From Sphingomonas yabuuchiae (GTDB lineage: Bacteria; Pseudomonadota; Alphaproteobacteria; Sphingomonadales; Sphingomonadaceae), in the NCBI RefSeq assembly GCF_001477495.1, contig NZ_LDTF01000007.1, forward strand, positions 186,001 to 250,000: 64,000 bases of DNA, in the 5' to 3' direction. Position numbers and translations under genes: made by a program. Positions 1 through 64,000 of the stretch are shown piece by piece. Every line of letters starts with the position of its first letter. Within the stretch, counting starts at the first letter, position 1. Below the pieces are notes generated by a model that searched no databases, had not been told where the DNA came from, and worked only from the letters and a program-made list of their open reading frames with translations.

Positions 1-671
1 GCGAGTGCGCTTTCGATCCGGCCGTCGGTGAACTCGGTGTGCCGGAAGGCGGGGCCGAGTTCGACGTCCAATGTCATGCGCGGCTTGCGGATCGCGCTGT
101 AGCCCGCACCGCCCGATGCGGAGAAACGGTTGAAATAGCCGAGGAACCGGTCGCTTTCATATTGCGCCGCGCCATAGACGTAATTGTTGGCGTTGAGTTT
201 GTAGTTGGGCTCGTAGGAGGCCACATAATGTTCGCGGCTGACGATGCTCGCGCTCTCCTGATAATCGCCCTGGAGATGGACCTTGTGCCGCCATTGCAGC
301 CCCTCGCGGGTCAGGTCGACGATGCCCGTCAGGCCGATATTCTGGCTGTTGCCCGTCGTTGCAAAGCCGCCGAGTTCCACCCGGCCATGCCACAGGTCGA
401 AAAAGGTCGCCTCGCGTAGGGTGCGGCTGCGGCTCGCGGTCTTCTCGTCGCGCCAGACATCGGCCATCGCATCGATGGCGTCGGCGGCCTCGGGCACGGC
501 GTTGCGGGCGTAGCGAACGACGGTGGTGATGTCGTTCTCGTTGCCGCTGGCGATCGCGGCCTCCAGCATCGAACGGATCTGGGGCGGGATCAGCGCCGGG
601 TCCGGGTCCTTGGGATCGGCATTGGCGAGCAGGCCGAGCGCCATCGGGATCAGGAACAGCCGCGTCTTCAT
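1..671 (-). CDS. DUF481 outer-membrane protein, partial at window edge
   Basis: The frame is open from the ATG at 671 to the left edge, so the C-terminus is missing. The visible 223 residues begin with a short hydrophobic stretch (MKTRLFLIPMALGLL) that looks like an export signal. After a helical segment of about 70 residues they turn into alternating beta-strand sequence (ELGGFATTGNSQNIGL, QWRHKVHLQGDYQES, YVYGAAQYESDRFLGYF). That pattern is typical of the DUF481/YdiY 'salt-induced outer membrane protein' family, thought to be a beta-barrel. Its role is unknown. It lies 11 bp downstream of rppH on the same strand and is probably co-transcribed with it. Confidence 0.75.
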   Translation of the reverse strand, partial: MKTRLFLIPMALGLLANADPKDPDPALIPPQIRSMLEAAIASGNENDITTVVRYARNAVPEAADAIDAMADVWRDEKTASRSRTLREATFFDLWHGRVELGGFATTGNSQNIGLTGIVDLTREGLQWRHKVHLQGDYQESASIVSREHYVASYEPNYKLNANNYVYGAAQYESDRFLGYFNRFSASGGAGYSAIRKPRMTLDVELGPAFRHTEFTDGRIESAL

Positions 672-682
672 GGTCCGGTGCC

Positions 683-1204
683 TTAGCCCCTCGTCCCGTC
701 GACCGAAACCGCCGCACTCCCACCGGTTGCGGTGAAGTGCTTCGCGAAGACGACCAGCAGTTCCTCGTACAGCGCCTTCTTGAACGGTACGATCATGGCG
801 GGCAGCGTCTCCGGCTCGGCCCAGCGCCAGGCGCGGAATTCGGGATGCTCGGTGTCGATGCGGATGTCGCTGTCCTCCCCCAGGAAACGGTAGAGGAACC
901 AGATCTGCCGCTGGCCCCGCCACTTGCCCTTCCACACCTTGCCGATCATGTCCTCGGGCAGGTCATAGGTGAGTTCATGGGGCGCGCGCGCGATCAGTTC
1001 GACCTTGTCGGCGGTGACGCCGGTTTCCTCGAACAACTCGCGAAGTCCCGCGGCATCGGCCTCCTCGCCAGGATCGATGCCGCCTTGCGGAAGCTGCCAT
1101 GCCTCCAGCGTCGAATCGATCCGCTGGCCGACAAAGACGCGGCCGTCGCGGTTCATCAGGATGACGCCCGCGCAGGGGCGATAGGGAAGGTCGGTCATCA
1201 TCAT
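683..1204 (-). CDS. rppH: RNA pyrophosphohydrolase (Nudix)
   Basis: A 173-residue Nudix hydrolase. The Nudix box GX5EX7REUXEEXGU is intact at residues 41-63 (GGIDPGEEAD then RELFEETGV). The N-terminal YRPCAGVILMNRDGRVFVGQR and the WQLPQGGI run are characteristic of RppH, which removes pyrophosphate from the 5' triphosphate of mRNA to start decay. Three consecutive ATG codons are possible starts (1204, 1201, 1198). The first overlaps the stop of the upstream esterase gene, so translational coupling is likely. The C-terminal 15 residues extend beyond the usual fold. Confidence 0.93.
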   Translation of the reverse strand: MMMTDLPYRPCAGVILMNRDGRVFVGQRIDSTLEAWQLPQGGIDPGEEADAAGLRELFEETGVTADKVELIARAPHELTYDLPEDMIGKVWKGKWRGQRQIWFLYRFLGEDSDIRIDTEHPEFRAWRWAEPETLPAMIVPFKKALYEELLVVFAKHFTATGGSAAVSVDGTRG

Positions 1205-2175
1205 TGTCCCATCGGGCGGATGGGTTCCGCCTCGACGATCACGGCCTTCAACGCAAGCAGGAAAGCGGTGAGGTCGCCCATGCCGGACGGGATCGCCTTG
1301 CGCAGTGTCGCAAAGCCATGGATCGTGCCGCGTGCCTCACGAAAGGTCACGGGCACGCCCGCCTTGGCCAGCGCGGCGGCATAGGCGCGGCCCTGGTCGC
1401 GGATCGGGTCACACTGGGCGGTCATGATGACGGCGGGCGGCATATCGACCAGTTCACCCCGCATCGGGGCCGCGCGGACATCGCCCAGATCGGCGGCGTA
1501 GCAGGCGACGAACCAGTCCAGCATCGCACGGGTCAGGAAATGCCCCTCGGCAAAGTCGCGGAGCGAGGGGTGCGCGCGCGCCATGTCCGTGGCCGGATAG
1601 AGCAACCCTTGGGCGATCACGGGCACATCTTCGGGCCGATCGCGCAAGGCCATGGCAGTGACGGTGGCGAGCGTGCCGCCCGCGCTGTCGCCCGCCACGA
1701 TCAGCCCGGTCGTGCCCGGCTGTCGGGCCAGCCAGCGCGCCGCCGCCTCGCAATCATCGGGCGCGGCGGGCCAGGGATGCTCGGGCGCGAGGCGATAGCC
1801 GACCGATAGGACGGGCAGGTCGAGCGCGCGCGCCATCTCGGCGGCGAGCGGGGCATGGGTGTCGATGTCGCCGATCACGAAGCCGCCGCCATGGAAGAAC
1901 AGCACCACCGGACCCGGCTCGCGCCATTCGCGTGGGTCGAAGCGCCGCACGGGGATCGGCCCAGCCAGGCCGTCGACCGTGAACGCCTCGTCAAGCCCGA
2001 GCGGCCCGACCGGCGGATCGGTCAGGTCGCGGGCGGCGCGCATCATCTGGCGGGCGGCCTCGGGACCCAGTTCCTGCTGGGGCGGGCCGGGCAGACGGTT
2101 ATAATAGCCGAGGAAGCGCGCTACGTCGGGGCGTAGTTCGGGTAGCGGGGCCGTGGCCCTCCTATCGCGGGTCAT
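1201..2175 (-). CDS. Alpha/beta hydrolase of the hormone-sensitive-lipase (HSL) type
   Basis: A 324-residue esterase. The oxyanion-hole motif HGGGF is at residues 95-99, the nucleophile elbow GDSAGG at 162-167 (Ser164), and the acid and base are in CDP (Asp256) and HGF (His286). This is the HSL/Est family IV layout, acting on short acyl esters; the natural substrate cannot be inferred. No signal peptide is seen, so it is probably cytoplasmic. It is the first gene of a minus-strand group with rppH and the DUF481 gene. Its start is divergent from the HDAC-type gene, whose start lies only about 20 bp away. Confidence 0.88.
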   Translation of the reverse strand: MTRDRRATAPLPELRPDVARFLGYYNRLPGPPQQELGPEAARQMMRAARDLTDPPVGPLGLDEAFTVDGLAGPIPVRRFDPREWREPGPVVLFFHGGGFVIGDIDTHAPLAAEMARALDLPVLSVGYRLAPEHPWPAAPDDCEAAARWLARQPGTTGLIVAGDSAGGTLATVTAMALRDRPEDVPVIAQGLLYPATDMARAHPSLRDFAEGHFLTRAMLDWFVACYAADLGDVRAAPMRGELVDMPPAVIMTAQCDPIRDQGRAYAAALAKAGVPVTFREARGTIHGFATLRKAIPSGMGDLTAFLLALKAVIVEAEPIRPMGQ

Positions 2176-2194
2176 GGCTTCCTACCTAGGGGCG

Positions 2195-3118
2195 ATGATC
2201 CATGTCGTCCATCACCCCGCCTATGTCACCGAGGCACCGGCGCGTTCCACCTATCGCTGGGGCAAGAACGGGGCAATCCGCGATCTGCTGCGGGCCAAAG
2301 GCGATGCGGTGGTCTGGACCGAGCCGGACCTGATCCCGCCCGTCTGGCTGGAGGCGGTACACGACCCCGATTATGTCGCCGAGGTGCTGGAGGCTCGCGT
2401 GCCGCCCGACAAGACCCGGCGGATCGGTTTTCCGATCACCGAGCAGGTCGCCCATCGCGCGCGGGCAGTGCCGGGCGGGACGTGGGCCGCCGCGCTGCTG
2501 GCGCTGGACCATGGCTTCGCGGCCAATACCGCCGGGGGCAGCCATCACGCGCTGGCCAATACGGGGGCGGGATATTGCGTGTTCAACGATCTGGCGGTGG
2601 CGGCGGTGCGGCTGGTCGAACAGGGTGTCGTGGGCCGGGTGGCGATCGTCGATTGCGACGTGCATCAGGGTGACGGCACCGCCGCGCTGACCGCCGGGCG
2701 GCCGGACATCGTAACCTATTCGATCCATGCCGAGAAGAATTTTCCGGCACGCAAGGCCCGCTCGACGCTGGACGTGGGTTTGCCCGATGGCGTGGATGAC
2801 GATGGCTATCTCGCCGAACTGGCCGCAACCCTGACGCCGTTCCTCGACGAGCACCGGCCCGACATCATCCTGTATCAGGCCGGGGTCGATCCGTTCGTCG
2901 AGGATCGGCTGGGGCGTCTGTCCGTCACGCGGGACGGACTGGTCGCCCGCGAAAAGCTGATCGCCGATCTGGCATTGGCGCGCGGGCTTCCCCTCGCCAG
3001 CACGGTCGGCGGCGGCTATGGCGACGATGTCATGGCGATCGCCGAGCGGCACGTCACGGCGATCCTGACTCTGGGGGAAAGACTGTCCCATCGGAACCCG
3101 GCGAAGGCCGAAGCGTAG
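2195..3118 (+). CDS. Histone-deacetylase-fold amidohydrolase
   Basis: The arginase/HDAC fold is clear. With the start at 2195 (MIHVVHHPAY) the product has 307 residues, with the active-site pair HH at 117-118, zinc ligands Asp155 and His157 in DCDVHQGDGT, a third ligand Asp232 in QAGVDPF, and the late GGGYG loop. Bacterial members deacetylate acetylpolyamines or other N-acetyl substrates; which one is unknown here. An in-frame ATG at 2174 would add seven residues. I prefer 2195 because the family starts just before the VxHP.Y strand and AGGGG lies close upstream. The photolyase gene follows after 7 bp, so they are probably one transcript. Confidence 0.88.
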   Translation: MIHVVHHPAYVTEAPARSTYRWGKNGAIRDLLRAKGDAVVWTEPDLIPPVWLEAVHDPDYVAEVLEARVPPDKTRRIGFPITEQVAHRARAVPGGTWAAALLALDHGFAANTAGGSHHALANTGAGYCVFNDLAVAAVRLVEQGVVGRVAIVDCDVHQGDGTAALTAGRPDIVTYSIHAEKNFPARKARSTLDVGLPDGVDDDGYLAELAATLTPFLDEHRPDIILYQAGVDPFVEDRLGRLSVTRDGLVAREKLIADLALARGLPLASTVGGGYGDDVMAIAERHVTAILTLGERLSHRNPAKAEA

Positions 3119-3125
3119 CGGCTGC

Positions 3126-4496
3126 ATGACAGCTTCCCCTACGATCCTGTGGTTCCGCCAGGATCTTCGCCTTCACGATCAACCGGCTCTCCTCGCGGCG
3201 GCAGACGCGGGGCCGGTCATCCCGGTCTATATCCTCGATGACGAAACCCCGGGCGACTGGCGGATGGGTGCGGCGCAGCGCTGGTGGCTGCATCACAGCC
3301 TGACGTCGCTTGCGAAGGATCTCAAGGAACTAGGCAGTCGCCTGATCCTGCGGCGGGGCAAGGCCGTCGACATCCTGCGCGCCCTGATGGAGGAGACGGG
3401 CGCGACCGAGGTCCACACCATCCGTCATTACGAACCCTGGTGGCGCAAGGCCGAGGAGGCGCTGGACGATTGCCTGACGCTCCATGATGGCAATCATCTG
3501 GCACGGCCGGAACTGGTCACGACGGGCAGCGGCAAGCCGTTCCGAATCTATTCGGCCTTCTGGAAGGGACTGCAGGGCCATTTGCCGCCCGAACATCCCC
3601 TCGACCGTCCCGATACGCTGGCTGCTCCTGCCCATTGGCCGAATAGCGAAAAACTGGCCAACTGGTCGCTGTTGCCGACCAAGCCCGACTGGTCGACCGG
3701 CTTCGACAAGGACTGGGTTCCCGGCGAGGCGACGGCGCGTGAGCGGGTGGCGGACTTCGGCGAAAAGGCGGTCGCCTATGACACCGCGCGCAATATGCCG
3801 TCAGAGGAGGGTAGTTCGCGCCTGTCGCCGCACCTGCACTTTGGCGAGGTTTCGGTGCGTGCCGTGTGGCACTCGCTCGCCCGGCGCGGGGATACCGAGA
3901 CGTTCCGCAAGGAACTGGCCTGGCGGGACTTTACCGATGGGGTCGTCATGGCGCTGCCCGATTATGCGGATCGTAACGGCCGCGATGCGTTCGACGCGAT
4001 GCCGTGGCGGAGTGGAAAGGAGGCCACCAAGGACCTGAAGGCGTGGCGGACCGGTCGCACCGGCTATCCGATCGTGGATGCGGGTATGCGCCAGCTCTGG
4101 ACGACAGGATGGATGCACAATCGCGTGCGGATGATCACCGCCTCCTTCCTCATCAAGCATCTGCTGATCGACTGGCGCGAGGGCGAGCGCTGGTTCTGGG
4201 ACTGTCTGGTCGACGCCGATTACGGAAACAATGCGGTCAACTGGCAATGGGTCGCGGGGACGGGCATCGACTCGAACATGTTCGGCCGGATCATGGCCCC
4301 GCTCAACCAGTCGGAGAAGTTCGATGCGGGCGACTATATCCGACAATGGGTGCCGGAATTGAAGCATGTGTCCGACGCCGCCATTCATGACCCCGAAGAG
4401 GCCGGGTGTCGGCCGAAGAACTATCCGGCCAAGATCATCGGGCATCGCGAGGGGCGTGAGAGGGCCTTGGCGGCGGCGAAGAAGATGCGGGGATAG
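3126..4496 (+). CDS. phrB: Deoxyribodipyrimidine photolyase, class I
   Basis: A 456-residue light-dependent DNA repair flavoprotein that splits cyclobutane pyrimidine dimers. The N-terminal alpha/beta domain starts ILWFRQDLRLHDQPAL. The FAD-binding helical domain has SSRLSPHLHFGE at 230-241 and the photolyase signature GRTGYPIVDAGMRQLW at 310-325, followed by TGWMHNRVRM and NNAVNWQWVAGTGIDS. The length is normal for the family. It follows the HDAC-type gene and ends in a region with a strong inverted repeat, facing the DUF2256 gene. The DNA substrate (CPD rather than 6-4) is inferred from class I similarity. Confidence 0.95.
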   Translation: MTASPTILWFRQDLRLHDQPALLAAADAGPVIPVYILDDETPGDWRMGAAQRWWLHHSLTSLAKDLKELGSRLILRRGKAVDILRALMEETGATEVHTIRHYEPWWRKAEEALDDCLTLHDGNHLARPELVTTGSGKPFRIYSAFWKGLQGHLPPEHPLDRPDTLAAPAHWPNSEKLANWSLLPTKPDWSTGFDKDWVPGEATARERVADFGEKAVAYDTARNMPSEEGSSRLSPHLHFGEVSVRAVWHSLARRGDTETFRKELAWRDFTDGVVMALPDYADRNGRDAFDAMPWRSGKEATKDLKAWRTGRTGYPIVDAGMRQLWTTGWMHNRVRMITASFLIKHLLIDWREGERWFWDCLVDADYGNNAVNWQWVAGTGIDSNMFGRIMAPLNQSEKFDAGDYIRQWVPELKHVSDAAIHDPEEAGCRPKNYPAKIIGHREGRERALAAAKKMRG

Positions 4497-4519
4497 GGCG
4501 GGGCGTGCGCTTCGACTTT

Positions 4520-4572
4520 GCTCAGCGTGAACGGAGGTTGGAGCCATGTCCCATCCTCCGTTCAGCCTGAGC
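4520..4572. repeat. Inverted repeat between convergent genes, dispersed sphingomonad-type palindrome
   Basis: The left arm GCTCAGCGTGAACGGAGG (4520-4537) and right arm CCTCCGTTCAGCCTGAGC (4555-4572) match at 16 of 18 positions around a 17-nt loop. The flank TTCGACT (4511-4517) matches copies near 38,700 and 38,920. It lies between convergent phrB and the DUF2256 gene, so a transcribed hairpin could end transcripts from both sides. There is no clear T-tract, so it is called a repeat rather than an intrinsic terminator. Confidence 0.75.
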
Positions 4573-4584
4573 CAAGGAAAACCG

Positions 4585-4725
4585 TTAACGCTTCTTCCGG
4601 CACGCATCCGAGCAATAGACCACCTGGTCCCAGTCCCGCGCCCATTTCTTGCGCCAGGTGAAGGGGCGTCCGCATGCCGGGCAGGTCTTGCTCGGCAGGT
4701 TTTCCTTACGGACGCCGTTGGGCAT
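4585..4725 (-). CDS. DUF2256 small zinc-ribbon-like protein
   Basis: A 46-residue protein with two Cys pairs, [11 protein letters not shown] and [11 protein letters not shown], separated by a Trp/Lys-rich segment ([10 protein letters not shown]). This is the DUF2256 pattern, presumably a single zinc-binding knuckle; the function is not known. The ATG at 4725 shares its A with the last base of the aroB TGA stop, so it is translationally coupled to aroB. From memory, DUF2256 genes often sit beside photolyase/cryptochrome genes, and phrB is the convergent neighbour here. Confidence 0.82.
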
Positions 4726-5825
4726 CAGCGCGCCTCGGTATCGAGGAAGGCCGCGATGTCGGCCAGGTCGACCGTCTTGTCGAGATAGGTCTGCCCGATC
4801 CCGCGTGCGAGCAGGAAGGGCAGGGTGCCTGCGGCCATTTTCTTGTCGTGCTTCATATGCTCGACCAACGTCGCGGAAGCCGCATCGATCCCGGCGGCCG
4901 CCAGGCCGTCGGGCAGGCCGATCGCGCGGAGATGCGCCGCGACCCGCTCGGCGTCCTGCCGCTCGCAAAGACCCTTCCGCACCGAATAGCGGAAGGCGAG
5001 CGCACAGCCCGCCGCGACGCCCTCGCCGTGGAGCAGTCGGTCGGAGAAACCGGCCTCCGCCTCCAGCGCATGGCCGAAGGTATGGCCGAGGTTCAGGAGC
5101 GCGCGGATGCCGTTCGTCTCATGCTCGTCTGCCGCCACGATCCGCGCCTTGGCGGCGACCGAATGAGCGATGGCATAAACGCGCGCATCGGCGTCGCCCG
5201 CCAGCAGGGCAGGGGCATTCGCCTCGCACCATTCGAAAAAGGCGAAGTCGTCGATCAGGCCATATTTGACGACCTCGGCATAACCGGCACGCACTTGGCG
5301 CGCGGGAAGGGTATCGAGCACGTCCGGATCGATCAGCACCATGGCAGGCTGGTGGAAGGCCCCGATCAGGTTCTTGCCCGCCGACGTGTTGATCGCGGTC
5401 TTGCCACCGACCGACGAGTCGACCTGCGACAGCAAGGTCGTCGGGATCTGCACGAAGCGGCAGCCGCGCTTGATGATCGAGCAGGCGAAACCGACCAGAT
5501 CGCCGATCACACCGCCGCCCAGCGCAATGACATGATCCGCCCGCTCGACACCGAGTTCGAGCAGCCGGTCGCAGACTTGGCTTAGCATCGCCCAGCTCTT
5601 GGTCTTCTCGCCGGGTGGCAGGATGATCGCCTCGCTCGCGACGCCCGCTGCCTCCAGCGATGCCTGGAGTACCGCCAGATGCGGCCGGACATTCTCGTCG
5701 GTCACGATCGCCATGCGACGCCCGCGCGACAGGGGCGCAAGATACTCGGCGGCGCGGGGCAGCAGCCCGGCTTCGATATGGATGGGATAGCTGCGGTCGC
5801 CGAGCGACACGGTGACGGTCTTCAT
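4725..5825 (-). CDS. aroB: 3-dehydroquinate synthase
   Basis: A 366-residue shikimate-pathway enzyme converting DAHP to 3-dehydroquinate with NAD and a metal ion. Diagnostic segments are the NAD-binding [13 protein letters not shown], the [20 protein letters not shown] run and the metal-binding [13 protein letters not shown] and [10 protein letters not shown]. The start overlaps the aroK stop by 4 bp (ATGA), and the stop overlaps the DUF2256 start, so the three genes form a tight minus-strand operon. Confidence 0.97.
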
Positions 5826-6364
5826 CGTCCGATGGCTTTCAGGATGGCGTTGACGGTGGCCTCGTGCGGCCCCCGCTTGCTGGAGACATGGATGGGCGCG
5901 AGCGCGTAGATCGGATTGCGCACCGCCGACAGCTCACGCAGCACCTTGAGCGGGTCCTTGCCGCGCAGCAGGGGCCGGGTGTCGCGCCGCTTGACCCGCT
6001 CGGCCAGCACCTCGGGACTGGCGTTCAGCCAGATGGCGGTGGCCTGTTCCAGGATCAGGGCACGCGTCTCGTCATTGATGAACGCGCCGCCGCCGGTCGC
6101 GATCACCTTGGGGCGGCCATCGACCAGCCGGGCGATCACACGGCGCTCGCCGTCGCGGAAATAGGGTTCGCCATAATGTTCGAAGATTTCGGGGATGCTC
6201 ATGCCGGCGGCTTGCTCGATCGCGGTGTCGGCATCGACGAAGGGCACGCGTAACCGATTCGCCAGACGGCGACCCACGGTCGACTTGCCCACGCCCATCA
6301 GACCGACGAGCACGATGGGCGACCCGTTCCAGCTTGCATCTACAGGGTTGTGGCTTTGCAACAT
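5822..6364 (-). CDS. aroK: Shikimate kinase
   Basis: A 180-residue P-loop kinase phosphorylating shikimate at the 3-hydroxyl. The Walker A GLMGVGKST is at 21-29, the shikimate-binding Asp/Arg are in FVDADTAIEQ and YFRDGERRVI, the GGGAF motif and lid Arg (RDTRPLL) are present. It is first in the aroK-aroB-DUF2256 operon. Its promoter must lie in the 81-bp divergent gap shared with the small membrane protein gene on the other strand. Confidence 0.96.
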   Translation of the reverse strand: MLQSHNPVDASWNGSPIVLVGLMGVGKSTVGRRLANRLRVPFVDADTAIEQAAGMSIPEIFEHYGEPYFRDGERRVIARLVDGRPKVIATGGGAFINDETRALILEQATAIWLNASPEVLAERVKRRDTRPLLRGKDPLKVLRELSAVRNPIYALAPIHVSSKRGPHEATVNAILKAIGR

Positions 6365-6445
6365 TGCGCTCTGCGCTATACAGCGGGCGCGCGCCCGGCA
6401 ACACCGGCCGGGCTTTCACGGGTCCATTATAAGGTTTTGCGTTTC

Positions 6446-6580
6446 ATGTCCCGTATGGTCGTTTCGCTCATCGTCCTCCTCGTCATCGTCGTCGGCGGGC
6501 TGTTCCTGCTCTCGGGCCGGGCGACCGAACGGCCGACCACCCAGGTCGAAAAGGCGGTCTCGCTTGGCAACCTGCAATAA
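6446..6580 (+). CDS. Small single-pass membrane protein
   Basis: A 44-residue protein with one obvious transmembrane helix (VVSLIVLLVIVVGGLFLL, about residues 5-22) and a short polar tail. I do not recognise a family. The ATG at 6446 is chosen because earlier in-frame sequence contains the aroK promoter region and reads as non-coding. It overlaps the likely start of the next gene by 17 bp, which suggests coupling. A regulatory or stabilising role for the exported neighbour is possible but not shown. Confidence 0.6.
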   Translation: MSRMVVSLIVLLVIVVGGLFLLSGRATERPTTQVEKAVSLGNLQ

Positions 6581-8396
6581 GCGGGGGGGCGTTTTCCGCC
6601 ACCTGCCCAGGGCCGTCGCCCTGCTGATGGTCGGGGCCGCCGCGATCGCGGCGGCGCAGGATCGTCCCGAATCGCTGCTGCCCCCCGGCTTCGGCCAGCC
6701 CGCCGCACAGCCCAGCGCCCGGCCGACCCCCCGGTCGACGCCGCGCCCGGCCACGGGCTCGACCCCCGGCGCGACTGCCCTGCCCACGCCGACGCCTGCG
6801 CCGACGCCCGCCGATGCCGTGGGCGCGCTGCTGGACACGCTGGCGACCCCGGTTCCGACGCCGACGCCCTCGCCGACGCCCACCATGGATGCGGCGACGC
6901 TGGCGGAATATGAGCTGCCCGCTTCGGCGCGGCGTTCGCTGGCGGTGGTCGGTCCGGCGGGGCCGCGCGAAGGGGCGCTGGACCAGACCATCTTTGCCGG
7001 TGCCGATGGCCGCGTTGCCGAGACGCTGATGCGGCGCCTGTCCGCGCCCCTGCCGTCGCGCTGGACCTCGATCCTGCTGCGCCGCGCCCTGGCGACGCAT
7101 ATGGAAACGCCGCGCGGCGTGAACGGCGCGGACTTCGCGGCCGAGCGGGCCTGGCTGCTGCTGCGCATGGGCGAGGCGCAGGTGGCGCGGGCGGTCGTCC
7201 AGTCGGTCGATCCGGCCAACTACACGCCCAAACTCTATCAGGTCGCGATGAACGCGCTGCTCGCCTCCAGCGATCCGGCGGGGCTGTGCCCGCTGGCCGA
7301 TCGCGGCAGTGCGGTGACGCGACTGGGCGGTTATCGACTGGCGCAAGGCTGGTGCGCAGCGCTGACGGGGGATGGCGCACGCGCCACCGCGACGGTTCGC
7401 CAGATGCGCCGTCAGCGGGTCGCCGACGACTTCGACCTGAAACTCGCCGAAAAGCTGATGGGCGCAGGATCCGCACGCAAGGCGGTCAGCGTCGATTGGG
7501 GCGGGGCAGACCGCCTCACGGTCTGGCGGTTCGGCCTGGCCACGGCGACGGGCGTGACGGTACCGCCGGATTATCTTTCCTATGTCGGGCCGCAGGTGCG
7601 CGGCTGGCTGGCGACCTCGGCATCGGTGCCCGCGATCGAGCGGGCAGGCGTGGTCGATCAGGCGGCGACGCTGGGCGTTCTCTCCAACGCCGCGCTGGTC
7701 GATTTCTATTCCGGGCTGAGCGATGACGATCAGGCGAGCCGGGCGCAGTCGGCGATCGGCAACGATCTGCGCAACGCCTATGCCGCCGGGGACGAGGGAC
7801 AGCGGCTGTCGGCGATGCTCTCGCTCTGGGGCGATGATACGCCTACCCCCTATGGCCGACTGATCCTGACCGCCCGCGCCGCCGCGCGGTTGCCGGTGAC
7901 GAGCGACGGGCGCGAGGCCGACCGGCTGGTCGCCTCGATGCTGTCGGCGGGGCTGGATCGCAGCGCGGCGCGCTGGCGCGATGTCGCGAAGCAGAACAGC
8001 GACGCCTGGGCGATGATCGAGTTGAGCGATCCCGACCGGCAAGGCCAGCTGGCGTACGACCGGGTCTCCAACTACAGCGCCGACGCCCTGAAACAGCGTA
8101 TGTTCTTTGCCGGACTGGCCGGGCTCGGGCGGCTGTCGCGCACCGATATCGAGAAGGGCGCCGAGGCGCTCGACGTGCGGGTCGGCCAGCGCAATGCCTG
8201 GACCGAAGCGCTCGATCAGGCGGTGGCGGACGAGCAGACGGGCATGGTCGTCCTGCTCTGCGCGGTCGGGATGCAGACCGGCGATTGGCGCGGCGTGCCG
8301 CCCCAGGCGCTGTATCGCATCGTCGAGGCATTGCGCGCGGTCGGGTTGGATAGCGAGGCACGGATGATCGCGGCGGAGGCGATCGCCCGAACATGA
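6564..8396 (+). CDS. Exported Pro/Thr-rich protein with alpha-helical C-terminal domain, unknown function
   Basis: I do not recognise the family. A TTG at 6564, preceded by AAGGCGG, gives a good signal peptide: a basic n-region (ATCNKRGGVFRHLPR), a hydrophobic core (AVALLMVGAAAIAAA) and a cleavage point before QD. The ATG at 6627 would lose the basic part. About residues 35-105 are a low-complexity linker of PTP/STP repeats, followed by roughly 480 residues of Ala/Leu-rich helical sequence resembling a TPR-like solenoid. The last codons overlap xerD (ATGA), so it is in one operon with xerD. The start choice is uncertain. Confidence 0.7.
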   Translation: MATCNKRGGVFRHLPRAVALLMVGAAAIAAAQDRPESLLPPGFGQPAAQPSARPTPRSTPRPATGSTPGATALPTPTPAPTPADAVGALLDTLATPVPTPTPSPTPTMDAATLAEYELPASARRSLAVVGPAGPREGALDQTIFAGADGRVAETLMRRLSAPLPSRWTSILLRRALATHMETPRGVNGADFAAERAWLLLRMGEAQVARAVVQSVDPANYTPKLYQVAMNALLASSDPAGLCPLADRGSAVTRLGGYRLAQGWCAALTGDGARATATVRQMRRQRVADDFDLKLAEKLMGAGSARKAVSVDWGGADRLTVWRFGLATATGVTVPPDYLSYVGPQVRGWLATSASVPAIERAGVVDQAATLGVLSNAALVDFYSGLSDDDQASRAQSAIGNDLRNAYAAGDEGQRLSAMLSLWGDDTPTPYGRLILTARAAARLPVTSDGREADRLVASMLSAGLDRSAARWRDVAKQNSDAWAMIELSDPDRQGQLAYDRVSNYSADALKQRMFFAGLAGLGRLSRTDIEKGAEALDVRVGQRNAWTEALDQAVADEQTGMVVLLCAVGMQTGDWRGVPPQALYRIVEALRAVGLDSEARMIAAEAIART

Positions 8397-9292
8397 AGAT
8401 GCACGACGCCGCGCTGGTCGACCGCTTTCTGGAGATGATGGCGGCGGAGGCTGGCGCGGCGGGCAATACGCTGGCGGCCTATCGCTCCGACCTGCGCCTT
8501 GCCGCCGAGGCGATGGACGGATTGAGCGAGGCCGATGAGGGCGCGCTCCAGTGGCTGGCCGATGGCTGGGCGTCGCTGGCCAATGCCACCGTGGCGCGCA
8601 AGGCGGCGGCGCTGCGGCGTTTCTATGCCTTTCTGCATGAGGAGGGGCTGCGCGCCGATGATCCCTCTTCGGTGCTGCCCCGTCCGGGCCAGCGGCGGGC
8701 GTTGCCCAAGATACTCAGCCATGCCGATATCGATCGGCTGTTCGCCGCCATCGCCGAGCGCACGGGCGCCGCGCATCCCAGCGCAAACGATCTGCGGCTC
8801 GCGGCACTGGTCGAACTGCTCTATGGCTCGGGCTTGCGCGCGAGCGAACTGGTCGCCCTGCCGCGCAATGCCGTCCATCCGGACCGCCCTTTTCTGATCC
8901 TGAAGGGCAAGGGCGGTGTCGAGCGGATGGTGCCGATCTCGGACCAGGCGCGTGCGGCTGTGGCGGCGTGGCGGGTGCATGTTCCGGCCGACAAGCCCTG
9001 GCTCTTTCCCGGCGGCAAGAAGCACCTGACCCGTATCCGGCTCTATCAGCTAATCAAGGCGCTGGCGGCGGAGGCGGGCATTCCACCTGATCGGGTCAGC
9101 CCGCATGTCCTGCGCCATGCCTTTGCCACCCATCTGCTGGGCGGCGGGGCCGATCTGCGCGCGGTGCAGGCGATGCTGGGCCATGCCGACATCGCCACGA
9201 CCGAAATCTACACCCATGTCGAGGCGAGCCGACTCGTCGAACTCGTCAATGCGAAACACCCGCTCGTTGATTTTCGGGACAAGCGCCCTTAG
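8393..9292 (+). CDS. xerD: Tyrosine recombinase XerD
   Basis: A 299-residue site-specific recombinase for chromosome-dimer resolution at dif. It has an N-terminal SAM-like core-binding domain followed by the catalytic domain with Arg149 (GSGLRASEL), Lys173 (KGKGG), His238 and Arg241 (HVLRHAFATHLL), His264 (MLGHADI) and nucleophile Tyr273 (EIYTHV). Full length and a core location next to accA favour housekeeping XerD over a mobile-element integrase. The start overlaps the upstream stop by 4 bp. Confidence 0.93.
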   Translation: MKMHDAALVDRFLEMMAAEAGAAGNTLAAYRSDLRLAAEAMDGLSEADEGALQWLADGWASLANATVARKAAALRRFYAFLHEEGLRADDPSSVLPRPGQRRALPKILSHADIDRLFAAIAERTGAAHPSANDLRLAALVELLYGSGLRASELVALPRNAVHPDRPFLILKGKGGVERMVPISDQARAAVAAWRVHVPADKPWLFPGGKKHLTRIRLYQLIKALAAEAGIPPDRVSPHVLRHAFATHLLGGGADLRAVQAMLGHADIATTEIYTHVEASRLVELVNAKHPLVDFRDKRP

Positions 9293-9303
9293 GCGATAGC
9301 GCC

Positions 9304-10254
9304 ATGTCAACGACCTTCCTCGATTTCGAGAAACCGATCGCCGAGCTTCAGAGCCGGATCGACGAGCTGCGCGACACGACCGCCGAAGGGACGGTCGATA
9401 TCGGCGCGGAGATCGCCAAGCTCCAGGCCAAATCCGACAAGCTGCTGCGCGATACCTTCACCAAGCTGACCCCGTGGCAGAAGACGCAGGTCGCGCGCCA
9501 TCCGCAGCGTCCGCACTTCAAGCATTATGTCGCCGGGCTGTTCGACGAGTTCGTGCCGCTGGCAGGCGACCGTGCATTCGGTGACGACCAGGCGATCATG
9601 GGCGGCTTCGCGCAGTTTCGCGGCCAGCGCGTCATGGTGCTGGGCCATGAAAAGGGCGAGGATACCGCCAGCCGCCTGCGGCACAATTTCGGCATGGGCA
9701 AGCCGGAGGGGTATCGCAAGGCGATTCGCCTGGTCGAACTGGCCGACCGGTTCGGCCTGCCGATCGTGACGCTGGTCGACACCTCTGGCGCGTTCCCCGG
9801 TATCCAGGCCGAAGAGCGCGGCCAGGCCGAAGCCATTGCGCGCTCGACCGAGGCCTGCCTGGCGGCGGGCGTGCCGGTCGTCTCGGCGATCGTGGGCGAG
9901 GGCGGCTCGGGCGGCGCGGTGGCGCTGGCGGCAGGCAACCGGGTGCTGATGTTCGAGCACGCGGTCTATTCGGTCATCAGCCCAGAAGGTTGCGCTTCGA
10001 TCCTGTGGCGCACCGCCGATAAGGCATCGGACGCCGCTGAGGCGATGCGCGTCACCGCGCAGGACCTGAAGCATTTCGGCGTAATCGACACGATCGTGCC
10101 AGAGCCGGTGGGCGGCGCGCACCGCGATCATGCGGGCGCGATCGCCAATCTGGGCGACTCGGTCGAAAAGGCGTTGGGCGAGCTGAACGGTCTCGGCCGC
10201 GACGAATTGAAGCGCGGTCGAGCCGCTAAGTTCCTGGCAATGGGACGGCTGTAA
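9304..10254 (+). CDS. accA: Acetyl-CoA carboxylase carboxyltransferase subunit alpha
   Basis: A 316-residue subunit of the carboxyltransferase that makes malonyl-CoA for fatty-acid synthesis, paired with AccD (not in the window). It starts with the helical FLDFEKPIAELQSRIDELR and carries RPHFKHYVAGLFDEF, GHEKGEDTASRLRHNFGM, TLVDTSGAFPGIQAEERGQ and the oxyanion-hole segment GEGGSGGAVALAAGN. The length is normal. It is 11 bp after xerD and is closed by a strong hairpin at 10,271-10,299. Confidence 0.97.
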   Translation: MSTTFLDFEKPIAELQSRIDELRDTTAEGTVDIGAEIAKLQAKSDKLLRDTFTKLTPWQKTQVARHPQRPHFKHYVAGLFDEFVPLAGDRAFGDDQAIMGGFAQFRGQRVMVLGHEKGEDTASRLRHNFGMGKPEGYRKAIRLVELADRFGLPIVTLVDTSGAFPGIQAEERGQAEAIARSTEACLAAGVPVVSAIVGEGGSGGAVALAAGNRVLMFEHAVYSVISPEGCASILWRTADKASDAAEAMRVTAQDLKHFGVIDTIVPEPVGGAHRDHAGAIANLGDSVEKALGELNGLGRDELKRGRAAKFLAMGRL

Positions 10255-10270
10255 CGGCCGCAAAAGAAAA

Positions 10271-10299
10271 GGGGCGGGCCGAATGGATCGACCCGCCCC
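10271..10299. terminator. Hairpin terminator between accA and flp pilin
   Basis: GGGGCGGG (10,271-10,278) pairs perfectly with CCCGCCCC (10,292-10,299) over a 13-nt loop. The AAAAGAAAA tract just left of the stem becomes a U-rich run for transcripts on the minus strand. The hairpin therefore terminates the pilin transcript well and probably also stops accA readthrough. Confidence 0.75.
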
Positions 10300-10356
10300 C
10301 TCAATATCCTGAAATCCGTTACGGGCGACGATCGAACGCCGCCCGCCAGTCGGATT

Positions 10357-10530
10357 TTAGTTCGACGGGTTCGCCACCTTGGTCGAGATATTGTTGAAGG
10401 TGCCGCTCAGCGAGGTGCCGACGGTCTTCATCGCGCCGATAGCCGCAACCGCGATCAGGGCCGCGATCAGGCCATATTCGATGGCCGTCGCGCCCTTATT
10501 GTTCTTCAGCATCTTGCGAAACGTCTTCAT
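10357..10530 (-). CDS. Flp/Fap-type pilin precursor
   Basis: A 57-residue prepilin: basic leader MKTFRKMLKNNKG, then the type IVb Flp processing site G|ATAIEYGLIAALIA with Glu at +5 and Tyr at +6, a hydrophobic helix and a short polar tail. GGAG lies about 7 nt upstream of the ATG. Prepilin peptidase should cleave after the Gly. No tad secretion genes are in the window, so assembly depends on genes elsewhere. Confidence 0.9.
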   Translation of the reverse strand: MKTFRKMLKNNKGATAIEYGLIAALIAVAAIGAMKTVGTSLSGTFNNISTKVANPSN

Positions 10531-10578
10531 TCCGGTCTCCGTTCAGTCCTGTCTTGATCGATCACCCGGCTGAGCCGG

Positions 10579-10602
10579 AGCGCCGGTTCAGCTTCCGGCG
10601 CT
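10579..10602. terminator. Hairpin between the two pilin genes
   Basis: AGCGCCGG (10,579-10,586) and CCGGCGCT (10,595-10,602) form a perfect 8-bp stem with an 8-nt loop in the 124-bp gap between the pilin genes. It could weaken readthrough from the upstream pilin or structure the leader of the downstream one. There is only a short T-run, so the role is uncertain. Confidence 0.5.
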
Positions 10603-10654
10603 TTACCGGGGCAACAGTTAAAAAGGTTTGAAGGCGGCCATTTTCGAATGAAAT

Positions 10655-10846
10655 TTAATGGTTTGCGAGGTTCAGTTCGGTGGCGATACGGTTGCCGAGA
10701 TTTTCCAGGCTGAGGCCGAATTGGGACAGGCCGACGATCATGACCAGCATCACGGCCGCCACGATCAACCCATATTCCACCGCCGACGCGCCGCGCGTAT
10801 CGGACAGCAGGCGTTGCAGCATCTTCGTGATCGCACGCACTCCCAT
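10655..10846 (-). CDS. Second Flp-type pilin precursor
   Basis: A 63-residue prepilin with basic leader MGVRAITKMLQRLLSDTRG and cleavage context G|ASAVEYGLIVAAVMLVMIVGL. The Glu and Tyr positions match the other pilin, but the mature part differs (QFGLSLENLGNRIATELN). It is probably a minor or alternative subunit of the same Tad/Flp system, 124 bp upstream of the first pilin on the same strand and divergent from the mutT-like gene. Confidence 0.88.
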   Translation of the reverse strand: MGVRAITKMLQRLLSDTRGASAVEYGLIVAAVMLVMIVGLSQFGLSLENLGNRIATELNLANH

Positions 10847-10879
10847 GACGCCCGCCCTATAAGCGCCTTAGGTTAAGAA

Positions 10880-11344
10880 ATGATCGACAGCCTCAATACG
10901 CCCGTCCTGTTTCCCGTCGTTGCCGCCGCGCTGGTCGATGGGGATGGCCGCGTCCTGTTGCAGCAGCGCCCGGAGGGCAAGGCGCTGGCGGGGCTGTGGG
11001 AGTTTCCGGGCGGCAAGCTGGAGCTCGGTGAGACTCCCGAGGCGGCGCTGGTCCGCGAACTGCACGAGGAGCTGGCGATCACGGTCGCGCCAGAAGCGTT
11101 GGAACCGGCGGGCTTCGCGACCGAGCCATTGCCCGGCCGCCATCTGCTCCTGCTGCTTTACGTCATCCGATCCTGGTCGGGCACGCCGGTCGCGCTGGAG
11201 GCGGACGGGCTGACCTGGTGTCGGCCTGCCGAGATGCAAGCCTGGCCCATGCCGCCCGCCGATGGGCCGCTCGTCCGCCAGCTCGCCGCCTATCTGGCGG
11301 ACAGTCGCAGTTCGGATGCCGTGCCCGACAACGGCACGGTATAG
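10880..11344 (+). CDS. mutT: MutT-like 8-oxo-dGTP diphosphatase (Nudix)
   Basis: A 154-residue Nudix protein that starts PVLFPVVAAALVDGDGRVLLQQRPEGK and has an intact Nudix box GGKLELGETPEAALVRELHEEL at about residues 45-66. The WEFPGGK and LLLLYVI segments fit MutT, which cleans oxidised dGTP from the pool. Substrate assignment is by family only. Its 3' end overlaps the 3' end of the convergent DUF5695 gene by about 55 bp. Confidence 0.85.
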   Translation: MIDSLNTPVLFPVVAAALVDGDGRVLLQQRPEGKALAGLWEFPGGKLELGETPEAALVRELHEELAITVAPEALEPAGFATEPLPGRHLLLLLYVIRSWSGTPVALEADGLTWCRPAEMQAWPMPPADGPLVRQLAAYLADSRSSDAVPDNGTV

Positions 11345-14037
11345 CCGCCCCGCTCGAACATTCCCCGCTCGGGACGATAGGAACGGCCGTCGGGCGTCGT
11401 CGTCTCGACGAACAAGCGAGCAGCGGGCGTATCAGGGGTGGCGGGATCGAGGGTCAGGCGAACCGCGCCGGTCGCCGGGTCATAATCGACGGCCTTGAAT
11501 TTCCCCGCCTCCAGCGTCAGCCATAGCCCCGCCGGGGCGACGAAAACCCGCGCACGTGCACCGTCATGCGGCTCGACATGCACCTGGCCGTCCTTCTGCG
11601 AAAGGTTGCCGCCATAGGACAGCCAGCCCAGCGCAGGATCGTTCACCACATAGGTGGCCGCGGCATAGGCATGGCCGAAAAAGCCCATGCCGTAATCGCC
11701 GCTATACGGATCCCACTCCATCCGGTCGGGCCAGCTGTGAAAGGCGGCGGAGGATGCGCCGTTCCGGTCGATATTGGTGATGCCCCCCAGCAAGCCGCCA
11801 TAGGCGACACGCAGCAGATGCATGTCGGCGGGATTGCGGCGGAACGAGTCGAACAGCGGAATGGCGTTCAGCGTCGATCCATAGTGATGGATTTGCCGCT
11901 CCAGCCGGGGATATTTCCCGCCATACAGGAAGTCCCAATAGCGCCGGGCATTGCCGTTATAGCCCCAGTGCGGGATGGACGGATCATAGCCCAGGATCAC
12001 TTCACGCGTGACCTCGGCCTGCGGGCCGTAACCGAAATAGCGCATCCAGGCATAGACCTCGGCCTGGCCGGTCGAGTCCCATGCCATTTCGCTGCCGAAT
12101 GGATATTGCAGGGTGCGCCAATGATCCGCGCGGCCCTTCATCAGGCGTTCGACCTCGGCCGCCTTGTCGGTCCAACCCTCGCGCTTCAGGTCGGTCAGGA
12201 TATCGACGAAGACGTCGCCCTCCATCAGCCCGAACTGCGCATAATGGGGTGCGTCACGCATCATCGCGACGATGGTCTGATAGGCATGGTCGAGATACCA
12301 TGACCAGTCATGCACCCGGGTCAGCCCGGCATGGTTGCGCGCGATCCGGTACAATGCCCAATGCCCCGCCGCGACATGCGGGTAATTGTACGCACGGCCG
12401 AGATCGTCGGCCTGGTCCTTCTTCCACGAGGTCCAGCTCTTCCAGTCCGTCTCGGGCTTGTAGAGGTCTGGGAAGGCAGCCGGGTCGTAATAGAACAGGC
12501 TCTTCTTCACGCCGCCGGCATGTGGGCCGCTCGGCACCTGAAGTCGCCCGACGATCGTCCTGTCGACCAGCTCCTCGATCCGCGCGATTTCCGCGGCATC
12601 GGGATTGTCGAGCTGCTTCATGACGGCGGCGACCCAGCTGCCCGCGCCGCCCTCGTCGCTCATCCCCGAAATCCACACGCGCGGGTCGGTGGTGACGATG
12701 CGATCCGCTTCGCGATCGTAGGTCAGGATGGCGGGGGAACGGCCGAACGGATCGCCCTTGCCCTCGAACCATTGTTTCGTCGTCGAGAAGCGGCCCAGAT
12801 CGGCCATGGTCTGTTCAAGCGGCTTGGTGACGAAATACTGGACGGTTTGCACCTGACCATCGGCATAGGTCAGGGTCAGGCGCGCCCGGCCCCATTGGCG
12901 GCCGCGCACCGAGAGGCGCGTCCAGCCCGGCTTGCCGGGCACCGTCGTCACGTCCAGCGCCCCCGCCGGATAGCTGGTGATGCCGGTAATGGCGGACGGC
13001 GAGCGTACGAACAGCGCCGCGTCTAGATCGGTCGGCACGACATAGCCCGGCACGCCGACCACGACGGGGCGTCCCTGCGCCGTCAGCGTGGGTTCGATCG
13101 CGCGGATGCTGGGCGCGGTGACGAGGTGCAGGCCGATCTTGCGGCTCTGGCCGGGCGCGAGCGTGAAGCTGGTCGGCTCGTTCCACGGCGCACCCGCCTT
13201 GGCCCAGTCGGTCTGGGCATAGGCGGCGCTCGCGATGGTCCAGTCGTAAAAGCCTTCCGAGGTCTGCGCGCGGGGGCTGGCTTCCGAGATGACGGCCTGG
13301 CCCTTGGTCTCGCGCACGGTCGGGATCGGCACATAGGCCTCCAGTGGGGTGGCGCGTTCGGGCAAGACGAGCAGGGCGGGACCTGCGCCGTTCAGCCGCG
13401 TGACCTGAACATAGCCCGCATCGCGACCGATATAGGGATCGGCGAAGCTCGCCTGTGAATGAGCCTGTTCCAGCGTGCGGTCGGAAATGATGTTGTCGAA
13501 CACCATCGGCAGGCCGAGCCCGCCGACCTCGACCGGCGCGCCGGAGGTGTTGGTCAGCGTGAAGCGCAGTGTCGGGGTGCCCTTGTCGTTCACCCACTCG
13601 CGCACGATACGCAGCGGCAGACCGGTGCCCATCGACGCGCCGATATCCGCCGCCGCCAGTACCGGGCCGCGGGTGGGCAGCGCCCGCACCGGCCGACGTT
13701 CGCGCGCGGACGAAAAATCCTGCCAAGCCCCCCCGGCCTGGCGCAGGCGCAGATGGATGTCGCCCAGATGGTTGTAGCCATTGCCGTTGCGCTCCTTGGC
13801 GCGACCGATCGGCAGGAAGTCGAAGTCCGGCGTCGAAACCGGCGAAAGGCCGCGCGCGGTCTGGCTGACGGGGTCGAGGATCAGCTGGAACGCGCCAACC
13901 CGAAACCGGGAACTCGCAGACTTTTGCGGGGTACTGGCGGCCTTTCGGGCGTCAGTGACACCCGCCTCATGCGCACTCGCAGCGATCGAAAGCACGGCCA
14001 GCGTGACCGGCAAAAGGCGGATAAGGCTTTGGCGCAT
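11290..14037 (-). CDS. Exported DUF5695 protein, probable glycan-active
   Basis: A 915-residue protein with a clear signal peptide (MRQSLIRLLPVTLAVLSIAASA). The N-terminal half is beta-rich (QLILDPVSQTARGLSP, TLRFTLTNTSGAPVEVGGLGLP). The C-terminal half is an alpha/alpha-barrel-like segment with aromatic-rich motifs (MRDAPHYAQFGLMEGDVF, SEMAWDSTGQAEVYAWMRYFG, GIPHWGYNGNARRYWDFLYGG-like). I place it in DUF5695 from overall appearance. The family lacks an established reaction to my knowledge, though the fold resembles glycoside hydrolases. The ATG at 14,037 is chosen because it gives the signal peptide. It diverges from the GH127 gene, and both starts flank one operator region. Confidence 0.75.
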   Translation of the reverse strand: MRQSLIRLLPVTLAVLSIAASAHEAGVTDARKAASTPQKSASSRFRVGAFQLILDPVSQTARGLSPVSTPDFDFLPIGRAKERNGNGYNHLGDIHLRLRQAGGAWQDFSSARERRPVRALPTRGPVLAAADIGASMGTGLPLRIVREWVNDKGTPTLRFTLTNTSGAPVEVGGLGLPMVFDNIISDRTLEQAHSQASFADPYIGRDAGYVQVTRLNGAGPALLVLPERATPLEAYVPIPTVRETKGQAVISEASPRAQTSEGFYDWTIASAAYAQTDWAKAGAPWNEPTSFTLAPGQSRKIGLHLVTAPSIRAIEPTLTAQGRPVVVGVPGYVVPTDLDAALFVRSPSAITGITSYPAGALDVTTVPGKPGWTRLSVRGRQWGRARLTLTYADGQVQTVQYFVTKPLEQTMADLGRFSTTKQWFEGKGDPFGRSPAILTYDREADRIVTTDPRVWISGMSDEGGAGSWVAAVMKQLDNPDAAEIARIEELVDRTIVGRLQVPSGPHAGGVKKSLFYYDPAAFPDLYKPETDWKSWTSWKKDQADDLGRAYNYPHVAAGHWALYRIARNHAGLTRVHDWSWYLDHAYQTIVAMMRDAPHYAQFGLMEGDVFVDILTDLKREGWTDKAAEVERLMKGRADHWRTLQYPFGSEMAWDSTGQAEVYAWMRYFGYGPQAEVTREVILGYDPSIPHWGYNGNARRYWDFLYGGKYPRLERQIHHYGSTLNAIPLFDSFRRNPADMHLLRVAYGGLLGGITNIDRNGASSAAFHSWPDRMEWDPYSGDYGMGFFGHAYAAATYVVNDPALGWLSYGGNLSQKDGQVHVEPHDGARARVFVAPAGLWLTLEAGKFKAVDYDPATGAVRLTLDPATPDTPAARLFVETTTPDGRSYRPERGMFERGGYTVPLSGTASELRLSAR

Positions 14038-14086
14038 GACGATAAAATCCCTGATCTCGGGAAGCTCCTCTGCGGGACCATCGCAA

Positions 14087-14130
14087 TTGACCCCCCTCCC
14101 GTTCTGGCTATATTGGTATACAGTATTACC
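14087..14130 (+). promoter_or_regulatory. Promoter plus candidate GntR operator for the GH127 gene
   Basis: A -35-like TTGACC (14,087-14,092) and -10-like TATATT (14,109-14,114) are separated by 16 bp. GGTATACAGTATTACC (14,115-14,130) follows at once and would cover the transcription start, a classic repressor position. The same TTGACC-N22-GGTATACnnTAT arrangement recurs at 19,333-19,372 before the DapA-family gene. The GntR/FCD protein encoded at 20,313 is the likely binder (inference). Confidence 0.65.
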
Positions 14131-14141
14131 GGGAGAGCAAG

Positions 14142-16517
14142 ATGCTGCGGTCGAGCAGGCGCGAATGGATGCAGGGGGCGGCAGGCGTCGCGTTGATGGG
14201 AATGGCGACCCGCGCGGTGGGGGCTGCACCGTCGATCCTTCCGGACAAGGCAGAGCCATTGCCGCTCTCGGCGGTGCGGTTGCGCCCTTCGGTCTATGCG
14301 ACCGCCGTCGAGACCAATCGCCGCTATCTCTATCGCCTGAGCCCCGACCGCCTGCTCCACAATTTCCGCGCTTATGCCGGTCTGGAACCCAAGGCGGCGA
14401 TCTATGGCGGCTGGGAAAGCGACACGATCGCAGGGCACACGCTGGGCCATTACATGTCGGCGCTGGTCCTGACTTGGCAGCAGACCGGCGATACCGAGAT
14501 GCGACGCCGCGCCGACTATATCGTCGCCGAACTGGCGGAGGCTCAGGCCAAGCGCGGCACCGGCTATGTCGGCGCGCTGGGGCGCAAGCGGGCCGACGGC
14601 AAGGTGGTCGATGGCGAGGAAATCTTTCCCGAAATCATGGCGGGCAAGATCAAGTCGGGCGGGTTCGACCTGAACGGTTCCTGGTCGCCGCTCTACACGG
14701 TGCACAAGCTGTTCGCCGGACTGCTCGACGTGCATGGCGGTTGGGGCAATGCGCAGGCGCTGGACGTGGCGGTCAAGCTGGGCGGCTATTTCGCACGCGT
14801 CTTCGCGGCGCTCGACGATGCGCAGATGCAGACGGTGCTGGGGTGCGAATATGGCGGGCTGAACGAAAGCTATGCCGAGCTTTACCAGCGGACCGGCGAT
14901 CGTCAGTGGCTGGCCTTGGCCGAGCGGATTTATGACCGCAAGGTGCTCGATCCTCTGGTCGCGGGTGAGGACAAGCTGGCGAATTTCCACGCCAATACGC
15001 AGGTGCCCAAGCTGATCGGGCTGGCACGTATCCATGAGATCACCGGGAAGCCCGATCCGGCCAAGGGGGCCAGCTTCTTTTGGGAAACCGTCACCGGGCA
15101 TCACAGCTATGTCATCGGCGGCAATGCCGACCGCGAATATTTCTCCGAGCCCGATACGATCGCGCGGCACGTCACCGACCAGACGTGCGAGCATTGCAAC
15201 ACCTATAACATGATGAAGCTGACCCGGCATCTCTATGGCTGGCAGCCGGACGGGCGCTATTTCGACTATTATGAGCGCGCGCATCTCAACCATGCGATGG
15301 CCGCGCAGCATCCGCAAAATGGCGGCTTCACCTATATGACGCCGCTGATGAGCGGGGTGGCCCGCGAGTTTTCGACCGACAAGGACGATGCCTTCTGGTG
15401 TTGCGTCGGGTCGGGGATGGAGGCGCATGCCAAGCATGGCGAGTCCATCTTCTGGCAGGGCGGCGATACCTTCTTCGTCAATCTCTACATCCCGGCCGAG
15501 GCCCGGTGGGCGAAGCGCGGCGCGGTCGTGACGCTCGACACTGCCTATCCGATGGACGGTCAGGCGACGTTGAGCTTCAGCCGCCTCGACCGGGCGGGTC
15601 GCTTCCCGCTGGCGCTGCGTGTGCCGGGCTGGGCGAACGGGCAGGCGCAGGTCGAGGTTAACGGCCAGGCCGTGATGCCGCGCTTCGAGCGGGGCTATGC
15701 CGTCGTCGATCGGCGGTGGAAGGCCGGGGACACCGTTTCGATCCGCCTGCCGCTCGACCTTCGAGTCGAGACGACGCCCGGCGACGAAAGTGTCGTCGCG
15801 GTTCTGCGCGGGCCGATGGTGATGGCGGCCGATCTGGGCGGGCGCGAGGACAAGTGGGACTCGCCCGACCCGGTGCTGGTCGGCGCCAATCCGCTGGCGG
15901 GCTTCACCCCGGCCGATCCGGCGAGCGCGCGCTATAAGACGGCAGGCGTCTTCCGCCCGGCGGACCTGAGCTTCGTGCCTTTCTACAGCCAATATGACCG
16001 GCGCAGCGCCGTCTATTTCAAGCGCTTCACGGAGGCGGGATGGAAGACGCAGGAGGCGGCGTTCCTGGCCGATCAGGCCCGGGCACGCGATATCGCTGCG
16101 CGCTCGGTCGATGTCATGCATCTGGGCGAGATGCAGCCGGAGCGTGACCATGGGCTGACCTCCGACATCTCCTATCCGGTCTCCTATCGCGGACGGCAGG
16201 GACGCGATGCGCGATCCGGGGGCTATTTCGAGTTCACCATGGTGGTGCGCCCCGGCCCGATGATCCTGCAAGGCACCTATTGGGGCGAGGAGCGGGCGCG
16301 CGACTTCGACATTCTAGTCGACAATGTGAAGGTCGCGACCCAGCATCTGGAGAATGACAAGCCGGGCGCCTTCTTCGACGTCGAATATCCGCTGCCGCCC
16401 GCGCTGACGGCGGGCAAGAAGGGCGTACGTGTGCGGATCGTGCCGCATGATCGCAGTTCGGCGGGGCCGATCTTCGGCATGCGGCTGTTCGCGGCCAAGG
16501 CGGGGGCGACGGCGTGA
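14142..16517 (+). CDS. GH127 family beta-L-arabinofuranosidase, Tat-exported
   Basis: A 791-residue protein of the DUF1680/GH127 family. The N-terminus SSRREWMQGAAGVALMGMA fits a twin-arginine signal, so it is exported folded. The alpha/alpha-barrel contains GGWESDTIAGHTLGHYMSA (about 89-107), GHHSYVIGGNADREYF (319-334), TCEHCNTYNM (348-357) and FWCCVGSGMEAHAKHGESIFW (419-439). C349, C352, C420, C421 and E350 fit the zinc-thiolate active site described for HypBA1, where a Cys is the nucleophile. Known members release beta-L-arabinofuranose from hydroxyproline-linked arabinans. GGGAGAG lies before the ATG. It heads a plus-strand group that continues through the permease. Confidence 0.88.
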   Translation: MLRSSRREWMQGAAGVALMGMATRAVGAAPSILPDKAEPLPLSAVRLRPSVYATAVETNRRYLYRLSPDRLLHNFRAYAGLEPKAAIYGGWESDTIAGHTLGHYMSALVLTWQQTGDTEMRRRADYIVAELAEAQAKRGTGYVGALGRKRADGKVVDGEEIFPEIMAGKIKSGGFDLNGSWSPLYTVHKLFAGLLDVHGGWGNAQALDVAVKLGGYFARVFAALDDAQMQTVLGCEYGGLNESYAELYQRTGDRQWLALAERIYDRKVLDPLVAGEDKLANFHANTQVPKLIGLARIHEITGKPDPAKGASFFWETVTGHHSYVIGGNADREYFSEPDTIARHVTDQTCEHCNTYNMMKLTRHLYGWQPDGRYFDYYERAHLNHAMAAQHPQNGGFTYMTPLMSGVAREFSTDKDDAFWCCVGSGMEAHAKHGESIFWQGGDTFFVNLYIPAEARWAKRGAVVTLDTAYPMDGQATLSFSRLDRAGRFPLALRVPGWANGQAQVEVNGQAVMPRFERGYAVVDRRWKAGDTVSIRLPLDLRVETTPGDESVVAVLRGPMVMAADLGGREDKWDSPDPVLVGANPLAGFTPADPASARYKTAGVFRPADLSFVPFYSQYDRRSAVYFKRFTEAGWKTQEAAFLADQARARDIAARSVDVMHLGEMQPERDHGLTSDISYPVSYRGRQGRDARSGGYFEFTMVVRPGPMILQGTYWGEERARDFDILVDNVKVATQHLENDKPGAFFDVEYPLPPALTAGKKGVRVRIVPHDRSSAGPIFGMRLFAAKAGATA

Positions 16518-17524
16518 GCGGCGTGCGGATGACCCTGGACGCATTGCGCACGCTGGCGCGGGCCAAGCTGCTGGGCGCGGGGCTGGCCCCGGCCCATGCT
16601 GAAGCGGTGGCCGAGACGATGGTGGCGGGCGAGCGCGATGGATGCACCTCGCACGGTATCTATCGCCTGCTGGTCGCCGTCTCCAGCATCCAAAAGGGCG
16701 TGGTCGTCCCCGATGCCGAGCCGGTACTGTCGCATCCCGCCCGCGCGCTGGTCCGCGTCGATGGCGGCGGCGGATTTGCGCAGCTGGCCTTTCAGACCGG
16801 CAAGCCCGCGCTGATCGAAAAGGCCAAGGCCAACGGCATCGCTGCGCTGGCGCTCAACAATGTCGTGCATTTCGCCGCGCTCTGGCCCGAGGTCGAGGAA
16901 CTGGCCGAGGCCGGGCTGGTGGCACTGGCTTTTACGCCCAGCCATGCCTGGGTCGCCCCCTCGGGCGGGGCCGAGCCGGTGTTCGGGACCAATCCCATCG
17001 CCTTCGGCTGGCCGCGCCCGGACGGGCCGCCCTTCGTGTTCGACTTCGCGACCTCCATGGTCGCGCGCGGCGAGATCGAACTTCATCGCCGTGCGGGCAA
17101 GAGCGTGCCCGACGACTGGGGCGTCGATTCCGATGGCAGGCCGACCACCGACCCGGCCGCGATCCTGTCGGGCGCGATGCGGACCTTTGGCGGGCACAAG
17201 GGATCGGCCCTGGCGGCTATGGTCGAGCTGCTCGCCGGACCGCTGATCGGCGACATGACCAGCCGCGAGTCGATCGACTGGGATGCCGGGCGCGGCGGCT
17301 CGCCGCTGGGTGGCGAGTTGATTATTGCCATCGATCCCAAGGGTTTTCTGGGCGATCTTCTTCCCGAAAACCAGGAGAGGGCCGAGGCGATGTTCGCTGC
17401 GATCACGGGGCAGGGGGCGCGGTTGCCCTCAGCGCGCCGCTATGCCGCGCGTCAGGTGTCGATGGCCGACGGTGTCGAGATTTCGGCCGACCTCTATCGT
17501 GACGTGACGGCCCTGAAGGGCTGA
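16514..17524 (+). CDS. Ldh2-family NAD(P)H-dependent reductase (pyrroline/piperideine-2-carboxylate or keto-acid)
   Basis: A 336-residue member of the malate/L-lactate dehydrogenase-2 family, which is unrelated to classical LDH. The DGCTSHGIYRL motif (about 42-52) carries the catalytic His, and FGTNPIAFGWPRP, DFATSMVARGEIELHRRAGK and GGHKGSALAAMVELLAGPL are family hallmarks. Members reduce cyclic imino acids (DpkA/LhpD-type) or 2-keto acids; the sequence alone does not decide. The GTG start overlaps the GH127 stop (GTGA), so it is coupled to it. The neighbourhood (DapA-type deaminase, amino-acid permease) favours a cyclic imino acid. Confidence 0.85.
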   Translation: MSGVRMTLDALRTLARAKLLGAGLAPAHAEAVAETMVAGERDGCTSHGIYRLLVAVSSIQKGVVVPDAEPVLSHPARALVRVDGGGGFAQLAFQTGKPALIEKAKANGIAALALNNVVHFAALWPEVEELAEAGLVALAFTPSHAWVAPSGGAEPVFGTNPIAFGWPRPDGPPFVFDFATSMVARGEIELHRRAGKSVPDDWGVDSDGRPTTDPAAILSGAMRTFGGHKGSALAAMVELLAGPLIGDMTSRESIDWDAGRGGSPLGGELIIAIDPKGFLGDLLPENQERAEAMFAAITGQGARLPSARRYAARQVSMADGVEISADLYRDVTALKG

Positions 17525-17535
17525 GCAAGGGGGGT

Positions 17536-19329
17536 ATGAGCATGATGAACCGGATCGCATGGCTTCTGGCCGGGGCGGCCTTGACGGCGATGCCGCTCGG
17601 CGCCGCGCAGGCCAAGGGGCGGCCGCAGGCCGCAAGCAAGGCGGCCGCCACGCCGGACGCCCGGTTTCGCGCGCTGTCGGATGCCGAATATCAATGGCGG
17701 ATCAGCCAGAGTGCCGCCGACGACGACAGCGGCAGTGCGGGTTCGCGGCAATTGCCCGATGTCGGCCCGGTGGCCCAGGCCGCACGGCTGGCACGCTGGG
17801 AAGCCACCGCCAAGGCCCTGGATGCGATCGATCCGGCCAAGCTCTCCCCCAATGTCCGCACCGACTATATGGTCTATCACGGCCAGATCGATGCGCTGCT
17901 CGCGGCGCAGCGGTTCCGGGAATATGAAAAGCCGCTCAATTCCGACACCAGCTTCTGGGGCAATCTGGCCAGCTGGGCACGGGGCAGCTTCACCAAGGAA
18001 AGCCAGTATCGCGATTACATCGCCATGCTGCACCAGATGCCGCGTTATTACGACCAGCAGATCGCGAACATGCGGGCGGGTCTTGCGCGGGGCTTCACCG
18101 TGCCGCGCGTCACGTTGAAAGGGCGAGATATCGGCGTGGCGCAGGTGGTCGATGGCGGCGTGAGCGAAGACCAGCCCTTCTACGAGCCGTTCAAGGCCAT
18201 GCCCGCGAACATGGCTCCCGCGACGGCTGCGGCGCTGCGGGCAGAGGCGAAGGCGGCGATCCGCAATGACGTGCTGCCCGCACACCAGCGGCTGCTGACC
18301 TTCCTGCGCGAGGATTATATACCTCGCGCACAGGCCAGCACGGCGGCCTATGACCTGCCGGACGGACGGGCCTATTACCGGTCCAAAATCCGCGAATATG
18401 TGACCGCGGACATGACGCCCGAACAGGTCCATGCAATCGGTCTGTCCGAGATGCAGCGAATCCGCGCCCGGATGGACGGCGTGATGAAGGAGGTGAAGTT
18501 CCAGGGCGACCTGCCCGCGTTCCTGACCTTCCTGCGCACCGACCCGCGCTTTTATGCGAAGACGCCGCAGGAGCTTCTCGACAAGGCGGCCTGGATCGCC
18601 AAGGGCTTTGACGGGGTCGCGGCCCAATGGATCGGCCATTTGCCGCGCAGCCGCTTTGCGATCAAGCCGGTGCCTGCGGATCAGGCACCCTTCTATACCT
18701 CCGGGCGTGGCGGGCCGGGCATCTATCTGGTCAATACCTACGACCTGCCCTCGCGTCCGCTCTATGCGCTGCCCGCGCTGACCCTGCACGAAAGTGCGCC
18801 GGGCCATGCCTTTCAGATGCCGCTGGCTGCCGAGAACAAGAATCTGCCCGCCTTCCGTCGCGACAACTACCTGTCGGCCTATGGCGAAGGCTGGGCGCTC
18901 TATTGCGAGGCGCTGGGCGAGGAAATGGGGTTCTACAAGGATCCCTATGACCGTTTCGGCATGCTGTCCTATCAGGCGTGGCGTGCAGCGCGGCTCGTCG
19001 TCGACACGGGTATCCATGCCATGGGTTGGAGCCGGGAAAAGGCGCAGGCCTATCTTCGCGACAATACCGCCCTGTCCAACCATGAGATCGAGACCGAGGT
19101 CGATCGCTATATCGCATGGCCGGGCCAAGCGCTGTCCTATTATATGGGGCAGCTCGCCTTCCAGCGGGCGCGAGCCAAGGCCGAAAAGGCGCTGGGGCCG
19201 AAGTTCAACATCCGTGCCTGGCACGATGCGATGCTGCAGCTGGGATATGTCCCGTTGCCGGTCATCGACCAGCGAACCGATCGCTTCATCGCCGAAGGGG
19301 GCAAAGGGCCCTATCCCGACGAGGAATGA
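17536..19329 (+). CDS. Exported DUF885 family protein, metallopeptidase-like
   Basis: A 597-residue protein with signal peptide MSMMNRIAWLLAGAALTAMPLGAAQA. DUF885 hallmarks are the HESAPGHAFQ motif at 418-427 and EGWALYCEALG at 451-461. Together they resemble a zinc site of the gluzincin type (two His and a downstream Glu), although the spacing HxxxxxH differs from HExxH. It probably acts outside the cytoplasm on peptides. It sits between the Ldh2-family gene and the DapA-family gene, which would fit peptide breakdown feeding amino-acid catabolism. Substrate unknown. Confidence 0.85.
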   Translation: MSMMNRIAWLLAGAALTAMPLGAAQAKGRPQAASKAAATPDARFRALSDAEYQWRISQSAADDDSGSAGSRQLPDVGPVAQAARLARWEATAKALDAIDPAKLSPNVRTDYMVYHGQIDALLAAQRFREYEKPLNSDTSFWGNLASWARGSFTKESQYRDYIAMLHQMPRYYDQQIANMRAGLARGFTVPRVTLKGRDIGVAQVVDGGVSEDQPFYEPFKAMPANMAPATAAALRAEAKAAIRNDVLPAHQRLLTFLREDYIPRAQASTAAYDLPDGRAYYRSKIREYVTADMTPEQVHAIGLSEMQRIRARMDGVMKEVKFQGDLPAFLTFLRTDPRFYAKTPQELLDKAAWIAKGFDGVAAQWIGHLPRSRFAIKPVPADQAPFYTSGRGGPGIYLVNTYDLPSRPLYALPALTLHESAPGHAFQMPLAAENKNLPAFRRDNYLSAYGEGWALYCEALGEEMGFYKDPYDRFGMLSYQAWRAARLVVDTGIHAMGWSREKAQAYLRDNTALSNHEIETEVDRYIAWPGQALSYYMGQLAFQRARAKAEKALGPKFNIRAWHDAMLQLGYVPLPVIDQRTDRFIAEGGKGPYPDEE

Positions 19330-19332
19330 CGA

Positions 19333-19372
19333 TTGACCGCGCCAAGGCAACGCGCTAAACGGTATACGATAT
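19333..19372 (+). promoter_or_regulatory. Second promoter with the same candidate operator, for the DapA-family gene
   Basis: TTGACC (19,333-19,338) is followed exactly 22 bp later by GGTATACGATAT (19,361-19,372), the same order and spacing as before the GH127 gene. The -10 would be the weak CTAAAC at 19,355-19,360. It ends 26 bp before the GTG start at 19,399, so the operator again falls at the expected transcription start. This makes it an internal promoter of the locus for the DapA-type gene, gntR and permease. Confidence 0.6.
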
Positions 19373-19398
19373 CTAAAACAACGGCAGGAAAACAGATA

Positions 19399-20313
19399 GT
19401 GAGCATCGGCTGGCGCGGCGTATTCCCCGCAGTGACGACCCAGATCCGCGAGGATATGTCGATCGATCTCGCCGACACGCAGCGCGTCGTCGACGATCTG
19501 GTCAATGACGGCGTGACCGGCGTGATCGCGCTGGGCACGGTCGGCGAGAACAATTCGCTCGACTATGACGAGAAGGTCACGGTCCTGACCGCCATCGTCG
19601 AGGCGGTGGCGGGCCGCGTGCCGGTGATCACCGGCTGCTCGGAATATGATACGCGCCGCGCGGTGCGTTACGCGCAGGCGGCGGAAAAGGCCGGGGCCGA
19701 TGGCCTGATGCTGCTGCCGCCGATGGTCTATGTGCCCAAGGCGCATGAGCTGGTGAACCATTTCAAGGGCGTGGCCGACCAGACCGGCCTGCCGATCATG
19801 CTCTACAACAACCCGCCCGCATACCGCACGGTCATCGACCAGTCGGTTCTGGAAGCGCTGGTCGACGTGAAGAACATCGTCGCGGTCAAGGAATCGGCCC
19901 CCGACACGCGCCGTTTCACCGATTTCCGCAACGCGTTCGGTGATCGCTACACCCTGTTCGCCGGTCTCGACGACGTGGCGCTCGAGGGGCTGTATCTGGG
20001 TGCGCAGGGCTGGGTCTCGGGCCTGACCAATGCCTTTCCCAAGGAGTCGGTCGAGCTGGTCGCGGCGTTCGATCGCGGCGACCATGCCAAGGCGATGGAA
20101 ATCTATCGCTGGTTCATGCCACTCCTCCACCTCGATGCCGAGCATGACCTCGTCCAGTCGATCAAGCTGGCCGAGCAGGTCATGGGCCGTGGTTCGGAAC
20201 GCGTCCTGCCGCCGCGCTATGTCCTGGAAGGCGAGCGCCGGGCCGAGGTGATCGCGATGGTCGAAAAGGCCGCCGCGACCCGTCCAAACCTGGGCCAGGC
20301 CAAGGCCGCCTGA
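19399..20313 (+). CDS. DapA/NAL-family lyase, possible 1-pyrroline-4-hydroxy-2-carboxylate deaminase
   Basis: A 304-residue class I aldolase-type TIM barrel. The GTG at 19,399 with AGGAAAA upstream is preferred; an earlier start would put the operator inside the gene. Family features are GTVGENNSLDYDEK (the phosphate-type loop), MLYNNPPAY with the catalytic Tyr, and AVKESAPDTRRF with the Schiff-base Lys. The opening SIGWRGVFPAVTTQ and the tail LPPRYVLEGERRAEV remind me of HypD-type enzymes of bacterial hydroxyproline catabolism. An L-2-keto-3-deoxyarabonate dehydratase or a true dihydrodipicolinate synthase are alternatives. The stop overlaps the gntR start. Confidence 0.8.
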   Translation: MSIGWRGVFPAVTTQIREDMSIDLADTQRVVDDLVNDGVTGVIALGTVGENNSLDYDEKVTVLTAIVEAVAGRVPVITGCSEYDTRRAVRYAQAAEKAGADGLMLLPPMVYVPKAHELVNHFKGVADQTGLPIMLYNNPPAYRTVIDQSVLEALVDVKNIVAVKESAPDTRRFTDFRNAFGDRYTLFAGLDDVALEGLYLGAQGWVSGLTNAFPKESVELVAAFDRGDHAKAMEIYRWFMPLLHLDAEHDLVQSIKLAEQVMGRGSERVLPPRYVLEGERRAEVIAMVEKAAATRPNLGQAKAA

Positions 20314-21023
20314 TGGCGACGGCGCTCTCGCTACCGGACGTCGCCCTGGATGACGGGCGTCATCGGGGCGAGGGCGTCATCGTCGTGCAGACCCTGGCGG
20401 ATCGCATCTTCGCGATCATACGCGAACGGATCATCGCGGGGGCCATCCCCGCTGATCGACCGATCCGCCAGGATGCGCTGGCCGCCGAACTGGGCGTCAG
20501 CAAGATACCGCTGCGCGAGGCGATGGCCCGGCTGGAGCAGGAGGGGCTGCTCCACGGTGTCGCCAATCGCGGCTATATGATCAGCGCGCTGTCGGACGCG
20601 CAGGCCGAGGATATTTATGGCCTGCGCCTGAAGCTCGAACCGGCGGCCGCCGCACGCGCCGCGTTCGTTGCCGATGCCGATGACCGCGCTGCCCTGGTCG
20701 CCGCATTCGAGGCGCTCGACCAGGCGGCGGCCAGCGATCTGGCGCGCGTCGCCATCTGCAACCGTCGTTTTCACATGGCGATGGTCCGCCCCACGCGGCA
20801 GCCCTTGACCATCCAGCTGATCCGTCAGCTCGCACTGCTTGCCGAGCGCTATGTCGTCGCGCATTTGCAGCCCGCCGGGCGCGATGCGCGAGCCCATCTG
20901 GAGCATCGCGAACAGCTCGACGCCTTTCTTGCGCGGGACACCGACCGGCTTAGGGCATTGCTTGATACGCATATCCGGTCCACCCTGATGGACCTGAAAG
21001 GCGGGCTCGCACCCGTCGAGTGA
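20313..21023 (+). CDS. GntR/FCD family transcriptional regulator
   Basis: A 236-residue repressor-type protein. The winged helix-turn-helix (about residues 26-90) includes PIRQDALAAELGVSKIPLREA and ARLEQEGLL. The C-terminal all-helical FCD ligand domain has the metal-site pattern with Asp/His residues in NRRFHMAMV and EHREQLDAFLARD. FCD proteins usually sense a carboxylate of the pathway they control. It overlaps the DapA-family gene by one base and precedes the permease, so it is probably the local regulator of the two GGTATAC promoters. A paralogue lies at 30,869-31,513. Confidence 0.9.
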   Translation: MATALSLPDVALDDGRHRGEGVIVVQTLADRIFAIIRERIIAGAIPADRPIRQDALAAELGVSKIPLREAMARLEQEGLLHGVANRGYMISALSDAQAEDIYGLRLKLEPAAAARAAFVADADDRAALVAAFEALDQAAASDLARVAICNRRFHMAMVRPTRQPLTIQLIRQLALLAERYVVAHLQPAGRDARAHLEHREQLDAFLARDTDRLRALLDTHIRSTLMDLKGGLAPVE

Positions 21024-21060
21024 CAATGACATGCCCAAAGGGCGGGGGGATTTTTCGACG

Positions 21061-22464
21061 ATGTTCGGACCGAGAAAATCGCTGGGGAGCGTGACCCAGC
21101 ATGCGGAGGGGCAGGCGCTGGCCAAGACGCTCAGCTGGCCGCATCTGATCGCATTGGGGGTCGGCGCGATCGTCGGCACCGGCATCTACACGCTGACCGG
21201 CGTGGGGGCCGAGCGGGCTGGACCCGCGGTCATCCTGGCCTTCGCCATTGCGGGCGCGGTATGCGCCTGTGCCGCGCTGGCCTATGCCGAACTCGCCACG
21301 CTGATCCCGGCGGCGGGCAGTGCCTATACCTTCAGTTACACCGCGCTCGGCGAAACGCTCGCCTGGGTCGTCGGGTGGAGCCTGATCCTCGAATATTCCC
21401 TGGCCTGTTCGACCGTGGCGGTCGGCTGGTCGGGGTATCTGGTCGGCTGGATCCAGGCGGCGGGCGTGCATCTGCCGCCCGAATTGCTGGCGGGCCCGCA
21501 TGGCGGGGGCATCATCAATCTGCCTGCGGTCGTGGTCGCGCTGTCGGTGATGGGCATGCTGGTCGCGGGTACGCGGGAAAGCGCGACGCTGAACATCATT
21601 CTCGTCGTCGTGAAGCTCGTCGCGCTGGGCGTGTTCGTCGCCTTCGCGCTTCCGGCGTTCAACAACGCCAATCTTCATCCCTTCATGCCGTACGGCTTTG
21701 GCGCGACCGAGGTGGACGGGGCCAAGCGTGGCGTCATGGCGGCGGCGGCCATCGTGTTCTTCGCCTTTTACGGCTTCGATGCGGTGGCGACCTCGGCGGA
21801 GGAGGCCAAGAACCCCGGCCGCGACCTGACCATCGGGATCGTCGGGTCGATGCTGGTCTGCACGCTTATCTATATGGCGGTGGCGGTGACGGCCGTGGGT
21901 GCGCTGCCCTTCCTGCAACTCGCCAATTCGCCCGAGCCGCTGGCGCTCGTCCTGCGTTCTCTGGGCCAGCCCACGGCGGCGCACCTGATCGCACTGGCCG
22001 CCGTCATCGCGCTGCCCTCGGTCATCCTTGTGATGATGTACGGCCAGAGCCGTATCTTCTTCACCATGGCGCGTGACGGCCTGCTGCCGCAGTCGCTCGC
22101 GGTGGTCAGCAAGCGCAGCGGCGCGCCGACGCGCATCACGCTGGTGACCGGCGTGTCGATCGCCATCGTCGCCGGTATCTTCCGCCTCGACGAGATTGCC
22201 GAGCTGGCCAATGCGGGTACGCTGCTGGCCTTTATCGCGGTCGGAGCGTGTCTGATGATCCTGCGGCGCCGGGCGCCTGAGGCCAAGCGGCTGTTCCGCT
22301 GTCCGCAGCCTTATCTGGTCGGTACGCTGGCCATTCTGGGCTGTCTCTACCTTCTGTTCAGTTTGCCGAGCGCGACCATCGTCCGCTTCATCATCTGGAA
22401 CCTGGCGGGCCTGGCCTTCTACTTCGCCTATGGGCGTCGGCGGAGCGCCCTGGCCAAGGGCTGA
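21061..22464 (+). CDS. APC-family amino-acid permease
   Basis: With the ATG at 21,061 (MFGPRKSLG) the product has 467 residues and about 12 hydrophobic segments. LIALGVGAIVGTGIYTLTG in the first membrane helix and FFAFYGFDAVATSAEEAKNPGRDLT in the sixth are typical of APC/YfnA-type amino-acid transporters. An ATG at 21,031 is in frame, but GGGGGGA at 21,044-21,051 fits the later start. It is the last gene of the catabolic locus and is a plausible importer of the amino or imino acid it degrades. Its 3' end overlaps the convergent GGDEF-EAL gene by 37 bp. Confidence 0.88.
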   Translation: MFGPRKSLGSVTQHAEGQALAKTLSWPHLIALGVGAIVGTGIYTLTGVGAERAGPAVILAFAIAGAVCACAALAYAELATLIPAAGSAYTFSYTALGETLAWVVGWSLILEYSLACSTVAVGWSGYLVGWIQAAGVHLPPELLAGPHGGGIINLPAVVVALSVMGMLVAGTRESATLNIILVVVKLVALGVFVAFALPAFNNANLHPFMPYGFGATEVDGAKRGVMAAAAIVFFAFYGFDAVATSAEEAKNPGRDLTIGIVGSMLVCTLIYMAVAVTAVGALPFLQLANSPEPLALVLRSLGQPTAAHLIALAAVIALPSVILVMMYGQSRIFFTMARDGLLPQSLAVVSKRSGAPTRITLVTGVSIAIVAGIFRLDEIAELANAGTLLAFIAVGACLMILRRRAPEAKRLFRCPQPYLVGTLAILGCLYLLFSLPSATIVRFIIWNLAGLAFYFAYGRRRSALAKG

Positions 22465-24779
22465 ACCCCGACCAGAGGTTGGGCGGGGCGGCCGAACAGA
22501 TATCCCTGGGCCTGGGGGCATCCTTCCTCCAGCACCATGCGATGCTGCTCGGCCGTCTCGACCCCTTCGGCGACCACGGGCAAGTTCAGGCTCTGACCCA
22601 AGCCGACGATCGCCCGGACGATCGAGCGGGCGGCGGCATCGGTGGCGACGCCCGAGATGAAGCTCTTGTCGATCTTGATCTTGTCGAACGGGAAGCATTG
22701 CAGGTTGCTGAGCGAGCTGTAGCCGGTTCCGAAATCATCCATGACGATGCCCACGCCTATAGCCTTCAGACGGTGAAGCGTCTTCAGCGTCGACTCACGG
22801 TCATGGAGCAGCACGTTCTCGGTGATTTCCAGCTCCAGCCGGTGCGCGGGAAAGCCGCTCTCGTCGAGAGCCCGCGCAACGATCTCGGCCAGGTTCGGCA
22901 ACTGGAACTGGATCGGCGAGACATTGACCGCGAGCGTCATGGGTTCTGGCCAGTCCGCGGCCGTCCGGCATGCGGTCGACAACACCCATTCGCCCAGTTG
23001 GAGGATGATGCCGGTCTCCTCGGCCAGCGGCACGAATTCGTCGGGCTCGACTATGCCGCGCTCGGGATGCTCCCAGCGTAACAGTGCTTCATGGCCGATA
23101 ACGGTTGCGCTGTCGGTCGATACCAGCGGCTGATAGGCCAGCCGCATCTGGCCGCGCAGCAGGGCGTGGCGAAGGTCGTGCTCCAGCGCCAGGCGCTTTC
23201 GCATCGTGCGGTCCATGTCCTGGTCGAAGAATGATGCCGTGCCCCGACCGCCGGTCTTGGCGCGGTAGAGTGCGACGTCTGCATTCTGCCGCAGCGACTG
23301 GGCGTCGACGGCGTCCTGGGGAAACAGCGAGACGCCGATGCTGACTCCGACCGCCATCGGATCGCGGCTGAGGTCCATTTCGGCGGCAAAGGCCTCCAGG
23401 ATCGACTCGGCCAGCCGGCGGACACATTCGGGGTCTTCTATCCCCCGTTGCAGGATCAGAAACTCGTCGCCACCGACACGCGCCACCACGCCAGCCTCAT
23501 TGACGGCGGCCGTCAGAATGGCCGCGACCCGGCACAATATGGCATCGCCAGCGGCATGGCCGAACAGGTCGTTGACCGCCTTGAAACGATCGAGGTCGAG
23601 CGCGAGCAGCGCGAACGGGCCTTTCTGATCGGCCTGCGCAATCGCACTTTCCAGTGCCTGGTTGAAAAAGGCGCGATTGGGAAGTTCGGTCAGCGGGTCG
23701 TGCACCGCCATGAATTCGATCTGCCGTTGGGCCCGGCGCTGCTCGGTCAGGTCGCGCACCGACATGACCATGGCGCGCCGACCGCGATATTCGATTTCAT
23801 GGCTGGCGATTTCAAGGCAACGATCGAGCGAGGCGATCGCGCGCGGACGGGTTTCGATCAGCCCGCCGTCGACGAGGATCAGCGGCACTGCGTCGATCGC
23901 TTCCAGCCAGTCTTCGGGGCGCGAGCCCGTCAGCCGACTTGGCTCTATGCCGAGCATCGTCGCGAGCCTGGCATTGGCCTCGACGATTCGGCCGTGGTGC
24001 AGGATCGCGATCCCCTCACGCGTCGCCTGGGTCAGGCCGCGCAGGTCGGTGAGAAGCCGGTCCAGCAGCGCCGCCGCGACCAGCGCCACCACGATGGCCG
24101 CCGTCACCAGACCAACCACGCGCGCCAGGGAGAGCGGCCGGAGCGGGTGGAGGTTCGGATCCACGACCACGCCACCGGGCACCAGCGTCGTGGCCGTCAT
24201 CGCACCGAAATGCAGGACGACGATACCCAGTGCCGCCACGCCGACGGACAGGGCGGTACGACCCCGTCCCGATGTTCGAACATGGATATGGAATGCAGCC
24301 GTCAGCAAAAGCATGGCAGCGAGAAATGCAGTGGCCAGCCCCAAGTGGTCATAGCGAATGTGCGCCGGGACGATGAGCGCGGCCATACCGATCAGATGCA
24401 TGGCGCCAATGCCGATCGTGGTCAGCCCACCAACGGCCAGACAACCGGTCAGGTCACGCCGTCGCCGGATATAGCCGAGCGCGATCCAGATGGTCAGGCA
24501 GGGCGCCGCGATCGAAATCAACGTCAAGGGAAGGTCGAAGCCCAGCGGCAACGGACCCCGATAGGCGAGCATCGACAGAAAGTGCGTGCACCAGATGCTG
24601 ACGCCGCCCGTGATCGCGGCCAGCGCCACCCAGTTGCGTCGGCGAGCCTCGACGCACTCCTCGGCGCGGTCATGCAACAGAAACAGGGCGATCAGCCCCA
24701 ATACGCACACACCTAGAGCGGGCAATATCAGCCAGGGATCATGCTGCCCGACAATACACCCCACGATGTTGAGCATCAT
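22428..24779 (-). CDS. MHYT-sensor GGDEF-EAL cyclic-di-GMP protein
   Basis: A 783-residue membrane protein. The N-terminal MHYT sensor has about seven TM helices with the repeated His/Met motifs WCTHFLSMLAY, GAMHLIGMAAL and VLHFGAMTATT, thought to bind copper and sense a small gas or redox signal. A PAS-like linker follows. The GGDEF motif is intact (VGGDEF, about 435-440), and the EAL domain keeps EALLRW (about 562), NVSPIQF, ELEITENVLL and DDFGTGYSSL. Both synthase and phosphodiesterase activities are possible. The ATG at 24,779 is chosen for GAGGGA 9 nt upstream; 24,788 is an alternative. Confidence 0.92.
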   Translation of the reverse strand: MMLNIVGCIVGQHDPWLILPALGVCVLGLIALFLLHDRAEECVEARRRNWVALAAITGGVSIWCTHFLSMLAYRGPLPLGFDLPLTLISIAAPCLTIWIALGYIRRRRDLTGCLAVGGLTTIGIGAMHLIGMAALIVPAHIRYDHLGLATAFLAAMLLLTAAFHIHVRTSGRGRTALSVGVAALGIVVLHFGAMTATTLVPGGVVVDPNLHPLRPLSLARVVGLVTAAIVVALVAAALLDRLLTDLRGLTQATREGIAILHHGRIVEANARLATMLGIEPSRLTGSRPEDWLEAIDAVPLILVDGGLIETRPRAIASLDRCLEIASHEIEYRGRRAMVMSVRDLTEQRRAQRQIEFMAVHDPLTELPNRAFFNQALESAIAQADQKGPFALLALDLDRFKAVNDLFGHAAGDAILCRVAAILTAAVNEAGVVARVGGDEFLILQRGIEDPECVRRLAESILEAFAAEMDLSRDPMAVGVSIGVSLFPQDAVDAQSLRQNADVALYRAKTGGRGTASFFDQDMDRTMRKRLALEHDLRHALLRGQMRLAYQPLVSTDSATVIGHEALLRWEHPERGIVEPDEFVPLAEETGIILQLGEWVLSTACRTAADWPEPMTLAVNVSPIQFQLPNLAEIVARALDESGFPAHRLELEITENVLLHDRESTLKTLHRLKAIGVGIVMDDFGTGYSSLSNLQCFPFDKIKIDKSFISGVATDAAARSIVRAIVGLGQSLNLPVVAEGVETAEQHRMVLEEGCPQAQGYLFGRPAQPLVGVQPLARALRRRP

Positions 24780-24901
24780 ATGTGTCATTCCCTCGGTGAC
24801 ACATTGTTCCAGCGGCCGTTGAAGAAAGCTTAACATAGGTCCGGAAACGGACCATTCTCCATACGCGTGAGAGGGGCTTTCCAAATTGCCACCAAAATTC
24901 T

Positions 24902-24915
24902 ATACCGAGCGTTAT
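24902..24915. promoter_or_regulatory. TetR half-matching operator over its own start codon
   Basis: ATACC-GAGC-GTTAT (24,902-24,915) matches ATACCnnnnGGTAT in 9 of 10 arm positions and overlaps the first two bases of the tetR start codon. Two perfect copies follow the gene at 25,536 and 25,582. This suggests autoregulation. Confidence 0.55.
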
Positions 24916-25522
24916 GGAAAATGCTCTGCCCGCGTGTAAGGGCCGCCCGCGTGAATTCTGCACCGACCAAGCCTTGGCCTCCGCGCTCCGTGTATTCTGG
25001 AGCAAGGGCTATGAGGGTGCGTCGATGGCCGACCTGACCGAGGCGATGGGCATCACCAAGCCCAGCCTCTATGCGGCGTTCGGGAACAAGGAGGCGTTGT
25101 TCCACAAGGCACTCGACCTCTACGAGGCAGAGAAGCTCGCCTATATCCGCGAGGCCTTGGATCAGCCCACGGCGCGCGGCGTCGCCGAACATCTGCTGCG
25201 CGGTGCGCTGAAGGCCATGACCAGCCAATGGGAGCCGAAGGGGTGTCTGGGTGTGATCCACTCGGTAGCCTGCGGAGCGGAAGCGGAGTCCATCAAGGCG
25301 GAAGTGGTGGCGCGGCGGGCATCGTCGCAGGCGGCGATCGTCGGCCGTTTTCAGCGTGCGGTGGACGAGGGCGATCTTCCCGCCAATATCGATCCGGCGG
25401 GATTGGCCAATCTGATTTTCGCGGTCCTGCAGGGCATGGGTGTCCAGGCAGGGTCCGGTGTCCCGTCGGAGCAGCTGCAATCGATGGTCGACGCGGCATT
25501 GGCGCTCTGGCCCTCGCGCTAA
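24914..25522 (+). CDS. TetR/AcrR-family regulator
   Basis: A 202-residue regulator. The N-terminal helix-turn-helix is clear: ALRVFWSKGYEGASMADL, then TEAMGITKPSLYAAFGNKEALF (about 22-62). The C-terminal ligand-binding half has KGCLGVIHSVACG, as in the AcrR-like TetR_C group often annotated as responding to electrophiles or aromatic compounds. It reads away from the MHYT gene (135-bp divergent gap). Operator-like palindromes overlap its start and lie just after its stop, so it probably regulates itself and the next gene. Confidence 0.9.
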   Translation: MENALPACKGRPREFCTDQALASALRVFWSKGYEGASMADLTEAMGITKPSLYAAFGNKEALFHKALDLYEAEKLAYIREALDQPTARGVAEHLLRGALKAMTSQWEPKGCLGVIHSVACGAEAESIKAEVVARRASSQAAIVGRFQRAVDEGDLPANIDPAGLANLIFAVLQGMGVQAGSGVPSEQLQSMVDAALALWPSR

Positions 25523-25535
25523 GGAACAATTTTTA

Positions 25536-25595
25536 ATACCGGTTGGTATGAAAGTCGTTGACGCCTGTACGGCGGATTAATATACCAGCCGGTAT
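25536..25595. promoter_or_regulatory. Two perfect ATACCnnnnGGTAT palindromes (TetR operators)
   Basis: ATACC-GGTT-GGTAT (25,536-25,549) and ATACC-AGCC-GGTAT (25,582-25,595) are perfect 5-bp inverted repeats with 4-nt spacers. Their centres are 46 bp apart, in the 203-bp gap between tetR and the 139-residue unknown gene. TetR proteins commonly bind such 14-16 bp palindromes. Binding by the adjacent TetR is inferred. Confidence 0.7.
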
Positions 25596-25725
25596 GGAAG
25601 GTGATCCTCACCTTCGCGATTGAAATGGCGAGACAGCAGGATGGGCGGCCCCGGTGCCGCTTCCTCGAGCGAGCGTGATGCTGGCCGGGGCAGGATGTCC
25701 CGCGCCGGTAAAAGGGGTTTGCATC

Positions 25726-26145
25726 ATGGCCTATGTCGCTTTTCAGGAAATCGGTGCCGCACGGATCGCTGTCGATGCCGTCATGGCGCAACAGGGCGCG
25801 GCGGCAGTCCGGCCCGATGCCCGTCTGTCGGCCCTCGAATGGCAGGTCGTCGCCCTCGCCCGGCGCGACCGCCTGTCGAGCCTGCGCGAGCCGACCAAGC
25901 TGATCCGCGCGATCGGCAGCATCTTCGGCGAAACCCGCAACCCGCGCTTGGCCGATCCCTCGCTGGAGGCGCTGCGCCGGATGGCGGTGCTGAGCTGGCA
26001 TCATGGTTATAGCGTGCCCTCGCACGAGGTCCGGGCCTTCCTTGCCGCCGGTTATACGCCCGACCAGTATGAGCTGATGGTCGACAGCATCGCGACCGCG
26101 CTCAGCGATTCGCGGCGGCTGGCGCGGCCCATGGCGGCCGAGTAA
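25726..26145 (+). CDS. Conserved-looking protein of unknown function, TetR-linked
   Basis: A 139-residue soluble protein I cannot place in a family. It begins MAYVAFQEIGAARIAVDAV and ends in an Arg/Ala-rich tail; the middle is helical (SALEWQVVALARRDRLSSL, PSLEALRRMAVLSWHHGYSVP). The ATG at 25,726 is chosen for AAAGGGG 8 nt upstream. It is downstream of two TetR palindromes and may be the regulated target. Confidence 0.65.
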   Translation: MAYVAFQEIGAARIAVDAVMAQQGAAAVRPDARLSALEWQVVALARRDRLSSLREPTKLIRAIGSIFGETRNPRLADPSLEALRRMAVLSWHHGYSVPSHEVRAFLAAGYTPDQYELMVDSIATALSDSRRLARPMAAE

Positions 26146-26232
26146 GGATGAGGTGAGGCGGGGGTGCGTTCGTCACCCCTTGCCCTTCCCCGAAACTGAC
26201 GTACCTTGTGGGGATCAGTGACGGAGAAGACC

Positions 26233-26835
26233 ATGGCGGCCGAACTGCGTCTGAGCGATCCCTTCTCGATCATCACCCTGCCTGTGGTGGGGCCCATGAC
26301 GGGCAAGCCCGGCGGCGAGCGGGTGATGCCGTGGGAAAGCCTGTTCGCCTGGCCTCGGCAGGGCGATCTGCAACTTCCCTTTGACGGCGTATCGCGGGAA
26401 GCCCGCGATATCTGGGCGACCAAGCTGGATCATGCTGTGGCTCATGCCGACAAGGCGGTGCTGCTGGTGGCCGAAGGCGCGGCCTGTCTGGCCAGCATCT
26501 GGTGGGCGCGACTATCGCCCAGCCATTATGTGTCCAAGGTCGCCGGGGCTTTGTTCTTCCAGCCGCCCGCCGCCGATTCGCTCGACCGGCAGGGCGGGCA
26601 GATGTTCGCCTCGCCCGAGGCGGCCTTGCCCTTTCCCTCTTTGGTCGTCGACGGCGCTAGTCATGGCCCGGCGCTGGCCAGTATCTGCGGCGGTCGCCTG
26701 CTGGCCCCGCCGCCCGCCGCGCCTGTGCCGACCGGCATGTGGCGTCAGGCGCAACGCTTGATCGAGCGTTTCTCGGCCGGGGTGGTGGAACAGGATATGC
26801 GTGTCCTCCGCACGCTGGGCATTCCCGAACGCTGA
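26233..26835 (+). CDS. RBBP9/YdeN-like alpha/beta hydrolase, apparently without the nucleophile
   Basis: A 200-residue protein whose layout follows small RBBP9/YdeN serine hydrolases: an early PGGERVMPWES, a central strand-turn-helix LLVAEGAACLASIWWARLSP, then VAGALFFQPPA, and FPSLVVDGASHGPALASICGG where the acidic residue would sit. The nucleophile elbow, normally GHSxG, reads AEGAA here, so no catalytic Ser is visible. It may be a pseudoenzyme or a different fold. GGAG lies 6 nt before the ATG at 26,233. A strong hairpin follows the stop. Confidence 0.55.
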   Translation: MAAELRLSDPFSIITLPVVGPMTGKPGGERVMPWESLFAWPRQGDLQLPFDGVSREARDIWATKLDHAVAHADKAVLLVAEGAACLASIWWARLSPSHYVSKVAGALFFQPPAADSLDRQGGQMFASPEAALPFPSLVVDGASHGPALASICGGRLLAPPPAAPVPTGMWRQAQRLIERFSAGVVEQDMRVLRTLGIPER

Positions 26836-26844
26836 CATAAAAAC

Positions 26845-26873
26845 GGTCCGGCGGCTTGAACAACCGCCGGACC
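26845..26873 (-). terminator. Intrinsic terminator for the lipoprotein gene
   Basis: GGTCCGGCGG (26,845-26,854) pairs perfectly with CCGCCGGACC (26,864-26,873) around a 9-nt loop. On the minus strand the stem is followed by GTTTTTATG, a U-tract. It sits between convergent genes and should stop both. Confidence 0.85.
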
Positions 26874-26957
26874 AGTCGATCGCCACAGGGAGCTTCCTTT
26901 GGCGAGGCAGGAGCGGTGACGCAGCCCGAAAGGGGGGCCATGCCACCGAAGGAAATT

Positions 26958-27182
26958 TTAGCTCGCGTTCGTACCGCCCGGCGCCGCTTCATTGTCGAGC
27001 AGTACGTCGTTGCCGAACGTCGCATTGCCGTCGACGGGCCCTTCATCATTGGCCAGAAGCTCGTCGTTGGCCACGCCGCCATTGTCGAGGGCGGTGCTGT
27101 TGGCAGGCTCCGATTTGGAGCACGCGGCGAGCGGGACCGCGCATGCGATTAGAAGCAGCGGAAGGGCATGGCGTCGCAACAT
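26958..27182 (-). CDS. Small lipoprotein
   Basis: A 74-residue precursor with a signal peptide ending in the lipobox PLAAC (Cys21). The mature part is short, Asn/Asp-rich and probably disordered (NGGVANDELLANDEGP and a similar GNDVLLDNEAAP run), with two related acidic repeats. No family is recognised. The ATG at 27,182 is chosen over an in-frame TTG one codon earlier. It diverges from the protease gene. Confidence 0.75.
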   Translation of the reverse strand: MLRRHALPLLLIACAVPLAACSKSEPANSTALDNGGVANDELLANDEGPVDGNATFGNDVLLDNEAAPGGTNAS

Positions 27183-27257
27183 CAATTCGGTCCCCTTGGT
27201 CGTTTATGCCGTGTATCGCCGCTTATCGGCTCCTCATAGGTAATACATACTAAATCG

Positions 27258-28496
27258 ATGGGATATAACCAGCGCAAATCTTGTCGGCGGGATAGATGGG
27301 CTTTCCAGCGATTGGTGGCGGCCCTGCTTGTCACGATTCCGGGAGGCGCATGGGCACAGGCCGTGGCGCCGCTCGACGGGAATGCCGCCCTTGCTCTGGA
27401 TGCGGCGGAATATGCCAGCCTGTCCGGGCAGACGCCGATGGCGGCCGCGCACGAACTGGCGGTGCAGGAGGCGTCGGTGCCGCTGACCGACTCGCTCAAG
27501 GCGGAGTTCGCCGACCGCCTCGCGGGATTGTCGGTCGGTCATGCGCCTTTCCATATCGACATATTGTTGACCGGCGATGCACCCGTCGCGGATCGGGTGG
27601 TGCAGGTGGCGGGAAGTCCGGTGCTCGTTCGCTTCCGGACCGGGGCCTATGCCACACACCGCCAATTGGTCGTCGCACTCGCGCTTCACCAGACCGAAAT
27701 CCGCGCCAGCCTGACCCAGCCTCCGGGCATCGGCGTCGATCCGCGGATCGGGGCACTGGTCGTGATGGTGGCCCGCGCGGATGCCGAGGCGGAGCCGGGC
27801 GATGCTCTGCGCGATCGGATCGCGCGGATTGCGGGCGTACCGGTGCGGATCGCGACGTTGGACGCGCCGGACAGCGATCTGGCCGACCTTCAGGGTGGTG
27901 CGCGGCTGACCGGCATCGATCCCGGCAATGGCCGCCGCTACGCCTGCACCAGCGGCTTCGTCGTCCGACGCGGTGGCGCCAGCGCGGTCGTGACGGCTGC
28001 CCATTGCCCCGACAATCTGGTCTGGACCGACGTAGAACGACGCGAGCATCCGCTGCCCTTTCTGGGCCAATGGGGGTGGGGCTATCAGGACGTTCAGGTG
28101 AATGGCAGCCCTGTTCCGCTGTCGCCCGCCTTCTGGAGCGACACGGCCAAGACGACCAGCCGGAGCGTTGCGGGGCAAAGGACCCGCGACCAGACCCGCG
28201 CGGGCGACATCGTCTGCCATCGCGGCGAGCGGACGGGCTATAGCTGCGCCGAAGTGTGGATACCCGACTTCGCACCCGCCGGGGATTTGTGCGGCGGCGG
28301 CTGCACCCCGACTTGGGTTGCGGCGAGGGGGCCGACCTGTCGTAGCGGAGACAGCGGCGGGCCGGTTTTCCTTGGCGGAATGGCTTACGGCATCGTCAAG
28401 GGCGGCAGCTATCGCGGTGGCGACGGCAGCTGTGCCTTTTATTATTATATGTCAGTCGATTTCCTGCCCGACGGGTGGTCTGTGGCGACCGGCTGA
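27258..28496 (+). CDS. Secreted trypsin-like serine protease, streptogrisin type
   Basis: A 412-residue precursor. The signal peptide (core LVAALLVTIPGGAWAQ) is followed by a pro-region of about 190 residues and a chymotrypsin-fold domain of about 190 residues. His249 is in VVTAAHC and Ser366 in RSGDSGGPVF; Asp278 in YQDVQV is the likely acid. C230 and C250 flank the His loop as in S1 proteases, and several more Cys (CHRGERTGYSC, DLCGGGC) suggest disulphides. A long pro-domain is typical of alpha-lytic/streptogrisin enzymes that need it to fold. Probably extracellular or periplasmic. Confidence 0.88.
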   Translation: MGYNQRKSCRRDRWAFQRLVAALLVTIPGGAWAQAVAPLDGNAALALDAAEYASLSGQTPMAAAHELAVQEASVPLTDSLKAEFADRLAGLSVGHAPFHIDILLTGDAPVADRVVQVAGSPVLVRFRTGAYATHRQLVVALALHQTEIRASLTQPPGIGVDPRIGALVVMVARADAEAEPGDALRDRIARIAGVPVRIATLDAPDSDLADLQGGARLTGIDPGNGRRYACTSGFVVRRGGASAVVTAAHCPDNLVWTDVERREHPLPFLGQWGWGYQDVQVNGSPVPLSPAFWSDTAKTTSRSVAGQRTRDQTRAGDIVCHRGERTGYSCAEVWIPDFAPAGDLCGGGCTPTWVAARGPTCRSGDSGGPVFLGGMAYGIVKGGSYRGGDGSCAFYYYMSVDFLPDGWSVATG

Positions 28497-28560
28497 GGGA
28501 TCGCATTGCACCGCAACAGCGTTGGTTTTTTCATCGACAGACAGCGATGAAGGCGACGGC

Positions 28561-29565
28561 ATGAAGGCGATGATCCTCGATGCACCCGGTGGGCTGGACC
28601 GCTTGCGACAGGTCGACCGCCCCGATCCCGGTGCGCCGGGACCGGGTATGATCCGGGTGCGGCTGCACGCTACCTCGCTGAATTATCATGACTATGGTGT
28701 TGTGACCGGTCGCATGCCGACCGAGGATGGTCGTATCCCGATGGCCGATGGCGCGGGCATCGTCGAGGCGGTGGGCGAGGGTGTCCGTGACTTCATGGCG
28801 GGCGATGCGGTGGTATCCTGCTTCTTTCCCGATTGGCAGGAAGGACCGCCCCGGATCGGCGACTTTTCGCGCGTGCCGGGGGACGGGATCGATGGCTATG
28901 CCTGTGAACTGGTGGTCGGCCCCGCCACGGCCTTCACCCGCGCACCGAAGGGCTACAGCCATGCTGAGGCGGCGACCATCACCACGGCCGGGCTTACCGC
29001 ATGGCGAAGCCTGGTCGTCGATGGCGGCTTGAAGGCGGGCGATCGCGTGCTGGTGCTGGGAACCGGCGGCGTCTCGATCTGGGCGCTTCAGATTGCGCGA
29101 ATGATGGGCGCCCAGGTGGCGGTCACCTCGTCCTCCGACGAAAAGCTGGAACGGGCCCGCTCGCTGGGGGCCGCGCATATGATCAATTATCGCACTCACC
29201 CCGAATGGGGAAAGCTCGTCCATGATTGGGCGGGCGGGGGTGTGGATCATGTGATCGAGGTCGGCGGGCCGGGCACGCTGGCCCAGTCGATCGACGCGGT
29301 TCGGATCGGCGGGCATATCGGCTTGATCGGGGTGCTGACGGGTTTTGCAGGCGACGTGCCGACCGCCACCCTGATGAGCAAGCAGGCGCGGCTGCAGGGT
29401 CTTATCGTCGGCAGCCGCCGGATGCAGATGGAATTCGTCCGAGCGCTGGACGAGGCCACCTTCCGGCCGGTGATCGACCGAAGCTTCGCATTGGATGAAC
29501 TGGCCGATGCGTTTCGCTATCAGGAAAGCGGCGACCATTTCGGCAAGATCGCCGTGACCTTCTGA
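28561..29565 (+). CDS. MDR-family NAD(P)-dependent oxidoreductase
   Basis: A 334-residue zinc-type/quinone-reductase-like medium-chain dehydrogenase. It has the GroES-like N-terminus with LNYHDYGVVTGRMP and the Rossmann segment VLGTGGVSIWALQIARMMGAQVAVTSSSDEK. The usual catalytic-zinc residues and the structural-zinc Cys cluster are absent, so it is closer to the zinc-free quinone oxidoreductase branch. The ATG at 28,561 starts the normal KAMILDAPGG strand. It is 16 bp upstream of the NDH-2 gene on the same strand. Confidence 0.88.
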   Translation: MKAMILDAPGGLDRLRQVDRPDPGAPGPGMIRVRLHATSLNYHDYGVVTGRMPTEDGRIPMADGAGIVEAVGEGVRDFMAGDAVVSCFFPDWQEGPPRIGDFSRVPGDGIDGYACELVVGPATAFTRAPKGYSHAEAATITTAGLTAWRSLVVDGGLKAGDRVLVLGTGGVSIWALQIARMMGAQVAVTSSSDEKLERARSLGAAHMINYRTHPEWGKLVHDWAGGGVDHVIEVGGPGTLAQSIDAVRIGGHIGLIGVLTGFAGDVPTATLMSKQARLQGLIVGSRRMQMEFVRALDEATFRPVIDRSFALDELADAFRYQESGDHFGKIAVTF

Positions 29566-29581
29566 TGACGGGAGACAGGAT

Positions 29582-30862
29582 ATGACGAGCCGGGGCGTCG
29601 ATCCCGACTGGCCGCATGTGGTGATCGTCGGCGCGGGGTTCGGTGGACTTGCGGTAGCGCAGCAACTGGCCCGCGCGCCGGTGCGGGTGACCGTGGTCGA
29701 CCGCAACAATTATCATCTGTTCGTACCGCTGCTCTATCAGGTGGCGACGGCCGCCCTCTCGCCCGCCGATATCGCCGAGCCGATCCGCCACGTGCTGGGC
29801 CGATATGCCAATATCCGGGTCGTGCTCGGCGAGGTGACGCAAGTCGATACGAACGCCCGGCACGTGGCTCTGGCGACCGGCGAGACGTTGCAATATGACC
29901 GGCTGGTCGTCGCGACGGGATCGACCAGCAGCTATTTCGGCCATGACGAATGGCGCCGCCATGCCCCCGCCTGCAAGTCGATCGAGGAGGCGAGGGCCAT
30001 CCGCTCACGCGTGCTGGGCGCATTCGAGGAAGCGGAGCGCGACGGGGCTGCGGACCGCGAGGCGTTGATGACTTTCGTCATCGTCGGCGGCGGCCCGACA
30101 GGCGTCGAATTGGCTGGGTCGGTCGCCGAGCTGGCGCGCCACGCGCTGACATCCGACTTTCGCCGGATCCGGCCGGAGACGGCACAGATCATCCTGGTCG
30201 AGGGCGGGCCGAGGATCCTCGCGGCTTTCCCGGACTCGCTGGCCACCTATGCCGAACGGGCGCTGGCGCGGCTGGGGGTTCGGGTGATGACCGACATGCC
30301 GGTCGAAGCGATCTCGGCCGAGGGGCTGACCGCCGGCGGACAATTCATCCCGGCCCGCACCGTCCTATGGGGCGCTGGTGTGGCGCCGACGGGTGCCGCC
30401 AAACTGCTCGGCATAGCGCCGGGGCCGGGCGGGCGCGTCGCGGTGCGGCCGGACCTGAGCGTCGAGGGGCTGGAGAATGTCTATTCGCTGGGCGATGTCG
30501 CCGCCTGCCTGGACGAAGACGGCAAGCCCTTGCCCGGCCTGGCGCAGGTCGCGCAGCAACAGGGCGAGTATCTGGGCAAGGCATTACGGACGCTGCTGAC
30601 GGGTGGAGCCGCGCCCAAGCCCTTCCGCTTTCATAATCGCGGCAATGCGGCGATCATCGGGCGTCACGCCGCGATCTTCGACTTCGGCCGTTTCCGGATG
30701 AAGGGCTATCCGGCCTGGATGCTCTGGGCGATCGTCCATGTCGTGTTGCTGGTCAGTTTCGCACAGCGTATCCGCGTCAGCCTGCAATGGCTGTGGCGTT
30801 ACCTGACCTATCGGCGTGGCGCCCGGATCATCACCGCGCCCTTTGCCCGCCCGCCCGGCTGA
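29582..30862 (+). CDS. ndh: Type II NADH:quinone oxidoreductase (NDH-2)
   Basis: A 426-residue FAD protein that passes electrons from NADH to quinone without pumping protons. The FAD-binding GAGFGGLAVAQQL is at about 15-27, followed by VVDRNNYHLFVPLLYQVATAALSP. The NADH Rossmann motif VIVGGGPTGVELAG and the late NVYSLGDVAAC (second FAD contact) are intact. A C-terminal hydrophobic amphipathic stretch (PAWMLWAIVHVVLLVSF) fits membrane attachment. Probably co-transcribed with the MDR gene and convergent with the second gntR (6-bp gap). Confidence 0.92.
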   Translation: MTSRGVDPDWPHVVIVGAGFGGLAVAQQLARAPVRVTVVDRNNYHLFVPLLYQVATAALSPADIAEPIRHVLGRYANIRVVLGEVTQVDTNARHVALATGETLQYDRLVVATGSTSSYFGHDEWRRHAPACKSIEEARAIRSRVLGAFEEAERDGAADREALMTFVIVGGGPTGVELAGSVAELARHALTSDFRRIRPETAQIILVEGGPRILAAFPDSLATYAERALARLGVRVMTDMPVEAISAEGLTAGGQFIPARTVLWGAGVAPTGAAKLLGIAPGPGGRVAVRPDLSVEGLENVYSLGDVAACLDEDGKPLPGLAQVAQQQGEYLGKALRTLLTGGAAPKPFRFHNRGNAAIIGRHAAIFDFGRFRMKGYPAWMLWAIVHVVLLVSFAQRIRVSLQWLWRYLTYRRGARIITAPFARPPG

Positions 30863-30868
30863 GTGGGA

Positions 30869-31513
30869 TCAGCGGACCAACTGGGCGCGCAGGTCGACCA
30901 GCGTCGCGGCAATATGCTCGGTCAGAAAACCGGCCACCCGTGCTTCGTCGCGGGCCAGCCAGGCGTCGAGCAACGCATGATGCTCTTCGTGCGCACGGTC
31001 CTCGCGACCGGCGGGCTTCAGATGCTGGACGACATAGCGTTCGGCCAGGACCTGCAACCGCTCGATCAGCTGGAAGGTCAGCGCCGCGCCGAGCGGGCGG
31101 ACCAGCGCGAGATGAAAGGCACGGTTGCGGTGCGCGACCTCGTGCAACGCATCGCGCGCGGCGACGTCGAGCGCGGTCAGCGCCTCACGCGCGACGGCCT
31201 GATCCTCCACCGTCGCCACACGCGACGCACGCGCCGCCGCGTCGGGTTCCAGCGCCAGCCGAAGTTCGTAAATCTCCTCCGCCTCGCCCGCGCCCAGCGA
31301 GCGGACGAAAAAGCCGCGATTGGCCTGGCTGGTCAGCAGCCCTTCCTGCTCCAGCCGGGCAAGGGCCTCCCGCAGTGGAATCTTGCTGACCCCCAATTCA
31401 TTGGCCAGCGCGTCCTGCCGGATCGGCTGTTCTTCCGGCAGGTCGCCGCTGATGATCCGCTCCCGAATGATCGTGAAGATCTGCTCCGACAGGGTGCGAA
31501 CGACAAGGCTCAT
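30869..31513 (-). CDS. GntR/FCD regulator, paralogue of the catabolic-locus regulator
   Basis: A 214-residue protein closely related to the one at 20,313. The wHTH segments QDALAnELGVSKIPLREA and ARLEQEGLL are nearly identical, as are LRLaLEP, VLAERYVV and PAGReDRAH in the FCD domain. The ATG at 31,513 (MSLVVRTLSEQIF) has GAGAGA upstream. It is transcribed alone between convergent ndh and upstream-facing nadE. Its target is unknown, but its recognition helix should read almost the same DNA as the paralogue. Confidence 0.9.
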   Translation of the reverse strand: MSLVVRTLSEQIFTIIRERIISGDLPEEQPIRQDALANELGVSKIPLREALARLEQEGLLTSQANRGFFVRSLGAGEAEEIYELRLALEPDAAARASRVATVEDQAVAREALTALDVAARDALHEVAHRNRAFHLALVRPLGAALTFQLIERLQVLAERYVVQHLKPAGREDRAHEEHHALLDAWLARDEARVAGFLTEHIAATLVDLRAQLVR

Positions 31514-31619
31514 GGATTCTCTCGTGCCGACAGGCCGGGGAGAAGCCTGTAATTTATGGGGAAATGTACCGAACAAGCCTTCAGCATAGCCATGTTCCCC
31601 ACGCCCTGCCAAGTCCGTG

Positions 31620-33677
31620 TCATAGGGCGGGGGGCAGGGTGTCCCGAAGCTCGCTCAACCAGACCGCCGCCGTGCCGTCCGACGGCGCCCGCCAGTCCCC
31701 GCGCGGGGACAGGGCCCCGCCCGGCGAGACCTTGGGGCCGTTGGGCAGGGCCGAACGCTTGAACTGGCTGGTCTGGAAGAAGCGGGTCAGGAACCGCTCC
31801 AGCCAGTGCCGGATCGTCGGCAGGTCATAAGCGACGCGTGCGTCCTGCGGCAGGTCCTCGGGCCATCCGCCCGCTTCCGCATCCCGCCAGGCATGCCAGG
31901 CGAGGAAGGCGATCTTCGACGGCTTCAGGCCATAGCGGATGACGTTATGCGCAAAGAAGTCGTTGAGCGCATAGGGGCCGATCATCGCCTCCGTCGACTG
32001 CATCTCGCCGCTGGCGTCGGCGGGGACCAGCTCGGGCGAGATTTCCTGTGCCAGGATCGCCGCCAGAACCTCGTTCGTCGCTTGGTCATATTGGCCGGTA
32101 CGGATGCACCAGCGGATCAGGAACTGGATCAGCGTCTTGGGCACGCCCGCATTGACCGCATAATGGCTCATCTGATCGCCGACGCCATAGGTGCACCAGC
32201 CCAGTGCCAGTTCCGACAGATCGCCGGTGCCCAGCACGATGCCGCCGCGCTGATTGGCGAGGCGGAACAGATAATCGGTGCGCAGGCCCGCCTGCACATT
32301 CTCGAAGGTCACGTCATGGACCGGCTCGCCCTGCGCAAAGGGGTGCTTCATGTCTTCCAGCAGCTGATGCGCGGCGGGACGGATATCGATTTCCTCGGCC
32401 GTTACCCCCAGCGAACGCATCAGCGCCCAGGCATGGGCCTTGGTGCCCGCGCCGGTGGCGAAGCCGGGCATGGTGAAGGCCAGGATACGGTCGCGCGACC
32501 ACCCCAACCGATCGGTCGCCTTGGCCGCGACGATCAACGCATGGGTGGAATCGAGCCCGCCGGACACGCCGATCACCAGCGTCTTGGCGCGGCTGGCATC
32601 GAGCCGCTTGGCCAGCGCCTCGACCTGGATGTTATAGGCTTCGTAGCAGTCGGCATCGCGCCGGGCGGGATCGTCGGGAACGAAGGGAAAGCGGTGAACG
32701 GCGCGTCGCAGCCCCCGGTCGCTGACTTCGGCACCGTGCACGAAACCGATCCGGCGGAAGCGCTGCTCGGGATGGCCCGAGAATGCTGCGGCATCGCCGA
32801 ACGTACCGAAGCGCAGGCGCTCCTGCACGATCCGTTCGATATCGATATCGGCGGTGGTCAGCGCGGGTTCGCGACGAAAACGCTCCGACTCCGCGATCGT
32901 CTCGCCCAGTTCGTGGATCAAGCCCTGACCGTCCCAGGAAAGGTCGGTCGTGCTCTCGCCGATCCCGGCCGCCGAATAGACATAGGCGCAGGCCGCGCGG
33001 GCGGACTGGGCGGCAGCCAGCATCGCCCGGTCCCGTGCCTTGCCGATGACGATGTTCGACGCCGACAAATTGCAGCAGATCGTCGCCCCGGCTAGCGCTC
33101 CCAGCGTCGAGGGCGGGGTGGGGGCCCAGTAATCCTCGCAAATCTCGGCATGGATGACGAAGCCGGGCACGTCCTCGGCGGCGAAGATCAGGTCGGTGCC
33201 GAAGGGCACGCTCTGGCCATCCAGCTCGATGGTCAGGCCGGTCAGCCCCGCGCCGCTCGCGAACCAGCGCTTTTCGTAATATTCGCGATAATTGGGCAGG
33301 AAGGTCTTGGGCACGACGCCCAAAATCCGCCCGCGCGCGATGACGACGGCGCAATTGTACAGCCGCCCGTTGCGGGGCAGCGCGGCGCCGATCAGCATGA
33401 CGGGCGACAGCGCCGCGCTGGCATCCACCATCTCGCCCAGCGCCGCCAGCGTGGCCGCATGCATCGCGCCCTGCAGATGCAGGTCGTCGATCGCGTAGGA
33501 GGTCAGCGACAATTCGGGAAAGACGATCAGGTCGACGCCGTCTTCGTCCGCCTCGCGCGCCAGATCGAGCATGGCCTGTGCATTGGCATAAGCATCCCCC
33601 ACCGATGCGGCGGGCGTCGCGGCGGCGACGCGGATCAGGCCATGGGTGTGAAGCGCGTAAAAGGGGTGGTCCTGCAT
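31620..33677 (-). CDS. nadE: Glutamine-dependent NAD+ synthase
   Basis: A 685-residue two-domain enzyme making NAD from nicotinic acid adenine dinucleotide. The N-terminal nitrilase-type glutaminase has Glu55 (FPELSLTSY), Lys124 (PKTFLPNYREYYEKRWF) and nucleophile Cys180 (EICEDYW). The C-terminal ATP-pyrophosphatase domain has SGGLDST at 372-378, then GTGDLSELALGWCTYGVGD. The length is normal for the fused form. The last about 40 residues (SPRGDWRAPSDGTAAVWL) are the usual C-terminal cap. Confidence 0.95.
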   Translation of the reverse strand: MQDHPFYALHTHGLIRVAAATPAASVGDAYANAQAMLDLAREADEDGVDLIVFPELSLTSYAIDDLHLQGAMHAATLAALGEMVDASAALSPVMLIGAALPRNGRLYNCAVVIARGRILGVVPKTFLPNYREYYEKRWFASGAGLTGLTIELDGQSVPFGTDLIFAAEDVPGFVIHAEICEDYWAPTPPSTLGALAGATICCNLSASNIVIGKARDRAMLAAAQSARAACAYVYSAAGIGESTTDLSWDGQGLIHELGETIAESERFRREPALTTADIDIERIVQERLRFGTFGDAAAFSGHPEQRFRRIGFVHGAEVSDRGLRRAVHRFPFVPDDPARRDADCYEAYNIQVEALAKRLDASRAKTLVIGVSGGLDSTHALIVAAKATDRLGWSRDRILAFTMPGFATGAGTKAHAWALMRSLGVTAEEIDIRPAAHQLLEDMKHPFAQGEPVHDVTFENVQAGLRTDYLFRLANQRGGIVLGTGDLSELALGWCTYGVGDQMSHYAVNAGVPKTLIQFLIRWCIRTGQYDQATNEVLAAILAQEISPELVPADASGEMQSTEAMIGPYALNDFFAHNVIRYGLKPSKIAFLAWHAWRDAEAGGWPEDLPQDARVAYDLPTIRHWLERFLTRFFQTSQFKRSALPNGPKVSPGGALSPRGDWRAPSDGTAAVWLSELRDTLPPAL

Positions 33678-33822
33678 CCTCTCGAGATAGCGGCGCGGGG
33701 AGGGGGGCGCCAGCCCATGTGGATTGCCACGGATTAGGATGTGAGGGTTTCCCTTGGCCTTTGACTTCCCCTGTCCTGATACATTCCGCTAAGCGCCGAA
33801 CGCTCCAGACGTTCGAGGCTTT

Positions 33823-34167
33823 ATGACCACCACCCTCTATGGCATCCCCAACTGCGATACGATGAAGAAGGCCCGCGTCTGGCTCGACCAGCATGGCGTC
33901 GAATATCGCTTCCACAACTACAAGGCCGAGGGAATCGACGAAGACACGCTCCGCCGCTGGGTCGATCAGGTCGGTTGGGAGAAGCTGCTCAACCGGGCAG
34001 GCACGACCTTTCGCAAGCTCGACGAGGCCGATCGGCAGGACATCGATGCCGACAAGGCGATCCGGCTGATGCAGGCCCAGCCCTCGCTCATCAAGCGGCC
34101 GGTGCTCGACCGTGACGGCACGCTGACGGTCGGGTTCAAGCCGGAGATCTACGCCGAAATCTTCTGA
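33823..34167 (+). CDS. ArsC/Spx-family protein, YffB type
   Basis: A 114-residue thioredoxin-fold protein. [20 protein letters not shown] at the N-terminus has a single active-site Cys, and the [20 protein letters not shown] and PSLIKRPVL segments are typical of the YffB branch of the arsenate-reductase-like family. True ArsC usually needs an Arg triad that is not clear here, so an unspecified thiol or glutathione role is likelier than arsenate reduction. It is followed by panB after 49 bp. Confidence 0.88.
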
Positions 34168-34216
34168 CGGACCAAGGGGGTGGAGCGTAGGGCTTGCACG
34201 GGTTAGAGGCTTGGCC

Positions 34217-35095
34217 ATGTCCACGACCTACACGCTCGACACCGCGACCAGCCGCGCCAACCCCACGCCCGCGCCGATGAAGCGACTGACCGTACCCGCC
34301 ATTCGCCGCCGCAAGGGCGAGACGCCGCTGGTCATGCTGACCGCCTATACGGTGCGCTCGGCGCAGTTGCTCGATCCGCATTGTGACATGCTGCTGGTCG
34401 GCGACAGCCTGGGGCAGGTGATCTACGGCCTGCCCTCGACCGTGCCGGTCACGCTTCAGATGATGGCGGCGCATGGTGCGGCGGTGGTGCGGGGCAGCTA
34501 TCATGCGGTCGTCGTCATCGACCTGCCCTTCGGCAGCTATGAGGCGAGTCCCGAAAAGGCGTTCGAGAATGCCGCCTGGCTGCTCAAGGAAACCGGCGCG
34601 GCGGCGGTCAAGCTGGAGGGCGGCGTCGCGATGGCGCCGACCGTGCGCTTCCTGGTCGAGCGCGGCATCCCCGTCATGGGCCATGTCGGCCTGACGCCGC
34701 AGGCGGTGAACGTGCTGGGCGGCTATGGCGCGCGCGGCCGCACGCCCGAGGAGGCCGAGAAGATCATCGCCGACGCGGTTGCGGTCGCCGAAGCGGGCGC
34801 CTTTTCGGTGGTGATCGAGGGCGTGGTCGAACCCATCGCGATCGAGATCACCAAGCGGATCGCCTGCCCGACGATCGGCATCGGTGCGTCGGCGGAATGC
34901 GACGGGCAGGTGTTGGTCGGCGAGGACATGCTGGGTCTGTTCGAGCGCACGGCGCGCTTCGTGCGTCGTTACGAGACGATGGGGGAGCGGATCGGCGAGG
35001 CGGCGCGCGCCTATGCCGAGGATGTCCGCGCCCGCCGCTTCCCGGGGCCGGAGCAGACCTATGCGCCGCGGGAAGCGAGCCGCGATGGGGGATAA
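34217..35095 (+). CDS. panB: Ketopantoate hydroxymethyltransferase
   Basis: A 292-residue first enzyme of pantothenate synthesis, adding a hydroxymethyl group from methylene-THF to 3-methyl-2-oxobutanoate. Diagnostic segments are [27 protein letters not shown] (metal Asp), [22 protein letters not shown] and the catalytic Glu in [13 protein letters not shown] 34,217 is used; an in-frame TTG sits two codons earlier. panC is not adjacent. Confidence 0.96.
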
Positions 35096-35179
35096 GCCAA
35101 GCCCGCTTCCCACAGGGGCCGCTCCTCGCTAAAGGTCGCGGCTTCTATCTTGCCTTGATCCAGAATAGCGGAGCCCGTC

Positions 35180-35881
35180 TTGGCCCTAACGCCCCAATCC
35201 AGCCAGGCCTTCTTGAGCGAGGTCGACGACGAACTGCGTCGCGAAAGGCTGACGTCTTTCTGGACCCGGTGGGGCCTTATCGTCGGCGCGGCGATTGTCG
35301 TCGCGCTCGCGGCGTTCGGCGGCTATCTCTATTGGCAGCACCGCCAGCATCAGGCGGCAGGCGTCGATGGCGAACAGTTGCAGGCCGCCTATGACGCGCT
35401 GGGTCAGAACGACACCAAGACGGCGGGTGAGAAGCTGAAGGCTCTGTCGAACACCAATGTCGACGCCTATCGCGCGCTCGCCGAGTTCACCCAGGCGGAT
35501 ATCCTGCTCCAGCGTGACGATATGAAGGGCGCGGCGGCACGCTTCGCCGCCATCGCCAATGATGCGTCGCTGGCCCAGCCGTTCCGCGACCTGGCGCTGG
35601 TCCGCCAGACCATGGCCGAATATGACACGATGAAGCCCGAGGCGGTCGTTGCGCGCCTGAGCGGTATGGCGGTGCCCGGCAATGCCTATTTCGGCAGCGC
35701 GGGCGAGATGGTCGCGGTGGCCTATCTGCGCATGAACAAGCGCGACCAGGCGGGCCGTTTGTTCGGCCAGATTGCCAGCGACAAGGATGTGCCCGATACA
35801 TTGCGGCAACGTGCGGTTCAGATGGCCGGCGTATTGGGGGTCGACGCGGTCGGCCAGAGTGAGGACACCAAGACCCAATGA
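35180..35881 (+). CDS. YfgM-like TPR membrane protein
   Basis: A 233-residue inner-membrane protein: a cytoplasmic N-terminus (SEVDDELRRERLTSFWTRWG), one TM helix (LIVGAAIVVALAAFGGYLYW, about 31-50) and a periplasmic TPR-like domain (DMKGAAARFAAIANDA and similar helices). This matches the tetratricopeptide-like family next to bamB in many proteobacteria, where it helps envelope-protein folding or transit. The only plausible start is TTG at 35,180 with GCGGAG upstream. The end overlaps bamB (ATGA). Confidence 0.85.
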   Translation: MALTPQSSQAFLSEVDDELRRERLTSFWTRWGLIVGAAIVVALAAFGGYLYWQHRQHQAAGVDGEQLQAAYDALGQNDTKTAGEKLKALSNTNVDAYRALAEFTQADILLQRDDMKGAAARFAAIANDASLAQPFRDLALVRQTMAEYDTMKPEAVVARLSGMAVPGNAYFGSAGEMVAVAYLRMNKRDQAGRLFGQIASDKDVPDTLRQRAVQMAGVLGVDAVGQSEDTKTQ

Positions 35882-37200
35882 CGAAGCATTTCCGCACCTC
35901 GGCAGCGCTCGCCGCGCTGATGGCGCTGGGCGCCTGCGGGGTATTCAAGAGCGCCCCCAAGAAGACGCCGACCGTGGGCAACCGCGTGCCGATCCTGGTT
36001 TCGGAAACGGGGGTCGAGGCGGACAAGACGATCGCCGACGTGCAGGTCCTGCTGCCCGCACCCGAAGCCAACCCCGAATGGTCGCAGCCGGGCGGCAACG
36101 CCGCCAAGTCGATGGGGCAGCTCGCACTGGCGGAACAACCGCAGCGCCTGTGGACCGCGACGATCAACGGTGGCTCGGCGCGCGACCCGCTGGGTGCCGC
36201 CCCGGTCGTCGCCGAGGGCAAGCTGTTCGTCGTCGATGTCGAAGGCAATCTGGTCGCGATGAACGCCGATACCGGCGCGCGCCTGTGGTCGACCGGCATT
36301 ACCGAGGGTGATGCGAACCGCCTGGCTCGCTTCGGCGGCGGCGCCAGCTATGACAGCGGCACGGTGTTCGCGTCGGACGGTCTGGGCGACGTGATCGCAG
36401 CCAGCGCCGCCGACGGCAAGGTGCTGTGGCGCGCCAAGCCCAGCGGCCCGCTGCGTGGATCGCCGACCATCGCCAATGGCAATGTCTATGTCTTGACCCA
36501 GGACAATCAGCTTTACGCCATCAACCAGACGGACGGTAAGATCGTCTGGGCGGGGCAGGGCACGCTGGAGACGCAGGGCGTGTACGGCGTTGCGGCGCCG
36601 TCGGCCAGCCAGGGGACGGTCGTCGCCGGTTTCTCCAGCGGCGAGCTGAATGCCTATCGTTACGAAAATGGCCGCCTGCTGTGGCAGGACGCGCTGTCGC
36701 GGACGAGCATCTCGACTTCGGTCTCGACGCTGTCGGATATCGACGCCGCGCCGGTGATCGACCAGGGCCGCGTCTATGCGCTGGGCCAGGGCGGGCGCAT
36801 GGTCGCGCTGGAACTGTCGACCGGCCAGCGTCTGTGGGAGCAGAATTTCGCCGGGCTCTCGACCCCATGGATCGCGGGCGAGTGGATTTTCCTTGTCACC
36901 GACGACGCGCGTCTGGTCGCGCTCGCCCGGTCGAGCGGCAAGGCGCGCTGGATCGCGCAGCTTCAGCGTTTCCACAAGGAAAAGAAGAAGACCGGCGCGA
37001 TCACTTGGTTCGGCCCGGTGCTGGCGGGCAACCGCCTGATTCTGACCAACTCGGAAGGGCAAATCGTCTACGCCAATCCCGGTGACGGATCCGTCCAGGC
37101 GACGGTCGACACCAAGACGCCGTTCGCGCTGCCGCCGATCGTTGCCAATGGTGTCCTGTACGTCCTCGACCAGAAGGGTCGGATCGCGGCCTATAAGTGA
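35878..37200 (+). CDS. bamB: Outer-membrane assembly lipoprotein BamB
   Basis: A 440-residue precursor with lipobox MALGAC (Cys20). The rest is an eight-bladed PQQ-like beta-propeller with repeated blade motifs ending GxxLW/GxxxW (NADTGARLWSTG, SAADGKVLWRAK, INQTDGKIVWAG, LSTGQRLWEQN, SSGKARWIAQ). BamB supports the Bam complex in inserting outer-membrane beta-barrels. It is coupled to the TPR gene upstream and separated from der by a hairpin. Confidence 0.95.
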   Translation: MTKHFRTSAALAALMALGACGVFKSAPKKTPTVGNRVPILVSETGVEADKTIADVQVLLPAPEANPEWSQPGGNAAKSMGQLALAEQPQRLWTATINGGSARDPLGAAPVVAEGKLFVVDVEGNLVAMNADTGARLWSTGITEGDANRLARFGGGASYDSGTVFASDGLGDVIAASAADGKVLWRAKPSGPLRGSPTIANGNVYVLTQDNQLYAINQTDGKIVWAGQGTLETQGVYGVAAPSASQGTVVAGFSSGELNAYRYENGRLLWQDALSRTSISTSVSTLSDIDAAPVIDQGRVYALGQGGRMVALELSTGQRLWEQNFAGLSTPWIAGEWIFLVTDDARLVALARSSGKARWIAQLQRFHKEKKKTGAITWFGPVLAGNRLILTNSEGQIVYANPGDGSVQATVDTKTPFALPPIVANGVLYVLDQKGRIAAYK

Positions 37201-37209
37201 TGCGGCTTT

Positions 37210-37237
37210 GCCCCGTGGGACATTTGTTCCACGGGGC
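37210..37237 (+). terminator. Hairpin between bamB and der
   Basis: GCCCCGTGG (37,210-37,218) and CCACGGGGC (37,229-37,237) form a perfect 9-bp stem over a 10-nt loop, 9 bp after the bamB stop. The following GGTATATTCTTAA is only mildly T-rich, so it may be partial, leaving some readthrough into der. Confidence 0.55.
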
Positions 37238-37295
37238 GGTATATTCTTAACGCTATAAGCGTGACGAAAGGCCCGCCTTTCGCTAACGGACGGCG

Positions 37296-38666
37296 ATGGC
37301 TAATCTCCCTATCGTCGCGATCGTCGGCCGTCCCAATGTCGGCAAGTCGACGCTGTTCAACCGTCTGGTCGGAAAGAAGCTGGCGCTGGTCGACGACCGG
37401 CCCGGCGTGACGCGTGACCGGCGCGAAGGCGACGCACATCTGCTCGGCCTGGATTTTCGTATCATCGATACGGCCGGTTACGAAGACGAAGACCCCGACA
37501 CGTTGCCCGGCCGGATGCGCCGCCAGACGGAGGCGGCGGTCAGCGAGGCCGATGTCGCGCTGTTCCTGGTCGACGCGCGTGCGGGGGTGATGCCGCTGGA
37601 CGAAGAAATCGCCCGCTGGCTGCGCAGTTCCGACACCCCGATCGTTCTTGCCGCGAACAAGGCGGAGGGCCGGGCGGCCGAACAAGGCATACTGGAGGCC
37701 CTGGCGCTCGGCTTCGGCGATCCGGTGCAGCTTTCGGCCGAACATGGCGAAGGCGTGGGCGACCTTTTCGAGGCGCTGCTCCCCTTTATCGATCGCGAGG
37801 TGGAGGAAGATGAAGAGGTCGATCTCGAAAATCCCTTCGCGCCGCTGAAGCTGGCAATCGTCGGGCGCCCCAATGCGGGCAAGTCGACGCTGATCAACCG
37901 TTTCCTGGGGCAGGATCGCCTGATCACCGGGCCGGAAGCGGGGATCACCCGCGATTCGATTGCGATCGACTGGGAATGGCACGACCGCAACGGTGAGGTG
38001 CGGCAGGTCCGCCTGATCGACACGGCGGGCATGCGCAAGAAGGCCAAGGTGCAGGACAAGCTGGAAAAGCTGTCCGTTGCCGACGCGTTGCGCGCGGTCG
38101 ATTTCGCTGAGGTCGTGGTGCTGCTCCTCGATGCGACGCTGGGTTTGGAATCGCAGGATCTGCGCATCGCCGACCGCGTATTGGAAGAGGGGCGTGCCCT
38201 GCTGATCGCGCTGAACAAGTGGGACGTCGCGGAAAATCCGTCGTCGCTGTTCAACGGCGTGCGCAAGGCGCTGGAAGACGGGCTGAGCCAGGTCAAGGGC
38301 GTGCCGCTGCTGGCAGTATCCGCCGCAACCGGCAAGGGGCTGGATACGCTGATCGAAGCGGCGTTCGAGACGCGCGCCGCCTGGTCGAAGCGTGTGCCGA
38401 CCGGCGAGCTCAACCGTTGGTTCGAGCGCGCGGTTGAGGCCAATCCCCCGCCCGCACCGGGCGGCAAGCGGATCAAGCTACGCTACGTCACCCAGGTGAA
38501 ATCGCGTCCGCCGAGCTTCGTGATCTTCGGGACGCGCGTCGACCAGTTGCCCGCCAGCTATGAGCGGTATCTGGTCAATTCGATGCGTCGTGAGCTCGGG
38601 TTCGGTGCGGTGCCGGTGCGTCTGACGCTGCGCGCACCGAAGAACCCGTTCGGCAAGAAGGACTGA
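37296..38666 (+). CDS. der: Ribosome-biogenesis GTPase Der (EngA)
   Basis: A 456-residue protein with two tandem GTPase domains, each with a P-loop: GRPNVGKST (about 9-17) and GRPNAGKST (about 190-198). DTAG-type G3 motifs (DTAGYEDED, DTAGMRKKA) and NKxD-type G4 (NKAEG, NKWD) are present, followed by the KH-like C-terminal domain (IKLRYVTQVKSRPPSFVIFG). It acts in 50S subunit maturation. In the first domain the G4 reads AANKAEG rather than NKxD, which I see in alphaproteobacterial members. Confidence 0.97.
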   Translation: MANLPIVAIVGRPNVGKSTLFNRLVGKKLALVDDRPGVTRDRREGDAHLLGLDFRIIDTAGYEDEDPDTLPGRMRRQTEAAVSEADVALFLVDARAGVMPLDEEIARWLRSSDTPIVLAANKAEGRAAEQGILEALALGFGDPVQLSAEHGEGVGDLFEALLPFIDREVEEDEEVDLENPFAPLKLAIVGRPNAGKSTLINRFLGQDRLITGPEAGITRDSIAIDWEWHDRNGEVRQVRLIDTAGMRKKAKVQDKLEKLSVADALRAVDFAEVVVLLLDATLGLESQDLRIADRVLEEGRALLIALNKWDVAENPSSLFNGVRKALEDGLSQVKGVPLLAVSAATGKGLDTLIEAAFETRAAWSKRVPTGELNRWFERAVEANPPPAPGGKRIKLRYVTQVKSRPPSFVIFGTRVDQLPASYERYLVNSMRRELGFGAVPVRLTLRAPKNPFGKKD

Positions 38667-38683
38667 GGGGCGGCCACAATCCT

Positions 38684-38715
38684 GCGCTCCGTTCAATATG
38701 AGCGGAGTCGAAGGC
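38684..38715. repeat. Dispersed intergenic palindrome, copy 2
   Basis: GCGCTCCGTTCAATATGAGC followed by GGAGTCGAAGGC is the reverse orientation of the element at 4511-4572 (GCTCAG...GAACGGAG with a TTCGACT flank). It lies 18 bp after der. The whole 337-bp stretch 38,667-39,003 contains no gene, only repeats. Confidence 0.6.
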
Positions 38716-38741
38716 TGTAGCAGGATGACATGAGATGGACT

Positions 38742-38842
38742 CACCCCTCCCCTTCAGGGGAGGGGCCGGGGGTGGGGCGTGCCCGCAAGTGTGCGGCCTG
38801 TGGCAAGGCCCCACCCCAACCCCTCCCCTGATGGGGAGGGGC
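38742..38842. repeat. Long inverted repeat with nested CCCTCCCC palindromes
   Basis: The left half (38,742-38,777) reads CCCCTCCCCTTCAGGGGAGG then GGCCGGGGGTGGGGC, and the right half (38,807-38,842) reads GCCCCACCCCAACCCCTCCC then CTGATGGGGAGGGGC. Each half holds its own small hairpin, and the halves are inverted copies, giving a cruciform-like structure. It looks like a miniature palindromic intergenic element and may serve as a terminator between convergent der and bfr. Confidence 0.7.
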
Positions 38843-38918
38843 TTGCTTCGGCTCAATGCAATATCATCAAAATTTGAGAGCTGACATCCGCCCGGAGCCG
38901 GAACAGGCGCTCACTCGT

Positions 38919-38945
38919 GGACTTCGACTGCGCTCAGGCTGAACG
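38919..38945. repeat. Dispersed intergenic palindrome, copy 3
   Basis: ACTTCGACTGCGCTCAGGCT then GAACGG matches TTCGACTTTGCTCAGCGTGAACGG at 4511-4534 with few differences. The same orientation as the left arm of copy 1. It supports a dispersed repeat family rather than a single palindrome. Confidence 0.65.
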
Positions 38946-39003
38946 GGCGCGGGGTGAAATCGGACATATAGGGCGGGCCCTCGCGGGCTCGCCCCCGTAA
39001 TCT

Positions 39004-39525
39004 TTAACCCCGAAGGTGCGGCGCCGCGCCCGACTTGGGCGTGTCATTCTCCGCCATGGCATTCAGCTGGATATAATTCTGGATGCCCATGCGCGCGATC
39101 ATCTCGAACTGGCGCTCCAGCGTGTCGACATGCTCTTCCTCGCTCGCCAGGATGCGCTGGAACAGGTCGCGGCTGACATAGTCGCGCACTTCCTCGCAAT
39201 AGGCGATGGCTTCCTTGAGCTGGGCAACGGCCTCGACCTCGATGGCCAGATCGCCCTTGAGCACCTCCTCGACGGTCTCGCCGATGCGCAGGCGACCCAG
39301 CAGCTGAAAATTCGGCAGGCCGTCCAAGAACAGAATGCGCTCGGCCAGCCAGTCGGCATGGCGCATCTCGTCGATCGATTCGTGATATTCGAACTGGGCG
39401 AGCTTGTAGACGCCCCAATGGTCGAGCAGCCGATAATGCAGGAAATACTGATTGATCGCGGTGAGCTCGTTCTTGAGCGCCTCGTTCAGATACTCGATGA
39501 CCTTCGGATCGCCCTTAACTGCCAT
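39004..39525 (-). CDS. bfr: Bacterioferritin
   Basis: A 173-residue heme-containing ferritin that oxidises and stores iron as a 24-mer. Di-iron ligands appear in NELTAINQYF (Glu20), ESIDEMRHAD (Glu53, His56) and SEEEHVDTLE; the heme-ligand Met54 is in DEMRH, which separates it from plain ferritin. The ATG at 39,525 follows AAGGGTGAG. The C-terminal 20 residues are a poorly conserved tail. It diverges from the PAS protein gene. Confidence 0.96.
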   Translation of the reverse strand: MAVKGDPKVIEYLNEALKNELTAINQYFLHYRLLDHWGVYKLAQFEYHESIDEMRHADWLAERILFLDGLPNFQLLGRLRIGETVEEVLKGDLAIEVEAVAQLKEAIAYCEEVRDYVSRDLFQRILASEEEHVDTLERQFEMIARMGIQNYIQLNAMAENDTPKSGAAPHLRG

Positions 39526-39673
39526 GATCTCACCCTTTGCAAATGTGTTTGACGGCACCTTAGAAGACCAAATGCGTTTCCGGCAAGGCCGATTTCATAC
39601 GTAAAAATGCCTCGCGCTTTCATCTTCTCAATAAGCTGATAAAGGCAACATAGATTAGAAATGAGGTTGCCCG

Positions 39674-40294
39674 GTGTCGGTGAGTGCGGCGGAACAGCTA
39701 GCGCTGGTCATGGAACATGTCCGGCACGGTATCGTGATCTATGATCGGGACGAGAAAATCCTCCTGATCAATCATTATGTCAGCCGCATCTTCGGCCTGT
39801 CGGACAACGCCGTGACCAAGGGATCGACCTTGGCCGATTATCTCCATCATGTCGGCAATTTGGTGGGTTGGTCGGACGTCCGAAAGGCCGCCATCCTCGA
39901 CAATCATCGTCAATGGGCCCGCGAGGGGGTTCGCCGGCAATTCGACCATTATTTCGACGACGGTCATGTCCTGGAAATCACCTATCACCCGCAACCCGAT
40001 GCCGGGGCGGTGCTGACGTTCGTCGACGTGACGCATGAGCGTGATCTGACGCGCGTGATCCGACAGCGTGACGATCTGAACCGCGAGACCGTGGCCATGC
40101 TGGAACGCGTGGGCCGCATATCGGCCAATACCCGGCTTGTGGCGCTGAACGCGAGTATCGAGGCCGCGAGGCTCGGCGACCAGGGCCGTGGTTTCGCGGT
40201 CGTCGCCGAAGAGGTGCGCAACCTGTCCATCGAGACGTCGGATGTGCTGGTGGAGATCAGCCGGATCAACGCGGCGTCGCTCGATCTGGTCTAG
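39674..40294 (+). CDS. Soluble PAS protein with a truncated chemoreceptor signalling domain
   Basis: A 206-residue protein with no TM segment. Residues about 5-120 form a PAS domain ([33 protein letters not shown]). The rest is the start of an MCP signalling domain including the core [31 protein letters not shown] (about 155-185). The domain ends abruptly at SLDLV, so only one side of the usual antiparallel hairpin is present. GTG 39,674 with GAGG upstream is used. It is the last gene before the tRNA-like fragment that marks the mobile region. Confidence 0.85.
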
Positions 40295-40326
40295 GATCGG
40301 TAGGGGCCGAAGACGAGGCGGCGAAT

Positions 40327-40350
40327 TGGTGGGCCCGGCAGGATTTAAAC
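40327..40350 (-). other. tRNA 3'-end remnant, candidate attachment site
   Basis: Read on the minus strand, AAATCCTGCCGGGCCCACCA looks like a tRNA T-arm 3' strand (CCTGC), acceptor strand (CGGGCCC) and encoded A-CCA end. The preceding TTTA would be the T-loop, but the matching 5' T-stem strand (GCAGG) is missing, so homology stops in the loop. That is where many integrases recombine. Position and orientation predict the intact tRNA at the far end of the element, beyond 64,000, on the minus strand. Confidence 0.5.
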
Positions 40351-40462
40351 AAATCAGTAAAAACAGTATGATAAAATGTCTAACCGACACGTACTGCTGC
40401 CCAACACCCCTCCTTGCCGGGTTGAGAATGTCCAACCCATGAGCGCTTACCAGCGGCGTAAG

Positions 40463-40484
40463 CAGAATGTCCGCATTGGGTGGT
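40463..40484. repeat. TGTCCGC-type intergenic repeat, cluster 1
   Basis: GCAGAATGTCCGCATTGGGT belongs to the same family as the clusters at 42,544 and 43,287 (core TGTCCGCTATTGGGCG...AAGCGGA). Only one half is recognisable here, directly after the stop of the small minus-strand gene at 40,484. Confidence 0.45.
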
Positions 40485-40822
40485 TAGCTGCCTCTCGCAG
40501 AAGGGCGGTTCGCCCACTCCCGAACGGCTGCTGTTGCATCGTCGAGCATGGTGGCGAGGCTGTCCACGGGACCGTCCCATGTCCGGTGGTGCTCGGTATC
40601 ATCATCGGTATCGACGGAGGCTGCCGAAACCACGATCCGACCAGAAGACGGTGGTTGGACCCAGATTTGAAAGCATTCCAGCGGGCGTAGACCCGGTAGA
40701 TACGCGAACCTTGCGGGCTTTCCTGCCCACTCATCGAACAGCTTCTTGACGTTGGCATTCGCCCAAGCAGCGATGGTCGCGTCTACGTCTTCATAGCCGG
40801 TCATGCTGGCAACATGCGGCAA
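40484..40822 (-). CDS. Small protein of unknown function in the cargo zone
   Basis: A protein of up to 112 residues (106 if the second ATG at 40,804 is used; neither has a clear ribosome-binding site). It has an acidic helical start (YEDVDATIAAWANANVKKLFDEW), a strand-rich centre (CFQIWVQPPSSGRIVVSAASVD) and an amphipathic C-terminus (ATMLDDATAAVREWANR). I do not recognise it. The size and alpha-beta-alpha look would suit a polymorphic-toxin immunity protein, but no toxin is adjacent. Confidence 0.6.
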   Translation of the reverse strand: MPHVASMTGYEDVDATIAAWANANVKKLFDEWAGKPARFAYLPGLRPLECFQIWVQPPSSGRIVVSAASVDTDDDTEHHRTWDGPVDSLATMLDDATAAVREWANRPSARGS

Positions 40823-40902
40823 CCACGGAACGTCTGCAAATGGGCGACATCCGCCGCACGAGCCTGTTCACCTCAACGCTGCGAGGCGCGCCGGTTGAGG
40901 GA

Positions 40903-42267
40903 TTATTCGGCCTTCTCATTGTCAGCTTTTTGATCATCCCCAGCCGACTTCAAAGCCGCTGCCGCAGCAGCCGCAGCACCTATCGGCGCGACAACCGCTC
41001 CGCCGCCTTTGAGCGGAATTAATGCGATGATCTTGTCTATCACCCCGGGGATCGCCTCCAGTTGCTTGCGCAATGCCGGGTTGGCGAGCAGCTCTTGCAG
41101 GGGCGACGCATGATGCGCTGTGTCGAGCAGCCTGATCGGCGCTTCCTCGAGGCGGGTCAGAGCCGTGTCGAAGAGGCGACTGCGTAGGTCAGGATCTAGG
41201 TCGATCGCCTCTTTCCGGTACCCCTCGTACGCTTTCGACATCGCAGCTTTGAAGGCATAATCCTCGGCGAGCCTGAACGCGCTTCCGATCTGCTTAGTTG
41301 AAAGCCAAGCAAACCAGATAGGACCACCGACGCCTACCACCGCCAAGACGACGTTCGCCCAAATCACGCTGGCAGGACGAGTTCCTGTGAGGACCTCCTT
41401 GAGTGCACTGACTCGATCCCATCCGATGATCAGTCCCGCAATAAGGGCGCCGATCAGCCCTAACGTCCAAAAAAATCCAGCCGTGCTGAGCGCGGCCTTA
41501 CGGTTCTCAAACGCTGCAGCGAGGCCGACACCAGTTGCTCCCACAAGAGCCTTCTCGCTGGCTGCCGTCGCCTGTTCAGCTTTCGCCGTAATTTCTTCGA
41601 TAGCCGTAACGGCCTCGGCGGCCGCGATACTGGAACCTTTCGCGCCTTCGAGGTGCTGAGCAGCCTCATCAGCGAGCCGCTGTACAAGGGCCCTCTTCTC
41701 TCTGAGGTCTTCAATATCGGTCGGCAGATCCTCCGCCGCCGCGCGGGCAGCTATGATTTCGGCGACCATGCGATCGAGTTCCGCGCCCCGCGGCTCGAGC
41801 TCGCTCAGCTTGGAGGCCACGCCACGAAGCCGACGCGCCAAATCCTTTGGTAACAGCGTCTTCTCTTCGCGAAGATCCTCCCAATCAACTTTTGGAGGTG
41901 GTGGAGGCGGCGACGGGATCGGCGGCAGGCGCGCATCAAGCGCTGCGAGAAGCGTCGTGAAGCCCCCTACGACCCCGTCGGCGTCTTGACTTACATTTCC
42001 GAATTGGATCGTGTCGAACAGCGGCATTGACTTGGACAGCAGGTCAGAAAGACTTCCCTTGTCGAGTTCGGCCTTGGTGAGCGACTTGACACGGTCTGCT
42101 ATCGACCGAGCCCAAATAGTGATGAAATCTACGCTTGCGGCCGGTGCATTGTACCCGAACGTGCCTATCATCGGCGCTGACTTTGACCAGCCGGTGTTCC
42201 CAAAGATCGTCTCGAGGCGAGTGGCCGCGCCTTCGATACTCTTTGCTATGTCACTGGTCGTCGGCAT
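40903..42267 (-). CDS. Membrane protein with long coiled coil, unknown function
   Basis: A 454-residue protein with GGGGGA 6 nt before its ATG. Layout: a helical N-terminus of about 115 residues; a proline run (PPIPSPPPPPPK); a coiled coil of about 100 residues rich in Glu/Ala/Leu; two close TM helices (TAGFFWTLGLIGALIAGLIIGW and VIWANVVLAVVGVGGPIWFAW); a cytoplasmic helical domain; and an Ala-rich tail. No enzyme motif is seen. The plan of soluble sensor, coiled coil and TM hairpin recalls membrane effectors of phage-exclusion systems, which is inference from position and layout only. Confidence 0.75.
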   Translation of the reverse strand: MPTTSDIAKSIEGAATRLETIFGNTGWSKSAPMIGTFGYNAPAASVDFITIWARSIADRVKSLTKAELDKGSLSDLLSKSMPLFDTIQFGNVSQDADGVVGGFTTLLAALDARLPPIPSPPPPPPKVDWEDLREEKTLLPKDLARRLRGVASKLSELEPRGAELDRMVAEIIAARAAAEDLPTDIEDLREKRALVQRLADEAAQHLEGAKGSSIAAAEAVTAIEEITAKAEQATAASEKALVGATGVGLAAAFENRKAALSTAGFFWTLGLIGALIAGLIIGWDRVSALKEVLTGTRPASVIWANVVLAVVGVGGPIWFAWLSTKQIGSAFRLAEDYAFKAAMSKAYEGYRKEAIDLDPDLRSRLFDTALTRLEEAPIRLLDTAHHASPLQELLANPALRKQLEAIPGVIDKIIALIPLKGGGAVVAPIGAAAAAAAALKSAGDDQKADNEKAE

Positions 42268-42340
42268 CTGAAGTCCCCCTTCAGCTCATGCTAGGTGGCG
42301 GAGCAAAAGAGTCTAGGGCTAAACTGAACAAAAGTTGCCC

Positions 42341-42364
42341 GCGACCGCGACCGCGACCGCGACC
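42341..42364. repeat. GCGACC hexamer tandem repeat
   Basis: Four perfect copies of GCGACC in tandem lie in the 332-bp gene-free gap 42,268-42,599, upstream of the coiled-coil gene. The rest of the gap holds the TGTCCGC-type repeat cluster and nothing else recognisable. Confidence 0.85.
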
Positions 42365-42543
42365 GCGGCTGTGGCCGGTGCCCGTATATTAAGCCGCTGG
42401 CGGGGTAGACCTGCAATCGCTCGATGACCAGGAGCAGCCCGACTGGGTCGCACCGTCCTCGCACGCGGGGGAACTGTGCCCGTCCGATGGACGGGCTGCG
42501 TTGAGATCCTGCTACTGCTGATCCCTCGGACTGCAAGCTTGAT

Positions 42544-42600
42544 TGTCCACTATTGGGCGCAAGCGGAATGTCCGCTACTGGGGGGAAAGCAGGCATCCGC
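42544..42600. repeat. TGTCCGC-type intergenic repeat, cluster 2
   Basis: TGTCCACTATTGGGCGCAAG, then CGGAATGTCCGCTACTGGGG and GGAAAGCAGGCATCCGC: two tandem units of the family TGTCCGCTAnTGGGcg-AAGCGGA. Each unit is itself an imperfect palindrome (TCCGC...GCGGA). Confidence 0.7.
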
Positions 42601-42800
42601 TAGCCGTCGCTAGCCTCGAAGAGCGCGTCCCCGTATGGCAAGTCGCCGAGCCTCGCCCGGTAACACGCAGCATGGCATGGCCATGACTGACTTTCGTCCC
42701 CGTTGGTCGAGATTGTTAGGGTGCAGGGGTCCATCCCGCCTCTTTCAACAGGCAGCAAACAAAAGCAGCAAACACCATCGATTGCGCCTAGTCGCACCAC
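42600..42800 (-). CDS. Small Cys-rich, probably zinc-binding protein
   Basis: Up to 66 residues, with VCCFCLLPVE near the N-terminus and WPCHAACYRARLGDLPYGD near the C-terminus, giving a CxxC...CHxxC arrangement that suits one zinc ion. Two adjacent GTG codons are the only nearby starts and no clear ribosome-binding site is seen. Similar tiny CCFC...CHAAC proteins occur as hypotheticals in sphingomonads as far as I recall. Function unknown. Confidence 0.55.
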   Translation of the reverse strand: MVRLGAIDGVCCFCLLPVERGGMDPCTLTISTNGDESQSWPCHAACYRARLGDLPYGDALFEASDG

Positions 42801-42838
42801 TGTCGAATGTCTTCAAGTGGGCGGAAGCCGACCTGAGG

Positions 42839-43249
42839 CTATGGCAACAGCGCCACCTCGTCTGGTTCGCCTGCGGTCATGACATGAAGCGTAATATCCG
42901 TTGTGACGATAACGTAGTGCCGCCAATCGTAGTCATCAATGCCGCCGTTCCGGCGTAAGACACGCTCGATCCAGTTGGAATGCACAACCTGTTGCAGCGG
43001 CCAAACCCATGGGTTCAGCGCAGCGTTTTCGATGAATGGTTGAGACGGCTTTTTGTCCATCCACGGGTCCGACATCTCTTCATACGCCTTGAACGCCTCG
43101 ACCCTTCCAAAGTCGATTAGGATCGCCCTGGCGGGTGGACTCATGGCATATATCGCTGTCACGGCCAGACGTTCGCCGTCGTAGTTTATATGCGCTGTTT
43201 CGCACGGATGCTCCGGCAATTCGGGAAGAGGATTCCACCGTATGTGCAT
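42839..43249 (-). CDS. Unknown protein in the cargo zone
   Basis: A 136-residue soluble protein starting MHIRWNPLPELPEHP, with ACGGGG 6 nt before ATG 43,249; an ATG six codons earlier lacks a ribosome-binding site. It is strand-rich at the start (ERLAVTAIYAMSPPARAILIDF) and end (DYDWRHYVIVTTDITLHVMTAGE) with a Trp-rich centre (NPWVWPLQQVVHSNWIERVL). No family recognised. It is bounded on both sides by TGTCCGC-type repeats or small genes. Confidence 0.65.
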   Translation of the reverse strand: MHIRWNPLPELPEHPCETAHINYDGERLAVTAIYAMSPPARAILIDFGRVEAFKAYEEMSDPWMDKKPSQPFIENAALNPWVWPLQQVVHSNWIERVLRRNGGIDDYDWRHYVIVTTDITLHVMTAGEPDEVALLP

Positions 43250-43286
43250 GTTGGCCCCGTCTGACATGCCAATGCTATAAGCCTGC

Positions 43287-43395
43287 TTCCAAGCGTCCGC
43301 TATTGGGCGAAAGCAGACCGTCCGCTTATGGGTGGGAAGCGGACATCAGTTTTTGGGGCCAGCAGGCAGCACGAGCAACGTCGGTTTTTGGGCGG
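43287..43395. repeat. TGTCCGC-type intergenic repeat, cluster 3
   Basis: Successive units: GCGTCCGCTATTGGGCGAAA, GACCGTCCGCTTATGGGTGG, GAAGCGGACATCAGTTTTTG and GCAACGTCGGTTTTTGGGCG. They share the TCCGCTnnTGGG / AAGCGGAC core of the other two clusters. They fill the gap between the minus-strand gene at 42,839 and the plus-strand HEPN gene. Confidence 0.7.
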
Positions 43396-43455
43396 CGGTG
43401 TTGCGACAGTGCAAGTATGGCATGATGATCTGCAATACCTTGGCGGGAAAATTAC

Positions 43456-44418
43456 ATGTTTGATCCAAAAGACGTTTATAGGTTTGGCCATTCGTCTCAT
43501 TGGCTTACCAACTGTGACTATGAGACGAGGCTTTCTGAGATTCTGACTGACGAACTTAAGCCTGTCGCTTCTGCGTTCCTTGCTAATATGATGAGAGTGC
43601 GCAGCCTCGGAGGACTGGTTCCAGATATGGCGTACTGGATAAGGATTATGGTGCGCATTGGGGATGTGGCAAAGGTTCGCTTAGGTCGGGAAATCGAATT
43701 GCCGGGTAGAGTTCGGGGCGCAGCTCCGGCTGATGCCGAATTTCAACGTAAATTCGAGGCGGCTTTTGATGAGTGGACGACTATGGCGCCATTATCGGGC
43801 GAAGCTTGGCGGGATGGCTGCGACTTGATGCGCTCGATTGTTGATGCGGACCCCCAGCGCCATGGACTTGGTCTTGAGACGCTGATGTCAGCCGAACTTC
43901 TGGAGACATGGAGCGCAGTCGAGGCAATGGTGAGCGATATTTGGGTTGTAGCACTTAATATCTCGCCCGAGCCCCTAGCAGCTAACTATTTGGGTAGTGA
44001 AAAAAGCTTCCCTGTTCAAATTCTGAGAAAATTTGATTTTAACGTCTCGAATAAAATGGGTGAAATAATCACGTCGATGAACAAGGTGGATATGAATTCC
44101 CTTTCTGGAATAAGGTCTGCATATAAATCTGCTTTTTCTGACAGTAATACAGATGAAATATTTGCCAAATTCGATCCAGATGTATCTCATCTGGAGGCTA
44201 TAAGAAATCTTTTTGCTCACCGAAGCGGTGTTGTGGATCAGAAGTTTTTGAGCAGGGTTCAGAAGTCAGAGATAATCCCAAGATACGAAATTGGAGATCG
44301 ATTTGCCATTAAGGGGGAAATAGTTAGTTTCTATATTGAAAAAAGTGTTCAATTCGCCACCGAATTATTTATTTTCGTAGATAGGTGGCTCTTCGCAAAT
44401 AGGCCTCTGAACAATTAA
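43456..44418 (+). CDS. HEPN-motif protein, putative RNase or defence effector
   Basis: A 320-residue protein of clearly lower GC and different codon use from its neighbours (AT-rich stretches such as 43,975-44,400), so probably acquired. Residues 250-255 read RNLFAH, an exact R-x4-H motif of HEPN RNase domains, in the helix SHLEAIRNLFAHRSGVVD. An earlier helix LLETWSAVEAMVSDIWVVAL carries the acidic residues often seen in HEPN four-helix bundles. HEPN proteins are common toxins and abortive-infection effectors. The first 130 residues match nothing I know. The XRE gene follows after 42 bp. Confidence 0.7.
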   Translation: MFDPKDVYRFGHSSHWLTNCDYETRLSEILTDELKPVASAFLANMMRVRSLGGLVPDMAYWIRIMVRIGDVAKVRLGREIELPGRVRGAAPADAEFQRKFEAAFDEWTTMAPLSGEAWRDGCDLMRSIVDADPQRHGLGLETLMSAELLETWSAVEAMVSDIWVVALNISPEPLAANYLGSEKSFPVQILRKFDFNVSNKMGEIITSMNKVDMNSLSGIRSAYKSAFSDSNTDEIFAKFDPDVSHLEAIRNLFAHRSGVVDQKFLSRVQKSEIIPRYEIGDRFAIKGEIVSFYIEKSVQFATELFIFVDRWLFANRPLNN

Positions 44419-44421
44419 ATT

Positions 44422-44478
44422 CATGAGAGCAGTGGGCAAACATGAGAACAGTGGGCAAACATGAGAGCAGTGGACAAA
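44422..44478 (+). repeat. Three 19-bp direct repeats running into the XRE start codon
   Basis: CATGAGAGCAGTGGGCAAA (44,422), CATGAGAACAGTGGGCAAA (44,441) and CATGAGAGCAGTGGACAAA (44,460) are exact head-to-tail 19-bp copies with one or two substitutions. The third contains the ATG and first codons of the XRE gene. Operator iterons or slippage duplication of the gene start are both possible. Confidence 0.9.
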
Positions 44479-44754
44479 ATCGCGGCCGGGCTGGCCGACG
44501 CTATCGCCTTTGCCGAAGGCGACACGACGCGCGGGCGGGTGGCGGCCCCGCTGGACGTAAAGGATATCCGTAAGGCCACCAAGAAAACCCAAGCGGAATT
44601 TGCCGACACCTATCGCCTGCCGATTGGGACCGTGCGTGATTGGGAACAGAACAGGCGGCAGCCCGACGCGCCAGCGCGGGTTCTGCTCGCCATGATCGCG
44701 GCAGAACCCGATACGGTCGCCCGCCTCATCGGCAAGGCGTCCGTGCATCAATAA
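44461..44754 (+). CDS. XRE-family antitoxin-like regulator, orphan
   Basis: A 97-residue helix-turn-helix protein. The DNA-binding part (DIRKATKKTQAEFADTYRLP and IGTVRDWEQNRRQPDAPARV, about 35-75) and the N-terminal AGLADAIAFAEGD resemble HigA/NadS-type antitoxins that normally follow a RelE-like toxin. No RelE/HigB gene precedes it; the HEPN gene does. Its last 7 bp overlap the end of the first prophage gene on the other strand. The start lies in the third 19-bp repeat. Confidence 0.82.
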   Translation: MRAVDKIAAGLADAIAFAEGDTTRGRVAAPLDVKDIRKATKKTQAEFADTYRLPIGTVRDWEQNRRQPDAPARVLLAMIAAEPDTVARLIGKASVHQ

Positions 44755-46349
44755 GGCTGGATCGCACCCGTCTGGGTCTGCCCGGAATAGGGCGAGGCGA
44801 CCGTGTTGGGGATGCCCGCCGGGATCGTGACATTGCGGTAGTAGATCGTCCCGCCCGGCCCGGCACCGTTGACGTTATTATAGGCTCCCAAGGCGTAGTT
44901 CATCGGCCCCACGACGGTGAGGCCATCAACCCATACCTTGGTCGTCTGTGGACCTGTTTCGTCATAATAGCCCGCCGCGACCGCGACGGCCGCCAGCTTG
45001 GCACTGGTCGATAGCGGCTTGACCAGCCCACTGGCCTCTTGCACCGCGCGGGTGGACGGCCCGACCGTCAGCCCGAGCCGCCAGCTTCGTGCGTCACCAA
45101 TGTCGTGCACCGCTCTGTTGGTATTATAGCGGTACACGGTGTTGACGCTGACCCCGATCGAATGCCGGTGCTGCGTCGACGAATTGGCGCTGCCGTCGTT
45201 CGTGGTCTGGGCAAAGCCGCCCCATTCCGCGATCGTGTCCAATTCGTACCAGATGAAATACCCGTTTTCGGTGCCCTCGGTCCCGGTGCCGAACGCATCG
45301 ATCGCATAATCCGAAATGACGCTGCGTTCCCAGACCACCGACCCGGCTGTGGTGAACAGGCTCGCGCCATTGATCACATAGCCCTGATAGGTGTCGACCA
45401 TCGAGATTGCCCAGGTCGACCTATTCGGCCAGCCGTTCAGCTGGAAATACCCACCCCACTGGTCGACCTGCCGCATGTAGAGCGAGAAATTCAGGTCGGT
45501 GCCGATCGCCAGATAAAGCTGGCGGCCGGTGGCACTGATATGCAGATCGGCGTCGGGCGCGCGGCCGTCCGACAGGCGAACCCAAATCTTCTTGTTCGTC
45601 GTGTCGAGAAACATGGCTCCCTTGCCGAAGGTGTCGGCCGCCATGTTAATTTCGGCCAGCGGATTGGCGACATTCGCGACGCCATCGGGCGGCACGGTCA
45701 GCAAGCCCAACGGCCTGCCGAAGCGGTTGGAATATTTTTCGTCCCAAGCCTGCCTGTCGACCGGCTGCGTCGTATAGGTCGCCACGTAGACGCGCGGGTC
45801 GCTGGTCACGGTGAAGCTGGGCAGCGTTGCCTCGTGGCTCGAAATCACCTGCGCCGCCCGCGAAAAGCGCCCGTCCGATGCGGGCAGCGGATTGCCCGCA
45901 CTGTCGCACGGCTCGATGACCAGATTGCGTGCGCCCAGCCATGCGCCGAAGTCGTCGGGGATGTTCGACGCATCGACACTGGTCGAGCGATAGACGCCCG
46001 CCTGCGCCAGCACCCGCACGACTTGCGCCGTCGTCTGGGCACCGGCCCGCACCATGCCCTGTCGCAGGCTCCGGCACCTGTTCGCCCAAGACAGGCAATC
46101 CTTGGTGTTGTCGCCACCCGGCCCGACATAGACTGTCACGGTAGGCGTCGGCCGCCGCGTCGTCACGTCGAAGGTGTGGCGGTAGACACCGCTCGGCGAG
46201 CGGATGACGGTAAAGGGCGGCGTATGGCCGAACCCGCTGGGCGGCGCGGGCACGGTCGTGCCGACCAGCTGCCCGCCGCCCAGCGGTACGGTCTGGGCGA
46301 TGGCTGGCGACGACAGCGCCGCCGCCAGCAGGATCAAGAGCGCGCGCAT
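44748..46349 (-). CDS. Exported prophage protein, possible beta-helix
   Basis: A 533-residue protein with a signal peptide (MRALLILLAAALSSPAIAQ). The mature part is rich in Gly, Ser, Thr and aromatic residues; segments such as TPTVTVYVGPGGDNTKDCLSW and RNLVIEPCDSAGNPLP resemble the start of right-handed beta-helix glycan-binding or lyase proteins. No catalytic motif is identified. It is the last gene of the late operon, and the ATG overlaps the upstream stop by one base. A signal peptide is unexpected for a virion tail protein. Confidence 0.7.
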   Translation of the reverse strand: MRALLILLAAALSSPAIAQTVPLGGGQLVGTTVPAPPSGFGHTPPFTVIRSPSGVYRHTFDVTTRRPTPTVTVYVGPGGDNTKDCLSWANRCRSLRQGMVRAGAQTTAQVVRVLAQAGVYRSTSVDASNIPDDFGAWLGARNLVIEPCDSAGNPLPASDGRFSRAAQVISSHEATLPSFTVTSDPRVYVATYTTQPVDRQAWDEKYSNRFGRPLGLLTVPPDGVANVANPLAEINMAADTFGKGAMFLDTTNKKIWVRLSDGRAPDADLHISATGRQLYLAIGTDLNFSLYMRQVDQWGGYFQLNGWPNRSTWAISMVDTYQGYVINGASLFTTAGSVVWERSVISDYAIDAFGTGTEGTENGYFIWYELDTIAEWGGFAQTTNDGSANSSTQHRHSIGVSVNTVYRYNTNRAVHDIGDARSWRLGLTVGPSTRAVQEASGLVKPLSTSAKLAAVAVAAGYYDETGPQTTKVWVDGLTVVGPMNYALGAYNNVNGAGPGGTIYYRNVTIPAGIPNTVASPYSGQTQTGAIQPY

Positions 46350-46804
46350 CACGGAATCCTCGACAGAAGGGCATTGCAGCCCGTGGTGCCCGACACGGTG
46401 GCATCGACCACCGCATTTGCGCCCAGCGACAGCAGGGAGCCGCCACCGCTATCGGCCGCCGTCTTGCTGGTCAGCGGCAGCATGGTCAGGCCATCCGGCC
46501 CGAGAAACCGCACGGTCAGAGTTCCATACCCGGTGCACGACTGGACCAGCACATAGCTACCTCCATACACCACGACCGGCGCGGCCGTGACGTTGCCCGC
46601 GACCAGCTGCACCGTCTCTTGCTTGGCGGCCGTGGGCAGCGGCGCGGCCGTGCTGACCGCGACACAGGTGCCGTCACCCTGCACGGCACATGGGGATTGC
46701 ATCGGCGCAAATCCGGCCGGGGCCTGTGCGGACCCGGCCCGTTGCCCGATCGCGGCCGATGAACAGGCGAGCGCCACCGCGCCCGCCAAGAGGCAGGTTT
46801 TCAT
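46349..46804 (-). CDS. Small exported prophage protein
   Basis: A 151-residue protein with a signal peptide (MKTCLLAGAVALACSSAAIG). The mature part has four Cys (SPCAVQGDGTC, VQSCTGYG, GTTGCNAL), likely in disulphides, and a beta-rich domain (GGSYVLVQSCTGYGTLTVRFL). AAGGA precedes the ATG at 46,804. It is coupled to the 533-residue exported protein gene, which suggests a joint function outside the cytoplasm. Confidence 0.68.
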   Translation of the reverse strand: MKTCLLAGAVALACSSAAIGQRAGSAQAPAGFAPMQSPCAVQGDGTCVAVSTAAPLPTAAKQETVQLVAGNVTAAPVVVYGGSYVLVQSCTGYGTLTVRFLGPDGLTMLPLTSKTAADSGGGSLLSLGANAVVDATVSGTTGCNALLSRIP

Positions 46805-46823
46805 ATTCCATCCTTTCGATTGG

Positions 46824-47174
46824 TCAGCAGCCCTTGGGGGTGGCTCCCGTGGAGAAAATCGCGCGAAGGCATTCGCGCTCATGGGCGACGGCTACCGCGC
46901 GGCCATTGCCCCTCTCAACCGCGCCGATCGCCTCGGCCAGGCGCTCCACGATTTCGAGGAAAATGGCCTGATCGATCGTCATCAGCTTGCCCGAAGGCTT
47001 GGCCGTCAACGGCTCCAGCCGCTCGGTCCGGGTCAGATCAGTGGGCAGCGCTGGCGGGACCGGCCGCTCGGTTCGCGCGATCAATGCCCGCGTTAAGGCT
47101 GGCGCGCACGCTGTCGACAGGAGCGGCAGGCACAGGATCGCCGCCCCGAGCTGGAGGGACTTGGGATATCGCAT
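46824..47174 (-). CDS. Outer spanin-like lipoprotein (Rz1 type)
   Basis: A 116-residue precursor with lipobox LLSTAC (Cys23), then a Pro-rich segment (RPVPPALPTDL). Its first 137 nt lie inside the 3' end of the inner-spanin gene in another frame, the standard Rz/Rz1 overlap. It would link the outer membrane to the inner spanin and fuse the membranes at lysis. It is longer than typical Rz1, with a helical C-terminal part and Cys near the end. Confidence 0.75.
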   Translation of the reverse strand: MRYPKSLQLGAAILCLPLLSTACAPALTRALIARTERPVPPALPTDLTRTERLEPLTAKPSGKLMTIDQAIFLEIVERLAEAIGAVERGNGRAVAVAHERECLRAIFSTGATPKGC

Positions 47175-47433
47175 TTCGCAGATCCTCTATGGTTTGACGG
47201 ACTAGGCGATCGGACAGCGCATCAGCGCGGGCCGTGCGGGCGGCGATCGTCGCGGTGCTGGTCGCGGCCGTCCGTTCATCACTGCGCGCCTCGGCTACCC
47301 GTGCGCCGTGATCCTTTTGGGCTTCCGCCGTCACATGATCGGACCCCGCGCCGCGCCCGGTGATGAAGGCCAGCACGATCAGGCCGACGACAACGGCCGC
47401 GACCACCAGCCACGCAACGCCGCGCGCCTTCAT
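47038..47433 (-). CDS. Inner spanin-like protein (Rz type)
   Basis: A 131-residue protein with one N-terminal TM helix (WLVVAAVVVGLIVLAFITG) and a long Ala/Arg/Glu helical periplasmic part likely to form a coiled coil. The ATG overlaps the lysozyme stop by 4 bp (ATGA), and the next gene, a lipoprotein, is nested in its 3' end. This is the classic lysis-cassette order: holin, lysozyme, Rz, Rz1. Confidence 0.78.
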   Translation of the reverse strand: MKARGVAWLVVAAVVVGLIVLAFITGRGAGSDHVTAEAQKDHGARVAEARSDERTAATSTATIAARTARADALSDRLVRQTIEDLRNAISQVPPARGGDPVPAAPVDSVRASLNAGIDRANRAAGPASAAH

Positions 47434-47978
47434 TGCCAGCGTCCCGTCTGGCACATCCGCGCTTCGCGTTGGCGGCGGGTGACAAGGCCGGGAAGCTCGC
47501 AATACAGCTTGCCCTTTGCGTTTCGGGTGCACCGCGCCCCCGCGATCGGCTTTGGCACCTGCGCCATCACGATATAGCCGATGAAGGCCTTGCACCCCTC
47601 GGCCCATCGCCCTGCCGCGAAATGCGCCGCCATCGGCGACTTGCCCCACCATCCCGGCCCGGCATTGTAGTGAAAGTCACCGGCCGCCGCCAAAGCCTGC
47701 GGGTTTTCGACCAGTCGCGGCGTCGCCTCGGCAGCGGCCATCATATGCTCGGCCAATTCGCTGTGCAGCCAGACGCGGCATTGCTCCCGCGTGGCCGTGT
47801 CACCCGGCTTCACGTCAGTTGTTCGACCGTTACAGATCGTCCAGATGCGCGCCGGGTCCTGATAGGCCTTCAGCCGCAGGCCCTCCGATGCATCGGTCAG
47901 CGGCAGGGCGATGGGCAGCGCCACAGCAACAGCCGCCGCGATGGCCGCGCCGATCGCGGTCTTAGCGCGGCGCTGCAT
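47430..47978 (-). CDS. GH24 phage lysozyme with N-terminal signal-anchor
   Basis: A 182-residue muramidase. The catalytic E-8aa-D-5aa-T arrangement of T4-type lysozymes is exact: Glu32 (ASEGLRL), Asp41 (YQDPAR) and Thr47 (WTICNG). The N-terminus RRAKTAIGAAIAAAVAVALPIALPL is an Ala-rich weak hydrophobic helix with a preceding basic patch, as in SAR endolysins that leave the membrane when the holin acts. Its start overlaps the holin stop by 17 bp. Confidence 0.92.
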   Translation of the reverse strand: MQRRAKTAIGAAIAAAVAVALPIALPLTDASEGLRLKAYQDPARIWTICNGRTTDVKPGDTATREQCRVWLHSELAEHMMAAAEATPRLVENPQALAAAGDFHYNAGPGWWGKSPMAAHFAAGRWAEGCKAFIGYIVMAQVPKPIAGARCTRNAKGKLYCELPGLVTRRQREARMCQTGRWQ

Positions 47979-48210
47979 CGCCCGACCCCTTCTGTCGCAT
48001 CACGCGTACCACCAAGGCCGCAATCGTCAGGGCAAGGCCAATTTCCTTGGCATTGGGGATCAGTGCCTGAACCTCGGGTGGCAGAGCCGCCCAGATCGCC
48101 AGCGCCTGATCCGGGGCTGCCAGCAGGAACGCGAAAATCATGGCCCCGAACGCGGACACGCGAACGGACCACCAGCGCCACGATTGGCGCCAGTCGGCAA
48201 TCAGCTTCAT
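47962..48210 (-). CDS. Phage holin-like membrane protein
   Basis: An 82-residue protein with two hydrophobic segments (VSAFGAMIFAFLLAAPDQALAIW and IGLALTIAALVVRVM), a Trp/Arg-rich N-terminus (WRQSWRWWSVR) and a basic tail. The size, topology and position directly before lysozyme fit a class II holin. Confidence 0.82.
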   Translation of the reverse strand: MKLIADWRQSWRWWSVRVSAFGAMIFAFLLAAPDQALAIWAALPPEVQALIPNAKEIGLALTIAALVVRVMRQKGSGDAAPR

Positions 48211-48258
48211 GGTCTAAATCTCCAGTCGGAGGGTTCGACGGCAACCGGCCGTCAGCGG

Positions 48259-48510
48259 TTACGCCTGATCGTAAATGGCGCGGATGCCGCGCTCGCCGCG
48301 CATCAGGGCATCTTGTTCAAGGCTGGCGTCCGCTGCCGCCACCAATTCGTTCATGAGGGGGGAGGATGCGGGCGGCGGATACGCCTCCCGCAGGACGATG
48401 CCGATCGCCACCGGCCGGGAAGCACGCCGCCCCGCGACCATTTTCTCGGCCGGGGCGGTGCACATCAGCACCCAACTGATGACGATCATCATGACGCCGC
48501 CTTCGATCAT
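48259..48510 (-). CDS. Small membrane-associated prophage protein
   Basis: An 83-residue protein. The N-terminal hydrophobic stretch (GGVMMIVISWVLMCTAP) could be a TM helix or signal; the rest is helical with many acidic residues (LMNELVAAADASLEQD). The ATG overlaps the upstream gene (ATGA). No family recognised. Its place just before the holin suggests a lysis or host-takeover accessory. Confidence 0.55.
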   Translation of the reverse strand: MIEGGVMMIVISWVLMCTAPAEKMVAGRRASRPVAIGIVLREAYPPPASSPLMNELVAAADASLEQDALMRGERGIRAIYDQA

Positions 48511-48752
48511 CGCCGCGCCCCCTTGTCGGGTGCAAGCACCTCCAGCTTGGCTTCAATCCGCGCCGTGCGCGTATCGATCGAGCGCAGCAGTTCGACGCGC
48601 TGTTCCAGAAGGTCGAGACGGCGCGTGTTGTCGTGCAACTCCCGAATGAAGCCTCCCCCGGTCAGCAGCGCGCCCGCCAGAAAGCCAGCGAGCGAGATGA
48701 CCGGAATCCAGTCCTTCCAGCTTGGCGAGCCGGGTACGGGCGGGTCAGCCAT
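48507..48752 (-). CDS. Membrane-anchored coiled-coil prophage protein
   Basis: An 81-residue protein: one TM helix (WIPVISLAGFLAGALLTGGGF) followed by a charged coiled coil (LDLLEQRVELLRSIDTRTARIEAKLE). This resembles small phage proteins often found beside holins. The start lies 5 bp upstream of the stop of a 22-codon ORF on the same strand. Function unknown. Confidence 0.65.
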   Translation of the reverse strand: MADPPVPGSPSWKDWIPVISLAGFLAGALLTGGGFIRELHDNTRRLDLLEQRVELLRSIDTRTARIEAKLEVLAPDKGARR

Positions 48753-48813
48753 TTCGCACGCGCGCCCACAGGTGGCGCGGGCCGATCGGCCCGCGCCGGA
48801 TGGCTTCGGTCAT
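48745..48813 (-). CDS. Possible 22-residue micro-ORF
   Basis: ATG at 48,813 with AAGGA 8 nt upstream opens a 22-codon frame (MTEAIRRGPIGPRHLWARVR, then NG). Its TGA overlaps the start of the next gene, as in translational coupling. The strong ribosome-binding site and the tight junction between the esterase gene and the 81-residue gene support translation. The peptide is basic and Arg-rich. Confidence 0.45.
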   Translation of the reverse strand: MTEAIRRGPIGPRHLWARVRNG

Positions 48814-48855
48814 GGGAAAAATCCTTATCTGGCGGGTCGGGAAGAACGTGGGCCT

Positions 48856-50487
48856 TCAGGCCAGTTCAATAATGATGTCGTCGAGGTCCATCGTCGTGCC
48901 TTCCTCGGTGGACTTGACGATAAGCGTGGTTGCACCCGCCGCAGCGACGAAGGTGGCCGATTTTGTGCCATTCGCATCAAAGCCGATCCGAATCGTCTCG
49001 GAACTGCTGCCCTCGGTTCCAAAGACGATCATGCCCTTGACTACATTGCTAAGCGTGGCCGTAATCTTGTATTGCTGCCCCGCGACCAGACTGATGTTGG
49101 CGTGCTCGGAATAGGTCCATTGCGGAACAGCGTTCAGGTGCATCTTGCCGCCGCTGATTGTGAAGCCGTCGCGTAGGAGCCATCCGGCTGCCGTCGAAAA
49201 CGTGCCGTTCTTGAGGATCGGCGCAGGGCCACTATTCTCGGTTGTGAAGCCGACCGGCGCGGTTTCCGGCCCGGACCCGCCGCTATTGAGCGCCCGAACC
49301 TGGACGGAGAAATTCGTCTGCGCCGTCAGGCCCTCGATCGTCTTGCCATTGGGCAGCGCCTCCCACGACCCCACGCCATTCAGGCGATATTGGTAGCTGG
49401 TCGCGCGTGCGGCCGCATTGAACGTCAGCGTCACGGAGGTGGAAGTCGTGCTGGCGACGGCGAATCCGGTGACCGCGCCCGGCATGTCCTGTGCGGGACT
49501 GCCCAGGGCGTCCAGATCGGCGAAGCGGTCGCCAAGCTGGTACAGACCCGCCTTGCTGTAATGCGTCTTGTCCGCCTCGATCGGCAGGCCATCCGTGTTG
49601 ACCAAGATCGTTGGGCCGCCGGGGCTTGCCGAGACGACCTGATCCTGCGCCGCGCGGACGGTCGAGGCCCTGTTATTGGCCTGCGCGCCCATCGCGTAGT
49701 CCACAAAGGTCTGGCTCAATCGGGCGATATAGATTTGCGCGCTAGGCCCGACCCGCCAGCCGTCATCGAGATCGCGCATCCCGCGCAGCAGCGCTGTCAG
49801 ATTGGTGGCATAGGCGTCCGCCCACAGGGGGATTGAAGTGTCATTCTCGCCCTGCACCCATCCGACCAAGCGGATGATGGGATCATATCCAGCCGCCTTG
49901 ATCGCCGCCATCGCGTCGCGGACATGGGTCCGGGTCCGCGCATAAAGCTCATCTTGGCTTTGCACATTCCAATCGAGCGTCGCCTGACCATCGTCAGAGC
50001 GATAGATCATGGTCCCGCCCATCGCGTATTTGACGATGAAATGCGGGATGCGCGGATAGGCCGCGCGGAACCGCTGCGCATAGCGCAGTTCGGCCGCCCA
50101 TTCGCCAGTCGGATTGCCCTTGCTGTAGCCCGCGAACGTGTTGGGCAGGTACGGCCGCAGGCCATCAACCTTGTGATAGGCCATGGTCAGCGGGTCAGCG
50201 ACATAATCGGTTGTTCGGTCCGTGGGCGACCCCACTGCGTTGGACTGGCCCGCCCAGATCGTCACGATGGCCGGGACAAGCACGCGATTGGGATTGGCGG
50301 CGGTAATCCGCGCGGGCGACGGAACATAGATCACCGACCCGTCATCCTGCGTGAATGGATAGGTGCCGTCACCTTTCGGGCCGCCGGTCGCCGCCCCGCT
50401 TGCCCAATCGAGCACTTCATTGCGGGTGGTCAGCATCAGCGTCGTTGCGCGCAGCAGTGCGGCCGTCGCAGCGGTAAAATCACTCAT
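48856..50487 (-). CDS. Tail-associated SGNH esterase with fibronectin III domain
   Basis: A 543-residue protein. After an N-terminal virion-attachment-like part, residues about 72-330 form an SGNH/SASA-type hydrolase: GQSNAVG (Ser82), GWVQGENDT (about 209-217) and an acid/base pair Asp306/His309 in EADKTHYS. Such enzymes remove acetyl groups from surface glycans. Residues about 338-425 look like a fibronectin III domain (VTGFAVASTTSTSVTLTFN), and the last 115 like a jelly-roll carbohydrate-binding module (WTYSEHANISLVAGQQYKIT). It follows the tail-tip gene and is probably the receptor-glycan deacetylase of the virion. Confidence 0.8.
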   Translation of the reverse strand: MSDFTAATAALLRATTLMLTTRNEVLDWASGAATGGPKGDGTYPFTQDDGSVIYVPSPARITAANPNRVLVPAIVTIWAGQSNAVGSPTDRTTDYVADPLTMAYHKVDGLRPYLPNTFAGYSKGNPTGEWAAELRYAQRFRAAYPRIPHFIVKYAMGGTMIYRSDDGQATLDWNVQSQDELYARTRTHVRDAMAAIKAAGYDPIIRLVGWVQGENDTSIPLWADAYATNLTALLRGMRDLDDGWRVGPSAQIYIARLSQTFVDYAMGAQANNRASTVRAAQDQVVSASPGGPTILVNTDGLPIEADKTHYSKAGLYQLGDRFADLDALGSPAQDMPGAVTGFAVASTTSTSVTLTFNAAARATSYQYRLNGVGSWEALPNGKTIEGLTAQTNFSVQVRALNSGGSGPETAPVGFTTENSGPAPILKNGTFSTAAGWLLRDGFTISGGKMHLNAVPQWTYSEHANISLVAGQQYKITATLSNVVKGMIVFGTEGSSSETIRIGFDANGTKSATFVAAAGATTLIVKSTEEGTTMDLDDIIIELA

Positions 50488-50499
50488 GAAGGTTTCTCC

Positions 50500-53400
50500 C
50501 TACGCGCCCAGCATCGCGCCTTTGACTTCGACAAATTCGACCAGCGATCCCGCCGCGATAATCAGCGGGATGTTGTCGACTTCCGTGTTGCGAATTGAGA
50601 TGTTGATTGCGACATAGCCGACATGCGCCAGAACAGCCGGATCGCTGAACAAAGCGAACGGACTGATCGGCATCCGCGCCAAAGAATTGGTGTTGTCGAA
50701 CACCATGTTTGTCTCGCTGCTGACGGTGTAAGTCCCGCCGCCCTCCAGTGAAACCGACATCGCCACGATGAATTGAAGGTCATCCTGACTTCGGCAGTTG
50801 AGGCTGGTGCGAACCAAGATATAGCTACCGGCTTCTTCTTTCTTGAAGCTGACGGTGGCGATGTTCTGATAGGTCGCCACCCGCGCCACGGACGCATCTT
50901 GGGTCAGCACCGCAAAGCGGGAGGCCGACGCCGCCCCTTTTTGGATATGCTGCGATTGGACGGTATCGGCCCTCAGTCGATCAACGACGACATTGGGCAT
51001 ATAGACCGCGTTCGGGTCCTCTCCTGCGCTCGCATTGCCGATGCGCAGCAGCAAAGTCCCATCCGGCCGGAAAAAGTCCGTCTGGCTGAACTTGAACGAG
51101 ATACGCGAAACCGTGCCGTTGTTCGTCCCGACGATCCCCGACACAAGGCCTTGCGAGTCGAGCGCCAGGACCGCTTTAGCCTCGGCCCCATTTTGGGGAT
51201 CGACCGTCGCGGACAGCAGCAACCCGACTTTGGCCTTAAGGCCCGTCCCCGGCGTGTCGAGCGATGCCGTCACATCCTGTTTGAAGGTGGCGAGGGCACT
51301 ATTGACGGTGGTGATCGCCTGTTCGGCCGAACCTACGCGCGCCCATACACCCGTTTCGGGGGTGTTGAGGCCCGCCTCGATCACGCTGATACGGCTGGCG
51401 AAACTGCGCCCCTGTTCGGTGATCGCCTGCTCGGCGGTGCCGATCCGCGCCCACACACCCGTTCCCGGCGTATTCAGGCCCACCTCCAGCGTGGAAATCC
51501 GCTCGCCGAACACCCTGCCTTGGGTGACGATTGCCTGTTCGGCCGTGCCGATCCGCGCCCAAACGCCGGTATCCGCCGTGTTTAGCGATAGCTCGATCGT
51601 GCTGACCCGCTTGGCGACGGAGGTATCCCCGGTCAATGTCGCCTCAACCAGATCGGCAATGGTCGCCTTGACGCCCCCGTTCGGGCTGTAGATCGCGGCG
51701 TTCAATTCCTCGAATTTGCTCAGCGTCGCGGTGTTGTTGGCGATGATGACCTGTTCGGCCTTTCCGATCCGCGCCCATACCCCGGTATCCGCCGTATTCA
51801 GCGACGATTCGATAACGCCCACGCGCTTGGCCACGGAGTTGGTGCCCGACACCGTGGCCTCTTCAAGGTCCGATATGGTGGTGGCCAATAGCGAGTTTGC
51901 CGCCTTCAAGGTCGACAGCTGGCGGACAAGGCTATCGTCGCCGTCAATCACCGCCTCTTGGAGGGATTGCACCTTGGCGGATATGCCCTTGGCTCCGACC
52001 TCCAGCGTCTCCAGTCGGGTCGCGCTGGCATTGTCGCCTTCCGTGATGGCGGTGGTGAGCGACGAGGCCAACGCGTTCAGATCGCCCGCGCCCTTGGCCT
52101 CAATCTGCGTGAACCGCTGCGCCAGCGAGGTCTTTGCATCGACCATGACCGTGGTCAGGTCGAGACTGAAGGCCGTTCCGTTCAGCGACCGCGCGCCCAG
52201 CAACTTCAAATCCTCGACGGCGCTGTCCGTCTTTTCCCGCGTCTCCACCACGACGGTCCCGATCGGCATCCCCTCCAGCGTCGTGCGCGCACGCATGTAG
52301 GAATTGAGGGTGCCGAACATGCGCACCACGTCGAACACGCTCGGGGTCAGCAATTCGACCGTTTCAAACACGCCGTCGAATTTCCCCAGAGCGGCGGTCA
52401 GGTCGGTGTTGATATCGCCGATATCGGTCAGCGCCGATTTCAGGTCAGTCTGGACCCTATCGAAGTCGGACACGAACTTTTGACTGTCCCGGCCGCCTAC
52501 GGCCGCCGTGTCTTTCGCGGTATTCTCGCTGGTCTTGTCCGCATTGTCCTTGGGCTTCGTGCCGTTCGGATCGCCGATATCCGGCCACGATACGAGCGGC
52601 GCGGCCTTATCGGCTGCGCTTAGACCCTCGATCGACAGCGACAGCTTGCTGACGCCCGCTCCCGCCTCGATGCCGAAATCCCGGAAAAAGCCGTACACGG
52701 TCAGGCAGTCCAGCCCGTCCTGTCCGATCCAGAGCGACGGTAAGGCCCGCACCGTGGCGATGCGATTGGCGACGATATCGAGCGCGTCCGTGCGGATCAG
52801 CGCCTTGGCGGTCATCCGCTTGGCATAGCCGCGCTTGGCAATCGTGACCTCGCCGAAGTCGTCGACCGTCTTGCGGCTGAAATCGGTGATCCCGGCCGTG
52901 GGGGCCGCCTCGGTCGTGCCCAACGCCACGACACGGCCGATCAGCAGCGTGCCGACCGATACCGATCCCGCCCCGGCGATCGTCACCGTGACGCGGGCCT
53001 TGCCGCCCAGATCAAGGAAGGTGACAGCCCCGCCGGTCACGGCCTGCGTCCGGTCATAGCCATCGGCCTGAACACGGACAGTCGCACCCGTCACGTCGAG
53101 CAACGCCACGCCCTCGATGCGCGCCGTCTCCAGCCGCATGGTCATCAAGCCGTCCGCCTGCGCCACCGTACCGAGCGCCTGGTCAAAGGGTGCCCAGCGC
53201 TTCGACGGGCCGGTATCGAGCCATTGCCCACCGGCCGCCAGCAGCGGATCGGCCGCCTTGTTGGCAATCAGGGCCTCATAGACCCGGTGCTGACGCAGCA
53301 CGCGCGCGCCCTTGATATAGCCGGTCACGCCCGACCATGCCGGGGCGTCGTCTTCCGCGACGCTGGAGGCGGTCAGGATCGCTTCCGTGACCGTATAGGG

Positions 53401-53823
53401 CTGGAGCAGCTGGAGGGTGGACCGACGACCATTCGGCGCGGGATCGCCGCCCGGATCGGCCACAGACGCGGTTTCGGCCAGCCCTTCGACCGACAAGGTG
53501 CAAAAGGACAGCGGTCGAACCGCCACATCGATATCGAAATCCTTGTAGAAGCCGGTCGGGCTCAGCCATGCGAAACGCGGATCGGCGATCCACTGGGCGG
53601 ACGTGGCGCGCAGATCGGCCAGACGGCGTTGCAATGCGCTGGCATCATCGAATGGCACCGCCAGCCGCACCGACAGTCGACGCGCGAAACCGCGCTGCAC
53701 GACGGTCGTGACGCCGAAATCGTCCGTGACGCGGCGGCTATAGTCGATGATCCCGACCGTGCTGCCCGTCTCGACAGTGCCGATCGTCAGGCGGCCGCCA
53801 TCGGCCGTCACCACCTCCATCAT
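50500..53823 (-). CDS. Tail-tip / central fibre protein with duplicated domain and 36-residue repeats
   Basis: A 1107-residue protein directly after the tape measure (ATGA overlap). Two related modules of about 100 residues occur at about 24-125 (VGIIDYSRRVTDDFGVTTVV...FYKDFDIDV) and about 320-425 (AGITDFSRKTVDDFGEVTIA...FFRDFGIEA). A linker and a long coiled region follow, with at least four copies of LNTxxTGVWARIGxAEQxI at about 680, 751, 787 and 823, a 36-residue period. The last 250 residues are a beta-rich tip. It resembles J/DUF1983-type host-specificity proteins by position. Confidence 0.8.
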   Translation of the reverse strand: MMEVVTADGGRLTIGTVETGSTVGIIDYSRRVTDDFGVTTVVQRGFARRLSVRLAVPFDDASALQRRLADLRATSAQWIADPRFAWLSPTGFYKDFDIDVAVRPLSFCTLSVEGLAETASVADPGGDPAPNGRRSTLQLLQPYTVTEAILTASSVAEDDAPAWSGVTGYIKGARVLRQHRVYEALIANKAADPLLAAGGQWLDTGPSKRWAPFDQALGTVAQADGLMTMRLETARIEGVALLDVTGATVRVQADGYDRTQAVTGGAVTFLDLGGKARVTVTIAGAGSVSVGTLLIGRVVALGTTEAAPTAGITDFSRKTVDDFGEVTIAKRGYAKRMTAKALIRTDALDIVANRIATVRALPSLWIGQDGLDCLTVYGFFRDFGIEAGAGVSKLSLSIEGLSAADKAAPLVSWPDIGDPNGTKPKDNADKTSENTAKDTAAVGGRDSQKFVSDFDRVQTDLKSALTDIGDINTDLTAALGKFDGVFETVELLTPSVFDVVRMFGTLNSYMRARTTLEGMPIGTVVVETREKTDSAVEDLKLLGARSLNGTAFSLDLTTVMVDAKTSLAQRFTQIEAKGAGDLNALASSLTTAITEGDNASATRLETLEVGAKGISAKVQSLQEAVIDGDDSLVRQLSTLKAANSLLATTISDLEEATVSGTNSVAKRVGVIESSLNTADTGVWARIGKAEQVIIANNTATLSKFEELNAAIYSPNGGVKATIADLVEATLTGDTSVAKRVSTIELSLNTADTGVWARIGTAEQAIVTQGRVFGERISTLEVGLNTPGTGVWARIGTAEQAITEQGRSFASRISVIEAGLNTPETGVWARVGSAEQAITTVNSALATFKQDVTASLDTPGTGLKAKVGLLLSATVDPQNGAEAKAVLALDSQGLVSGIVGTNNGTVSRISFKFSQTDFFRPDGTLLLRIGNASAGEDPNAVYMPNVVVDRLRADTVQSQHIQKGAASASRFAVLTQDASVARVATYQNIATVSFKKEEAGSYILVRTSLNCRSQDDLQFIVAMSVSLEGGGTYTVSSETNMVFDNTNSLARMPISPFALFSDPAVLAHVGYVAINISIRNTEVDNIPLIIAAGSLVEFVEVKGAMLGA

Positions 53824-56800
53824 GCCGCCGCCCCCGCTACGCTGATCGCCTGCCCACCATGCTCGGCGGTCACATTGTCCAAGGTCTTTTTGATGCCTCC
53901 CGTGTTGCTCGCCGTGGCCGCATGGCCCGCGACATTCTCCCGGCGCAGATGGGCCACTTCGTCCCGCAGCTGGCGCAACTCGGCGATCAGATCGTCATTC
54001 GCCGGGGGCACGGCCTGTCCCGTCGCCGCATCCACGCCGGGCATCGTCACGGCCTTGCCCGCGACGATGCTGCTGCCGGTCACGGGGACGGTGCTGCGCC
54101 CCTGAATAGCGGCCCACGTCGCTTCCAGCTGGGCGGCGGTCTGGGCGCGGATGCGGTCCAGTTCCTGCCGACTGGTCGCCGAATTGGCGGCCGCCGTCAG
54201 CAGCGACTGCGACAGGCTGGGCAGCAGCTTGGCCGCGTCCTGATCGCCGCCCCGCGCCGACGCATTAGCCGCGTTGAACTGCCCCATGATGGTCGCGAAC
54301 GATCCATCCCCGCCCGCCTCGGTCAGACCCCGGATGCGCTTGACCTCATCCATGATGCTGTCGCCCACGTCCGACCATGCCTTGCGCAGATCGTCGGCCG
54401 CCTTGGCCGCTTCCTGCGCGTCCTGAATTGCCCAGATTTGCAGCTGAAGCGCCCGGTTGCTGCTATCCAGCTTGGCCAGATCAAGCGCCCGGATCGCGGC
54501 GGTATCGCCATTCACCTCCAGCAGCCTACGTTCCAGATCGGCGCGTTCGCTGGCGATATCGGCCGCGCTTTTCACGCCCTCCAAGGCCGATTGCAGATCG
54601 GCAAAGGCAGGCGCCAGCTTCAGCAGCGTGGCATAGGTTGCCTGTCCGGCCGTCGTGGTCAGGTCCTGCGCTTCGACCAGCGAGCGGAAGGCCGACAGGC
54701 TGGCAGGCATCGACAGACCTAGGCTGTCGAACACGCGGCCCAGCTGCGCGGTCTTCGCAGCCGACTGTTCGGCCTTGCTGTAATAGGCCTGAAAATAGGC
54801 ATCCGTGGCGCTGGTGAACGCGCTGACGCTCTCGAACTGCGCCACGAGCCCCATCTTCGCATCCACGCCCAGCGCCTGCGCCGCGCCGCCCAGATTTTGC
54901 AGCGCGGTGGTCGCGGCCTCGACGGTGGACGCCACCCGGACCAGCGTCTCGAATGCGCCTTCACCGACCTTCGCGAAGCGCTGGAAACCGGGGAACGCGC
55001 TGTCCGCCATGCGATCAGCCGCCGCGCCGAAAACGGCGGTCAGCTTTTCCTGAATTTGCGTTCCGGTCAGGCCCTTCAGGTCGATTTTGCCGATGTCGAC
55101 GATAAAGCCGTTCAGGCGCGCCTGAATATCGCCGGTCGCCACTCCCAGCGGCCCGGCCGCCGCGACGATCGCGCTGTTGAACTCCTTCAGGATCAGCGTG
55201 AACTGGTTCTCAAGCCCGCTATCCGCGCCGGTATATTGGGTGGAATAGGACTTGCCGGTCGTGATGCCCAGGAACCGCTTTTTTTTCTCGACATCCGAAT
55301 AATAGGACGCGTCGAAGCCGCCCGACAGGATGCTGCCTAGCGACTGTGCGCCGCCATACAGGCCATTGCCGACAACGGTGGTGGTCGATCCGAACAGCGA
55401 GCCGATCAGGCCCTTGATGCCGCTGAACAGGCCACCGATCACAGGAATCTTGGACAGGATGCCCAGCGGGTCGACCGCGTTGGACAGTAGCTTGCCGGTC
55501 AGGTCCGTCTTGAACCCCTCGGTGATCCCGGCCGACGCATTGATATTGCCCGCCCGGACCAGCACGCTGGCCAGCCCGCCAATCTGGTTGTCGATCGACC
55601 GCAGCGACGTGGCCATTTCGCGCGCATAGACGGACGTAACGGTATCGACTTCCTTCAGCGCATCGAGCGACCGCTTCAGGCTCTCCGACTTGGCCGCGCT
55701 GTCGCCCAGCACCGTGCCGGTGCCCGCATTGGCCTTCGGCAGATCGCCACCGCCCTTGCCGAACGCCCCGACGATCGACAGGCCGATCGACCCCAGCACG
55801 GCCGCCGTGGCCGCCCCGGCCGCGATGTTCAGCGGGAAGGGCAGGCCCGCAATCGCCTTGGCCACCGCCTCGACGGCATGGGCGGCCGCGCGCGCGCCGC
55901 TCTTGGCGATGGCGCTGCCCGTCTCGATGGCGTCCTGTGCCACGGCTCGCACCGACAGGGCGAACTGGACGGCACGGAAAGCCTTTTCGGCCGCCGCCAT
56001 CGCCTCATACCCGGTCGAACCTTCGTCGAAGAACCCGCGCGCGGATGCCGCAAGGTCGCCGTACATGGCGATTTGCATCGTGCTGGACCGGGCCGTGTAG
56101 AGCGCGGAAATCTCCCGTTCCTTGCGGGCGCGGACCTCTGCCACCGTGATTTGGCTGGCATCCCGCAGTTCCTTCTGCTGCCAGTCGTTCAGGCGCTGGC
56201 GATCGGACAGATGCCCCGCAAAGACGGACGCCATATCGCCCAGGGCGCGGCCCGCCTCGCCAAAGGCTTCCGCCATGCCATGCCCAGCATTCTGAACATT
56301 CGCAGCGATCGCGTCGAACAACTCGGCCTGATGCTTCAACGAATCGTTGTAGGCGTTGGTCAGCAACTGGATTTGCTGCTGATTTTCCGCAATCTGGACT
56401 TGCTTGGCGATGTAATCGTCCGCGAACCTGCCCTTGAAGTCATGGTCCGGTAGTTCCTGCGTGGCCTTTAGCGTCGCCAAAGCCTTGGTCCGCTCGGCGT
56501 CCGTTGCGCCGATCAGGTCCCGTTCTTTTTCCAGCTGCGCCAACCGGCGATCGGCGGCCTGATCGGCCGCGAAGAACCTCGCACCGACAGCGGCCGCGTT
56601 CGATCGCTTCTGGGCGTCGTGCAGAGCATCCAGCGCCTTTTGCGCCTCGGCTGCCCCTTTGGTCAGCCCGCGCTGCTGTGCGGCCTCCAGAGCCGCCAAC
56701 AAGGGCAATTCGGCGATCCGGTCGCGCAGCATCTCGTTGGCGCGGCCTGCCGGGATCAGGCCATCCGCTACGGCCGCATTCACGTCAGCCTGAATCCGCG

Positions 56801-59417
56801 ACTGATCGTTCATCGACTGGACGGACTTCGCGCCGTCCGCGACACGCTGCGCAATTGCCAGTTCAATCTGCCGATTGACCGCCGCCTCGATATCGCCGCG
56901 CTGGCGGATGGCATGGCTTTCCGCACGCACGCGGGCTTCCGCGATGAGCGCGGCCGACCCGGACACGCCGTAAGCCTCGGCCAGCGCATAAAGGTTGCGG
57001 ATGGACGCCTCGACCGCCTGCGCGTCGCGGACCAGCTGCGCAGCGTGGTCATTCTTGGCGCGGTGATACCGTTCCGACACGCGGGAATAGGCGTCCTGCG
57101 CCTGCGTCTCGCGTTCCTGCTGCGTCAGAACCTGACCGCCCAGCTGAAGACGGGTCAGCTGCTGCTGCGCGGCGGCCTTTTCGGTCTGATTGCGCGCGGC
57201 ACCCAATCGCACCTGCGCCTGCGCGACCAGATGGGCGCGTTCCTGCGTCGTGATCCACTGGCCCGATGCATTGCGGTTCGCCGCAATCGTGTCGGTGACG
57301 GCCGCATAGTCATGGCGCAGGGCACCAATCTGGGCGGCGGTCAGGCCGGTCGTATCCGCCAGTCCCTTTTGCAGGATACGCTGCTGGGCGAGCAGATCGT
57401 TGAATTGCTTCATGCCGCTGGTGTTCAGCGATTGCGATGCGTTCAGCGCCGCAACCTGATCCTGATTGCGCCCTGCCGCCGCGTTCGGCCCCGTGGGCAA
57501 CGTGTTGCCGGTGCCAATCAGGTCGACAGCCCAGCCACCGACATTCCGCTTTAGCCAGGCATCATAGGACGCCCCGGCATTCTTGATCCGCTGATCAAGC
57601 CGACCGAACATCACCGCCACGCCGGACACGGCATCGCCCAGCGCGTCCATGTAATGGGCCAGCCCGGTGGCCTCATGGCTGTTCGCGACCAGATCGGCGG
57701 TCAGGATGCGGGTCAGCTCGGACGCCGCCTTTTCGCCGTCACCCTGCGCCGCCAAGGCGCGGATATGCTCATATTGCGCGCCGGTCAGCAGACCCAGCTG
57801 TTGCGTGAAGGTGTCGGCCGCCCGCCCCGGATCGGACATGGCTTCGGCCAGCGCGGCTTGCGCGGCAGGGGCATCCTGCCCGGTCAGCTTGGCGTATTTT
57901 TCGACATTGGCCGCCAGCGCCGTGATGGTCTGGCCGCTTTCGATCCCGGCCGACGCGAAGGCCGCGACACTATCGCGGGTGGCCGACAGCGACCGATTGC
58001 CCGCCGATGCCGCCGCCTCGGCGACCGTCTCCAGCTGGGCGGCCGTCTGGCCGGATGTGCGACCGAGCCCAGCCGCCGTGACCTCCAGCCGCTGCATCGC
58101 CGCGCCATATTCGCCCAGCGCGCGAACCGCCGCGACGGCCGCCAGCGCCGTACCCGCCAACAGCAGGTTCGTCGGCGTCAGATAGGGCACCAGCTTTCCG
58201 AACCCGCTGACCACATAGCCCAGCACGTCCTGCCCCAGCTGGCGCATTGATGCGGCCGCGCTGCCCCCGCGCGCCTCAATCTGCTGGAACACGTCCCAGA
58301 TTTGCGGACCCTGCTGCACAAGGATCATGAACGGGTCCATGCCCATGGTCGCCGTCACGCCCACGTCCGCCAGATTGCGGGTCAGGTTCAGCGTCTCATA
58401 GCTGGTCAGGCGCTGCGCATCCCCCAAGCCCTCATGCGCGCCCGTCACACGGTCCAGCAGCGCCTGTTCCATCCGCAGCTTGGCGGCATATTCGTCCAGA
58501 CCGATCGCGCCCGCCGATACCAGCTTGCGCGCATCGCCGATTTCCTTGTTGAATCGCTGTTGCGCTGCAAAGGCCGGGTCGATCGACGCGCGCAGGCGAT
58601 CGGCCGCCGACGCCATCATTTCATGTTCGCGGGTCGCCGCGATTTCGGCCGCCTCATGCTCCCGCAGGGCCGTCACACCCGCCTTGACGCGCGCCTCAAA
58701 CATTTGGTGGGCGAGGGTGGCCGATCGCAGCGCCTGCGTTTCTTCCTCAGCCGCACGCGCGGCCAGCGCGCTGAACGTCGCGCCCGCATCGGTCGCGCGG
58801 GGTTGGTTTACCCCGAAATTCTGTTCCAGCAGCCCTTGCAGTCGCGATCGCTCCAGCAGCTGGGCATTTAGCGCCGCTTCCGCGCGCACGCGCTCCCGCG
58901 CGGCCTCGATGGCGGCTTTCGCCTCGGCCTCTGCGCGCGCTTCGGCCAGCGCCTCGGCCTCGAACCGGGCGCGGCGCGCGGCCGCCAGTTCCTTGCCCGC
59001 CAGATCGGACTCGGCCGCGCGCAGCCGTCCGGCCAGTTCGGTCAGGCCCTGCTGTTCGGCGGCCAGCGCGGCCGCCTCCACCTTTGCAAGCCGCATTTCC
59101 TCGCGGGTTTTCCCAAAGGCACCGTTCTGGCGCTCAATCTGGGCAACCAGCCGCTCGCCGGTCTTTTCGACCGATGCCAACTCACGAATGGCCGCACGCG
59201 CCGCCTGTGTCGTCTCTGCGCCGAACGAACGCAGCGAAGCCTGCGCCCCGTTCAGGTTCAGCATCGAGGCGGACGCACGTTCGACCTTGTTAAACTCATC
59301 GATCGCGTTCGCGCTGGCCCGGTCGATAGCCGTGTCCAGACGCGCCAGCGCCTCGAACGAACCGCCGGTATCGATATCGAACCCGACGCCAAGCGCCGCA
59401 CCTTCGAAATTGTCCAT
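53820..59417 (-). CDS. Tail length tape measure protein
   Basis: A 1865-residue protein, the longest gene of the prophage, lying downstream of the tail chaperones as usual. The first 330 residues are Ala/Glu/Arg-rich coiled coil. About residues 340-440 have two hydrophobic segments (LTPTNLLLAGTALAAVAAVRAL), and more appear near 1180-1230. The N-terminal prophage-TMP region (SYETLNLTRNLADVGVTATM, DPFMILVQQGPQIWDVF) is recognisable. It sets tail length and reaches the host membrane at injection. GGAG precedes the ATG at 59,417, just after a terminator-like hairpin. Confidence 0.93.
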   Translation of the reverse strand: MDNFEGAALGVGFDIDTGGSFEALARLDTAIDRASANAIDEFNKVERASASMLNLNGAQASLRSFGAETTQAARAAIRELASVEKTGERLVAQIERQNGAFGKTREEMRLAKVEAAALAAEQQGLTELAGRLRAAESDLAGKELAAARRARFEAEALAEARAEAEAKAAIEAARERVRAEAALNAQLLERSRLQGLLEQNFGVNQPRATDAGATFSALAARAAEEETQALRSATLAHQMFEARVKAGVTALREHEAAEIAATREHEMMASAADRLRASIDPAFAAQQRFNKEIGDARKLVSAGAIGLDEYAAKLRMEQALLDRVTGAHEGLGDAQRLTSYETLNLTRNLADVGVTATMGMDPFMILVQQGPQIWDVFQQIEARGGSAAASMRQLGQDVLGYVVSGFGKLVPYLTPTNLLLAGTALAAVAAVRALGEYGAAMQRLEVTAAGLGRTSGQTAAQLETVAEAAASAGNRSLSATRDSVAAFASAGIESGQTITALAANVEKYAKLTGQDAPAAQAALAEAMSDPGRAADTFTQQLGLLTGAQYEHIRALAAQGDGEKAASELTRILTADLVANSHEATGLAHYMDALGDAVSGVAVMFGRLDQRIKNAGASYDAWLKRNVGGWAVDLIGTGNTLPTGPNAAAGRNQDQVAALNASQSLNTSGMKQFNDLLAQQRILQKGLADTTGLTAAQIGALRHDYAAVTDTIAANRNASGQWITTQERAHLVAQAQVRLGAARNQTEKAAAQQQLTRLQLGGQVLTQQERETQAQDAYSRVSERYHRAKNDHAAQLVRDAQAVEASIRNLYALAEAYGVSGSAALIAEARVRAESHAIRQRGDIEAAVNRQIELAIAQRVADGAKSVQSMNDQSRIQADVNAAVADGLIPAGRANEMLRDRIAELPLLAALEAAQQRGLTKGAAEAQKALDALHDAQKRSNAAAVGARFFAADQAADRRLAQLEKERDLIGATDAERTKALATLKATQELPDHDFKGRFADDYIAKQVQIAENQQQIQLLTNAYNDSLKHQAELFDAIAANVQNAGHGMAEAFGEAGRALGDMASVFAGHLSDRQRLNDWQQKELRDASQITVAEVRARKEREISALYTARSSTMQIAMYGDLAASARGFFDEGSTGYEAMAAAEKAFRAVQFALSVRAVAQDAIETGSAIAKSGARAAAHAVEAVAKAIAGLPFPLNIAAGAATAAVLGSIGLSIVGAFGKGGGDLPKANAGTGTVLGDSAAKSESLKRSLDALKEVDTVTSVYAREMATSLRSIDNQIGGLASVLVRAGNINASAGITEGFKTDLTGKLLSNAVDPLGILSKIPVIGGLFSGIKGLIGSLFGSTTTVVGNGLYGGAQSLGSILSGGFDASYYSDVEKKKRFLGITTGKSYSTQYTGADSGLENQFTLILKEFNSAIVAAAGPLGVATGDIQARLNGFIVDIGKIDLKGLTGTQIQEKLTAVFGAAADRMADSAFPGFQRFAKVGEGAFETLVRVASTVEAATTALQNLGGAAQALGVDAKMGLVAQFESVSAFTSATDAYFQAYYSKAEQSAAKTAQLGRVFDSLGLSMPASLSAFRSLVEAQDLTTTAGQATYATLLKLAPAFADLQSALEGVKSAADIASERADLERRLLEVNGDTAAIRALDLAKLDSSNRALQLQIWAIQDAQEAAKAADDLRKAWSDVGDSIMDEVKRIRGLTEAGGDGSFATIMGQFNAANASARGGDQDAAKLLPSLSQSLLTAAANSATSRQELDRIRAQTAAQLEATWAAIQGRSTVPVTGSSIVAGKAVTMPGVDAATGQAVPPANDDLIAELRQLRDEVAHLRRENVAGHAATASNTGGIKKTLDNVTAEHGGQAISVAGAAA

Positions 59418-59434
59418 CAGCGGCGCTCCAAAAG

Positions 59435-59461
59435 AAAAAGGGCCGCCCGAACGGACAGCCC
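59435..59461 (-). terminator. Intrinsic terminator upstream of the tape measure gene
   Basis: On the minus strand GGGCTGTCC-GTTC-GGGCGGCCC folds into a 9-bp stem with two G-U pairs and a 4-nt loop, followed by TTTTT (59,439-59,435). It lies between the antisense side of brnTA and the tape measure start, so it would stop late transcripts unless antiterminated. Confidence 0.7.
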
Positions 59462-59464
59462 TAT

Positions 59465-59511
59465 TTGTACTTACAATTTATGTTGACGCTTAGGCTTTTC
59501 GTGCGTACAAA
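59465..59511 (+). promoter_or_regulatory. Promoter and candidate BrnA operator of brnTA
   Basis: TTGTA-CT-TACAA (59,465-59,476) is a perfect 5-bp inverted repeat. It is followed by a -35-like TTGACG (59,483-59,488), 17 bp, and a -10-like TACAAA (59,506-59,511), leaving almost no leader before the brnT ATG. BrnA antitoxins autoregulate, so the palindrome is the expected binding site. Confidence 0.5.
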
Positions 59512-59517
59512 AAACCC

Positions 59518-59763
59518 ATGATGATCGTATGGGACGAACCGAAGCGCGCCGCGAACCTTGCCAAGCACGGCATTGATTTCGCCAATATCGACGAAGCGTT
59601 CTTCCTGTCCGCGATTATCGGTGAAGCGAAACAAGGCCGCTGGTTCGCGGTTGGACGCCTCAACGGCGTCATCACCGTGATTTTCGCCACGCTGGGCACC
59701 GAAGGGCTTTCGATCATCTCGGCCCGCCCCGCCAGCGCCAAGGAAAGGAAATTCGTGGAATGA
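59518..59763 (+). CDS. brnT: BrnT family toxin
   Basis: An 81-residue RelE-fold RNase toxin. Family marks: VWDEPKRAANLAKHGIDFANIDEAFF at the N-terminus, then a four-strand core (GRWFAVGRLNGVITVIFATLG) and the late ISARPASAKERKF with the Arg/Lys/Glu pattern. It is expected to cleave mRNA and halt translation until bound by BrnA. It is on the plus strand inside a minus-strand tail operon. Two adjacent ATGs (59,518 and 59,521) are possible starts. Confidence 0.9.
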   Translation: MMIVWDEPKRAANLAKHGIDFANIDEAFFLSAIIGEAKQGRWFAVGRLNGVITVIFATLGTEGLSIISARPASAKERKFVE

Positions 59764-60032
59764 CGAAATACACCCAAGCGGACATGGATGCCGTGTCAGA
59801 CAACCCCGAACTGACCGACGCCCAGCTGGCCAGCGCGCGGCCGTTCGCCGAAGCGCTGCCCGCCATGGCGGCCGAAATGCGACGCGTGCGCGGCCCCCAG
59901 AAAAAGCCGACCAAAATCCCAAAGACCATCCGGCTGTCCCCGGAGGTGGTCGACTATTTCGAAGCCACCGGGGCGGGCTGGCAATCCCGCCTGGATGATG
60001 TGCTGAAGCGCTACGTGACCGACCATCGCTGA
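59760..60032 (+). CDS. brnA: BrnA family antitoxin
   Basis: A 90-residue protein whose ATG overlaps the brnT stop. The C-terminal ribbon-helix-helix (KTIRLSPEVVDYFEATGAGW, QSRLDDVLKRYV) is the BrnA DNA-binding and dimerisation part; the N-terminal half binds the toxin. Its stop is immediately next to the stop of the convergent tail-chaperone extension, with no spacer. Confidence 0.9.
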   Translation: MTKYTQADMDAVSDNPELTDAQLASARPFAEALPAMAAEMRRVRGPQKKPTKIPKTIRLSPEVVDYFEATGAGWQSRLDDVLKRYVTDHR

Positions 60033-60500
60033 TCAGCCCAGCACACGTTCCAGCGCGGCCTGTTCGGACGAAATCTCGACCTCACTGACCGGGGCGGCCC
60101 ATGGCGGCGGGCATGTCATATCCTCGGCCCGTCGCCCTTCGGCCAGATACTCGGCCGACAGGCGGCGCATGGTTCGCGCTTCCCAAGGGCAGAGCCGAAC
60201 GCCGGTCATCTGCGACCATGCCGAAAGGGTGGACCAGCTAAGCGGAACCGTGCCCATGCCGGCCACCTCCACCAAACCCATTTCAATCAGGCGTTCGGTG
60301 ATATGCGGCATGGGATTGGGCGGCATCGCCGCAGCGGCCGCCGCCTTGCCCATCCGGTCCGCCCGGCTCTTCTTCGCATCGGGATCTACCTTGTCCCATT
60401 GCTCGGACAGTCTGGACCCCTCGGGTGGCTTTGGCGTGGCGGCCAGCCACGCCATTTGCCGCACGTAAAGCGTCAGGCCTTGGCCGACGCGGGCTTGAAG
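60033..60500 (-). CDS. Tail chaperone extension (T part) reached by -1 frameshift
   Basis: An open frame of 155 codons, -1 relative to the chaperone gene at 60,473-60,892 and continuous with it from the GGGAAAC heptamer. It has a possible independent GTG at 60,464, but no good ribosome-binding site, so synthesis as a G-T fusion of about 286 residues is the better model. The sequence (MAWLAATPKPPEGSRLSEQW, then MTGVRLCPWEARTMRRLSAE) is helical and unlike lambda T in detail. It lies where G-T products lie, upstream of the tape measure gene. Confidence 0.8.
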   Translation of the reverse strand, partial: LQARVGQGLTLYVRQMAWLAATPKPPEGSRLSEQWDKVDPDAKKSRADRMGKAAAAAAMPPNPMPHITERLIEMGLVEVAGMGTVPLSWSTLSAWSQMTGVRLCPWEARTMRRLSAEYLAEGRRAEDMTCPPPWAAPVSEVEISSEQAALERVLG

Positions 60501-60892
60501 TTTCCCCAGTCGGCCAGGAACCGGGTAATCTGATTGACGATGAAGCCCAGCGCCGGGTCGGAATAGGTCGCGCGGTACAGGTCTTCACCCGTCGCCTTGC
60601 CTGCCGGGGAATAGGTGAAGTTCTCGAACGAAGCGGTGACGGCCGCATAATCTTCGGCCGTGGTTTCCCGGCGCTGTTCGGCGGACATGGCCGAAGGCTT
60701 GCCGTCATTGTCCTGTGCGCGCTTCAGGGCGCGTTGGGTCTGGAGTTCCTCAATCCGCGAATATTGCGGCGAGGCAGGGCCATACAGGTGGATGCGGACG
60801 GGCTGACCGCCATCGTACATCAGGTTGCCGCTGGCATCCTTCAGGTGCAGCGCGCCGGTCGAAGCGACGGCGATCTTGGCAATATCGAACAT
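60473..60892 (-). CDS. Tail assembly chaperone (G-like)
   Basis: A 139-residue protein starting MFDIAKIAVASTGALHL, with GAGG 6 nt upstream. It follows the tail tube gene and precedes the frameshifted extension, the position of lambda G. It is alpha/beta with a helical C-terminus (DPALGFIVNQITRFLADWGN), where codons TGG GGA AAC contain the slippery site. Chaperones of this kind coat the tape measure during tail assembly. Confidence 0.8.
   Translation of the reverse strand: MFDIAKIAVASTGALHLKDASGNLMYDGGQPVRIHLYGPASPQYSRIEELQTQRALKRAQDNDGKPSAMSAEQRRETTAEDYAAVTASFENFTYSPAGKATGEDLYRATYSDPALGFIVNQITRFLADWGNFKPASAKA
60500..60506 (-). promoter_or_regulatory. Programmed -1 frameshift site GGGAAAC
   Basis: Read on the minus strand in the chaperone frame as G GGA AAC, this is a textbook X-XXY-YYZ heptamer (lambda uses GGGAAAG). 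After slipping to GGG AAA, the -1 frame is open through the chaperone stop to 60,033. It lies 9 codons before the chaperone stop, like lambda G/G-T. Confidence 0.85.
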
Positions 60893-60941
60893 GGAAACCT
60901 CATTGCGGCGGGAATGCGCGGGATGCACCGACCCGCCCCGT

Positions 60942-60956
60942 CCCGCGCAACGCGGG
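60942..60956 (-). terminator. GC-rich hairpin after the tail tube gene
   Basis: CCCGCG-CAA-CGCGGG is a 6-bp stem with a 3-nt loop in the 103-bp gap between the tube gene and the chaperone gene. There is no U-tract, so it may attenuate, giving less chaperone than tube, or be incidental. Confidence 0.35.
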
Positions 60957-60995
60957 GCAGGCCGATGCTCATGAACCGGCTGGGCCGGAAGGGGG

Positions 60996-61445
60996 TTAGG
61001 CGGCTGCGACCTTCACGATGTCGGTGCAGATTTCGATGGCGGGGTTCGCCATCAGCATCGTGCCCGCGCCATCGGCCGTCTCGGGCATCCCGAAGGTGCG
61101 GCCCTGAAAATAGCGCTTGGACCCGTCCTGATAGGTCACGCAGAAGCTATACAGCTTCTGCGACTTGTCCGCGCCGCTGGTCTGGAGGACGCCCTGACCG
61201 GCATCGGCGCTGTCCAGCGCCAGCGACGGGCTAAGCGCGCCGTTATCGACCGGCCCTTTGTACTTTTCCTTGGGGCCGTCGAGCGGCTGGAACTCGACCT
61301 TGGCGAAACTCGCACCGAAAGAGCCGATCTTTTCGACCTTGCCGATGGCGGTCATGGTCAATGCGGCAAAACCGGCCGCGTCGAAGGTCGCCGGGCTGGC
61401 GACGGAAATGGCGAGCTTGGTGCCCGCCGCAGTCTGGGCAGTCAT
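60996..61445 (-). CDS. Phage tail tube protein
   Basis: A 149-residue protein of beta-sandwich character (GTKLAISVASPATFDAAGFAA, then KVEKIGSFGASFAKVEFQPL), as in siphovirus tube proteins that share the Hcp-like fold. The position between connector genes and tail chaperones supports it. It would stack as hexamers around the tape measure. Confidence 0.82.
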   Translation of the reverse strand: MTAQTAAGTKLAISVASPATFDAAGFAALTMTAIGKVEKIGSFGASFAKVEFQPLDGPKEKYKGPVDNGALSPSLALDSADAGQGVLQTSGADKSQKLYSFCVTYQDGSKRYFQGRTFGMPETADGAGTMLMANPAIEICTDIVKVAAA

Positions 61446-61487
61446 GGGTGTCTACTCCTGTTGAGAGGCGGGAGGGTGAAGGCCGCG

Positions 61488-61694
61488 TCAGTTCTGGGCG
61501 ACGGGGATGCCGTTATCGGTCGGGGCGGCCTCGGCCGCGTCGGGCTCGCCGACCAGACCGGCCGCCGCATAATTGGCATATTCGCCTTCGGTGATGTCGA
61601 CGGTGGTGCCCTGGGTGAAGGAACGCAGCGTTCCCGCGTCCTTGAAATCGCGCAGCACCTTCGCGGACTTCTTGGGGGTGTCGGTGTCGGACAT
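61488..61694 (-). CDS. Small prophage protein between tail completion and tube genes
   Basis: A 68-residue acidic protein (KVLRDFKDAGTLRSFTQGTT, EGEYANYAAAGLVGEPD). AGGAG is 7 nt before ATG 61,694; another ATG two codons earlier is too close to it. The second half resembles the end of small 'lysine-rich/FI-like' head-tail accessory proteins, but I cannot assign a role. Confidence 0.65.
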   Translation of the reverse strand: MSDTDTPKKSAKVLRDFKDAGTLRSFTQGTTVDITEGEYANYAAAGLVGEPDAAEAAPTDNGIPVAQN

Positions 61695-61696
61695 GC

Positions 61697-62131
61697 TCAT
61701 TCTCCTGTGGTGGCGTCGTAACTGACGCGGAAATCTTGGGTCTGTTCGTAGGTGTTGCCGGGGCCATCCACGTCCGGGCCAAGCCCCGACAACAGGATGG
61801 TCACGCTGGACCCGCCCCCGATCGGGCCGACCCGATCGGCCCCGGCTTCGCGCACCTGACGGATGATCGCGCGCTGTTCGGCCCAGGTGGCGGCGCGCAC
61901 GGCGACCGAAATCCGGTCGATGCACCGCCGCGTCCCTTCCCGGCGCAGCATTTGCGGCCCCGTGCTGCTGACGGTGCGGACCAGAATGGCGGGCAGCGGC
62001 TGGCCCTCCGGCAAACGGCCGCCCTTAATATTCTCGACAGGGACAAGCCGGATCAACGGGGCGTAGGCGCACAGGACCGCCCCCATGATCGTCGCGCCGT
62101 CGATCACGTCCTCAATCGGCTGATCGCTCAT
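61697..62131 (-). CDS. Tail terminator/completion protein, DUF3168-like
   Basis: A 144-residue protein with the pattern of phage tail terminators: DGATIMGAVLCAYAPLIRLVP, LPAILVRTVSSTGPQM, RISVAVRAATWAEQRAIIRQVR and FRVSYDATTGE. These cap the tail tube and join it to the head. The ATG overlaps the gp10-like stop (ATGA). Confidence 0.75.
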   Translation of the reverse strand: MSDQPIEDVIDGATIMGAVLCAYAPLIRLVPVENIKGGRLPEGQPLPAILVRTVSSTGPQMLRREGTRRCIDRISVAVRAATWAEQRAIIRQVREAGADRVGPIGGGSSVTILLSGLGPDVDGPGNTYEQTQDFRVSYDATTGE

Positions 62132-62658
62132 TGGTCATCGTCCATGTCGTCTGGCCCAATCCCCTTGCGGGTCAGGCGGTTGGTGATGAATTGCTGCGCG
62201 GCGCGGATCGCCTCGGCTTCCTTCACGTCCAGCGCGGGACGCAGGAACGGGAAGGCGCGCGATCCGGTGTGAAAGACCTCCGGCCCGACCGGCCGCCCAC
62301 CAATCACAAGCGTGGGGCTGGCCTTGCTGTCCTTCAGTTTCTGATTCAGCTTTCGCGCGCCGATGCCGCCAACGGCCGCGATGAAGTGCGGCGCGGTGCC
62401 GTATTCGAGCCAGACGCCTAGCGAATAGCTGAAGCCCCGCTTGACCGTCACGACGACGCGGATCGTGTCATCCGTGACGGCGCGGGCCTTCACGACGATA
62501 TCCGCCGCTACGCGGTCCGACTCGCACCGATCGCGCGCTTCCTCTGCAATGACCTTCGCACCTGCACGCGCCGCGCCGGGCAGCAGCTTGGTCCGGCAAT
62601 AGTCGGGGATCGCGGCTATGTAGCGCTTGACCTCATCGCGCCCTGTGACCTTGGCCAC
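62128..62658 (-). CDS. HK97 gp10-like head-tail/tail component
   Basis: Using GTG 62,658 the product has 176 residues: VTGRDEVKRYIAAIPDYCRT then KAARAGAKVIAEEAR-like helices and FSYSLGVWLEYGTAPHFIAA, the LEYGT-x-PH motif being the mark of HK97 gp10 family proteins. A TTG at 62,706 would overlap the preceding gene more heavily. The family helps head-tail joining. Confidence 0.85.
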   Translation of the reverse strand: MAKVTGRDEVKRYIAAIPDYCRTKLLPGAARAGAKVIAEEARDRCESDRVAADIVVKARAVTDDTIRVVVTVKRGFSYSLGVWLEYGTAPHFIAAVGGIGARKLNQKLKDSKASPTLVIGGRPVGPEVFHTGSRAFPFLRPALDVKEAEAIRAAQQFITNRLTRKGIGPDDMDDDQ

Positions 62659-62659
62659 G

Positions 62660-63025
62660 TCAGGCCGGGTTTCCGGCCGGGGTGGTTTCCTCGGCCATAA
62701 ACTCAATCAGATAGCGCCGCCCGATCTCGGCTGGACCTGCAACGATTTGCAGCACCCGCCCATCGACGATGAACCGCATCCGGGCGGTCAGCCCCGGCCG
62801 ATAGCGGATGCGGATGCGGGCGGGACGCTTGGCGATCGTCAGCCCTTCTGACAGATTTTCCCCCCGGCTGGGCAGTGTGTCGCGGACCTCTGCCCAAATC
62901 TTGCCGCTGGTCACGGATACCCATTTGCCCCGTCCGGCACCCCCAAAGGTCTTGTCCGCCTCGGGTTGCTCCAGCTGGACACGCTTATTGGGCCGAAAAG
63001 CGGCCCGTTGATCCTTGCCAGCCAT
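62660..63025 (-). CDS. Phage head-closure protein
   Basis: A 121-residue beta-barrel-like protein: RPNKRVQLEQPEADKTFGGA, KWVSVTSGKIWAEVRD, then RIRYRPGLTARMRFIVDGRV and LQIVAGPAEIGRRYLIEFMAE. This is the SPP1 gp16/HK97 head-completion pattern. ATG 63,025 shares one base with the stop of the connector gene upstream. Confidence 0.85.
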   Translation of the reverse strand: MAGKDQRAAFRPNKRVQLEQPEADKTFGGAGRGKWVSVTSGKIWAEVRDTLPSRGENLSEGLTIAKRPARIRIRYRPGLTARMRFIVDGRVLQIVAGPAEIGRRYLIEFMAEETTPAGNPA

Positions 63026-63318
63026 CAACCGACCGATGGACGGCTATAGGGGCCGACCAGCGCCGTAAGTGCGGTAAGGTTGGAAAATGGATCCTCGGGG
63101 TTGTTGAACAGGTCGATCAGCGCCACCCGAATGCCATGCACCACAGGCGGGGGAAGTTGACCGTCCGGCCATCCGCGCTCCCCGGTCAAAGGCCGCTCCA
63201 TATAGTCCGCGACGAACTGAACGGCGGTGGAAATCAGCGACTGCAACAGGCTGTCGCTGATTTCGTCATCGACCTTCAGCCATTCGCGGGCAGTGGCCAG
63301 CGAGACGATTTCCGCCAT
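63025..63318 (-). CDS. Head-tail connector, HK97 gp6-like
   Basis: A 97-residue all-helical protein. SLATAREWLKVDDEISDSLL, then LISTAVQFVADYMERPL and PPVVHGIRVALIDLFNNPED are the gp6/gp15 adaptor signature. It forms a ring under the portal. It sits upstream of head closure in the correct order. Confidence 0.9.
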   Translation of the reverse strand: MAEIVSLATAREWLKVDDEISDSLLQSLISTAVQFVADYMERPLTGERGWPDGQLPPPVVHGIRVALIDLFNNPEDPFSNLTALTALVGPYSRPSVG

Positions 63319-63342
63319 GACGTGTCCTCTGCCCGCGCTGGA

Positions 63343-63507
63343 TCAGGCTTGGGGAGCGGCCGAACCGCTCTTACCCTTCGGAGCCTCGACGGCCTCCGCA
63401 ACCCCGGCCTTGATCAGTTCTGCCTCGGTTTCCGCGTCGAACGCCGCGACCTCATCCTGATTGTAAATGGTGCCCACCTGAGTGGTTTCGAGAAAAGTGA
63501 CCGCCAT
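63343..63507 (-). CDS. Small prophage protein after the capsid gene
   Basis: A 54-residue acidic protein starting MAVTFLETTQVGTIYNQDEV, with GGAGG 7 nt before ATG 63,507. The helix AAFDAETEAELIKAGVAEAV and a short tail follow. Similar 50-60 residue ORFs lie between capsid and connector in many HK97-type prophages. Function unknown. Confidence 0.75.
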   Translation of the reverse strand: MAVTFLETTQVGTIYNQDEVAAFDAETEAELIKAGVAEAVEAPKGKSGSAAPQA

Positions 63508-63524
63508 GATGGCCTCCAGAAATG

Positions 63525-63554
63525 GAAAAGGCGGACCCGACACGCGGACCCGCC
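63525..63554 (-). terminator. Intrinsic terminator after the major capsid gene
   Basis: On the minus strand GGCGG-GT-CCG-CGTGT-CGG-GT-CCGCC forms a stem with one small internal loop, followed by TTTTCC. It lies between the capsid stop (63,583) and the next start (63,507), where phages often reduce transcription after the abundant capsid gene. Confidence 0.65.
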
Positions 63555-63582
63555 TGAGATGGTTGGAGATTGATCGCCGGGC

Positions 63583-64000
63583 TTACGGTGCCCAGGTCAC
63601 GCCCGTCAGGACCGCCGCTGCGCGATCGTAGCGCAGCTGCGTGTCATGCTCTTCGATCAGGCGGATGACCGTTTCGTCGTTCGAGAATGCCGCCCGGATC
63701 ACGCCGCCATCGTCATACGCGGCCGTGTCCGACGCCGCCAACGCGACCTGATAGGTGTCGCCGATCAGGAATTGCGACCAGTCGCCGAAATACAGTTCCG
63801 ACTCGTTGCCGCCCGCGCCCAGATTGTCGGGCACCGAAGTCGTCTCGGCGATCTTGTAGCCCTTCAGCGTGCCGTTCGCTTCGATCGACGGATAGACGAT
63901 GTTGCCGTTGCCATCGCGCAGGCTGGCCAGGAACTCACGAACGCGCGGGCTCATGACCCAGCCGCAGCTGATCATCGGTACATTGGCGTTCTTCACCGCC
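63583..64000 (-). CDS. HK97-type major capsid protein, C-terminal part
   Basis: The frame is open to the window edge, so the N-terminus and any scaffold or protease part are missing. The visible 138 residues fit the HK97 fold A and P domains: ISCGWVMSPRVREFLASLRD, GTLKGYKIAETTSVPDNL, SELYFGDWSQFLIGDTYQVA and a terminal strand with ETVIRLIEEHDTQLRYDRAAAVLTG. It is the most upstream late gene visible. Confidence 0.9.
   Translation of the reverse strand, partial: AVKNANVPMISCGWVMSPRVREFLASLRDGNGNIVYPSIEANGTLKGYKIAETTSVPDNLGAGGNESELYFGDWSQFLIGDTYQVALAASDTAAYDDGGVIRAAFSNDETVIRLIEEHDTQLRYDRAAAVLTGVTWAP

Follow-up and report, generated by a model that had tools for sequence, protein, structure and literature searches.

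A run of genes in Sphingomonas yabuuchiae raises the question of whether enzymes that strip sugars from a plant cell-wall glycoprotein and enzymes that degrade its hydroxyproline belong to one system. The window, that is, the whole stretch of 64,000 nt analysed here, covers positions 186,001-250,000 of the forward strand of NZ_LDTF01000007.1 (assembly GCF_001477495.1); the locus occupies 11290-22464, and all feature positions are window coordinates (Table 1). A preliminary description had read the locus as stripping arabinose, cutting the peptide, importing the amino acid and degrading it, a reading that is supported here, with extensin as the substrate inferred rather than shown. Gene content, conservation, shared sites and the presence of all pathway families make it probable that plant wall glycoproteins which are arabinosylated and rich in hydroxyproline, most likely extensins, are used by a system of which this locus is one half, the part that processes the glycoprotein and supplies the deaminase.

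Organisation of the locus

All seven genes were found with the families first claimed for them, with Pfam scores of 327.9 bits for the Ldh_2 family, 50.3 and 72.5 bits for the GntR and FCD domains, 186.5 bits for the amino-acid permease and 192.6 bits (DHDPS family) for the DapA-family protein. The DUF5695 gene lies on the minus strand and the other six form a single plus-strand run, as described. By inference, the run is probably transcribed as two units, GH146-Ldh2-DUF885 and DapA-GntR-permease, and a separate GTATAC site belongs to each. The DUF5695 start had been placed at 14259 and is corrected to 14037, leaving a divergent promoter region of 104 bases toward the GH146 gene.

Table 1. Features of the locus in window coordinates; functions are predictions
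Feature	Position	Strand	Basis
DUF5695 protein, candidate glycan-cleaving enzyme	11290..14037	-	Pfam PF18951, 1248.6 bits
GTATAC-centred operator-like site, DUF5695/GH146 intergenic	14116..14121	.	one of two in window
GH146-type beta-L-arabinofuranosidase	14142..16517	+	structure-relative scores, conserved catalytic set
Ldh2-family delta1-pyrroline/piperideine-2-carboxylate reductase, LhpD/DpkA-like	16514..17524	+	structure and LhpD matches
DUF885 protein, putative peptidase	17536..19329	+	PF05960, 518 bits; relatives 3o0y, 3iuk, 3u24
GTATAC-centred operator-like site before DapA-GntR-permease	19362..19367	.	highest matrix score (25.7) among 27 own-genome places
DapA-like protein (LhpC-type deaminase predicted)	19399..20313	+	tree, genome context
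GntR/FCD regulator, predicted HypR-type	20313..21023	+	PF00392 and PF07729
APC-family amino-acid permease, predicted importer	21031..22464	+	394 bits to 5oqt

Predicted glycoprotein-processing genes

The glycosidase had been labelled GH127, and the GH127-like Pfam match does hold (PF07944, 403.6 bits, with PF20736 and DUF6805 also present), but the protein is of the GH146 type. Among solved structures it is closest to 5opj (460 bits), which we take to be BtGH146, followed by the GH146 pair 8k7x/8k7y (178 and 156 bits), as against 98 bits for the GH127 structure 4qjy and 64 bits for HypBA1 itself (3wkw). HypBA1-like GH127 membership was rejected because the closest solved relative is not a GH127 enzyme, and GH146 membership is met by that relative together with retention of the zinc/cysteine catalytic set, namely the acid/base E332 and the zinc/nucleophile residues E350, C352, C420 and C421. 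An aceric-acid hydrolase was also considered and discarded (69 bits against a cut-off of 950). By eye, the N-terminus carries a twin-arginine-like motif, SRREW. Activity on Araf-Hyp is inferred from sequence; the GH146 members XeHypBA1 and Bll4HypBA1 are described as cleaving this linkage, and BT0349 as active on beta1,2-arabinobiose and on oligosaccharides derived from arabinan, in the portion of PMC10850190 available. Since the S. yabuuchiae protein is closest to the 5opj enzyme and BT0349 is described there as arabinan-acting, pectic arabinan is not excluded as a substrate.

A model of the DUF5695 protein, of middling confidence (pLDDT 64, pTM 0.64), has a fold like that of a PL27 lyase of arabinogalactan protein: the best PDB match is 5no8 (BACCELL_00875), with a Z of 19.5 over 517 aligned residues and an rmsd of 4.0. 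The two are only 13% identical over the aligned part, however, phmmer found no sequence match at E 0.001, and the catalytic residues were not compared. The N-terminus has a signal-like stretch by eye, and the literature surveyed mentions DUF5695 only once, incidentally.

These two proteins give some ground for reading the locus as one for the sugars of pectic arabinan or arabinogalactan protein, with hydroxyproline catabolism a mere neighbour, an explanation that we consider unlikely yet cannot set aside. The GH146 protein is nearest the 5opj enzyme, and PMC10850190 (in part) assigns BT0349 to a rhamnogalacturonan-I locus; PL27, whose fold DUF5695 may share, removes rhamnose from gum arabic according to the accessible text of PMC8377490; and a rhamnogalacturonan lyase lies beside DUF5695 on one plasmid. 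Recurrent S9 peptidases and the operator-like sites described below argue against it, and it is partly the same answer, because arabinogalactan proteins are themselves hydroxyproline-rich.

As for the third exported candidate, the DUF885 metallopeptidase-like protein of the preliminary description, the family stands (518 bits), but the HExxH motif is absent from the protein, and peptidase activity is a guess from the family. Its N-terminus is signal-like by eye.

The predicted deaminase and reductase

The DapA-like protein is not a true DapA: it scores 182.4 bits against a dapA cut-off of 206.15, it falls outside the DapA clade, and the genome has a second, better DHDPS gene at C158:277009. 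The phylogenetic placement called for earlier was carried out in part, and sets the protein apart from nine DapAs and KdgD and among proteins of hydroxyproline clusters, in a clade with those of Pseudomonas aeruginosa and Burkholderia multivorans (support 97/96) that excludes a Streptomyces cluster protein. The tree is qualified by long branches (the KdgD, R. leguminosarum and Streptomyces rows) and by over-long open frames among its sphingomonad rows, a few of which are affected, and it contains no verified arabonate enzyme. As far as it goes, the grouping that would have refuted the earlier reading does not appear. Orthology with S. meliloti HypD (5czj) was rejected (30% identity, separate branch), and identity to the DapA-family protein of the P. 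aeruginosa lhp cluster is 50%. At 63% identity or above, the gene occurs in 16 of 149 family genomes (one copy, in G003, has an internal stop, and another, in G097, is a contig-end fragment) and is adjacent to a Pro_racemase-family gene in 15; the sole exception is S. yabuuchiae itself, whose epimerase is on contig C106. The protein is thus predicted to be an LhpC-type Pyr4H2C deaminase, its activity being inferred.

The chief rival named earlier makes the DapA-like protein a dehydratase of L-2-keto-3-deoxyarabonate and the locus a non-phosphorylating route for L-arabinose, supplied by the arabinofuranosidase. The shared enzyme superfamily, the arabinose that would be released and the lack of AraA in the genome all suit this idea, but the named genes beside the DapA-like gene include neither a sugar dehydrogenase nor an arabonate-type (EDD) dehydratase, and the pairing with Pro_racemase genes in 15 of 16 genomes counts against it. 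With the pentose operon described below, these points, which come from context alone, leave it very improbable.

The reductase matches 1wtj/2cwf/2cwh at 247 bits (next best 136) and is 63% identical to the P. aeruginosa lhpD product and 54% to the Ldh gene of the S. meliloti hyp cluster; it is closer to LhpD/DpkA than to malate, sulfolactate or ureidoglycolate dehydrogenase. An alternative start is possible at 16529. Its description as a cyclic-imino-acid reductase is thus upheld, but not as a step of the 4-hydroxyproline route, since an LhpD-like pyrroline-2-carboxylate reductase belongs to a side branch. Reductases of this superfamily also serve a D-proline route. It might therefore be proposed that the locus is a trans-3-hydroxyproline or D-proline system with the reductase as its main step, the more so as superfamily members serve the 3-hydroxyproline route (PMC4113996, seen in part). 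The same partial source assigns the DapA-family deaminase to the 4-hydroxyproline route, and the epimerase scores given next also oppose this proposal, to which we attach the least credence of all.

The rest of the proposed pathway

The absence of the epimerase, oxidase and semialdehyde dehydrogenase from the window had been called the main weakness of the reading. The recommended genome search locates an epimerase and a D-amino-acid-oxidase-family gene on C106, whereas C12 has an aldehyde dehydrogenase. Every enzyme family of the trans-4-hydroxyproline pathway (epimerase, D-Hyp oxidase, deaminase, KGSA dehydrogenase) is thus present in the genome. Scored as a 4-hydroxyproline epimerase, the C106 epimerase reaches 545.3 bits, above the NCBIfam cut-off of 376; scored as a 3-hydroxyproline dehydratase it has 249.3, short of the cut-off of 540. 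Neither the oxidase nor the aldehyde dehydrogenases reached an NCBIfam cut-off. A GH43 gene lies on C116 and an M24 proline-type peptidase gene on C106. Division of the pathway over three contigs counts against the proposal.

The C12 dehydrogenase is 63% identical to one beside the Hyp cluster of a relative (G001) and lies within a pentose-oxidation operon, together with an EDD-type dehydratase, a mutarotase, an MFS carrier, a D-xylose 1-dehydrogenase (454.5 bits against a cut-off of 400) and a protein of the FAA-hydrolase family (28.7 bits against 23.9). The FAA-hydrolase family includes known keto-deoxy-pentonate dehydratases. This operon already holds such a set of genes and has no DapA-family one, which weakens the arabonate route further. 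Because the 4.4-kb locus of the dehydrogenase (L070) contains no GTATAC, the enzyme may serve the pentose operon only, and its membership of a GTATAC regulon has no support.

Conservation among relatives

Neighbourhoods were surveyed at 80 named DUF5695 loci, the best 80 of 187 relatives, 72 of them with both flanks nearly whole; flanking genes were called by a simple G+C-position script, and some frames are wrong. Within 10 kb of DUF5695 in these best 80, GH146 is found at 61 loci (and missing at 19), DUF885 at 60 and Ldh2 at 53, and the DapA-like, epimerase and oxidase genes are all missing from 44 of the 80 stretches; the loci without GH146 and those without these three genes weigh against the proposal. 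S9 prolyl peptidases, TonB receptors, GH43, GH2 and GH27 (sequence clusters with one representative named each) also recur, and Leaf or Root features in the strain names of at least 10 of these 80 bearers.

In 15 of the same best 80 loci, DUF5695 is directly followed by an HExxH-containing protein of a DUF6055 cluster, of which one was named by Pfam and the others joined by sequence clustering (two have over-long called starts). A representative model of middling confidence (pLDDT 64) gave nothing clear by Foldseek alone (best E 1.6e-4), and a second structural comparison likened its first part to an M30 peptidase (Z 15.3) and its last part to hexapeptide acyltransferases (Z 12). On the model, this would be a peptidase-plus-acyltransferase-like build like that of the extensin-cleaving Svx, for which the text available of PMC9266454 gives an HEXXHX22E motif and an M60 peptidase as nearest relative. 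The zinc-motif spacing differs, HExxHx22E occurring in none of the 15 proteins. In the L120 protein a glutamate stands, by eye, 19 residues on from the motif.

Across 149 family genomes, DUF5695 occurs in six, all with a Pro_racemase gene of at least 389 bits (p 9e-7), and GH146 at 55% identity or above occurs in 10, all among the 17 with such a gene (p 1.8e-11); both values are hypergeometric, uncorrected for kinship, with cut-offs chosen after the lists were seen. Counter-evidence comes from two genomes that lack a matching epimerase yet carry a GH146 copy, of 50% in G091 (same genus) and of 46% in G045.

A common operator-like site

The window contains only two GTATAC sequences against a chance expectation of 2.01, so over-abundance was dropped as an argument and only their placement is unusual. 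In the best 80 of 187 loci there are 148 GTATAC in 1.75 Mb, 107 of them within 4.0% of the bases. Counting up to 250 bases upstream in these loci, the site precedes GH146 in 58 of 60 cases, the DapA-like gene in 31/31 and the oxidase in 21/21, and is absent before DUF885 (0/60), Ldh2 (0/54), the epimerase (0/16) and M24 (0/24), or 0/154 together; genes with under 150 bases upstream were omitted, so that these totals fall slightly under those of the neighbourhood survey. A second set, 16 stretches from 15 relatives, is less clean: the site is present before the oxidase (12/13), the DapA-like gene (13/14) and GH146 (6/6), with exceptions at DUF885 (4/13), Ldh2 (2/6), M24 (1/14) and the epimerase (1/15), and none at the KGSA dehydrogenase (0/2). 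Elsewhere its occurrence near called starts is patchy: GH43 at other loci 3/19, S9 8/25 and 2/12, TonB 5/20 and, for a second TonB group, 6/6, with DUF6055 cluster 0/15, GH2 0/11 and GH27 0/5.

When matches to SGTATACRR in the S. yabuuchiae genome (27 places) were scored with a matrix built from other genomes, the top four were the window site at 19362, the C106 oxidase/epimerase site, the C116 GH43 site and the window site at 14116. Fifth and lower places score at most 17.6, the M24 gene on C106 15.2, and 13 of the 22 remaining places lie inside called genes (rough calls). The window sites are not independent tests of the matrix, because near relatives (L104-L114) are among the training loci; these loci have no oxidase gene, the oxidase sites used came from more distant genomes, and GH43 sites were unused. 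That GH146 and hydroxyproline genes have GTATAC in common, even across contigs, speaks against a sugar locus that is only a neighbour. The GntR/FCD protein is likely a repressor at these sites, a pairing that is inferred without binding data.

A proposed system

The exported GH146 protein and the C116 GH43, perhaps with DUF5695, would remove arabinose and other sugars; DUF885 and the M24 peptidase would cut the peptide; and the APC permease, which 12 of 15 relatives also carry in their Hyp-cluster stretches, would import the amino acid. Trans-4-hydroxy-L-proline would then be converted to 2-oxoglutarate by the C106 epimerase and oxidase, the LhpC-type deaminase of the window and the C12 semialdehyde dehydrogenase, while the LhpD-like reductase would turn pyrroline-2-carboxylate into proline and the GntR/FCD protein would repress at GTATAC-centred sites. 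Substrate, activities, export, transport and the pairing of regulator with site are all inferences, and no activity, growth or transcript data lie behind the system.

A wider proposal, which we favour only slightly, is that extensin use in sphingomonads and caulobacters is defined by a regulon, in which one GntR regulator governs GH146, GH43, DUF5695 (as a new PL27-fold family), proline peptidases and the hydroxyproline catabolism that they feed, both halves of Ara-Hyp ending at 2-oxoglutarate semialdehyde. DUF5695 gains a testable role and fold.

Comparison with known systems

The Sinorhizobium meliloti hyp cluster (record CP050512; White et al. 2012, as cited in the part of PMC6608401 available) shares a GntR regulator (29% identity over 165 residues), a DapA-family protein, an Ldh-family reductase, an aldehyde dehydrogenase and a 4-hydroxyproline epimerase 63% identical to that on C106. 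In contrast, it has an ABC importer in place of the APC permease and another DapA subfamily (30% identity), and the annotation of the stretch shows no glycosidase, DUF5695 or peptidase. The P. aeruginosa lhp cluster (NZ_CP131792) offers the closer reductase, LhpD (63%), and DapA-family protein (50%), the latter named LhpC in the same partial source, but has an AraC-family regulator and an ABC importer nearby, a proline-racemase gene that shares only 34% identity with the epimerase on C106, and no annotated glycoprotein-stripping genes in the stretch.

The HypBA1-HypBA2-HypAA systems of Bifidobacterium and Xanthomonas likewise direct beta-L-arabinofuranosidases at Hyp-linked arabinose (PMC6085000, PMC10850190), with XeHypBA1 counted as GH146 and GH43 for the outer arabinose (PMC10850190); they employ GH121, whose presence in S. 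yabuuchiae was not assessed, and, unlike the present system, have no tie to hydroxyproline catabolism described in those portions of the two articles. The HypR regulon of Streptomyces coelicolor is similar in that the gene of a secreted peptidase (collagenase) is under the same GntR regulator as the epimerase, D-Hyp dehydrogenase and deaminase, but it is aimed at collagen, uses a three-subunit dehydrogenase and, as listed in the available text of PMC6608401, lacks a glycosidase.

Hydroxyproline-rich arabinosylated glycoproteins are said to aid plant defence (PMC6085000, in part). Glycan-utilisation loci usually end at the sugar, whereas here the sugar-stripping genes and those for catabolism of the carrier amino acid have an operator-like site in common, so that one signal would trigger use of the whole glycoprotein.

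Locus content and family assignments

The window lies within a 3.9-Mb genome, and every member of the gene set named in the preliminary description was recovered there by Pfam family. Judged by these genes, its near relatives include S. parapaucimobilis and S. yabuuchiae. The same gene order is found on an 880-kb replicon of S. parapaucimobilis YK209, whose DapA-like protein is 98.7% identical to the window copy. One family name has to change, as the protein taken for GH127 scored 460 bits against 5opj, which we take to be BT0349/BtGH146, and 64 bits against 3wkw, presumably HypBA1. The acid/base glutamate and zinc/cysteine set defined for GH146 (PMC10850190) is retained as E332, E350, C352, C420, and C421, consistent with GH146 membership. 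This correction does not weaken the proposed removal of arabinose from hydroxyproline, because GH146 includes XeHypBA1 and Bll4HypBA1, which cleave that linkage (same source). With the P. aeruginosa lhpD product, the Ldh2 protein shares 63% identity.

The DapA-like protein does not reach the NCBIfam dapA cut-off (182.4 versus 206.15), and the genome has another, better-scoring DHDPS gene. In a DapA-family tree of 31 rows, some on long branches, it belongs to a clade (support 97/96) with 13 sphingomonad copies, one protein from a Rhizobium plasmid, and the DapA-family members of the hydroxyproline clusters in P. aeruginosa and B. multivorans. Nine DapAs, a KdgD, HypD of S. meliloti, and a protein from a Streptomyces cluster fall outside this clade. 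HypD (practically PDB 5czj) represents a different DapA subfamily, at 30% identity to the window protein. Because of this grouping and the distance to HypD, the DapA-like protein is, judged by sequence, LhpC-type, and the same pathway step appears to be filled by more than one DapA subfamily; the HypD/LhpC placement suggested earlier thus survives for LhpC, and against DapA, but not for the HypD subfamily. Copies of at least 63% identity occur in 16 of 149 family genomes, and in 15 of these a Pro_racemase match lies about 50 bases or less from the DapA-like match, the exception being the S. yabuuchiae genome itself. A 74% identical DapA-like gene on a Rhizobium phaseoli plasmid adjoins a GntR gene, with no epimerase annotated in the 21-kb stretch around it, and other bean rhizobia carry similar genes.

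Coordinates of features (window positions unless a contig, sequence stretch or accession is named)
Feature	Location	Strand	Details
Window	C158:186001-250000
GTATAC, DUF5695/GH146 gap	14116		matrix score 21.3 (fourth)
GTATAC before DapA-like gene	19362		matrix score 25.7 (first)
GTATAC before GH43 gene	C116:9108		matrix score 24.2 (third)
Second GntR-type regulator	30878-31507	-	60% identical to locus regulator; stands apart
Gene run, phage-tail-block look (by eye)	about 44700-64000	-	one gene of 1865 codons
Second GH146-like gene, own genome	C101:46743-48359		41% identical; apart from locus
D-xylose 1-dehydrogenase	C12, near aldehyde dehydrogenase		454.5 bits, cut-off 400
FAA-hydrolase-family protein	C12, near aldehyde dehydrogenase		28.7 bits, cut-off 23.9
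EDD-type dehydratase, mutarotase, MFS carrier	C12, near aldehyde dehydrogenase
R. phaseoli plasmid DapA-like gene	L095:10013-10924		74% identical
DUF6055-cluster gene (example)	L120:12630-14462
Second divergent DUF5695 relative	L053:10063-11715		26% identity; adjoins cluster of relative G032
S. hankookensis plasmid, both halves	NZ_CP117028:81170-89077 and 1621-14886		across origin

Pathway steps outside the window

Genes of the epimerase and oxidase families missing from the window adjoin one another on contig C106, together with a gene for an M24 Xaa-Pro-type peptidase. The 4-hydroxyproline epimerase reaches 545.3 bits (cut-off 376), and the oxidase gene is of the D-amino-acid-oxidase family; the YK209 counterparts of all three are on a replicon other than that of the locus. 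An aldehyde dehydrogenase on contig C12 is 63% identical to one adjoining the hydroxyproline cluster of a relative, and its neighbors we read, from sequence alone, as a pentose-oxidation route. The rival possibility, that the DapA-like protein serves an arabonate route for L-arabinose, is left with little, because the C12 route, on this reading, already has a keto-acid dehydratase of its own that is not of the DapA family. Under hydroxyproline catabolism, the C12 aldehyde dehydrogenase would be the last enzyme, inferred to be common to both routes.

Conservation among relatives

The two halves of the system, the predicted glycoprotein processing with the deaminase and the steps encoded outside the window, occur together in relatives, for example genomes G112, G125, and G032. 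GH146 of at least 55% identity is found in 10 of the 149 family genomes and DUF5695 in 6, all within the 17 genomes with a Pro_racemase match of at least 389 bits (co-occurrence p 1.8e-11 and 9e-7, respectively, uncorrected for kinship or choice of cut-off); weaker GH146 copies lacking such a match occur in G091 (50%) and G045 (46%). The 90-kb S. hankookensis plasmid pSZ.B2R2_3 carries GH2 and a TonB receptor between the halves, which may have moved as one unit, the plasmid being typed as non-mobilizable.

Neighborhoods of up to 10 kb around DUF5695 were compared for the best 80 of 187 relatives, from named genomes of Sphingomonas, Novosphingobium, Sphingobium, Caulobacter, Duganella, and others. 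Of these 80 loci, 36 had one or more of the DapA-like, epimerase, and oxidase genes, and 19 had no GH146. Sequence clustering, with one Pfam-named representative per cluster, identified further recurrent neighbors: S9 peptidases (25 and 13 loci), TonB receptors (21), GH43 (19), DUF6055 (15), GH2 (11), and GH27 (5).

Neighbors of DUF5695 (best 80 of 187) and genes with GTATAC within 250 bases upstream
Gene	Present, 80 loci	GTATAC, 80 loci	GTATAC, 16 stretches
DapA-like	32/80	31/31	13/14
Oxidase	22/80	21/21	12/13
GH146	61/80	58/60	6/6
KGSA dehydrogenase	2/80	2/2	0/2
DUF5695		38/79	2/3
GntR	23/80	10/23	3/11
Permease	19/80	1/19	0/12
DUF885	60/80	0/60	4/13
Ldh2	53/80	0/54	2/6
Epimerase	16/80	0/16	1/15
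M24	25/80	0/24	1/14

A shared operator-like site

GTATAC occurs twice in the window and twice in an 18.9-kb part of C106, in the oxidase/epimerase gap and before M24, with none in the remaining 20 kb of that contig. Across the 80 loci it was not found upstream of DUF885, Ldh2, epimerase, or M24, genes usually later in a run, and 107 of 148 occurrences were concentrated in 4.0% of bases, as against 6 of 17 in such places for the next of the compared palindromes. A second set, 16 stretches from 15 relatives, has the same pattern more weakly (24 of 38 in 7.2% of bases). A matrix of 93 distinct sites, all from other genomes, has a consensus of roughly ATA(T/C)C-GTATAC-G(A/G)TAT. When the 27 own-genome places fitting SGTATACRR (32 matches) were scored with it, the C106 oxidase/epimerase site ranked second at 25.3, and those below the top four scored at most 17.6. 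A GH43 gene (118.8 bits) follows 45 bases after the C116 site, which surfaced unasked; the product of this gene is 67-78% identical to the GH43 of the 19 loci. By inference, the GntR protein would bind the GTATAC-centred sites. The second GntR-type regulator might serve as the other regulator in the split system; in YK209 its counterpart is flanked by an NAD(P)/FAD oxidoreductase on one side and NAD synthase on the other.

Substrate

The AlphaFold2 model of DUF5695 (pLDDT 64.3, pTM 0.64) matched the PL27 protein BACCELL_00875 (5no8) with a Foldseek E of 2.6e-20 (Z 19.5, 517 residues, rmsd 4.0); the next low-rmsd row was a mutarotase (Z 14.6, 225 residues). Beta-elimination by PL27 enzymes frees the rhamnose of gum arabic (PMC8377490). 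The DUF6055-cluster gene lies directly downstream of DUF5695 on the same strand in 15 of the 80 loci, and all 15 proteins have HExxH. One was modeled as an M30 peptidase-like part and a C-terminal hexapeptide acyltransferase-like part, a predicted build common to Svx, which cleaves extensin (PMC13164431 and PMC9266454); unlike Svx, none of the 15 has the HExxHx22E spacing. This modeled likeness may give DUF6055 a function, and because of it extensin is inferred to be the best single substrate, with arabinogalactan proteins and arabinan not excluded.

Relation to known systems

No description was found of GH146, DUF5695, and peptidases joined to hydroxyproline catabolism behind one operator-like site, in literature represented mostly by titles and abstract openings and without the arabinogalactan-degradation review PMC8424115. 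None was found on hydroxyproline, GH146, and Sphingomonas together, and DUF5695 appeared in one paper of that literature, by its title on fungal velvet regulators. Every enzyme kind of the locus is already known. Extensin use through GH127 has been proposed for Latescibacteria (PMC4454575), and this genome and Xanthomonas have in common GH43, the family of XeHypAA, which starts Ara4 removal from hydroxyproline (PMC6085000).
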